A stretch of DNA of 23,226 bases from a virus. Below are positions 1 through 23,226 of the stretch, in pieces. The DNA is taken from positions 1-23,226 of the IMG/VR virus record IMGVR_UViG_3300044293_000648, one strand, 5' to 3'. Position numbers and translations under genes: made by a program. The notes under the pieces were generated by a model. That model was not told where the DNA came from. It made no database searches and saw only the letters and a list, made by a program, of their open reading frames with translations. How positions within the stretch are numbered: position 1 is the stretch's first letter; each line of letters starts with the position of its first letter.

Positions 1-390
1 ATGCTCGGCGCGGGCTTGGCCCTGCTCGGCGACGGTGCCGGGGATGACATAGACGGCGCTGCCTTCGCGCGCGGCCCAGGTGGCGTAGGCGCTGAGGGAT
101 GCGGCGGCGTGCCGATCGGCCGGGACCCAGATATTGTGCGGCTTGGTGTCGAGCCCCTGGCCTTGATCGACGAAGCCGCGGACCGGGATCAGGCCGTCGC
201 AATAGCCGAACACGACTTCGAGGAAGGCGGCGATCTGCCCGATGTCCGGCGCGATGGGGCCATCGGCCGCCGGCATCGGCTGCCCAGCACCGGGAAGTCG
301 ATCGAGGGCGATCTGCCCAGCGGCGGGAAGTTCGCTCACGTCGTCATCCGGCAGCGGCGCGGCATCGTTGAAGTCGCCCCATGCGGTCAT
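1..390 (-). CDS. Phage-type primase/replication protein, N-terminal part (cut by window edge)
   Basis: This frame runs open for 130 codons from an ATG at 390 to the window edge, so only the N-terminus is visible. The ATG overlaps the stop of the nuclease gene upstream in the operon (ATGA), which fixes the start and implies translational coupling. The segment around residues 55-80 (FGYCDGLIPVRGFVDQG, then KPHNIWV) followed by AVYVIPGTVAEQGQARAEH resembles the start of phage/plasmid primase-helicase proteins of the DUF5906 or archaeo-eukaryotic-primase type. That is recalled family resemblance, not a search result. The first 45 residues are a Pro/Ala/Asp-rich linker. Its position as the last visible gene of a recombination operon fits a replication role. 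The catalytic motifs would lie beyond the window. Confidence 0.6.
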   Translation of the reverse strand, partial: MTAWGDFNDAAPLPDDDVSELPAAGQIALDRLPGAGQPMPAADGPIAPDIGQIAAFLEVVFGYCDGLIPVRGFVDQGQGLDTKPHNIWVPADRHAAASLSAYATWAAREGSAVYVIPGTVAEQGQARAEH

Positions 391-1154
391 GCAGGCTGCG
401 CCCAGCAGCGCTTGGCCCAAGGGCAGAAGCGGCACTCGAAATGGTCGGCCTGGGCGGCAACGCGAGGCAGCAATTCGCCGGCATCCGTCGCGGCCAGGAT
501 GCGCACCGCCCGGTCCGACATGCGTTGCGCCAGATCGGCGTTGAACGGCACCAGCTCGTGGTGCAGCTCCGCCGTGTCCTTGTTGATGGCGGTGAACAGC
601 GCCGGGTTGTCCGCCACGCCTGGAACGCTGGCGTCCATGTAGGCCTGGTAGACGGCGATCTGCGCGGCATAGATCGGCTTGGCCACGGCGACGCCCTTGC
701 CGGACGTCTCGCGCCAGGCCTTGGCGTTCATGGTCTTGCATTCCCACAGCGCGGGGAACGCCATGCCGGGGATGGTCGGGCCTCCGGCGAAGACGCCGTC
801 CACATGGCCGCGGATGCGACCGCCGGCGACCGAAAAGCCGAACTGCTCGCCATGCTCGCCACCGCCGCGGCGGGTGTAGAGATCGAAGCCCGCACCCCGG
901 AGCCAGGCGACGGCGACATCCTCCAGCGCGTGCCCGATCCCGAAGATGCGCAGCAGCCGTCCGTCGAAGTCAGCGCCCTCATCCTTCGGGGCCTTCACGA
1001 ACTCGAACTGCAGCGCGCGCTCGCAGGTGTGGCCAAGGCGGGAGCCGCCCAGGTAGTTGCGCGGCGGCGTCGCCTGACTGGCCGCGACAAGCGCCGCGTC
1101 GATGGCGGCATTCACATGCGCGGAGGTCTGGCTGCGGCTATTGAAGTCGAGCAT
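387..1154 (-). CDS. Cas4/RecB-like PD-(D/E)XK exonuclease with Fe-S cysteines
   Basis: Predicted 255-aa nuclease. The PD-(D/E)XK signature is visible: H75 in GIGHALED, D119 in GHVDG, E138 and K140 in WECKT, and the helix AAQIAVYQAYM with Q165. Four cysteines, C44 (HTCERALQF) and C241, C244 and C250 (CRFCPWAKRCW), have the one-plus-three arrangement of the iron-sulphur cluster in Cas4 and AddB-type nucleases. The start ATG at 1154 overlaps the stop of the DUF6511-like gene (ATGA), and its own stop overlaps the next start. No CRISPR genes or arrays are nearby, and the neighbours are a helicase, an annealing ATPase and a replication protein. I therefore read it as a phage exonuclease that makes single-stranded ends for recombination rather than as a Cas protein. 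Confidence 0.85.
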   Translation of the reverse strand: MLDFNSRSQTSAHVNAAIDAALVAASQATPPRNYLGGSRLGHTCERALQFEFVKAPKDEGADFDGRLLRIFGIGHALEDVAVAWLRGAGFDLYTRRGGGEHGEQFGFSVAGGRIRGHVDGVFAGGPTIPGMAFPALWECKTMNAKAWRETSGKGVAVAKPIYAAQIAVYQAYMDASVPGVADNPALFTAINKDTAELHHELVPFNADLAQRMSDRAVRILAATDAGELLPRVAAQADHFECRFCPWAKRCWAQPA

Positions 1155-1525
1155 CAGAAGGGCACCTCCGCCGCCATGTCCTGCCGCGCGATCGCCTGCA
1201 TCGCCTCCTGGAAGCCGCCGACGGCGACCTCGATCAGCGTCAGCACCTGCGCCTCGCTCAGCTCCTGGAAGCGGGTGCCCCAGCCGATCTCGGCCATCGT
1301 CTCCGCGACGCGGCGCATGGCGGCGCGCATCGCGGCCTTCTCCTGCTCAGTGAGGTCAACCATGGCGGACGACCTCCCAGCCAAGCGCGACCAGAAGCCC
1401 TGGCAGGCGATGCAGCAGAAGGAGACCGAAGGCCGCGGCTTCTTCCGCGGCGCCGGGTCGAACCAGCCAAAGCCACGCGCCGGGCGGGAGCAGAAGGCGC
1501 AGGGCGGTTCCGGGGACCGGGCCAT
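1154..1525 (-). CDS. DUF6511-like phage protein
   Basis: A 123-aa protein. Its N-terminus has two cysteine pairs, CAFC (residues 9-12) and CCIAC (37-41), flanking the segment ARGFGWF, which suggests a small zinc-binding domain. The second half is helical (EKAAMRAAMRRVAETMAEIGWGTRF, then LIEVAVGGFQEAM). This layout matches what I recall of DUF6511 proteins, which occur in alphaproteobacterial prophages and have no known function. It starts 3 nt after the helicase stop and its stop overlaps the nuclease start, so it belongs to the same operon. The cysteines suggest nucleic-acid or protein binding, but no function can be assigned. Confidence 0.75.
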   Translation of the reverse strand: MARSPEPPCAFCSRPARGFGWFDPAPRKKPRPSVSFCCIACQGFWSRLAGRSSAMVDLTEQEKAAMRAAMRRVAETMAEIGWGTRFQELSEAQVLTLIEVAVGGFQEAMQAIARQDMAAEVPF

Positions 1526-1528
1526 CGA

Positions 1529-3205
1529 TCATGCGGCCTGCCCCAGCGCCGCGGGCTGGGCGCTGCGCACGAGATGCTGGATGGCCTGGCGGTTGAACTT
1601 GAAGGTCAGCAGCGCCGAGGCCTGGTAGCGCGTCATGCCGAGATCGGCCCGTGCCGCCGGGGGCAGATGGATCAGCTGGCGTTCGGTCGGCGGCTCGCGC
1701 AGCCAGCGCCGGCTCTTGTGGGCGCTCTCGTCGGTCTCGTAGGTGTTCAGCCAGTCATCCGCCGCGGCCAGCGCCACCAGCCGCTCCCCGATGGAGAGCA
1801 GGCGCGGCCGCTCCTCCTTCGCCCCGCCGACCGCGTGCCAGGCCCCGTTCAGGAAGAAGATGCCGGCCCAGCCGTTGAACCCGTTGGCCAGCAGCGCGGC
1901 GTCGTCCCCGAACAGGTCGCACCATTGGAAGGCCGAGCGCCGGAGGAGATCGATCTCCGTCATGACGAAGTCGGAAAGCGGCGCCGTCTCGCGCCCGCGG
2001 GGCTCGAAGGCGTGACCGCAGATCGGGCACCCCATCACCGAGATCGGCACCTCGGCCTCGCAGGAGGGGCAGGTCTTGGTGGGCGGCTCACCCTCGCCGG
2101 GCTGGCTGTCGAGATCGACGTCCTGCTCCAGGCAGCCATGGATCTGCGAGGAGGTGCCGAAGTCGAGCACGATGCAGTCGCGCTTGACGACGCCGGGATG
2201 CTCGGTGGGATCCACGGTGCGCAGTCCGCGGCCGACCATCTGGATCATCGTGCACTTGAACGAACTCGGCCGCAGAAGCACGACGCAGGAGGTGGGCGGG
2301 TGGTCCCAGCCCTCTGTCAGCACCGCGACATTCACGACGATGCGCGCCTCGCCCTTCGCAAAGGAGGCCAGGACGGAGCGCCGCTCTCCCTCCGGCATGT
2401 CGCCGGTCACCATAACGGTGGGGACGCCGGCCGCGTTGAAGGCTGCGGCGACGTGCTCGGCGTGGGCGACCGTGGAGCAAAACACCACTGTCTGGCGGCC
2501 GCCCGCTCTCTCCTGCCAGTGCTTCACCACGGCATCGGTGACCGGCACGGTGTCCATGACGCGGGCGACCTCGCCCATGTCGAAATCATCACCGCTACGG
2601 CGCACCGCGCGCAGCTCATCCTGGACGCCGACATCGATGATGAAGGTGCGGGGCGGCACCAGGTGGCCGGACGCGATCAGCTCGCCGAGCCGAATCTGGT
2701 CGGCGACGTTGGAGAAGACCTGCCGCAGCCCGATCTTGTCGCCGCGGTTCGGCGTGGCGGTGACACCGTAGATGCGACAGTCCGGGTTACGAGCGCGGGC
2801 GCGATCGATGATGCGGCGATAGCTGTCGGCGACGGCGTGATGCGCCTCGTCAATCACCAGCAGGTCCAGTGCCGGCATCGCCTCGAGGTTCGCCTGGCGC
2901 GTCAGCGTCGGCACCATCGCGACGGTGACCTGGCCGCCCCAGGACTTCTGGCCGGCATCCACCACCGATGTGCTGATGCCTGGGTTCACGCGGCGGAACT
3001 TCGCCAGGTTCTGCGCCGTGAGCTCATCCCGATGCGCGAGGACCGCGGCCTTCGCGGCGCTGCCGCCGATATGCTCGCCCACCGCCGCCGACAGCATGAT
3101 CGTCTTGCCAGCGCCCGTCGGGGCGACGCCGAGGGTGTTGCCGTGCTGGCCGAGCGCACGAAGGCTGCGCTCGACGAAGAGCTTCTGGCGGGGGCGGAGC
3201 ATCAT
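1529..3205 (-). CDS. Superfamily 2 DEAD/DEAH-box helicase with C-terminal zinc ribbon (phage type)
   Basis: A 558-aa SF2 ATPase related to RecG/UvrB/Res-type and phage T4 UvsW-like helicases. Visible motifs are Q-motif-like RPRQ (residues 4-7), Walker A APTGAGKT (28-35), DEAH in VIDEAHH (119-122), motif III TATPNR (149-154), motif V VLTEGWDHP (295-303) and motif VI QMVGRGLR (322-329). A four-cysteine zinc ribbon follows (CPSC at 379-382, CPIC at 393-396), then an uncharacterised C-terminal domain of about 150 residues. The open frame continues upstream to 3607, but that part is Arg-rich and overlaps the neighbouring gene in another frame. I therefore place the start at the ATG at 3205 (or the adjacent ATG at 3202), preceded by GAGG. 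A role in phage DNA replication or recombination is inferred from the neighbours. Confidence 0.9.
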   Translation of the reverse strand: MMLRPRQKLFVERSLRALGQHGNTLGVAPTGAGKTIMLSAAVGEHIGGSAAKAAVLAHRDELTAQNLAKFRRVNPGISTSVVDAGQKSWGGQVTVAMVPTLTRQANLEAMPALDLLVIDEAHHAVADSYRRIIDRARARNPDCRIYGVTATPNRGDKIGLRQVFSNVADQIRLGELIASGHLVPPRTFIIDVGVQDELRAVRRSGDDFDMGEVARVMDTVPVTDAVVKHWQERAGGRQTVVFCSTVAHAEHVAAAFNAAGVPTVMVTGDMPEGERRSVLASFAKGEARIVVNVAVLTEGWDHPPTSCVVLLRPSSFKCTMIQMVGRGLRTVDPTEHPGVVKRDCIVLDFGTSSQIHGCLEQDVDLDSQPGEGEPPTKTCPSCEAEVPISVMGCPICGHAFEPRGRETAPLSDFVMTEIDLLRRSAFQWCDLFGDDAALLANGFNGWAGIFFLNGAWHAVGGAKEERPRLLSIGERLVALAAADDWLNTYETDESAHKSRRWLREPPTERQLIHLPPAARADLGMTRYQASALLTFKFNRQAIQHLVRSAQPAALGQAA

Positions 3206-3222
3206 GCTGGTGCGGGCCTCCT

Positions 3223-3861
3223 TCAGCGCGCCCAGGCGGGCCGCGGGTCGGCGCCGGCAGCGGCGGGCTGCGACGCCGCGGCAGGGAAGGCGCCCTGCTG
3301 GATGGGCGGCGCGGCGGGCGGCGCGTAGGCCTGGGCGGGCGGTGCGTAACCCGCCGGCGCCACATGCCGTCCCATCAGCTGGGCGTAGTCCCGATGGTCC
3401 GGCGTCACCGCCATGCGGATTTCGTTCTTGGTCTCGCCGCCGGCGTCGGTGCCGTGCTCGATCTTGGCCACGAACTCGAGGCCATCGAGGTCCGCGAAGC
3501 CGCCGATGCGGCGCGCCGCCTGCGCCTGGGGCGAGACATCCTTGTCGGAAATGCCGCGCGCGGAGTTCAGCATCCCACGCAGGAAGCTGCGGCCCATCCC
3601 CGCCCATTCTGGCCCCTTTGGACTGTGGAGGCCGATCAGCGTGAAGATCTTTCGCTTGGCGTAGGGCCCCTCCAGCACGGTGAACTCGCCGTTGAGATAG
3701 ACGGCGCCGGTGCTGCCGCGCGTGGCGTAGCCGCCGGTCCAGCCCTGGCTCGGATCGTCGAAGCCGCCGGGGCGGATGGTGAGGCGGACCTTTGCCAGTG
3801 TCCCCTTGGGGATCAGGTTCGGGTTGGATTGGGCGTCGTTGTAGTCATTCCAGGATGCCAT
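3223..3861 (-). CDS. Conserved phage protein, putative ssDNA-binding/recombination partner
   Basis: A 212-aa protein. The first 145 residues look like a folded beta-rich domain (LAKVRLTIRPGGFDD, AVYLNGEFTVLEGPYAKRKIF, LDGLEFVAKIEHG). The last 55 are an Ala/Pro/Gln-rich low-complexity tail. The ATG at 3861 is preceded by GGAGA about 8 nt upstream. It sits between the Sak4-like ATPase and the helicase, the place where phages with Sak4-type annealing systems often encode an SSB-like partner. The assignment as a single-strand-binding protein therefore rests mainly on position plus the beta-rich core and flexible tail. No OB-fold signature can be confirmed by eye, and the tail lacks the acidic tip of bacterial SSB. 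It could instead be an uncharacterised DUF669-like phage protein. Confidence 0.8.
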   Translation of the reverse strand: MASWNDYNDAQSNPNLIPKGTLAKVRLTIRPGGFDDPSQGWTGGYATRGSTGAVYLNGEFTVLEGPYAKRKIFTLIGLHSPKGPEWAGMGRSFLRGMLNSARGISDKDVSPQAQAARRIGGFADLDGLEFVAKIEHGTDAGGETKNEIRMAVTPDHRDYAQLMGRHVAPAGYAPPAQAYAPPAAPPIQQGAFPAAASQPAAAGADPRPAWAR

Positions 3862-3873
3862 GGGGCGTCTCCG

Positions 3874-4734
3874 TCAGGCGTTGGGCGTGGAGGAAGGGAC
3901 AACCGCGGCAGGCGCGGCCTCGGAGCGCGGCAGCACCACGCGGGGGCCGCGGATTTTCTCGAACAGGCGGCCGAGATGCGGCGGCTCCAGCATGTCGAGC
4001 CGGCCGGAGCGGTCCTTGGCCGGATAGCCCCACGGGTTGAGCGTCTGGCAGACGAGCGCGCGGTGCTGCGTGCCGTCCTCGCCCTTGATGGCGGCCAGCG
4101 TCAGCACCTCGTCCACGATGCCGGGCAGTTCGAGGCCCGTTTTGCTGCCGTCGATCTGCGGCGCGAAGACCTTGCGGTTGAAGTCGTCGGTGCGCTCGTC
4201 GAGGATCCCCACGAAGACGATGTTCTTGGAGCGCGTGTGCTGGAGATGCGTGAGCCAGCTGATCATCTCGCGCCCGTGCAGGCCGTAGGCGCCGCGCAGA
4301 TCGGGCTTGCCGGTCTTGTCGGAGAAGGCCTCGGGCTGGCCGCGGCACCACTGGAAGCATAGGCGGCCCGCCACCGTGATGCTGTCGATGAACACAGTGT
4401 CGTAGCGATCAAGCTGCGTGGGGTCGCCGAACTGCGCGCAGACCGCGGCGTGGTGCGCGGCGGAATACGGCTGTTCGTCGCGCAGCGCCGGGTTCGGCCC
4501 GCCGATGAAGGCGGCGAAGTCACGGCATTCGGGCCAGGTACGTGGGCGCAGCGTGTCGCCGCCCCAGCCCTCCACGGCGAGATCGCCCGCCTCCAGGTCC
4601 ATGAAAAGCGTGGTGCCGGCCTGGAGTGTGGTGGCAAGCGTGGTCTTGCCGATCCCGCTTGCCCCGAAGATCGCCGCCTTGATCATGCGGCGCTCGGCCA
4701 TGCGCTCGTCGGCGCTGATGATGCGCAGCGCCAT
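3874..4734 (-). CDS. Sak4-like P-loop ATPase (phage recombination, RecA-fold AAA domain)
   Basis: A 286-aa protein with a Walker A motif GASGIGKTT (residues 24-32), MDLEAGD (45-51) and a Walker B-type strand YDTVFIDSIT (111-120). It resembles phage Sak4-type ATP-dependent single-strand annealing or RecA-like proteins annotated as AAA ATP-binding proteins. The C-terminal 30 residues are an Ala/Pro-rich tail. The frame stays open upstream to 5133, but that portion is an Arg-rich overlap with the next gene. The ATG at 4734 overlaps the upstream stop (ATGA), which identifies the true start. With the adjacent putative SSB, helicase and Cas4-like nuclease it forms a coherent recombination cassette. 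In known families this ATPase cooperates with an SSB; here that partnership is inferred. Confidence 0.85.
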   Translation of the reverse strand: MALRIISADERMAERRMIKAAIFGASGIGKTTLATTLQAGTTLFMDLEAGDLAVEGWGGDTLRPRTWPECRDFAAFIGGPNPALRDEQPYSAAHHAAVCAQFGDPTQLDRYDTVFIDSITVAGRLCFQWCRGQPEAFSDKTGKPDLRGAYGLHGREMISWLTHLQHTRSKNIVFVGILDERTDDFNRKVFAPQIDGSKTGLELPGIVDEVLTLAAIKGEDGTQHRALVCQTLNPWGYPAKDRSGRLDMLEPPHLGRLFEKIRGPRVVLPRSEAAPAAVVPSSTPNA

Positions 4735-5276
4735 CAACGGGTCCCTCCGATAGCGGGCCGGATGCCGGCGCCATGGTTGGCCTCGCGCTTCGCGATCTCG
4801 GAGGGGATGGCTAGGCGGTAGCTGGGCCGGCCGGTGCGCACGGTGCGGGCTGGCTCGAAGACCTGGCGGATGCGCTCGGGCCAGGCGGTATAGGCCCGCC
4901 CGCTGACCTTGAAGGTCAGCTCGACGTATTCGCCCGGGTCCTCGCCGCCGGCGCGGATCTGCTCGACCAGCGCAGAGAGACGCCGCTGGTCCCACTCCAC
5001 CCGCTTGGGCAGTTCGACGGCGACCTCCACGCTCCCGTCCTGGAAGCGGACGATGCCAGTGTCCTTGCCGGCAGCACCGCGCGCGGCGATGGCGCGCTGT
5101 TCGTAGCGCAACGCGATGGCTGCGTTCAGCCATTCATGCAGGTGGCGCGCGGCCTCGAGCGCCTCGGCGCTGTCGGTCTGCAGCAGGGCGAGATGCTCGG
5201 CGGGGAGCGCGATGAGGTCACCCACCGGCATTTGGCGCAGCGCGTCGAGCGTGGGGCGGTTGGACAGCGCGTTCAT
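4734..5276 (-). CDS. Conserved phage operon protein of unknown function
   Basis: A 180-aa protein I do not recognise. The N-terminal 65 residues are predicted helical (LDALRQMPVGDLIALPAEHLALL, then ALEAARHLHEWLNAAIALRYEQRA). The middle contains strand-like segments (TGIVRFQDGSVEVAVELPKRVEWDQ, YVELTFKVSGRAYTAWPERIRQVFEPA). The C-terminus is basic. Both ends are coupled: the start at 5276 overlaps the upstream stop and the stop at 4734 overlaps the Sak4-like start, each as ATGA. This makes an operonic role near DNA recombination likely. Codon usage matches its neighbours. There are no membrane segments or catalytic motifs that I can see. Confidence 0.8.
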   Translation of the reverse strand: MNALSNRPTLDALRQMPVGDLIALPAEHLALLQTDSAEALEAARHLHEWLNAAIALRYEQRAIAARGAAGKDTGIVRFQDGSVEVAVELPKRVEWDQRRLSALVEQIRAGGEDPGEYVELTFKVSGRAYTAWPERIRQVFEPARTVRTGRPSYRLAIPSEIAKREANHGAGIRPAIGGTR

Positions 5277-5638
5277 CAGGCTGCCTCCGCCAGGATCTGC
5301 GGCAGCAGGGAGGCGACCACGCGCCGGGGACGGCGGCGGGCGATCAGGAGGTACTCGAAGTCCTCCTCGCCGCGGCGGCGTTGCACGAGATGCGCGAGAC
5401 CCTGCTCGCAGAGCATCCAGGCGCGGCCGGCGAGGCGGGCCAGGGCCATACGCTCAGCCGGCTCCAGCAGGCCGAGCTGCGGGCAGAGGGACCGGGCCAG
5501 CGTGCCGCGGAAGTAGGTGATGGCGTCGCCAGGAGCGGCGGCGCCGAGCCAGCGGCAGAGCGCGGCCTCGGTGAGGGGCGGAGCGGAGCTCCAGGGAGGC
5601 GACGCCGCGGCGGGCGTCCGGGATGCGATGTTGCTCAT
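5276..5638 (-). CDS. Small conserved phage protein of unknown function
   Basis: A 120-aa protein. After a Ser/Ala/Pro-rich start comes a region LTEAALCRWLGAAAPGDAITYFRGTLARSLCPQL and then LARLAGRAWMLCEQGLAHLVQRRRGEEDFEYLLIARR. The GDAITYFRG-to-LVQRR pattern recurs, as I recall, in small proteins of alphaproteobacterial prophages, but I know no function. The start ATG at 5638 lies in an 18-nt sequence (5633-5650) that is repeated in inverted orientation at the start of the small gene at 8265. The AGGA in that block is the Shine-Dalgarno sequence. The downstream stop overlaps the next gene's ATG. Confidence 0.75.
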   Translation of the reverse strand: MSNIASRTPAAASPPWSSAPPLTEAALCRWLGAAAPGDAITYFRGTLARSLCPQLGLLEPAERMALARLAGRAWMLCEQGLAHLVQRRRGEEDFEYLLIARRRPRRVVASLLPQILAEAA

Positions 5639-5650
5639 ACCAGGTCCTAC
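5633..5650 (-). repeat. 18-bp inverted-repeat copy 1 (translation start of the 5638 gene)
   Basis: On the minus strand this reads GTAGGACCTGGTATGAGC and contains the AGGA ribosome-binding site, the ATG and the second codon of the small gene. The identical 18-mer lies on the plus strand at 8253-8270. An exact 18-bp match in a 23-kb window is very unlikely by chance. Confidence 0.85.
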
Positions 5651-5671
5651 GGAGGGGGAAGGTGATGCGTC

Positions 5672-6262
5672 TCACGCCGCCGCGGTGATGCCGGCGGCGA
5701 GCAGGCGCAGGCGCATCTCGGCGATGCGGCGATAGGCGGTGGCGCGGGAGGTGCCCGCGGCCGCGATCGCGGCGGAGGGCGCATCGGCGGAGAGGGCGAC
5801 GCAGAGCGGGCGGTCGCGCGGCGCGATGACGGAGGCCGCGCGGTCGAGGTCGAGACGGCGCTGCAGGTCAGCGACCGCGTCGCTGGGCTGGCCGCACCAG
5901 GCGCCTAGCCCGGCGGCCTCGGGCAGCATCTCCGCCAGCGTCAGCGTCTCGTCACCGCAGGCCCCACCATCGCCGCCCACCACCTCATCGAAGCCCGTGA
6001 GGTGCTGGCGCCGCCGGTCGCGCTGCGCCTGCTGGACGAGGCAATAACCACGATGCCGAAAGCAGACGGTCGCGAAGGCTTCGAGGCTGCCGCGCTTGGG
6101 ATCGAAGGCGCCGAGCCGCGCCAACAGGTCGAGAACCATTTCCTGCTCGACATCCTCGCGGTCATGGCCCGGCAGGCGGACCAGGCGGATGGTGCGGCGG
6201 GATTCGCGGCGCAGGATGGGGCGCAGCAGGTGGAGGTCGGCGAGGGTGAGGCTGGCTGGCAT
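5672..6262 (-). CDS. Sigma-70-like regulator, first gene of the phage early operon
   Basis: A 196-aa protein resembling a compact two-domain sigma factor. Residues 33-72 (GHDREDVEQEMVLDLLARL, GAFDPKRGSLEAFATV) match the region 2 pattern of sigma-70 family members. Residues 155-186 contain a region-4-like helix-turn-helix (AIAAAGTSRATAYRRIAEM). An in-frame ATG at 6301 would add 13 residues, but the ATG at 6262 has GGAG about 6 nt upstream and is followed by a more typical N-terminus, so I choose it. It is the promoter-proximal gene and is transcribed away from the ImmA/XRE switch. It could direct transcription of phage genes, though the RNA-polymerase contacts cannot be verified by eye. Confidence 0.75.
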   Translation of the reverse strand: MPASLTLADLHLLRPILRRESRRTIRLVRLPGHDREDVEQEMVLDLLARLGAFDPKRGSLEAFATVCFRHRGYCLVQQAQRDRRRQHLTGFDEVVGGDGGACGDETLTLAEMLPEAAGLGAWCGQPSDAVADLQRRLDLDRAASVIAPRDRPLCVALSADAPSAAIAAAGTSRATAYRRIAEMRLRLLAAGITAAA

Positions 6263-6517
6263 GGCGGCTCCGGGATCGGTGTGACCTCTAGATGCAAGCA
6301 AATGCCGTCATGGAGGGTGGAGGCGGAAAGGGGCGGAATGGGCGCAAATGCTCGGCAGGATTTCTGCCCCATGGCCAAAGCTCGATTTGGGGGCGATTTT
6401 CCTCTGAAAGCTGCCCGAAGCTCGCTCTGATTTCCGCCCCGACCGTTGCGGAGGCGTGGCTGTGGATTGCGGGGAGAAGGGAACAGGAAGCGAACAAGGC
6501 CATTGACGACGGGGTTA
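6263..6517. promoter_or_regulatory. Divergent regulatory region between early operon and ImmA/XRE switch
   Basis: This 255-nt gap separates the minus-strand early operon from the plus-strand switch genes, so promoters in both directions are expected here. It contains related boxes. GATTTCTGCCCC lies at 6359-6370 and GATTTCCGCCCC at 6429-6440, 70 nt apart in the same orientation. The opposite orientation GGGGCGGAAT lies at 6330-6339, with a weaker GGCGGAAAGG at 6322-6331. A short perfect inverted repeat, GGCAG-5nt-CTGCC, spans 6354-6368 and overlaps one box. These are plausible operators for the XRE protein encoded at 7273. I could not identify convincing -35/-10 pairs. Confidence 0.5.
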
Positions 6518-7276
6518 ATGATCCGGCACCTTCATCGAATGCCCCTCGTCGTCAGCTACCCGCACTCCGCCGGCACCGCCGCCCCGCATCCCCTGTCACG
6601 GGAGGCGCTGTGGAGTGTCGCCGCGCAGGTGCGGCGGCAGTTGCGCGCGCCCGATGAACCCCTGGCCTTGGACATGGGCCGGCTCGTCGGACGCTCGGCC
6701 GAGACGCTTGTAAATGGCCGCCCGGTCCGGGTCGCGTGGGAGCTAGCGCAGCCCGTCCATGACGATGCCGGCCTCTCCGTGCTGGGCGTCTGCGAGACGG
6801 ATCCCGAGATGCCCGGCACCGCGCTGGTGTCGGTCAACGGGCCGATGGTGGCGGGCCGACCGGAGCTGGCGCTCAGCACCGCAGCGCATGAGCTGGGGCA
6901 TGTACTGTTCGATGTGCCCTCGGCGCTCGGAGAGGCCGGCCGGCGGTTCCGCGCTGTGACCGCACTGCCCGAGGCGCTGCTGGACCGGCACGCGGTGCTG
7001 TCCGAGCGGCGGGCCAACGAGTTCATGGGCGCGATGCTGGTGCCGCCGGTGCCGCTGCATCTGCAGATGCTCGTTCACGCCCGTGACGAGGGGCTGCGCA
7101 CCGTCCATGCCGCTCATCACGGCCGGCAAGGCTCGCGCGTGCTGGCGCGGGGCAATCCCCGCGAGGTGGTGGACGGTGTGGTGGCCGCACTCGCCGGCGA
7201 CTTCGGCGTGTCGGAGGGCTTCATCCGGGTGCGGCTGGACCGGTACCGGCTGGTGCAGGGAGGGCTGGTCTCGTGA
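6518..7276 (+). CDS. ImmA/IrrE-family metallo-endopeptidase (M78-like)
   Basis: A 252-aa predicted zinc protease. The HEXXH motif is HELGH at residues 124-128 within STAAHELGHVLFD. The downstream acidic helix SERRANEFMGAMLVP (162-176) supplies the third ligand typical of ImmA/IrrE proteins. In ICEBs1-type switches ImmA cleaves an XRE-family repressor, and here the gene overlaps the next gene, an XRE repressor, by 4 nt (GTGA). I chose the ATG at 6518 because GGGG lies about 7 nt upstream; the ATG at 6539 has no ribosome-binding site and upstream candidates encode Arg-rich sequence. The natural target is most likely the partner repressor. A general stress role like that of IrrE is less likely given the mobile context. 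Confidence 0.85.
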   Translation: MIRHLHRMPLVVSYPHSAGTAAPHPLSREALWSVAAQVRRQLRAPDEPLALDMGRLVGRSAETLVNGRPVRVAWELAQPVHDDAGLSVLGVCETDPEMPGTALVSVNGPMVAGRPELALSTAAHELGHVLFDVPSALGEAGRRFRAVTALPEALLDRHAVLSERRANEFMGAMLVPPVPLHLQMLVHARDEGLRTVHAAHHGRQGSRVLARGNPREVVDGVVAALAGDFGVSEGFIRVRLDRYRLVQGGLVS

Positions 7277-7554
7277 GCTTTGGCTCGGTGGTGCGCGAGA
7301 AGCGCCAGGCGCTGGCGATCAGCCTGAACGACTTCTCTGAGCGGCTCGGCGTGTCGCCGGCCTATTGGTCGCGGATCGAACGTGACCAGGAGAAGCCACC
7401 GCGCGATGACCTCATCGAGAAGGCGGCGGCGATCCTCGGCGTGCGGCTGGATGATCTGTTCGTCGAGGCTGAGCGGCTGCCGCCCGATATGCGCAAGGAC
7501 ATGGCCAAGGTGGTGCAGGCGTATCGGCGGCTGCGGGCCGTCGGACGGGGATAG
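7273..7554 (+). CDS. XRE-family helix-turn-helix repressor
   Basis: A 93-aa protein starting with GTG that overlaps the ImmA stop (GTGA). Residues 5-60 form a typical XRE/Cro-CI helix-turn-helix domain: SVVREKRQALAISLNDFSERL, then GVSPAYWSRIERDQEKPP, then LIEKAAAILGV. The C-terminal tail (RLPPDMRKDMAKVVQAYRRL) is short and may be the dimerisation or cleavage segment. The pairing with an upstream-coupled ImmA protease suggests a derepression switch for the mobile element. The divergent region at 6263-6517 is the obvious operator site. The start is set by the overlap and by alignment of the HTH domain. Confidence 0.9.
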   Translation: MSFGSVVREKRQALAISLNDFSERLGVSPAYWSRIERDQEKPPRDDLIEKAAAILGVRLDDLFVEAERLPPDMRKDMAKVVQAYRRLRAVGRG

Positions 7555-7556
7555 CG

Positions 7557-8231
7557 ATGGCCCCACGCGTTCTGCGCAAGCCCTGCTATGCCTTGGCCGA
7601 GATCTGCACCCGCTGGGGCGTGACGGAGGCGGACCTGGCGAACTTCGCCCTTGCCGATGAGCTGGTCCTGTCGGCGATGGTTGTGCGCCAGCCGATAGAG
7701 GAGGGCGCCGTCGAGGAGGTCGACCCCCGCCAGTTGGCGCACCTCCCGGAGCGCCATCATTGGTTCAGCGGCGGCGTCGAGCTCTGGGCGCAGGATGCCT
7801 GGCAGATCGTTATCGTCGGCAGCAGTAGGGTGACGAGCTTTCGCGCGGCGCAGAATCGATATCGCCGGGTGTGGGCGCCGGACGACGAGGCCGCGGAGGT
7901 TGTGCTGACCCGCGATCGCCTCGTTGTGATGCATGCGGAACTCATCCGGTTCGAGGCGGCACAGGGCGGTGACGTCGAGGTGCTCCGGCCAGCCGCTGGA
8001 CCTGCGTCGCCGCGCGGCGCCCCCGCGCGCTACGATTGGGATGCCTTCTGGTGCGAGCTGGCGGTGATGCTGCAAGTCGAGGGCATGCCGCCGACGCAGG
8101 CGGCTGTCATCCGCCGCATGGAGGCCTGGTTCGCCGAGCGTGGGCAGTTCCCGGATCCCAGCACGGTCAAGCGCAAGGTGGCGCTGCTGTGGCGACATCA
8201 CGCGGAAGCGCTCGCCCGCCCCGCCGCGTGA
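7557..8231 (+). CDS. Hypothetical protein, mobile-element associated
   Basis: A 224-aa protein of unknown function, starting 2 nt after the XRE stop with GGGGAT just upstream. The N-terminal 60 residues (YALAEICTRWGVTEADLANFALADEL) read like a small helical HTH-type segment that may match DNA or a protein partner. The C-terminal 65 residues (YDWDAFWCELAVMLQVEGMP, then AAVIRRMEAWFAERGQFPDPSTVKRKVALLW) form a helical domain with a conserved Trp/Phe pattern that I have seen in alphaproteobacterial element proteins without a named function. Position within the immA-xre cluster suggests a regulatory role. No enzyme motifs are apparent. Confidence 0.75.
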   Translation: MAPRVLRKPCYALAEICTRWGVTEADLANFALADELVLSAMVVRQPIEEGAVEEVDPRQLAHLPERHHWFSGGVELWAQDAWQIVIVGSSRVTSFRAAQNRYRRVWAPDDEAAEVVLTRDRLVVMHAELIRFEAAQGGDVEVLRPAAGPASPRGAPARYDWDAFWCELAVMLQVEGMPPTQAAVIRRMEAWFAERGQFPDPSTVKRKVALLWRHHAEALARPAA

Positions 8232-8252
8232 GACGCCCCGCGAAGCGCGCGG

Positions 8253-8270
8253 GTAGGACCTGGTATGAGC
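8253..8270 (+). repeat. 18-bp inverted-repeat copy 2 (translation start of the 8265 gene)
   Basis: The plus strand reads GTAGGACCTGGTATGAGC, identical to the minus strand at 5650-5633. It covers the ribosome-binding site, start codon and second codon of the small recombinase-cassette gene. The coding sequences diverge immediately after this block. Confidence 0.85.
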
Positions 8271-8486
8271 GCCCGGTCCAGTCAGATGATCATCAACCAG
8301 CACCTCCCGCCGCATCTGCGCGAGGTCTGTTCCATCCTGGCGCGCGGCCTGGTGCGGCTGCGCAGCCGCGCTGCTGAAGACGATGCGCAGGATGCCGAGA
8401 TAGCTCGGGGCGCGGGAGACGTTCGCCTACACTCCACCGCCCACCAGCGCCTGCATGCGAACCCCAACAGGAAGGGACTCGCATGA
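8265..8486 (+). CDS. Small conserved protein of the DUF2924/recombinase cassette
   Basis: A 73-aa protein: HLPPHLREVCSILARGLVRLRSRA, an acidic linker, then DVRLHSTAHQRLHANP. Similar small proteins, recalled rather than searched, precede DUF2924 genes and large serine recombinases in alphaproteobacteria. The stop overlaps the DUF2924 start by 4 nt (ATGA), giving translational coupling. The ribosome-binding site AGGA and the start codon lie in an 18-nt sequence (8253-8270) shared with the 5638 gene on the opposite strand. Function is unknown; an accessory role in recombination is an inference from the strict neighbourhood. Confidence 0.75.
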   Translation: MSARSSQMIINQHLPPHLREVCSILARGLVRLRSRAAEDDAQDAEIARGAGDVRLHSTAHQRLHANPNRKGLA

Positions 8487-8983
8487 CCAGACGATCCACC
8501 GCCGCGACCGCGCCGGCGCCCACCATCCAGAAGATCCCGCCGACGCAGGTGCTAGGGCGGCTCGCCGCGCTGCAGGCAGCGCCCACCGCGGACCTGAAGC
8601 AGCAGTGGCGGGAGCTCTTCGGCAAGGAGCCGCCGCCCTGGAACCGGGCCTACATCCAAAGCCGGCTGGCGTATCGCATCCAGGAGCTCGCCTATGGCGG
8701 GCTGAAGCCCGAGACGGTCGATCGGCTGGTGGCTTTGGGCGAACAGTTGGACGGCGGCAACGTCGTGCTGCGCCGCATCCGGGCCGACAGCCGGCCGCTG
8801 GCCGGCACCCGCCTTATCCGGGAATGGCAGGGCGTGCAGCACGTGGTCACCGTTCGCGCCGATGACTTCGAGTACGAGGGCCGACCCTATCGCTCGCTCT
8901 CCGCCATCGCGCGGCACATCACCGGCACGCGCTGGAACGGCTGGACCTTCTTCGGCCTGCGCCAGCCGGGCGGTAGTGCATGA
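8483..8983 (+). CDS. DUF2924 domain protein
   Basis: A 166-aa protein of the DUF2924 family. The signature region spans about residues 18-78 (VLGRLAALQAAPTADLKQQW, RELFGKEPPPWNRAYIQSRL, AYRIQELAYGGL). A beta-rich C-terminus follows (GTRLIREWQGVQHVVTVRAD, DFEYEGRPYRSLSAIARHIT), ending in GTRWNGWTFFGLR. The ITGTRWNGWTFFGL segment resembles the SAM-like or RAMA-type domain found in proteins acting on DNA. The gene is coupled at both ends (8483-8486 and 8980-8983 overlaps). Because it almost always precedes a large serine recombinase, it is a reasonable candidate for a recombination accessory or directionality protein, but this is not established. Confidence 0.85.
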   Translation: MTRRSTAATAPAPTIQKIPPTQVLGRLAALQAAPTADLKQQWRELFGKEPPPWNRAYIQSRLAYRIQELAYGGLKPETVDRLVALGEQLDGGNVVLRRIRADSRPLAGTRLIREWQGVQHVVTVRADDFEYEGRPYRSLSAIARHITGTRWNGWTFFGLRQPGGSA

Positions 8984-10329
8984 AGGCGCGCGCCACCACA
9001 ACGGCGATGCCGGCCACCACGCAGAAGCTGCGCTGCGCGGTCTACACGCGGAAGAGCACCGACGAGGGCTTGGACAAGGAGTTCAACACCCTCGACGCGC
9101 AGCGCGACGCCTGCGAGGCGTACATCACCAGCCAACGCGCCGAGGGCTGGGCGCTGGTGCGCGATCGCTACGACGACGGCGGCTTCTCCGGCGGCACGTT
9201 GGAGCGGCCGGCGCTGCAGCGGCTCCTGCGCGATATCCAGGCCGACCTGGTCGACGTGATCGTGGTCTACAAGATTGATCGCCTCAGCCGCTCGCTGATG
9301 GATTTCGCCAAGCTGGTCGAGGTGATGGACGCGCATGGCGTCACCTTTGTGTCCGTGACGCAGAGCTTCAACACGACCACCAGCATGGGCCGGTTGACAC
9401 TGAACATCCTACTCAGCTTCGCGCAGTTCGAGCGCGAGGTAATCGGCGAGCGCATCCGCGACAAATTCGCAGCGTCGCGGGCGCGAGGGATGTGGATGGG
9501 CGGCAAGGTGCCGCTCGGCTACGACGTCGTAGCCCGCAAGCTGGTGGTGAATGAGGACGAGGCGCCGCGGGTGCGCCGGGTGTTCGAGATCTTCGCCGAG
9601 ACGGGATCCGGCATCGAGACGGTGGCGCGCCTACGGGCTGAAGGCGCCACCAGCAAGTCCGGGCGACCGCTCGACAAGGGTGATATCTACAAGCTGCTGA
9701 ACAACCGAACCTATGTCGGCGAGGCCGCGCACAAGGGGCAGGTCTATCCAGGCGAGCACCAGGCGATCGTGTCGCGGGAGCTCTGGGACCGGGCGCACGC
9801 GGTGCTGCAGATCAGTCCGCGCGTGCGGGCAAACCAGAACCGGGCGCAGACGCCAGCGCTGCTGAAGGGGCTGATCTTCGGGGTGGACGGGCGGGCACTG
9901 TCGCCGACCCACGCGCGGAAGAACGGCCGGCTCTACCGCTACTACGTGGCCCAGCGCGTCCTGAAGGGTCATGCCGGCAGGGACGACGCCATCGTGCGCC
10001 GGGTGTCGGCGGCGGAGATCGAGGCCGCGGTGGTGGACCAGGTGCGGGCGCTGCTGCGCCAACCGGAGATCGTGGTCGGCACCTGGCGCGCGGCGCGGGT
10101 GGAGGCGCCTGACCTGACCGAGGGCGAGGTTCAGGATGCGCTGCATCGGCTCGACCCGCTTTGGGAACATCTATTCCCAGCGGAGCAGGCGCGCATTGTG
10201 CGTTCGCTGGTCGAGCGTGTGGTGGTTGTCCCCGCCGGCGCGGACATTCGGCTGCGGCTGGACGGGCTCGGCAGCCTCGTCCGCGATCTGACCGCGATTC
10301 GGCCCGATGCGCTGAGGGCGGCGGCATGA
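8980..10329 (+). CDS. Large serine recombinase (site-specific integrase)
   Basis: A 449-aa resolvase/invertase-family recombinase. The catalytic domain spans about residues 18-165, with the nucleophile S26 in YTRKSTDEG, the conserved segment YKIDRLSRS (97-105, R101 and R104) and the helix FAQFEREVIGERIRDK (147-162). A recombinase domain (about 175-280, PLGYDV to WDRAHAVLQ) follows. The region that is usually a Cys4 zinc ribbon reads LLKGLIFGVDGRALSP (294-309), with no cysteines. This cysteine-free form is, as I recall, usual for the DUF2924-linked subfamily. The start overlaps the DUF2924 stop and the end overlaps the next gene. It likely integrates and excises the element; the att site it uses is not visible. 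Confidence 0.93.
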   Translation: MKARATTTAMPATTQKLRCAVYTRKSTDEGLDKEFNTLDAQRDACEAYITSQRAEGWALVRDRYDDGGFSGGTLERPALQRLLRDIQADLVDVIVVYKIDRLSRSLMDFAKLVEVMDAHGVTFVSVTQSFNTTTSMGRLTLNILLSFAQFEREVIGERIRDKFAASRARGMWMGGKVPLGYDVVARKLVVNEDEAPRVRRVFEIFAETGSGIETVARLRAEGATSKSGRPLDKGDIYKLLNNRTYVGEAAHKGQVYPGEHQAIVSRELWDRAHAVLQISPRVRANQNRAQTPALLKGLIFGVDGRALSPTHARKNGRLYRYYVAQRVLKGHAGRDDAIVRRVSAAEIEAAVVDQVRALLRQPEIVVGTWRAARVEAPDLTEGEVQDALHRLDPLWEHLFPAEQARIVRSLVERVVVVPAGADIRLRLDGLGSLVRDLTAIRPDALRAAA

Positions 10330-10724
10330 CTGCCGCCACCAGCATCACGGTCAGGGTGCCGCTGGCAATCCGCCACCGGCGGGGCCGAAAGACCGTCGTG
10401 ACGCCGATGGCAGATGGCGCAGCGCCGGTCACCACGAAGGCCGACCCGGCGTTGGTGAAGGCTTTGGCCAGGGCTTTCCGCTATCAGCGGATGCTGGACG
10501 AGGGGCGCTACGCCTCGATCACCGAGATGGCTGCGGCGGAGCGAATCGAGCGGGGGTACCTGGGGTCCCTGCTGCGCCTGACCCTCCTGGCGCCCGACCT
10601 CGTAACCAACGCCGTCGATGGGCGGCAACCGCCCTCGGTAGCCCTGGCCGCCCTATTGGAACCATTTCCGCTATGCTGGCGCAGCCAGGGCGAATTGTTC
10701 GGCAATGACGGGTCGGGAAAGTAA
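10326..10724 (+). CDS. HTH protein downstream of serine recombinase
   Basis: A 132-aa protein whose ATG overlaps the recombinase stop (ATGAC). After a variable basic N-terminus, residues 40-112 contain a conserved helix-turn-helix-like segment: LVKALARAFRYQRMLDEGRY, then ASITEMAAAERIERGYLGSL, then LRLTLLAPDLVTNAVDGRQP. It ends with LLEPFPLCWRSQ. This is the small ParB/KorB-like HTH protein that commonly follows recombinases of this type. A role in DNA binding at the attachment or partition site is likely but unproven. The open frame upstream of this ATG is a recombinase shadow. The restriction gene's longest frame begins inside the last 20 nt. Confidence 0.8.
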   Translation: MTAATSITVRVPLAIRHRRGRKTVVTPMADGAAPVTTKADPALVKALARAFRYQRMLDEGRYASITEMAAAERIERGYLGSLLRLTLLAPDLVTNAVDGRQPPSVALAALLEPFPLCWRSQGELFGNDGSGK

Positions 10725-10779
10725 TGGCCGCGGCCACATGGCCATTATGCGAGGGCGAAGTCCGTGGCATCTTCGGGGC

Positions 10780-13700
10780 GTGACAGGCCCCGTGATCGAC
10801 AACCCGATTCTCAACAGCCCCTTCGCGGAGCCATCCCGCCATTGGGAGCTCGACGAGAGCGGCATCCCCACTGGCACCCCGGCGCTTGGCCGGCGGCGCA
10901 GCGAATTCATCGTCCCCGTCCCCCCGCCGAAGCACAAGGTGAAGGCCCAGGCCACCCTCGACCTCGAGGACGAGTACGGTAAGCGCCAGCCGAACGACTA
11001 CATCAATGAAATCAGGGCCAAAGTCGCCCAATGGCGTTCCCTCGGCGAACAGGGCCTGCGCCCCGTCACGCCCGTCACGGCCCGCCTGCTGCGCCACTGG
11101 CGGGAACAGGGCCGGGCCCGCCCGCTCTTCTTCTGCCAGGTCGAGGCAGTCGAGACCGCCATCTGGCTGACCGAAGTCGCCCCCCGCGCCGAGACAGAGC
11201 GCCTGCGCACCCTCAATTCGGAAGCCAATCCCGACCTCCTGCGCATCGCCTTCAAGCTGGCGACCGGCGCCGGCAAGACCACCGTCATGGGGATGCTGAT
11301 CGCCTGGCAGACCCTCAACGCCGCCCGCACGCGCAATTCGACCCGCTTCACGGACGCCTTCCTGATCGTGGCCCCCGGCCTGACGGTGAGGGACCGCCTG
11401 CGCGTGCTCCACCCGTCCGACCCGTCCAACATCTACGCCGCCCTCGACATCGTGCCGCGGGAGCTGCGTGACGACCTCCAGCGCGCCCGGATCGTCATCA
11501 CCAACTTCCACGCCTTCAAGAAGCGCGAAACGCTCGAGGCGCCGAAGCTGGCGAAGGAGATCCTGGCCGGCCGCACCGGCAAGGTCGAGCGCCCCGAAAC
11601 CGACGGCCAGATGGCGCAGCGCATCTGCAAGGACCTGCTTGGCCGCAAGCGCATCATCGTCATCAACGACGAAGCCCACCACTGCTATCGCCAGAAGGTC
11701 GGCGCCGCGGATGACGCCGGCGCGAAGCTCGATGCTGAAGGCAAGGCGGAGGCCAAGAAGAACAATGCCGCCGCCCGCCTCTGGATCAGCGGCATCGAGG
11801 CGCTGCAACGCGTCGTCGGCCAGCCTGTCCTGGTGTACGACCTCTCTGCCACGCCCTTCTTCCTGCGCGGCTCAGGATACCCCGAGGGCACGCTCTTCCC
11901 CTGGGTCGTCTCCGACTTCTCCCTAATCGACGCCATCGAATGCGGCATCGTGAAGGTGCCCCGCGTGCCGGTGCAGGATCTGCCGGGTGCCGACGAGCCG
12001 GTCTATCGGCACGTCTATCGCTACATCCAGGAACATTCGGATGTGAAGCTGCCCAAGGCTGGCCGGGCCAAGCAGGGCAAGCCGCTCACGCCCGACCAGC
12101 TTCCCTCCCAGCTCACCGGCGCGCTGCAGGCGCTCTACGGCCACTACCGCCAGGTGTTCGAGAACTGGGCCAGCCGCGGCGGCAGCACACCGCCGGTCTT
12201 CATCGTGGTGTGCAACAACACAGCCACCTCGAAGCTCGTGCACGACTGGATCGCCGGCTACGAGCGCATCGAGACCGACGCCGAGGGTGCCGAGCGCCGC
12301 GTGATCGTGCCTGGCAACCTGCCGCTCTTTTCCAACGTCACGCAGGCGGGCATCGGCCAGAGCAGCATGGTGGAGCGCCCCGTCACCATCCTGATCGACA
12401 GCGAGGAACTCGAATCTGGCGAAGCCCTGTCGGACGACTTCCGCAAGCTGGCAGGCCCGGAGATTGACGCCTTCAAGCGCGAGCTCCGCGCCCGCGGTCG
12501 CCATGCGGAAGCGGAGACCATCACCGACAGCGACCTGCTGCGCGAGGTGATGAACACCGTCGGCCAGCCCGGCCGGCTGGGCGAGCCGATCCGCTGCGTG
12601 GTCTCCGTCTCCATGCTGACCGAGGGATGGGACGCGCGCACCGTCACCCATGTGCTGGGCGTCCGCGCCTTCGGCACGCAATTGCTGTGCGAGCAGGTGA
12701 TCGGGCGCGCGCTGCGCCGCGTCTCCTACGACCCGGTCGGCGTGGATGATTCCGGCAACGCCATGTTCGCGTCGGAATATGCCGAGGTGCTGGGCATCCC
12801 CTTCAGCTTCGTGCCGGCCAATTCCAAGGCCGACTACACGCCCCCGAAGAAGACCACCCAGGTCCACGCCGTGTTGCCGGAGCGCGCGGCGCTAGAGATC
12901 CGCTTCCCGCGCGTCATCGGCTACCGCACCGTTCTGCCGCCCGGCCGCATCACCGCCGCCTTCGACCCCGAAAGCCGCCTGACCATCACGCCGGAGGACG
13001 CGCCGCCCGAGGCCGTCAACGCCGCCATCATCGGCGCCGAGCACACGCTGACGCTGAACGACCTCCGCCACCAGCGCGACAGCACCATCGCCTTCCACCT
13101 GGCCGGCCACACGCTCCGCACTTGGTTCCGCGACAGCGAGGACCACCTGAAGCCCTGGCTGTTCCCGCCGCTGCTGACCATCACGCGGCGCTGGATGGCG
13201 GAATGCCTGACCTGCCTGGGCGGCACCTTCCCGGCCTACCTGCTGTGGCGCGACATCGGCGACAAGGCGGCGGAGCGCATTTTTCGGGCCTGCACACCGG
13301 AGGTGGCCGGGGCAGGGACCCTGCGCCCCATCCTCGACCCCTACAACGAAGCGGGCAGCACGCGCCATGTCAGCTTCGCCACCACCAAGACGAATTTTTG
13401 GGACCCCAACCCGGAAAAATGCCAGGTCAACCTGATCGTCTGCGATGAGAATTGGGAGGCCGCGGCGGCGCAGGCGCTGGACGGCATGCCTGAGGTGCTG
13501 CGCTACGTGAAGAACGACCGTCTCGGCTTCGAAGTGCCCTATGTGGATGGCAGCACCGAGCGTCACTACCGGCCCGACTTCATCGTGGTGGTGGATGACG
13601 GTCGCGGCCCGGATGATCCGCTGCACCTCGTGCTGGAGGTGAAGGGCCGCCAGACCGCGCAGGATGACGCGAAGTACGACACGCTTCGAAAACTCTGGGT

Positions 13701-13824
13701 GCCGGCGGTGAACGCGCTGGGGCGCTTCGGCCGCTGGGATTTTTGCCGGGTGGATGGACCCTATGGCGTGGATGAGATCATCCGGCGGCGGCTGAATGCC
13801 GACGCTCTCTCACGCGCCGCCTGA
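10780..13824 (+). CDS. BPTD_3080-family / type III Res-like restriction helicase-nuclease
   Basis: A predicted 1014-aa ATP-dependent restriction subunit. Walker A LATGAGKTTVM is centred on K166, the DEAHH box is at 297-301, LSATPFFLRG follows, and the helicase C region runs through SVSMLTEGWDARTVTHV to EQVIGRALRR (about 638-647). The C-terminus carries a PD-(D/E)XK-type nuclease: D933 in YRPDFIV, then E953 and K955 in LEVKGRQ. The conserved start in this family reads like PVIDNPILNSPF, so I favour the GTG at 10780. In-frame ATGs at 10705, 10738 and 10747 are possible and none has a strong ribosome-binding site. The cognate methyltransferase begins 19 nt after the stop. The pair would cut DNA lacking its methylation. 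Confidence 0.88.
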   Translation: MTGPVIDNPILNSPFAEPSRHWELDESGIPTGTPALGRRRSEFIVPVPPPKHKVKAQATLDLEDEYGKRQPNDYINEIRAKVAQWRSLGEQGLRPVTPVTARLLRHWREQGRARPLFFCQVEAVETAIWLTEVAPRAETERLRTLNSEANPDLLRIAFKLATGAGKTTVMGMLIAWQTLNAARTRNSTRFTDAFLIVAPGLTVRDRLRVLHPSDPSNIYAALDIVPRELRDDLQRARIVITNFHAFKKRETLEAPKLAKEILAGRTGKVERPETDGQMAQRICKDLLGRKRIIVINDEAHHCYRQKVGAADDAGAKLDAEGKAEAKKNNAAARLWISGIEALQRVVGQPVLVYDLSATPFFLRGSGYPEGTLFPWVVSDFSLIDAIECGIVKVPRVPVQDLPGADEPVYRHVYRYIQEHSDVKLPKAGRAKQGKPLTPDQLPSQLTGALQALYGHYRQVFENWASRGGSTPPVFIVVCNNTATSKLVHDWIAGYERIETDAEGAERRVIVPGNLPLFSNVTQAGIGQSSMVERPVTILIDSEELESGEALSDDFRKLAGPEIDAFKRELRARGRHAEAETITDSDLLREVMNTVGQPGRLGEPIRCVVSVSMLTEGWDARTVTHVLGVRAFGTQLLCEQVIGRALRRVSYDPVGVDDSGNAMFASEYAEVLGIPFSFVPANSKADYTPPKKTTQVHAVLPERAALEIRFPRVIGYRTVLPPGRITAAFDPESRLTITPEDAPPEAVNAAIIGAEHTLTLNDLRHQRDSTIAFHLAGHTLRTWFRDSEDHLKPWLFPPLLTITRRWMAECLTCLGGTFPAYLLWRDIGDKAAERIFRACTPEVAGAGTLRPILDPYNEAGSTRHVSFATTKTNFWDPNPEKCQVNLIVCDENWEAAAAQALDGMPEVLRYVKNDRLGFEVPYVDGSTERHYRPDFIVVVDDGRGPDDPLHLVLEVKGRQTAQDDAKYDTLRKLWVPAVNALGRFGRWDFCRVDGPYGVDEIIRRRLNADALSRAA

Positions 13825-13843
13825 ATCCGGAAGACAGCGCAGC

Positions 13844-16729
13844 ATGGCCCGCCCGAAGAAGCTCAAGCCCGACGCCAAAACCGCCCCCCTTGGCACCGAG
13901 GTGGAAACCCTTGTCCATCCGGCCGATGTCGCGCGGCGAAACATCCCGACCGCGGAGACCGCGGCGCTGATGGTGGAGGAGGAAGCGCGGGCGGAACCGA
14001 AGCTCTATCCCCGCAATCCCGACCTCGACCCGCAACTGGTCTGGCGCGGGAAGGACGCGCAGGACAGTGCGCCGCTGCGCGTCGAGACGGTTCCCATCTA
14101 CATCCAGGAGAAGTTGTATCCCGAGGCGCTGATCCGCGACCTGCAACGCGTCTCGGCGAAGGAAGCGGCACCGCAGGCCGATCTGTTCGGCAGCTTCGAC
14201 CGCATCACGGATGAGGCGGCGCGGCTCGAATTCTACCAGCACGCCGAGAACTGGTCGAACCGGATGATCCTGGGCGATTCTTTGCTTGTCATGAACAGCC
14301 TGGCGGAGAAGGAAGGGCTGCGCGGCCAGGTGCAGATGATCTACCTGGACCCGCCCTACGGCATCCGCTTCGCGAGCAACTGGCAGCCGAGCACGCGCAG
14401 TCGCGATGTGAAAGAGGGCAAGGCCGACGGGATGTCGCGGGAGCCGGAGCAGATCAAGGCGTTCCGGGATACCTGGAAGGACGGCATCCACAGTTACCTG
14501 GCCTATCTGCGAGATCGTCTGGTGGTGGCGCGGGAACTGCTGACAGAGAGCGGCAGCGTTTTCGTGCAGATTGGCGACGAGAACGTTCATCTTGTCAGGG
14601 CCGTGATGGACGAGGTTTTCGGACAGTCCAACCTCGTTGCTCAGATCACGGTCGAAAAGACCAGCAGCCAGACGCAGGAGTATCTCTCTCCTGTCACCGA
14701 CTACGTGCTCTGGTTTTCCCGTGACAAGGCTCGCCTGAAATTTCGATCTGCGTATGTCGGTAAGCAGGGCTCTGCTGGGTTTGCTGAATACCGACGTGTT
14801 CAGGAAGCCACTCTCGCGAGGCGATCCATGTCGTCCGACGAGGTCAGCGGCAGCCGAGAGTTGCCCGATGGCAGCCGTCGCTATCGCCAGGACACCCTTA
14901 CCAGCCAAAGCCAGGGACGGGAGAAAGGGGAGGGCGCGGCCTCTTGGTTCCCAGTCGCGGTGTTCGGGACCGAGTTTCGTCCGAGCATGCAGAACCGTTG
15001 GAAAACAAACGAGACCGGGATGGCGCGCCTGATTGCCACGGCACGGGTCGAAGCGCGCGGCCAAAGTTTAGCCTATGTGCGCTTCCTGGAAGACTTCCCG
15101 CTGATGGATATCAACAACATTTGGCGCGACGTGAAATTCTCAAGCCGTCGTGAGGACAAGCTCTACGTGGTCCAGACGGCAGATATCATGGTGCAGCGCT
15201 GCATGCTCATGACCACTGATCCTGGCGACCTTGTCCTCGACCCCACATGCGGCTCCGGCACGACCGCCTTCGTGGCCGAGCAATGGGGCCGCCGCTGGAT
15301 CACCACCGACACCTCGCGCGTCGCCCTCGCCCTCGCGCGCACGCGCCTCATGGCCGGCCGCTTCCCTGCCTACCTGCTGCGCGACAGCCGTGAGGGCGCC
15401 GCGAAGGAAGGCGAGATCACCGGCCGGCCGCCCGAGGAAGGCCCCTTCCGCCACGACATCCGCCAGGGCCTGGTGCTGGAGCGCGTGCCGCATGTCACAC
15501 TGAAATCCATCGCCAACAACGCCGAGATCGATGTCATCCACGCCAACTGGGTGCCGAAGATCGAGGCCGCGCTCGCCGCCCTCAACACCGCCCTCGGGAC
15601 ACATCACGCCGAATGGCAGGTCCCTCGCACCCTGCCCGAAGACGCGAAGCCGGCGGCGCAGGAGGCGCATGCGGCCTTCTGGGCCGCCCGCCGCGCCCGG
15701 CAGGCGGAGATGGACGCCTCCATCGCCCGCAACGCCGAGACCGAGTTCCTGCACGACCGGCCCTACGCCAAGAAGAACGCCGTCCGCGTCACGGGTCCCT
15801 TCACCGTGGAAAGCCTCTCGCCCCACCGCGTCCTCCCCGCGGATGAGGAAGACCAGGCTGTGATGGAGGCGCTGGCGCAGGAAGCGGGCGAGCCCGTGCC
15901 CGAACGCCGCCCGCTTCGCACCCGGCCCGACAGTGGCGATGACTTCGTGACCGCCGTGCTGGACAACCTGCAGAAGGCCGGCGTGCAGAACACGAAGAAG
16001 GGTGAGCGCCTGACCTTCGCCACGCTGCGCGCCTGGCCTGGCGGCAGCCGAGTCTCGGCCGAGGGCGAATACGAGGAAGCGGGCGTGAAGAAGCGCGCCG
16101 CCATCGTCATCGGCCCCGAATACGGCACCGTCGGCCCGGACCTGGTGCGCGAGGCCGCGCGCGAATGTCGCGACTGGGCGGATGCCATGGTCGTCTGCGG
16201 CTTTGCCTTCGATCCGCAGGTAGGCGACAGCACCATGAATCTCGGCCGCCTGGTGGTGCTGAAGGCACGCATGAGCCAGGAGCTGCGCGCCGCCGAAGCC
16301 TACAAGGCCGGCGGCGGCAACCTGTTCGTGGTGTTCGGTGAGCCGGATATTGAGCTGGCGCGCGTCCCGCGCGACGCGCTCGACCAGGCCGACGGCGCGT
16401 ACGTCGTGCGCCTGAAGGGCGTGGACATCTTCGACCCCACCACGGGCGAGGTCCGCTCCTCCGGCCGGGTCGAGGATGACGTGGCCTGCTGGTTCGTGGA
16501 CACGGACTATGACGGCGACAGCTTCTTCGTCCGCCATGCCTACTTCCTCGGCGGCAAGGACCCCTTTGAGAAACTGAAGACCGCGCTGCGGGCCGAGGTG
16601 GACGAGGACGCCTGGGCCAGCCTCTACCGCACAGAAAGTCGCCCCTTCGCGAAGCCGAAGTCGGGCCGGATCGCGGTGAAGGTGATCAACCACTACGGCG
16701 ATGAGGCAATGAGGGTGTTCAAGATCTGA
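13844..16729 (+). CDS. Beta-class site-specific DNA methyltransferase (Mod of the Res-like system)
   Basis: A 961-aa adenine- or N4-cytosine-type methyltransferase. Motif IV DPPYG is at residues 169-173 and precedes motif I DPTCGSGTTAF at about 466-476, the beta-class order (IV, target-recognition domain, I). The C-terminal 480 residues are an extra region with beta-rich segments (RTRPDSGDDFVTAVLDNLQK, ATLRAWPGGSRVSAEGEYEE) typical of large type III-like Mod subunits. The ATG at 13844 has GGAAGA about 10 nt upstream and the family-like start MARPKKL. An in-frame ATG at 13796 would overlap the nuclease gene. The segment between about 14.62 and 15.23 kb has visibly less G/C at third positions than its flanks, suggesting a swapped recognition domain. 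Confidence 0.92.
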   Translation: MARPKKLKPDAKTAPLGTEVETLVHPADVARRNIPTAETAALMVEEEARAEPKLYPRNPDLDPQLVWRGKDAQDSAPLRVETVPIYIQEKLYPEALIRDLQRVSAKEAAPQADLFGSFDRITDEAARLEFYQHAENWSNRMILGDSLLVMNSLAEKEGLRGQVQMIYLDPPYGIRFASNWQPSTRSRDVKEGKADGMSREPEQIKAFRDTWKDGIHSYLAYLRDRLVVARELLTESGSVFVQIGDENVHLVRAVMDEVFGQSNLVAQITVEKTSSQTQEYLSPVTDYVLWFSRDKARLKFRSAYVGKQGSAGFAEYRRVQEATLARRSMSSDEVSGSRELPDGSRRYRQDTLTSQSQGREKGEGAASWFPVAVFGTEFRPSMQNRWKTNETGMARLIATARVEARGQSLAYVRFLEDFPLMDINNIWRDVKFSSRREDKLYVVQTADIMVQRCMLMTTDPGDLVLDPTCGSGTTAFVAEQWGRRWITTDTSRVALALARTRLMAGRFPAYLLRDSREGAAKEGEITGRPPEEGPFRHDIRQGLVLERVPHVTLKSIANNAEIDVIHANWVPKIEAALAALNTALGTHHAEWQVPRTLPEDAKPAAQEAHAAFWAARRARQAEMDASIARNAETEFLHDRPYAKKNAVRVTGPFTVESLSPHRVLPADEEDQAVMEALAQEAGEPVPERRPLRTRPDSGDDFVTAVLDNLQKAGVQNTKKGERLTFATLRAWPGGSRVSAEGEYEEAGVKKRAAIVIGPEYGTVGPDLVREAARECRDWADAMVVCGFAFDPQVGDSTMNLGRLVVLKARMSQELRAAEAYKAGGGNLFVVFGEPDIELARVPRDALDQADGAYVVRLKGVDIFDPTTGEVRSSGRVEDDVACWFVDTDYDGDSFFVRHAYFLGGKDPFEKLKTALRAEVDEDAWASLYRTESRPFAKPKSGRIAVKVINHYGDEAMRVFKI

Positions 16730-16802
16730 CGATGACGATCCTCGTGGCCCGCAGGTTCTCTGCCGGATTCGCCCCTGTATGGCTTGCTTCCGTCTGCGAA
16801 GG

Positions 16803-16819
16803 GCTGCCTGACCGGCAGC
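16803..16819. terminator. Hairpin after the methyltransferase gene
   Basis: A perfect 6-bp stem, GCTGCC with GGCAGC, encloses a 5-nt loop (TGACC), 74 nt beyond the methyltransferase stop and upstream of the toxin gene. There is no following T-run on either strand, so it is at best a weak or factor-dependent terminator. A TACAAT hexamer at 16852-16857 could be a -10 box for the toxin-antitoxin genes, but I see no good -35. Confidence 0.25.
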
Positions 16820-16947
16820 GCAGCGGGCGGGGCTCGCGCGGTCGGCGCTGTTACAATTCTTGCCATTGAGAGGTCACGAACGGTGCGCCTAGGCTCGCAA
16901 GCCGACACGCCGTCTGGCTCGGATGGCCCCCGGCCATGTTAAGTGGC

Positions 16948-17277
16948 ATGGAGGTCGCATTCCGGACCAAGACGCTGCGGAGTCTGTGCGAGAACGAGGA
17001 GCTTATGGAGGAGAGATTCGGTCCGGAGATAACCAAGGCGCTGATGCGGCGCTTGGCCGATCTGCGTGCATCGACCTCCCTCTCCGACCTAGTCCTTGGC
17101 GACCCCCGGGACGTTCCAGGGACCAATGGTCGGTCCAAGACGATTGAGATCGCGTCCGGCCACCGTCTGGTCATTCGCGCCAACCATGCGAAGAACCCCA
17201 CGTTGACTGACGGTACAACTGATTGGCGAAGGGTCAGCCACGTTCAGGTTATGTCGATCGAGGTACCCCATGCCTGA
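16948..17277 (+). CDS. HigB/RelE-like toxin (plasmid-maintenance killer family)
   Basis: A 109-aa protein with the RelE/HigB pattern: MEVAFRTKTLRSLCENEELM at the N-terminus, the helix ALMRRLADLRASTSLSDL (about 31-48), a strand HRLVIRANHAKNP in the middle and a C-terminal strand SHVQVMSIEVPHA. HigB-type toxins are ribosome-dependent mRNA endonucleases; activity here is inferred. I choose the ATG at 16948 over the in-frame ATG at 16936 because homologues begin with the ME-V-F strand, though ribosome-binding sites are weak for both. The stop overlaps the antitoxin start by 8 nt, the toxin-first order typical of hig loci. Confidence 0.8.
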   Translation: MEVAFRTKTLRSLCENEELMEERFGPEITKALMRRLADLRASTSLSDLVLGDPRDVPGTNGRSKTIEIASGHRLVIRANHAKNPTLTDGTTDWRRVSHVQVMSIEVPHA

Positions 17278-18382
17278 AGCTGGGACGTTTGAGCCGAACT
17301 GGGTCTCGCCACCTGGCGATACGATCGCGGAGTTGCTGGCCCATCGATCGCTATCTCTCGTCGATTTTGCCGAGCGCATCGGCACGCCGGTCGATACGGC
17401 CGACGAACTGGCACGGGGTCTTGTTCAAATAGATCGGCCGCTGGCGGAGCGCCTCGAGCGCGCCCTTGGTCCATCCGCAACGTTCTGGATCAACCGTGAG
17501 GCCCAGTACCGCGCCGACGTAGCCAGGCTGGGCTCTCGTGCGACTGCGGCCGCAGACAAGGCATGGGTGCAGGAGCTACCGACACGCGATATGGCTGCCT
17601 TCGGATGGATCCGCGCCACAGAGACGTTTGCTGAGAAGCTGGCGGAATGCCTCCGGTTCTTCGCGGTGCCGAACGTCGATGCCTGGCATCGGCAGTATGG
17701 CGGGGCGGCTGCAGTCGCGGCTTTTCGCATGTCATCGGCGTTCGCGTCGCGGCCGGGTGCGGTCAGCACTTGGCTCCGTTGGGCAGAGATTGTCAGCGGC
17801 CGCACCGAATGTCGCCCGTGGGCACCTGAGGAGTTCCGCGCCAAGCTGGACGAAATCAGGCGCATGACGTGGGTCAAGGATCCTGCGGTTTTCCTTCCGA
17901 AGCTGGGGAAAATCTGCGCTGATTGCGGCGTTGCCGTTGTTGTCGCCCGAACTCCAAGCGGTTGTCCCGCGAGCGGGGCAACCCGCTTCTTGACGCCTGA
18001 CAAGGCGTTGATGGTTCTGAGTTTTCGCTATCGGACCGACGACCAGTTTTGGTTCACCTTTTTTCATGAGGCCGGTCACCTGCTTCTGCACGGGAAGGAC
18101 GCGCTGTTCCTGGAGGACGGGAGCGACGTCACCTCACCGGAGGAGGCTGAAGCGAATGAGTTCGCCGCGCGGCTGCTGATCCCCGATGCGCTCCTGACAG
18201 AGTTCCGTGCGCTCCGCCCGTTGCCGAAGGACATCTTCGATTTTGCGCGGAGAGCGGAGGTTGCGCCAGGTATGATCGTGGGCCAGTTACAGCATCACAA
18301 TCGCTTGGGTAAGGATCGATTGAATTATCTAAAGAGGCGATACTCTTGGGATGCAATCTTCGCCGACAGCGCTAACCCCTAA
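17270..18382 (+). CDS. HigA-type HTH antitoxin fused to ImmA/IrrE metallo-endopeptidase
   Basis: A 370-aa two-domain protein. Residues 10-85 are a HigA-like helix-turn-helix (PPGDTIAELLAHRSLSLVDF, AERIGTPVDTADELARGLVQ, LGPSATFWINREAQYR). The C-terminal half carries HEAGH at 266-270 and the downstream helix EEAEANEFAARLLIP (291-305), an ImmA/IrrE zinc protease. Fusing antitoxin and protease suggests that toxin neutralisation or repressor stability is tied to proteolysis, which is an inference. The start ATG overlaps the toxin stop by 8 nt. The gene's tail overlaps the convergent pyrophosphorylase gene by 11 nt. Confidence 0.9.
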   Translation: MPEAGTFEPNWVSPPGDTIAELLAHRSLSLVDFAERIGTPVDTADELARGLVQIDRPLAERLERALGPSATFWINREAQYRADVARLGSRATAAADKAWVQELPTRDMAAFGWIRATETFAEKLAECLRFFAVPNVDAWHRQYGGAAAVAAFRMSSAFASRPGAVSTWLRWAEIVSGRTECRPWAPEEFRAKLDEIRRMTWVKDPAVFLPKLGKICADCGVAVVVARTPSGCPASGATRFLTPDKALMVLSFRYRTDDQFWFTFFHEAGHLLLHGKDALFLEDGSDVTSPEEAEANEFAARLLIPDALLTEFRALRPLPKDIFDFARRAEVAPGMIVGQLQHHNRLGKDRLNYLKRRYSWDAIFADSANP

Positions 18383-19316
18383 ATGAAATGAATTTGGCTG
18401 GGCTTTTTTGCCAATTACAAATGGCGTCCTCAAGCGTTTGCATACCCGCTTGCAGGTGATCGTCTAGGGTCAGCAAGCTCTTGTCGAGAATTTTCCCGCT
18501 GAGTGCGGAGTGTACATTACCGGTGAACAGCAGCCGAGCACCACGCAGTGGTCCAGTGGCCTCCCCTAGATAGGCTGATCCTGGGTCGATCGGCGCGATC
18601 CCAAGCTTACCCAGCATCGTGAGGTAATCGAACTTCGCCAGCCTGCCGAAACGGCGGACTGCATTCATTTGAACGTACAGGTGATTGAAGACTTCCTTCG
18701 GATTCTGTCCGACCAGCCTGTGGGCGTCTCGGATCAGGTCCTGGTGCGTGCGTGGTGGCCGAACCCACTGAACGTAGGAATCGAACACAGCCGCGGTTCC
18801 GGCTGCCGACGACGCCTTCAGGCTCTCATACTTCCGGTGATTGCTGAACCGGCGTGAGACGCCGTCACCACCCGAGAGGCGTCTCTCGTGAGCAGTTAAC
18901 CAAACACGGAATGCAGCCGGGTTCGCGCTAATCGTCTTCCAGTCCCACAATCCGGGTCCGCCTAGTTTGCCGTAGACGTCGCGGGCCAGGCGCCAGCCAT
19001 CTCGCGCATGCTTTCCAAAATGCGTGGCGATGAACGTCAGCCAATACGCCTCGTCGACCTCACCGCGCCGAAGCCGCAAAGCTGCGGCCCTCAACGGGTC
19101 AAATAGGTCAGAATGTGGATCCATCCGGCGCGGGTCGTGCAGATTGTCCCGAACCCAGTGGACAAATTCGATTCGGCGCAGGCTCTCGACGAGCTGCTCA
19201 ACAAGGCAGTCGAGGTGCCCCGGCGGGTGGATGCCCGGCAGTTGCTGCACTTGCGCGTCGATCCTCTGCAATTCTGCTGAAAGACGTAGACCGCGTTGAC
19301 GCTCCCCAGGCTTCAC
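18372..19316 (-). CDS. Alpha-glutamyl/putrescinyl-thymine pyrophosphorylase clade 3 protein
   Basis: A 314-aa protein I recognise as aGPT-Pplase clade 3. Distinctive segments are LVEQLVESLRRIEFVHWV (39-55), SDLFDPLRAAAL (69-80), DEAYWLTFIATHFGKHARDG (88-107), VYGKLGGPGLWDW (114-126), SNHRKYESLKA (158-168), FGRLAKFDYLTMLGKLGI (223-240) and the C-terminal GMQTLEDAICNWQKSPAKF. In hypermodified phages related proteins install amino acids or polyamines at the methyl group of thymine through a pyrophosphorylated intermediate. Clade 3 members are mostly bacterial and, as far as I know, untested. The start overlaps the stop of the synthase gene (ATGA), so the two are coupled. The tail overlaps the HigA-ImmA gene by 11 nt, convergently. 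Confidence 0.82.
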   Translation of the reverse strand: MKPGERQRGLRLSAELQRIDAQVQQLPGIHPPGHLDCLVEQLVESLRRIEFVHWVRDNLHDPRRMDPHSDLFDPLRAAALRLRRGEVDEAYWLTFIATHFGKHARDGWRLARDVYGKLGGPGLWDWKTISANPAAFRVWLTAHERRLSGGDGVSRRFSNHRKYESLKASSAAGTAAVFDSYVQWVRPPRTHQDLIRDAHRLVGQNPKEVFNHLYVQMNAVRRFGRLAKFDYLTMLGKLGIAPIDPGSAYLGEATGPLRGARLLFTGNVHSALSGKILDKSLLTLDDHLQAGMQTLEDAICNWQKSPAKFISFRG

Positions 19317-20368
19317 GGCGCTGCCACCAGCTTGTTGCTGCCTCCATCCATGATCCCTGGAAGGCCTTTCTGAGGTTCGTCCGAAGCTGCTGTTAGGGCC
19401 TGGGCCTTGCGACGAATGAATGAAGCGTAGGCGCCGCTATGCATTGCTTTCTGCTCCTCCACGATCCCGCGACGGTCCTTTGAATTGATCAAAGCGAAAA
19501 TGCGGAGAAGTCGCGCCAGGTCGACCCAGTAGGGATCAACACCATCTGCCTCAAGCGGGGACAGGCGCCCTTTCCTGATCGCCTCTTCGTTTGCTCGTAA
19601 CCAGTCAATAGAGGGCCATGGATCACCGATCGGCATAGCGGGCATTTCGGTTCGGTATTGCCAGCCCTCCGCCAGGAAATCGCGCGCCCTGCGTTCATCT
19701 TGATCATAGAGATGAAGGCTACCGACGGAGTGTGTGTAGGTTCCGAGCTCTAAACCCACGTCACGGGCCACGATTTCCTGCATGAATGTAAATGCGAATA
19801 CGTCGTGCGGCAGACCGATGTAGGCGTCGTTTGATCGCATATGAACAACCATATGCAACCTTCCTCCCCTTGGAAGGAACTGCATTGTGCAGGTACACGG
19901 CACATCTGAGGAATTTGTGAGTAGGTCAAGTTTGTCGTAAATTTGAATTACGGCTTGTCGAGTATCGGATTTTCCATTCGGATCAGCCAGTTTTCGTCGA
20001 ATCAATTGTATGACCGCATTCATCTGGCTTTTGTTGCCGGAGCCGAAAATGCGAGGTCCGTAACCACCGCTCGCAAGTCTTGCGCCTTTCTTTGCCCCCG
20101 AGAGGTCTCGGTATTTTTTTATGTAATACGTGATGTGGTCGAGAGAGTTGGATCCGGAGAGATACCATAAAGTTTCGCCAAGGCAGCTAAACAAGACTGC
20201 GCGATTCTCTGTTCGGCTGAAGCGAGCACGAGGGTTTCGGATTTTCAAAATCGCACCGATGATTTCGCGCGCCAGACCCTTTCCCGAGCTCGTGCGGGTC
20301 TTACTGCTCAATAGACGGGTGAATGCCTGACGAAGCGCGTCATCAAGCGTGTCGGCACTGATGAACAT
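19313..20368 (-). CDS. Thymidylate-synthase-like pyrimidine (hydroxy)methylase
   Basis: A 351-aa homologue of thymidylate synthase. The catalytic Cys is C158 in VPCTCTMQF. The phosphate and base region reads MRSNDAYIGLPHD (177-189), and HLYD (219-222) matches the C-terminal nucleotide-binding motif. ETLWYLSG (65-72) and GGYGPRIFG (101-109) match the folate-site and Tyr-Gly segments. Counting from the catalytic Cys, D189 falls exactly at E. coli Asn177, which selects uracil in dUMP synthases. Asp there is seen in dCMP hydroxymethylases and favours cytosine. The enzyme is therefore more likely to make a 5-methyl or hydroxymethyl cytidylate than dTMP. The segment is more A/T-rich than the flanking genes. 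A C-terminal extension (about 310-351) has no counterpart in the short synthases. Confidence 0.85.
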   Translation of the reverse strand: MFISADTLDDALRQAFTRLLSSKTRTSSGKGLAREIIGAILKIRNPRARFSRTENRAVLFSCLGETLWYLSGSNSLDHITYYIKKYRDLSGAKKGARLASGGYGPRIFGSGNKSQMNAVIQLIRRKLADPNGKSDTRQAVIQIYDKLDLLTNSSDVPCTCTMQFLPRGGRLHMVVHMRSNDAYIGLPHDVFAFTFMQEIVARDVGLELGTYTHSVGSLHLYDQDERRARDFLAEGWQYRTEMPAMPIGDPWPSIDWLRANEEAIRKGRLSPLEADGVDPYWVDLARLLRIFALINSKDRRGIVEEQKAMHSGAYASFIRRKAQALTAASDEPQKGLPGIMDGGSNKLVAAP

Positions 20369-20809
20369 TCGCTCAGATTCGCTAACCGCAAAGCGGGATC
20401 AACCTACCAGCGAATGCACTACTAACCAAGGTTTCGTTCCGGGTGTCTACCGCCCCAGGCAATGTCACGAGCGAACTCCAAGTGGGGAAGTGAGCCGGTG
20501 GATTCGCCTTCTCCCGGGCACCAAGCTTGTAGGTGACCAACGAACTTCGCGCTCCAGTGCCCTTTGCCAGGCGGTCGACTTGTTGAAGCAGACTGAGCTT
20601 GTCGTAGAAAAAATCCAGCAATCTCAATGATGTAAATCTTGAGGGTGAAATCGGGCTACCCCCGAGCTGCGGAGAATTTGGAGGCTGCGGAGAGCGATTT
20701 CCGCGGTCGTTGCGTTCTCCAACCCTCAAGCCAGCGCGACAAAACCCCAGGAAACCTGCGCCTCAGCGCGGTACCACGGTTAGGGGAGACTGGTTGTGAG
20801 GGAACCGAC
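20369..20809. other. Leader region upstream of the synthase operon, with a possible short ORF
   Basis: A 441-nt stretch between the synthase gene and the tRNA gene. A minus-strand frame ending at 20382, only 13 nt before the synthase start, stays open for about 115 codons; its last 80 residues include LLDFFYDKLSLLQQVDRLAK. It has no ATG, no good ribosome-binding site and no family I recognise, so I do not call it a gene. The stretch should hold the operon promoter, but I found no clear -35/-10. It contains a duplicated GCTGCGGAGA (listed separately). A 9-bp inverted repeat, CTTGAGGGT at 20638-20646 and ACCCTCAAG at 20722-20730, is also present. Confidence 0.4.
20666..20693. repeat. Direct repeat GCTGCGGAGA, period 18 bp
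   Basis: Two identical 10-mers, GCTGCGGAGA, start at 20666 and 20684. They lie between the tRNA-Gly gene and the synthase operon, about 300 nt upstream of the synthase ATG. The spacing of nearly two helical turns is compatible with binding of a dimeric regulator. Two copies are too few to be conclusive. Confidence 0.5.
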
Positions 20810-20884
20810 TGGAGCGGGCGAAGGGATTCGAACCCTCGACCCCAACCTTGGCAAGGTTGTGCTCTACCCCTGAGCTACGCCCGC
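20810..20884 (-). tRNA. tRNA-Gly (anticodon GCC), CCA encoded
   Basis: On the minus strand the gene reads from 20884. The acceptor arm GCGGGCG pairs with CGCCCGC at the 3' end. The anticodon stem-loop ACCTTGCCAAGGT presents GCC, which reads glycine codons GGC and GGT. The T-loop GGTTCGAATCC is present, the discriminator is T, and CCA is encoded at 20812-20810. The 3' end points toward the accessory region, the usual orientation for a tRNA gene used as an attachment site. Confidence 0.96.
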
Positions 20885-20894
20885 GTCACCACGC

Positions 20895-20922
20895 TCAATA
20901 TCATCGTGTTCCCAGAATGCAA
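20895..20922 (-). promoter_or_regulatory. Probable tRNA-Gly promoter
   Basis: On the minus strand TTGCAT (20922-20917) and TATTGA (20900-20895) are separated by 16 nt. The -10 ends 10 nt before the tRNA 5' end. Both hexamers are close to the alphaproteobacterial housekeeping consensus. Confidence 0.5.
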
Positions 20923-21325
20923 GCAGGCCTCCTCCACAAAGCGATCGCCGTCCGGCAATCGCGGCGGCCGGGCATGGTGGGCACCCTATGCGCAGAGTCC
21001 GAACCGATGCGGCGCGCAAGCGCGGCCACAGAAGGGGGCGTCGGCGGCGAGGTGGCACTCGTACCCCTTCACATGCGTCTCGGGCAGCCCCGCTCAACCT
21101 GGTCGGGCGAGGGTGAGTCGCGCTCCACTGCCCATGTCGAAGCGCTTCGGGCGCCTCGCCTCGAAGCGGTGCCTCCGGCCCGCCGCCCCATCATCAGGCC
21201 CAGCACCCGGCGCCACTGTCGGCTCCGGCGGCGGCGGGTGCCGGCCATGATCATCTTGCCCACGGCCCTCGTCGCCATTATGGCCGCCTGGGGTGCCGAT
21301 CGGCTCAGGCGTCCGGGAGCCTCAT
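20923..21325. other. Intergenic region, no gene identified
   Basis: About 400 nt between the tRNA promoter and the decarboxylase-family gene. Several open frames cross it, but they are Arg/Pro-rich in a way typical of GC-rich noncoding DNA. The minus strand near 20986-21110 encodes a Cys/His-rich stretch without a start codon, which I treat as noise. I see no RNA gene, repeat or clear promoter. Confidence 0.5.
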
Positions 21326-22075
21326 ATGGCGGAAGCCTGCATGCATCGCACCCTCCTCGGGATGCTCACCCCATCCTCCAACACCGTGCTGGAGCCCTAT
21401 ACCGCCGCGATTCTGGCCGGGCTGCTGCCGGCGGTTACGGCGCATTTCCAGCGCTTCCGGGTGACCCGGATCGGGCTGAGTGACGATGCCCTGGCGCAGT
21501 TCGATCCCGAGGCCCTGCTGGCGGCGGCGCGGCTGCTGGCGGATGCGCGGGTGGATGCCATCGCCTGGAACGGCACCTCGGCGGGTTGGCTCGGCTTCGA
21601 GGCCGACCGGCGGCTATGCGCGGCGATCACGGCGGCCACCGGCATCGCGGCCACGACAAGCGTGCTGGCGATCAACGAGGCCCTGGCGGTTCTGGGGGCC
21701 CGCCGCATCGGCCTCGTCACCCCCTACACGCCCGATGTCCAGGCGCGGATCATCGCGAACTACCGCGGGGCCGGCTTCGAGGTCGTGTCGGAGACGCATC
21801 TGGACGAGGCCGACAATTTCGCCTTCTCCAGCTTCAATGAGGGTATCATCGCGCGCGGGCTGCGCGCCGCAGCGGCCGCCCGCCCCGATGCCCTCTTGAT
21901 CCTGTGCACGAACCTGCGCGGCGCGCCGGCGGTGGAGCGGATGGAACGCGAACTCGGCATGCCCGTTCTCGACAGCGTGGCGGTCACGGTCTGGAAGACC
22001 CTGCACATGACCGGGGTGGATCCGGCGCGCATCCGGGGCTGGGGCAGCCTGTTCCAGGCACGGCCCGCCTCCTGA
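21326..22075 (+). CDS. Arylmalonate decarboxylase / maleate isomerase family protein (Asp/Glu racemase superfamily)
   Basis: A 249-aa protein of the aspartate/glutamate racemase superfamily. Visible features are LGMLTPSSNTVLEPY (11-25), the first catalytic-site segment WNGTSAGWLG (81-90), LVTPYTPDVQ (130-139) and the second site LLILCTNLRG (190-199). Racemases and maleate isomerase use two cysteines. Here the first position is Gly (G83) and only C194 remains, the pattern known from arylmalonate decarboxylase (Gly74/Cys188 in the Bordetella enzyme). The substrate may therefore be a malonate or other dicarboxylate, but it cannot be read from sequence. The ATG at 21326 has GGGAG about 6 nt upstream; the in-frame GTG at 21293 lacks such a site. 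It is probably outside the mobile region. Confidence 0.85.
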   Translation: MAEACMHRTLLGMLTPSSNTVLEPYTAAILAGLLPAVTAHFQRFRVTRIGLSDDALAQFDPEALLAAARLLADARVDAIAWNGTSAGWLGFEADRRLCAAITAATGIAATTSVLAINEALAVLGARRIGLVTPYTPDVQARIIANYRGAGFEVVSETHLDEADNFAFSSFNEGIIARGLRAAAAARPDALLILCTNLRGAPAVERMERELGMPVLDSVAVTVWKTLHMTGVDPARIRGWGSLFQARPAS

Positions 22076-22386
22076 GCGGCCGGCTGTTCGTGCACACCAC
22101 GGCCTGCGCCGCCGCGCCCCCCTCTTCCGCCGCTGCGCAGGGGCGCGCGCTGGGGTAAGGTCCCGCCGGGTTGGCGTGGCCGCGCCCACCCTTGCTCCCG
22201 CCCCGGCAATCCAGCCGCCATGCCTGGACAAGCGTCGAAGGCTTGGCCATAGGAGCGCCCGACAGAAGCTGCCGGATACTCAGCGGTCCTGGTTCACACG
22301 ATTCAGGATCGTCATGGACAACCCCGGCGAGTCGCAAAGCTCGCCGCAAGACCCGCAGGTGTGCCCATGGCCTCGAGCGCTGCCCG
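22076..22386. other. Intergenic region, nothing recognised
   Basis: A 311-nt gap between the decarboxylase-family gene and the modular-repeat gene. An imperfect GC-rich hairpin (CGGCC and GGCCG around 22060-22082) flanks the upstream stop codon but has no T-run. No gene, repeat or convincing promoter could be identified. The next gene's transcription start should lie here. Confidence 0.45.
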
Positions 22387-23226
22387 ATGAGTGACACGCC
22401 AGCCGCCCCGCCGGGCCCGCCGCGGCGCCGCGCCATCCAGGGCGTGGTAGATGTGCTGCGGCCCTCGCTGGCCGAAGGCTGGGCCTGGGAAGTGAACTCC
22501 CTTTCGCCTGTGATCATCGAGGCGGTTCAGAATGATGTCGTGGTCGCCGCGATCACGGCCGACCGCTATCGCAAGGACTTGCAGGCGGCCGGCAAAGGGG
22601 AGGGGAGGCATGCCTTCCGCCTGCGCGCGCCGACCGGCATCAGATTTGATAGCGATACCATCATCCGTGTGCAGGAGGGTCGCGACCTCGGCGTGAACCG
22701 GCTGGGCGAGGATCTGATCCCGGCTGTGCATGCGGTGATCCTGCCCTCCGGCATCCGGGTGACGGGCGACCTTGAGGAGGTAAGCTGGGTTTCGCTGCGG
22801 ATCGATCAGGCAACTGTCCCGCTGGTGCCCATGCCTGCGGGCAATGGCATGCGCATCGCCCTGCCGCCGATCGTGCGCGATGGCGCCGCTCACCAGGTGG
22901 TGCTTGACCTGCTGGCGGGCGGGCATCCGTTCAGCTTCCGGGCGGATCTGCAAGCCAGCTATGTGGGGAGGGTCGAGCAGACCAGTGGCGTGCTGCTTGG
23001 CTGGGCCTATGATCGGGCGGAGCCTGAGCGCGAACTGGCGTTTGACGTCGAGGTGGACGGCGTTGTGGTTGGCGTGGCCCGCACCGGGCTGGAGCGGTTG
23101 GACGTGGCGGATGCGGGCCATCCGACCCGGCGCGCGGGCTTTCGCTTCGCGCTGCCGCCGGCGCTGCGGGCGGTCGGGCCGCGCCGGGTTTCGCTCAGGA
23201 TCGCGGGCACGGGTCATGATCCGTTC
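22387..23226 (+). CDS. Modular beta-repeat protein, 5' part (possibly glycosyltransferase-linked; cut by window edge)
   Basis: This frame is open from the ATG at 22387 to the window end (280 codons, no stop), so the gene is incomplete. After a Pro/Arg-rich start, residues 18-83 form a module (QGVVDVLRPSLAEGWAWEVN, ITADRYRKDLQAAGKGEGRH, AFRLRAP). Residues 192-270 repeat its plan (GRVEQTSGVLLGWAYD, DGVVVGVARTGLERLDVADA, GFRFALPPALR). GWA-x-D modules ending in GxHAFxxxLP-like strands occur, as I recall, in Acetobacteraceae proteins with glycosyltransferase domains. No catalytic domain is visible here. There is no signal peptide. It is probably ordinary chromosomal content. Confidence 0.75.
   Translation, partial: MSDTPAAPPGPPRRRAIQGVVDVLRPSLAEGWAWEVNSLSPVIIEAVQNDVVVAAITADRYRKDLQAAGKGEGRHAFRLRAPTGIRFDSDTIIRVQEGRDLGVNRLGEDLIPAVHAVILPSGIRVTGDLEEVSWVSLRIDQATVPLVPMPAGNGMRIALPPIVRDGAAHQVVLDLLAGGHPFSFRADLQASYVGRVEQTSGVLLGWAYDRAEPERELAFDVEVDGVVVGVARTGLERLDVADAGHPTRRAGFRFALPPALRAVGPRRVSLRIAGTGHDPF

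Follow-up and report, generated by a model that had tools for sequence, protein, structure and literature searches.

The genes for a thymidylate synthase (TS)-like protein, an aGPT-Pplase clade 3 protein (aGPT-Pplase3), an HTH-IrrE peptidase and a small HigB-fold protein form one fixed four-gene module, as shown by 91 distinct loci drawn from genomes of nine phyla, plasmids, and proviruses. Its genes move as one mobile cassette. On balance, we favor a reading in which this is a conflict module of four and sometimes five genes, most likely anti-phage, with the product of the two enzymes being read by a switch made of the peptidase and the HigB-fold protein. The module was analysed in a linear IMG/VR virus record of 23,226 bases, the whole of which is referred to here as the window, with the following features.

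8980-10329, plus strand: serine recombinase (ORF; context)
10705-13824, plus strand: type III restriction (res) subunit (Pfam ResIII, 1.1e-8)
13796-16729, plus strand: type III methyltransferase (Pfam N6_N4_Mtase, 2.7e-30; PADLOC MTase_III)
16936-17277, plus strand: small protein with a RelE/YoeB/HigB fold (AlphaFold2 and Foldseek)
17270-18382, plus strand: fusion of an Xre/HigA-like HTH and an IrrE/M78 metallopeptidase with the motif HEAGH (Pfam Peptidase_M78, 3.4e-10)
18372-19316, minus strand: aGPT-Pplase clade 3 / amino acid:DNA transferase-like protein, 314 aa (Pfam PF18746, 1.9e-106)
19313-20368, minus strand: TS-superfamily protein, predicted dCMP 5-hydroxymethylase, 351 aa (Pfam Thymidylat_synt, 2.2e-18)
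20810-20884, minus strand: tRNA-Gly(gcc), right limit of the stretch common with Pseudoroseomonas cervicalis

The two minus-strand genes that a first-pass annotation had described as a coupled pair are real open reading frames, and the Pfam matches bear out the TS-superfamily and aGPT-Pplase clade 3 identities given to them there. They overlap by 4 nt as described, but the overlap reads GTGA rather than ATGA, and the start codon of the aGPT-Pplase3 gene is GTG. The pair is indeed richer in A/T than its flanks, with a GC content of 53-60% over about 17.5-21 kb and of about 62-74% elsewhere, the window as a whole being at about 70%. The HTH-IrrE gene is convergent to the aGPT-Pplase3 gene, with their ends overlapping in the window, and its start is in turn overlapped over 8 nt by the small HigB-fold gene. 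Restriction and toxin-antitoxin-like genes thus adjoin the pair, as had been noted, in the form of the type III pair and the HTH-IrrE/small-ORF pair. Replication-like genes (PD-(D/E)XK, helicase, AAA_24 ATPase, sigma-like) lie in the left part of the window (1-8300), as does another M78 peptidase gene, at 6446-7276; despite the filing of the record as a virus, no phage structural genes were recognised in this part.

The 91 loci were picked by aGPT-Pplase3 similarity, with the species-genome scan contributing the best 80 of 220 relatives. When all of their ORFs were searched with our own profiles, the TS-like gene and the HTH-IrrE peptidase gene were each found in 90 of the 91 loci and the small gene in 83. 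The two gaps, L004 without a TS gene and L034 without a peptidase gene, both fall at contig ends. Since the TS-like and aGPT-Pplase3 genes recur together in 90/91 loci, their pairing is far beyond chance. This census of clade 3 homologues upholds the coupling proposed in the first-pass annotation and enlarges its extent, from a two-gene system to a module of at least four genes to which the toxin-antitoxin-like neighbors belong. The order is TS-like, aGPT-Pplase3, and then the convergent peptidase and small genes, almost without gaps: the ends of the aGPT-Pplase3 and peptidase genes lie no more than 25 nt apart in 82 of 90 loci, and overlap of the peptidase and small genes is usual. A further 22 provirus contigs have the identical gene order, with gaps at contig ends only. 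Pairwise distance matrices of the four proteins, compared across 72 loci, gave r values of 0.59-0.73 (shuffled maximum 0.22). This co-occurrence shows a joint function, though it does not give the direction of any signal.

Module carriers include plasmids, proviruses, and recombinase islands. Seven plasmids, from Roseomonas, Rhizobium, Neorhizobium, Pantoea, Leptospira, Agrobacterium, and Arthrobacter, contain a TS gene, an aGPT-Pplase3 relative, and a convergent ImmA/IrrE-type gene. Nine phyla come from the genome rows, and a Spirochaetota plasmid adds a tenth. On the Leptospira plasmid, the aGPT-Pplase3 gene is split across two annotated reading frames (L009:5956-6889) and may be broken. The 813 flanking ORFs are diverse, the commonest being tyrosine-type or serine recombinases. 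The family is rare in samples from the larger groups: no other family match was found in 288 alphaproteobacteria and no other match above cut-off in 246 Bacteroidota, and 245 Actinomycetota yielded three other matches, one with the whole module. At the DNA level, nothing close to the TS gene was found in E. coli genomes, and tblastn with aGPT-Pplase3 gave no match in 50,697 phage records. In L099 and L100, which carry very distant actinobacterial aGPT-Pplase3 relatives, the short flanks have no TS or peptidase gene.

The TS-like protein is very probably a dCMP 5-hydroxymethylase, as predicted from its active-site residues. Among solved structures, its profile best matched the CMP 5-hydroxymethylase MilA (3.1e-71), with thymidylate synthases at 4e-26 or worse, and residue positions were mapped to MilA through the alignment of this profile match. 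The nucleophilic Cys (C158) is present in 73/73 homologues, each time followed by a Thr as in MilA, and the catalytic Glu (E65) in 72/73. The base-selecting Asp (D189), aligned with MilA D186, is likewise kept in 73/73 homologues. At the deoxyribose-selecting positions, S179 (MilA A176) is Ser in all 73 and R137 (MilA K133) is Arg in 69. In MilA, Asp186, which is Asn in uracil enzymes, is the mark of cytosine substrates, and Ala176 and Lys133 mark ribose where Ser and Arg mark deoxyribose; a double mutant turns MilA to dCMP (PMC5175136). The T4 dCMP hydroxymethylase depends on the equivalent Asp and Cys (PMC6400193). Since the active-site residues of the TS-like protein predict dCMP, the product would derive from cytosine and not from thymine. 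The hypermodified pyrimidine of the first-pass annotation is plausible, but thymine as its base is disfavored by the selecting residues (Asp, Ser, Arg).

MilA, the nearest solved relative, works in an antibiotic pathway, and the pair might accordingly have nothing to do with conflict and serve ordinary nucleotide metabolism or the making of a secondary metabolite, much as MilA does for mildiomycin. We consider this highly improbable, given that biosynthetic genes were not seen to recur around the module, that the deoxy-specific residues are unlike those of MilA, and that the distribution is rare and mobile.

The aGPT-Pplase3 protein matches PF18746 with 356 bits against a curated cut-off of 25, and a second Pfam model, ADDT (PF18724), covers the same residues (1.3e-72). 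Its AlphaFold2 model, built from 64 sequences, is all-helical (pLDDT 97.1, pTM 0.93); plasmid-derived rows were left out of the two structure-prediction alignments. No solved structure matched the model at E < 0.001. The top PDB match was PUGT (gp46, 8z2m; probability 0.82), a phage glycinyltransferase with phosphomethyl-deoxyuridine as its substrate. Third in rank was the Pyrococcus protein 1xg7 (probability 0.80), which we take to be an AGOG-type DNA glycosylase, and the named AGOG 7p8l appeared as a lower-ranked match. Among viral models, phage amino acid:DNA transferase-like proteins were best (1.8e-5), followed by the helical domain of 5-hmdU kinase and endonuclease III. The transferase fold is well supported, and a role as a base or nucleotide transferase is likely. 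H160, R225, E296, D297, C300, N301, W302, and K304 are among the invariant residues of aGPT-Pplase3, and nothing points to a lost active site; the TS-like protein likewise keeps C158, S179, and D189. Phage pyrimidine hypermodification pathways require a base kinase. As the first-pass annotation had remarked for the window, no hydroxymethyl-base DNA kinase is present among its Pfam-scanned genes, and no base kinase was seen among the recurrent families of the flanking ORFs.

The N terminus of the HTH-IrrE peptidase is HigA-like, matching HigA models, and the HExxH motif is intact in 89/90. The defence library used, PADLOC, models neither the TS genes nor the aGPT genes. Against it, the peptidase matched PD-Lambda-2_B (PDLC03982) at 4e-21 to 8e-30 over much of its length and is, by profile similarity, a distant relative of PD-Lambda-2 B. 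PD-Lambda-2 is a validated abortive-infection system in which the HigA-peptidase itself is toxic and a HigB-like protein is the neutraliser (PMC9519451). For the small protein, no sequence family was found in Pfam or further sequence searches, and structure was needed. Its AlphaFold2 model (pLDDT 85.5) matched RelJK/YoeB/HigB in Foldseek with a probability of 1.00, E values from 8e-4, and a query TM of about 0.56-0.63. The catalytic residues of HigB ribonucleases are presumably a C-terminal Asp/Tyr/His triad. No such conserved triad is seen in the family alignment of the small protein, where the conserved positions are R15, C18, G29, D42, and W97, and the protein may therefore not be a nuclease. 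By analogy with PD-Lambda-2, it may be a partner rather than the killer.

The bacterial island setting described in the first-pass annotation agrees with the carriage of the module elsewhere and with a limit at the tRNA-Gly gene. The left limit (about 8303) and the module recur, at about 94-95% DNA identity, in islands of Pseudoroseomonas cervicalis and Falsiroseomonas algicola, and the right limit of the P. cervicalis island falls exactly at the tRNA-Gly end. The island probably spans 8303-20884, a stretch that contains the serine recombinase and a DUF2924 gene and closes with the tRNA-Gly end, and tRNA-Gly is the probable integration site. A repeat scan of each island end taken separately gave no direct repeat. 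Recombinases homologous to the serine recombinase of the island lie near the module in 9 loci. The type III genes (10705-16729) are intact here and largely deleted in the near-identical sister islands of P. cervicalis and F. algicola (L012 and L013), with about 2.5 kb of the region gone in L012. Because they decay in sister islands in which the module stays, they are passengers. As part of the module they can be ruled out: unlike the toxin-antitoxin-like genes, the restriction neighbors do not belong to it.

This bears on whether the pair might hypermodify host or island cytosines against nucleases, marking the DNA as self in an anti-restriction or restriction-modification-like role, with the toxin-antitoxin pair a separate stabiliser of the element. 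Phage aGPT-Pplase relatives modify DNA and so protect it against restriction, the module resides on mobile elements, and a type III restriction-modification system is adjacent in the window. However, that system is largely lost from two sister islands that keep the module, no nuclease that would cut unmarked DNA was seen to recur nearby, and a separate stabiliser would not explain a convergent pair in 90/91 loci. Self-marking therefore seems unlikely to us as the role of the module.

A fifth gene of about 266 aa is found in 29 of the 91 loci, usually between the TS and aGPT genes, and is absent from the window. Its family (for example, L009:5169-5972 and 28 other loci) has LGLNPSN and YNHNxQSS motifs and no Pfam match. 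We considered and set aside a uracil-DNA glycosylase (UDG) identity, which the motifs alone suggest: Pfam, a PDB profile, and hhalign, the last against loosely extracted UDG proteins, gave no support. In two Bacteroidota loci, a NUDIX hydrolase whose nearest solved relatives are MutT and CTP pyrophosphohydrolases is encoded directly upstream of the TS-like gene (L053:1568-1951 and L032:6517-6918). A dCTPase that supplies dCMP to the TS-like enzyme would make sense here, though two loci are a small sample. DUF4031 proteins also recur within or beside the module (L082:8934-9350, L059:6773-7135, L065:2781-3092).

These variants could fit a module that poisons nucleotides, in which a modified dCTP enters replicating phage DNA, to be excised there or to block replication, with the HTH-peptidase pair acting only on expression. 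A dCMP-specific enzyme suits action at the nucleotide level. The upstream NUDIX hydrolase and the short UDG-reminiscent motifs of the fifth gene also speak for this reading. However, the fifth gene is missing here and its glycosylase nature found no backing, and host DNA would be exposed to the poison too. We regard this explanation as quite improbable.

In the mechanism we prefer, that of an enzyme product read by the peptidase/HigB switch, aGPT-Pplase3 is predicted from family and fold to bind the hydroxymethyl-cytosine unit and attach an amino acid or amine to it. Given its DNA-glycosylase-like fold, the hydroxymethyl-cytosine would probably be flipped out of DNA, and the hydroxyl would be activated without a base kinase encoded by the module. 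The resulting hypermodified deoxycytidine could be free or in DNA. Together with its HigB-fold partner, the HTH-IrrE peptidase may form a toxin-antitoxin-like switch that would read the presence, loss, or disturbance of this product and then halt growth. A role in conflict or defence is probable, and the anti-phage reading draws on carriage by plasmids, proviruses, and recombinase islands, the likeness to PD-Lambda-2 B, and the listing of aGPT-Pplase by DefensePredictor, all of which we count in its favor. That the modified product is coupled directly to the switch is possible but rather uncertain. More tentatively, hypermodified deoxycytidine, as a ligand or a DNA mark, might keep the peptidase/HigB pair off until a phage takes over nucleotide or DNA metabolism and the toxic activity is set free.

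Our literature search joining the module terms, the scope of which did not include the 2013 and 2015 computational family papers, returned no paper describing the module. If the mechanism holds, bacteria themselves, and not phages alone, make hypermodified cytosine, and this base would be the guard signal of a toxin-antitoxin-type switch. The chemistry would also be new, an amino-modified cytosine made without a base kinase, and the HTH-IrrE peptidases, which are poorly understood, would gain a new input, in a sharply testable defence module found across about ten phyla. The module points to a little-known route of sensing or stopping viruses.

The DefensePredictor paper (2026, PMC13092281) lists aGPT-Pplase as a defence domain by prediction only; the systems that it reports as validated in E. 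coli include domains of thymidylate synthase and of 5-hmdU kinase. The Fig. 6F legend for its aGPT-Pplase system also lists HTH and UDG domains. Compared by that legend alone, the two systems have aGPT-Pplase in common, and the DefensePredictor system may be this very module. Like PD-Lambda-2, the module has a B-type HTH-peptidase gene downstream of an overlapping HigB-fold gene. Compared with the HigB-like PD-Lambda-2 A, the small protein has the HigB fold by structure, and PADLOC models give no A match. Where PD-Lambda-2 has its third component, C, the module has the TS/aGPT genes, encoded on the other strand; apart from these and the fifth gene of some loci, no recurrent gene was found beside the peptidase and small genes.

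The aGPT-Pplase3 protein resembles phage amino acid:DNA transferases, aGPT-Pplases, and PUGT in its ADDT/aGPT-Pplase Pfam families and its all-helical, DNA-glycosylase-like fold. Unlike phage thymidine hypermodification, its partner is a cytosine-type enzyme and there is no DNA-base kinase. The TS-like protein shares with MilA and T4 dCMP hydroxymethylase the TS superfamily and an active site with a nucleophilic Cys, a cytosine-selecting Asp, Glu, His, and Tyr. In place of Ala176 and Lys133 of MilA it has Ser and Arg, like deoxy-specific enzymes. The settings also differ, as MilA belongs to an antibiotic cluster and the T4 enzyme to a lytic phage, whereas the protein described here is part of a bacterial mobile module.

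Follow-up and report, generated by a model that had tools for sequence, protein, structure and literature searches.

A thymidylate synthase (TS) homologue lying next to a protein with a thymine-directed family name raises the question of which base it serves, and whether the product is derived from thymine or from cytosine. The gene, here called c0 (19313..20368, minus strand, 351 aa), is carried by the IMG/VR record IMGVR_UViG_3300044293_000648, of which a stretch of 23,226 nt was analysed (the window). c0 belongs to the TS superfamily (PF00303, 2.2e-18). When it was searched against the PDB, the closest solved relative was the CMP hydroxymethylase MilA (E 3.1e-44), and the best TS scored only 1.7e-14.

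For residue mapping, c0 was aligned using MAFFT with E. coli ThyA (EcTS), T4 gp42, SPO1 gp29, and MilA. D189 (codon at 19802..19804, minus strand) fell in the column of EcTS Asn177, T4 D179, and MilA D186, as a sequence-only reading of the locus had proposed for this base-selecting residue. The catalytic nucleophile C158 (codon at 19895..19897, minus strand) precedes it by 31 residues without a gap, and the same spacing was found in EcTS (146/177), T4 gp42 (148/179), and MilA (155/186). Both codons fall within 19790-19900, the stretch to which that reading referred. phmmer by itself also placed the D189 column on the MilA Asp. The earlier description of Asp as the hallmark of dCMP hydroxymethylase agrees well with published work: Asp186 of MilA is common to cytosine enzymes, while uracil enzymes carry Asn (PMC5175136), the D179N exchange in T4 gp42 lowered kcat about 3600-fold (PMC6400193), and positions 177 and 147 were those most associated with modified DNA in metagenomes, with Asp at 177 (PMC8670742). 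The statement that an Asn-to-Asp swap moves TS preference to dCMP is likewise present in the literature on this site.

The remaining substrate residues were read from the same alignment. T159, next to the nucleophile, occupies the EcTS 147 position, which is His in EcTS, Thr in T4 gp42 and MilA, and Asn in the dUMP hydroxymethylases SPO1 gp29 and PaMx11 gp51. D155 (codon at 19904..19906, minus strand), three residues ahead of the Cys, matches T4 D145, which activates water for hydroxymethylation (PMC6400193); EcTS has Leu there. At the sugar site, R137 (codon at 19958..19960, minus strand) and S179 (codon at 19832..19834, minus strand), corresponding to EcTS 126 and 167, represent the deoxy-preferring state and not the Lys133/Ala176 pair of MilA, in which the A176S/K133R exchange switched the preference from CMP to dCMP (PMC5175136). 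The position R127 is occupied by Gln in the window enzyme. As judged from sequence, these residues strongly support a cytosine base, a deoxyribose sugar, and hydroxymethylation over methylation, while CMP is disfavoured as the substrate by Ser179 and Arg137. A canonical TS was rejected on residues 177, 147, and 143 and on the NCBIfam TS equivalog cut-offs (best score of 62.7 bits vs 327 bits required), and a MilA-type CMP enzyme was rejected on R137/S179. Considered alone, c0 is very probably a dCMP 5-hydroxymethylase.

One residue of the T4 enzyme is missing. The T4 Ser94 site (Ser/Thr two residues before Tyr96) is G101 in c0 and Gly in nearly all relatives. Because T4 S94A retains about 25% activity (PMC6400193) and SPO1 gp29, with Ala in this column, also lacks the Ser, its absence argues less against the functional call than against placing c0 in the T4-type family. 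We therefore treat c0 as a functional counterpart of gp42 and do not count it among the gp42-type enzymes.

Relatives of c0 were gathered from bacterial genome contigs (21 loci), from seven plasmids, and via the partner family (two loci). The patterns used to find them did not contain the Asp, and L028 and L030 were retrieved via the partner gene and not via the TS homologue. Since all 29 aligned clade members carry Asp at the 177 position, D189 is neither chance nor a sequencing error. Thr147 and Ser167 (EcTS numbering) were equally invariant, Arg126 was present in 28 of 29, and position 143 was Asp or Glu in all but one, which has Asn. The 29 relatives form one clade (support 0.94), with the fragmentary or broken copies in L021 and L022 omitted from the final tree. 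In L022, a Bradyrhizobium metagenome-assembled genome, the hydroxymethylase and its partner are each split by apparent frameshifts (7986-9876). Relatives outside the clade, located beside nucleoside 2-deoxyribosyltransferase genes, have the MilA-type Lys/Ala pair; thus, residues and gene context agree, which served as an internal check. Purifying selection was evident in three sequence pairs, with dN/dS of about 0.1 for c0 (0.09-0.12), for its partner c1, and for the neighbouring c2. A second dTMP synthase was found in all 13 host genomes tested (eight ThyA and five ThyX). The phyla among the carriers include Pseudomonadota, Actinomycetota, Bacteroidota, Acidobacteriota, Myxococcota (represented by a Sorangium), and Spirochaetota (represented by a Leptospira plasmid).

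The partner, c1 (18372..19316, minus strand), overlaps c0 by 4 bases and is an aGPT-Pplase3/ADDT protein, predicted to be a DNA-base amino-acid or amine transferase. It scored above the Pfam gathering thresholds for both PF18746 (1.9e-106, 356 bits) and PF18724 (1.3e-72, 244.7 bits). The constant pairing of c0 with such a protein is strongly supported by gene content: among 72,556 plasmid records, eight had a c1 match, and these were identical to the eight top c0 records. PF18746 was present in 4 of 398 sampled Pseudomonadota, of which one is the seed genome and one carries a divergent homologue that stands alone (L049, 1651-2559), without a hydroxymethylase or XRE-ImmA gene nearby. An earlier description of the c0-c1 pair may exist, a likely place being the 2013 survey of base-modification systems.

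The AlphaFold model of c1 (pLDDT 93.8) matched best the phage PaMx11 5-phosphomethyl-dU glycinyltransferase PUGT (8z2n; Z 10.4, 217 residues aligned, rmsd 4.3), with a Foldseek E of 0.43 that is modest for a helical protein. HhH DNA glycosylases followed, and Qng1/DUF2419 was nearly as good (Z 8.9). On the strength of the models, the folds of c1 and of c4, an optional gene described below, are taken to be a PUGT/HhH DNA glycosylase fold and a uracil-DNA glycosylase (UDG) fold, respectively. PUGT (gp46) falls in PF18724, as does c1; the link between the two rests on this shared Pfam model and on the fold, hhalign against single PaMx11 proteins being uninformative. Profile searches with c1, c3, and c4 against PDB sequences gave no matches.

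PaMx11 also provided a control for the base assignment. Its TS homologue, gp51, has Asn at both 177 and 147, as expected for a uracil enzyme. Thus, one transferase family pairs with a uracil enzyme in PaMx11 and with a cytosine-type enzyme in the module. Because the PaMx11 transferase acts on a dU derivative and the TS homologue of that phage carries Asn, the "thymine" in the name of the partner, which comes from phage relatives, is not binding for c0 or its module. The conflict with this name that the sequence-only reading had pointed out is borne out for the synthase by the selector residues and the Asn control, while a cytosine-derived base in the final DNA stays a prediction. PaMx11 encodes a 5-hmdU kinase domain (gp50). 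Kinases of this type (PF18723, PF18748) were detected in the PaMx11 positive control and in 0 of 17 host genomes. This leaves hydroxymethyl activation as the main gap in the module explanation.

The unit is larger than had been seen from the window sequence. In every complete locus, the gene order was c0-[optional c4]-c1, adjoining the XRE-ImmA gene c2 with an approximately 110-aa gene, c3, directly upstream of c2. The two halves converge in all loci but L005, which has both on one strand. In the window, c2 (17270..18382, plus strand) encodes an XRE plus ImmA/IrrE metallopeptidase-like protein (PF06114, 3.4e-10; PADLOC PD-Lambda-2_B, 4e-21), and its family matches PD-lambda-2 component B (PDLC03982) at 4e-21 to 6e-28. 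PD-lambda-2 is an abortive-infection system of the toxin-antitoxin (TA)-like type (PMC9519451). c3 (16936..17277, plus strand; 113 aa) overlaps c2, sits in the toxin position, and has a profile match in all complete loci. Its place and size fit a HigB-like toxin (PD-lambda-2 component A), but its family had no match in Pfam or PADLOC or by hhalign against one HigB-type protein, and an assignment as HigB was left unsupported by these searches.

c4 (266 aa), which the window lacks, has a model with a UDG fold (Z 13.6 to a family 4 UDG; TDG by Foldseek at 1e-5) and a conserved GxNPSN motif. Loci with c4 are dispersed over the c0 tree, which makes repeated gain or loss of this gene probable. Mrr_cat-like nuclease genes lie near the module in six loci (L007, L008, L010, L014, L020, and L035), mostly upstream of and divergent from the hydroxymethylase gene, and such a nuclease is a possible optional effector. 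No dNMP kinase was found in the conserved module, although T4 requires a kinase of this type encoded by the phage itself.

The module lies between a large serine recombinase (8980..10329, plus strand; PF00239/PF07508) and tRNA-Gly (20810..20884, minus strand). The recombinase belongs to the carrying island, is common to the Pseudoroseomonas cervicalis locus (L002) and to L003, and has a mobility function outside the module. The homology of P. cervicalis to the window ends exactly at the end of tRNA-Gly, the island edge; a direct-repeat search inside the window for att sites yielded nothing useful. A type III-like restriction-modification (R-M) pair occupies 10705-16729 and consists of a BPTD_3080-family restriction protein (1160 bits) and MTase_III. 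In P. cervicalis, a deletion of approximately 2.5 kb across this pair (window 12598-15154) has left both genes truncated, and L003 is without most of them. As the module is intact in both, R-M pair and module are independent, and a dependence of the one on the other was rejected. Positions 1-8300 encode a PD-(D/E)XK protein, a helicase, an AAA_24 ATPase, and a sigma-70-like protein. Although the record is classed as viral, the window ORFs scanned showed no structural phage genes, which suggests an integrative element or provirus fragment. A phage origin of the module was also rejected: the IMG/VR relatives found were the same islands only, and the best c1 match among phage records reached only E 0.08.

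On this evidence, we consider that c0 performs the opening step in a mobile bacterial module which most likely makes a hypermodified cytosine and would have a role in defence or addiction, a reading to which we assign a probability of roughly 0.6. In the proposed pathway, c0 would convert dCMP and methylene-THF to 5-hydroxymethyl-dCMP (hm-dCMP), which host kinases may phosphorylate for incorporation into DNA. c1 would then flip the base and attach an amino acid or amine to its 5-hydroxymethyl carbon, yielding a presumed cytosine counterpart of the phage thymine hypermodifications. The XRE-ImmA and small-gene pair may act as a TA-like regulator or effector linked to the cytosine mark. For the Mrr nuclease and the optional UDG-fold protein, a part in reading or attacking DNA according to its base state is conceivable. 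The full module would behave as a modification-linked defence or addiction unit. A more specific form can be entertained only tentatively, in which amino-acid- or amine-substituted 5-methylcytosine would be set in cellular DNA through hm-dCMP and a kinase-free ADDT enzyme, and this self mark would be read by the PD-lambda-2-like XRE-ImmA pair together with optional glycosylase or nuclease effectors, as an immune or addiction system.

The strongest rival places the chemistry on free nucleotides. Here, c0 would make hm-dCMP as a decoy, a poison, or a drain on dCMP, c1, with its HhH glycosidase-like fold, would hydrolyse or derivatise hm-dCMP before it reaches DNA, and defence would result from nucleotide interference. 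This route fits the negative search for a 5-hydroxymethyl kinase in the 17 host genomes and the lack of a dNMP kinase in the module, as well as the resemblance of c1 to Qng1/DUF2419, which acts on mononucleotides. It also has a precedent in the MilA-type relatives, which work with a nucleotide N-glycosidase; MilB hydrolyses hmCMP during the synthesis of mildiomycin (PMC4081090). However, c1 is placed in Pfam ADDT with PUGT, which is also its top fold match, and the optional UDG-fold gene and Mrr_cat nuclease point to DNA. We regard the nucleotide route as rather unlikely.

The other alternatives deny the predicted activity of c0 itself. If Asp189 were tolerated drift in what is still a uracil enzyme (a dUMP hydroxymethylase or TS), the thymine-directed Pfam name of the partner would be explained, and it is true that the call for c0 is drawn from sequence. 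This is improbable given the joint presence of Asp and Thr147 in 29 of 29 relatives, the Asn found at both sites in SPO1 gp29 and PaMx11 gp51, the loss of turnover in T4 D179N, and the other dTMP synthases of the hosts. Similarly, MilA as the closest solved relative would favour a MilA/BcmA-type CMP hydroxymethylase for a nucleoside natural product, but both sugar-site residues are the deoxy versions that redirected MilA to dCMP, the c0 clade differs from that of the relatives beside MilB-like genes, and nucleoside-antibiotic genes are absent next to c0; this explanation is highly improbable. A decaying island passenger without current function is scarcely credible. The truncated or absent R-M genes in the closest relatives and the frameshifted copy in L022 count in its favour, yet dN/dS stays at about 0.1 for three genes of the module and the catalytic residues are retained across phyla.

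The hypermodification reading has several consequences. A family labelled thymidylate synthase in databases would be re-labelled as probable dCMP hydroxymethylases, and 5-hydroxymethylcytosine-derived bases are predicted in bacterial, not phage, DNA of several phyla. Base hypermodification would also be linked to a TA-like defence pair, which is a testable connection. The chemical question raised is how an ADDT-family transferase could act without the kinase used in phages. The unit to be considered comprises the hydroxymethylase, an optional UDG-fold protein, and the transferase, is usually convergent with the XRE-ImmA and approximately 110-aa genes, and resides on islands and plasmids.

Related enzymes occur in other settings. 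The Geobacillus (L039, 1393-10147) and Streptococcus salivarius (L042, 2496-8642) plasmids share a cluster of an Asp-type TS homologue, a QueA-like ribosyltransferase-isomerase, a PqqD-like protein, a phosphotransferase, and a CYTH protein; a further TS homologue in Geobacillus shows changes at active-site residues. On a Streptomyces plasmid (L041, 3356-8906), an extended TS homologue with Asp and the MilA-type Lys/Ala pair lies in one gene row together with nucleoside-diphosphate kinase, radical SAM, aldo/keto reductase, and MazG-like genes. An annotated deoxyuridylate hydroxymethyltransferase of an Agathobaculum phage (L044, 3838-4500) has Asp and Ser and is probably a dCMP enzyme, as is phage G gp319.

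Compared with known systems, c0 shares with T4 gp42 the equivalents of D179, T149, D145, S169, R123, C148, E60, and Y96 at about 26% identity, apart from the missing Ser94. However, gp42 works in the context of glucosyltransferases and a dNMP kinase, whereas c0 is bacterial, mobile, and located beside an ADDT protein. MilA is closer (about 39% identity over 257 aligned positions) and agrees with c0 in the two Asp and the Thr of the base-selecting and hydroxymethylation sites, but differs in clade, in gene context, and at the ribose sites, where Arg and Ser in c0 in place of Lys and Ala predict a deoxy substrate. As in the module, PD-lambda-2 has an XRE-ImmA gene (component B) after a small gene in the toxin position; the module adds the hydroxymethylase and transferase pair, and the searches made with c3 gave no sequence match to HigB. 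DefensePredictor lists the aGPT-Pplase domain as a predicted, unvalidated anti-phage defence, and the figure concerned also includes a UDG domain (PMC13092281); its likeness to the module is one of domain types. The PaMx11 thymine hypermodification system likewise combines a TS-type hydroxymethylase with an ADDT-family transferase, but it is a phage system with Asn for uracil and a 5-hmdU kinase, in contrast to a bacterial, TA-linked module with Asp for cytosine.
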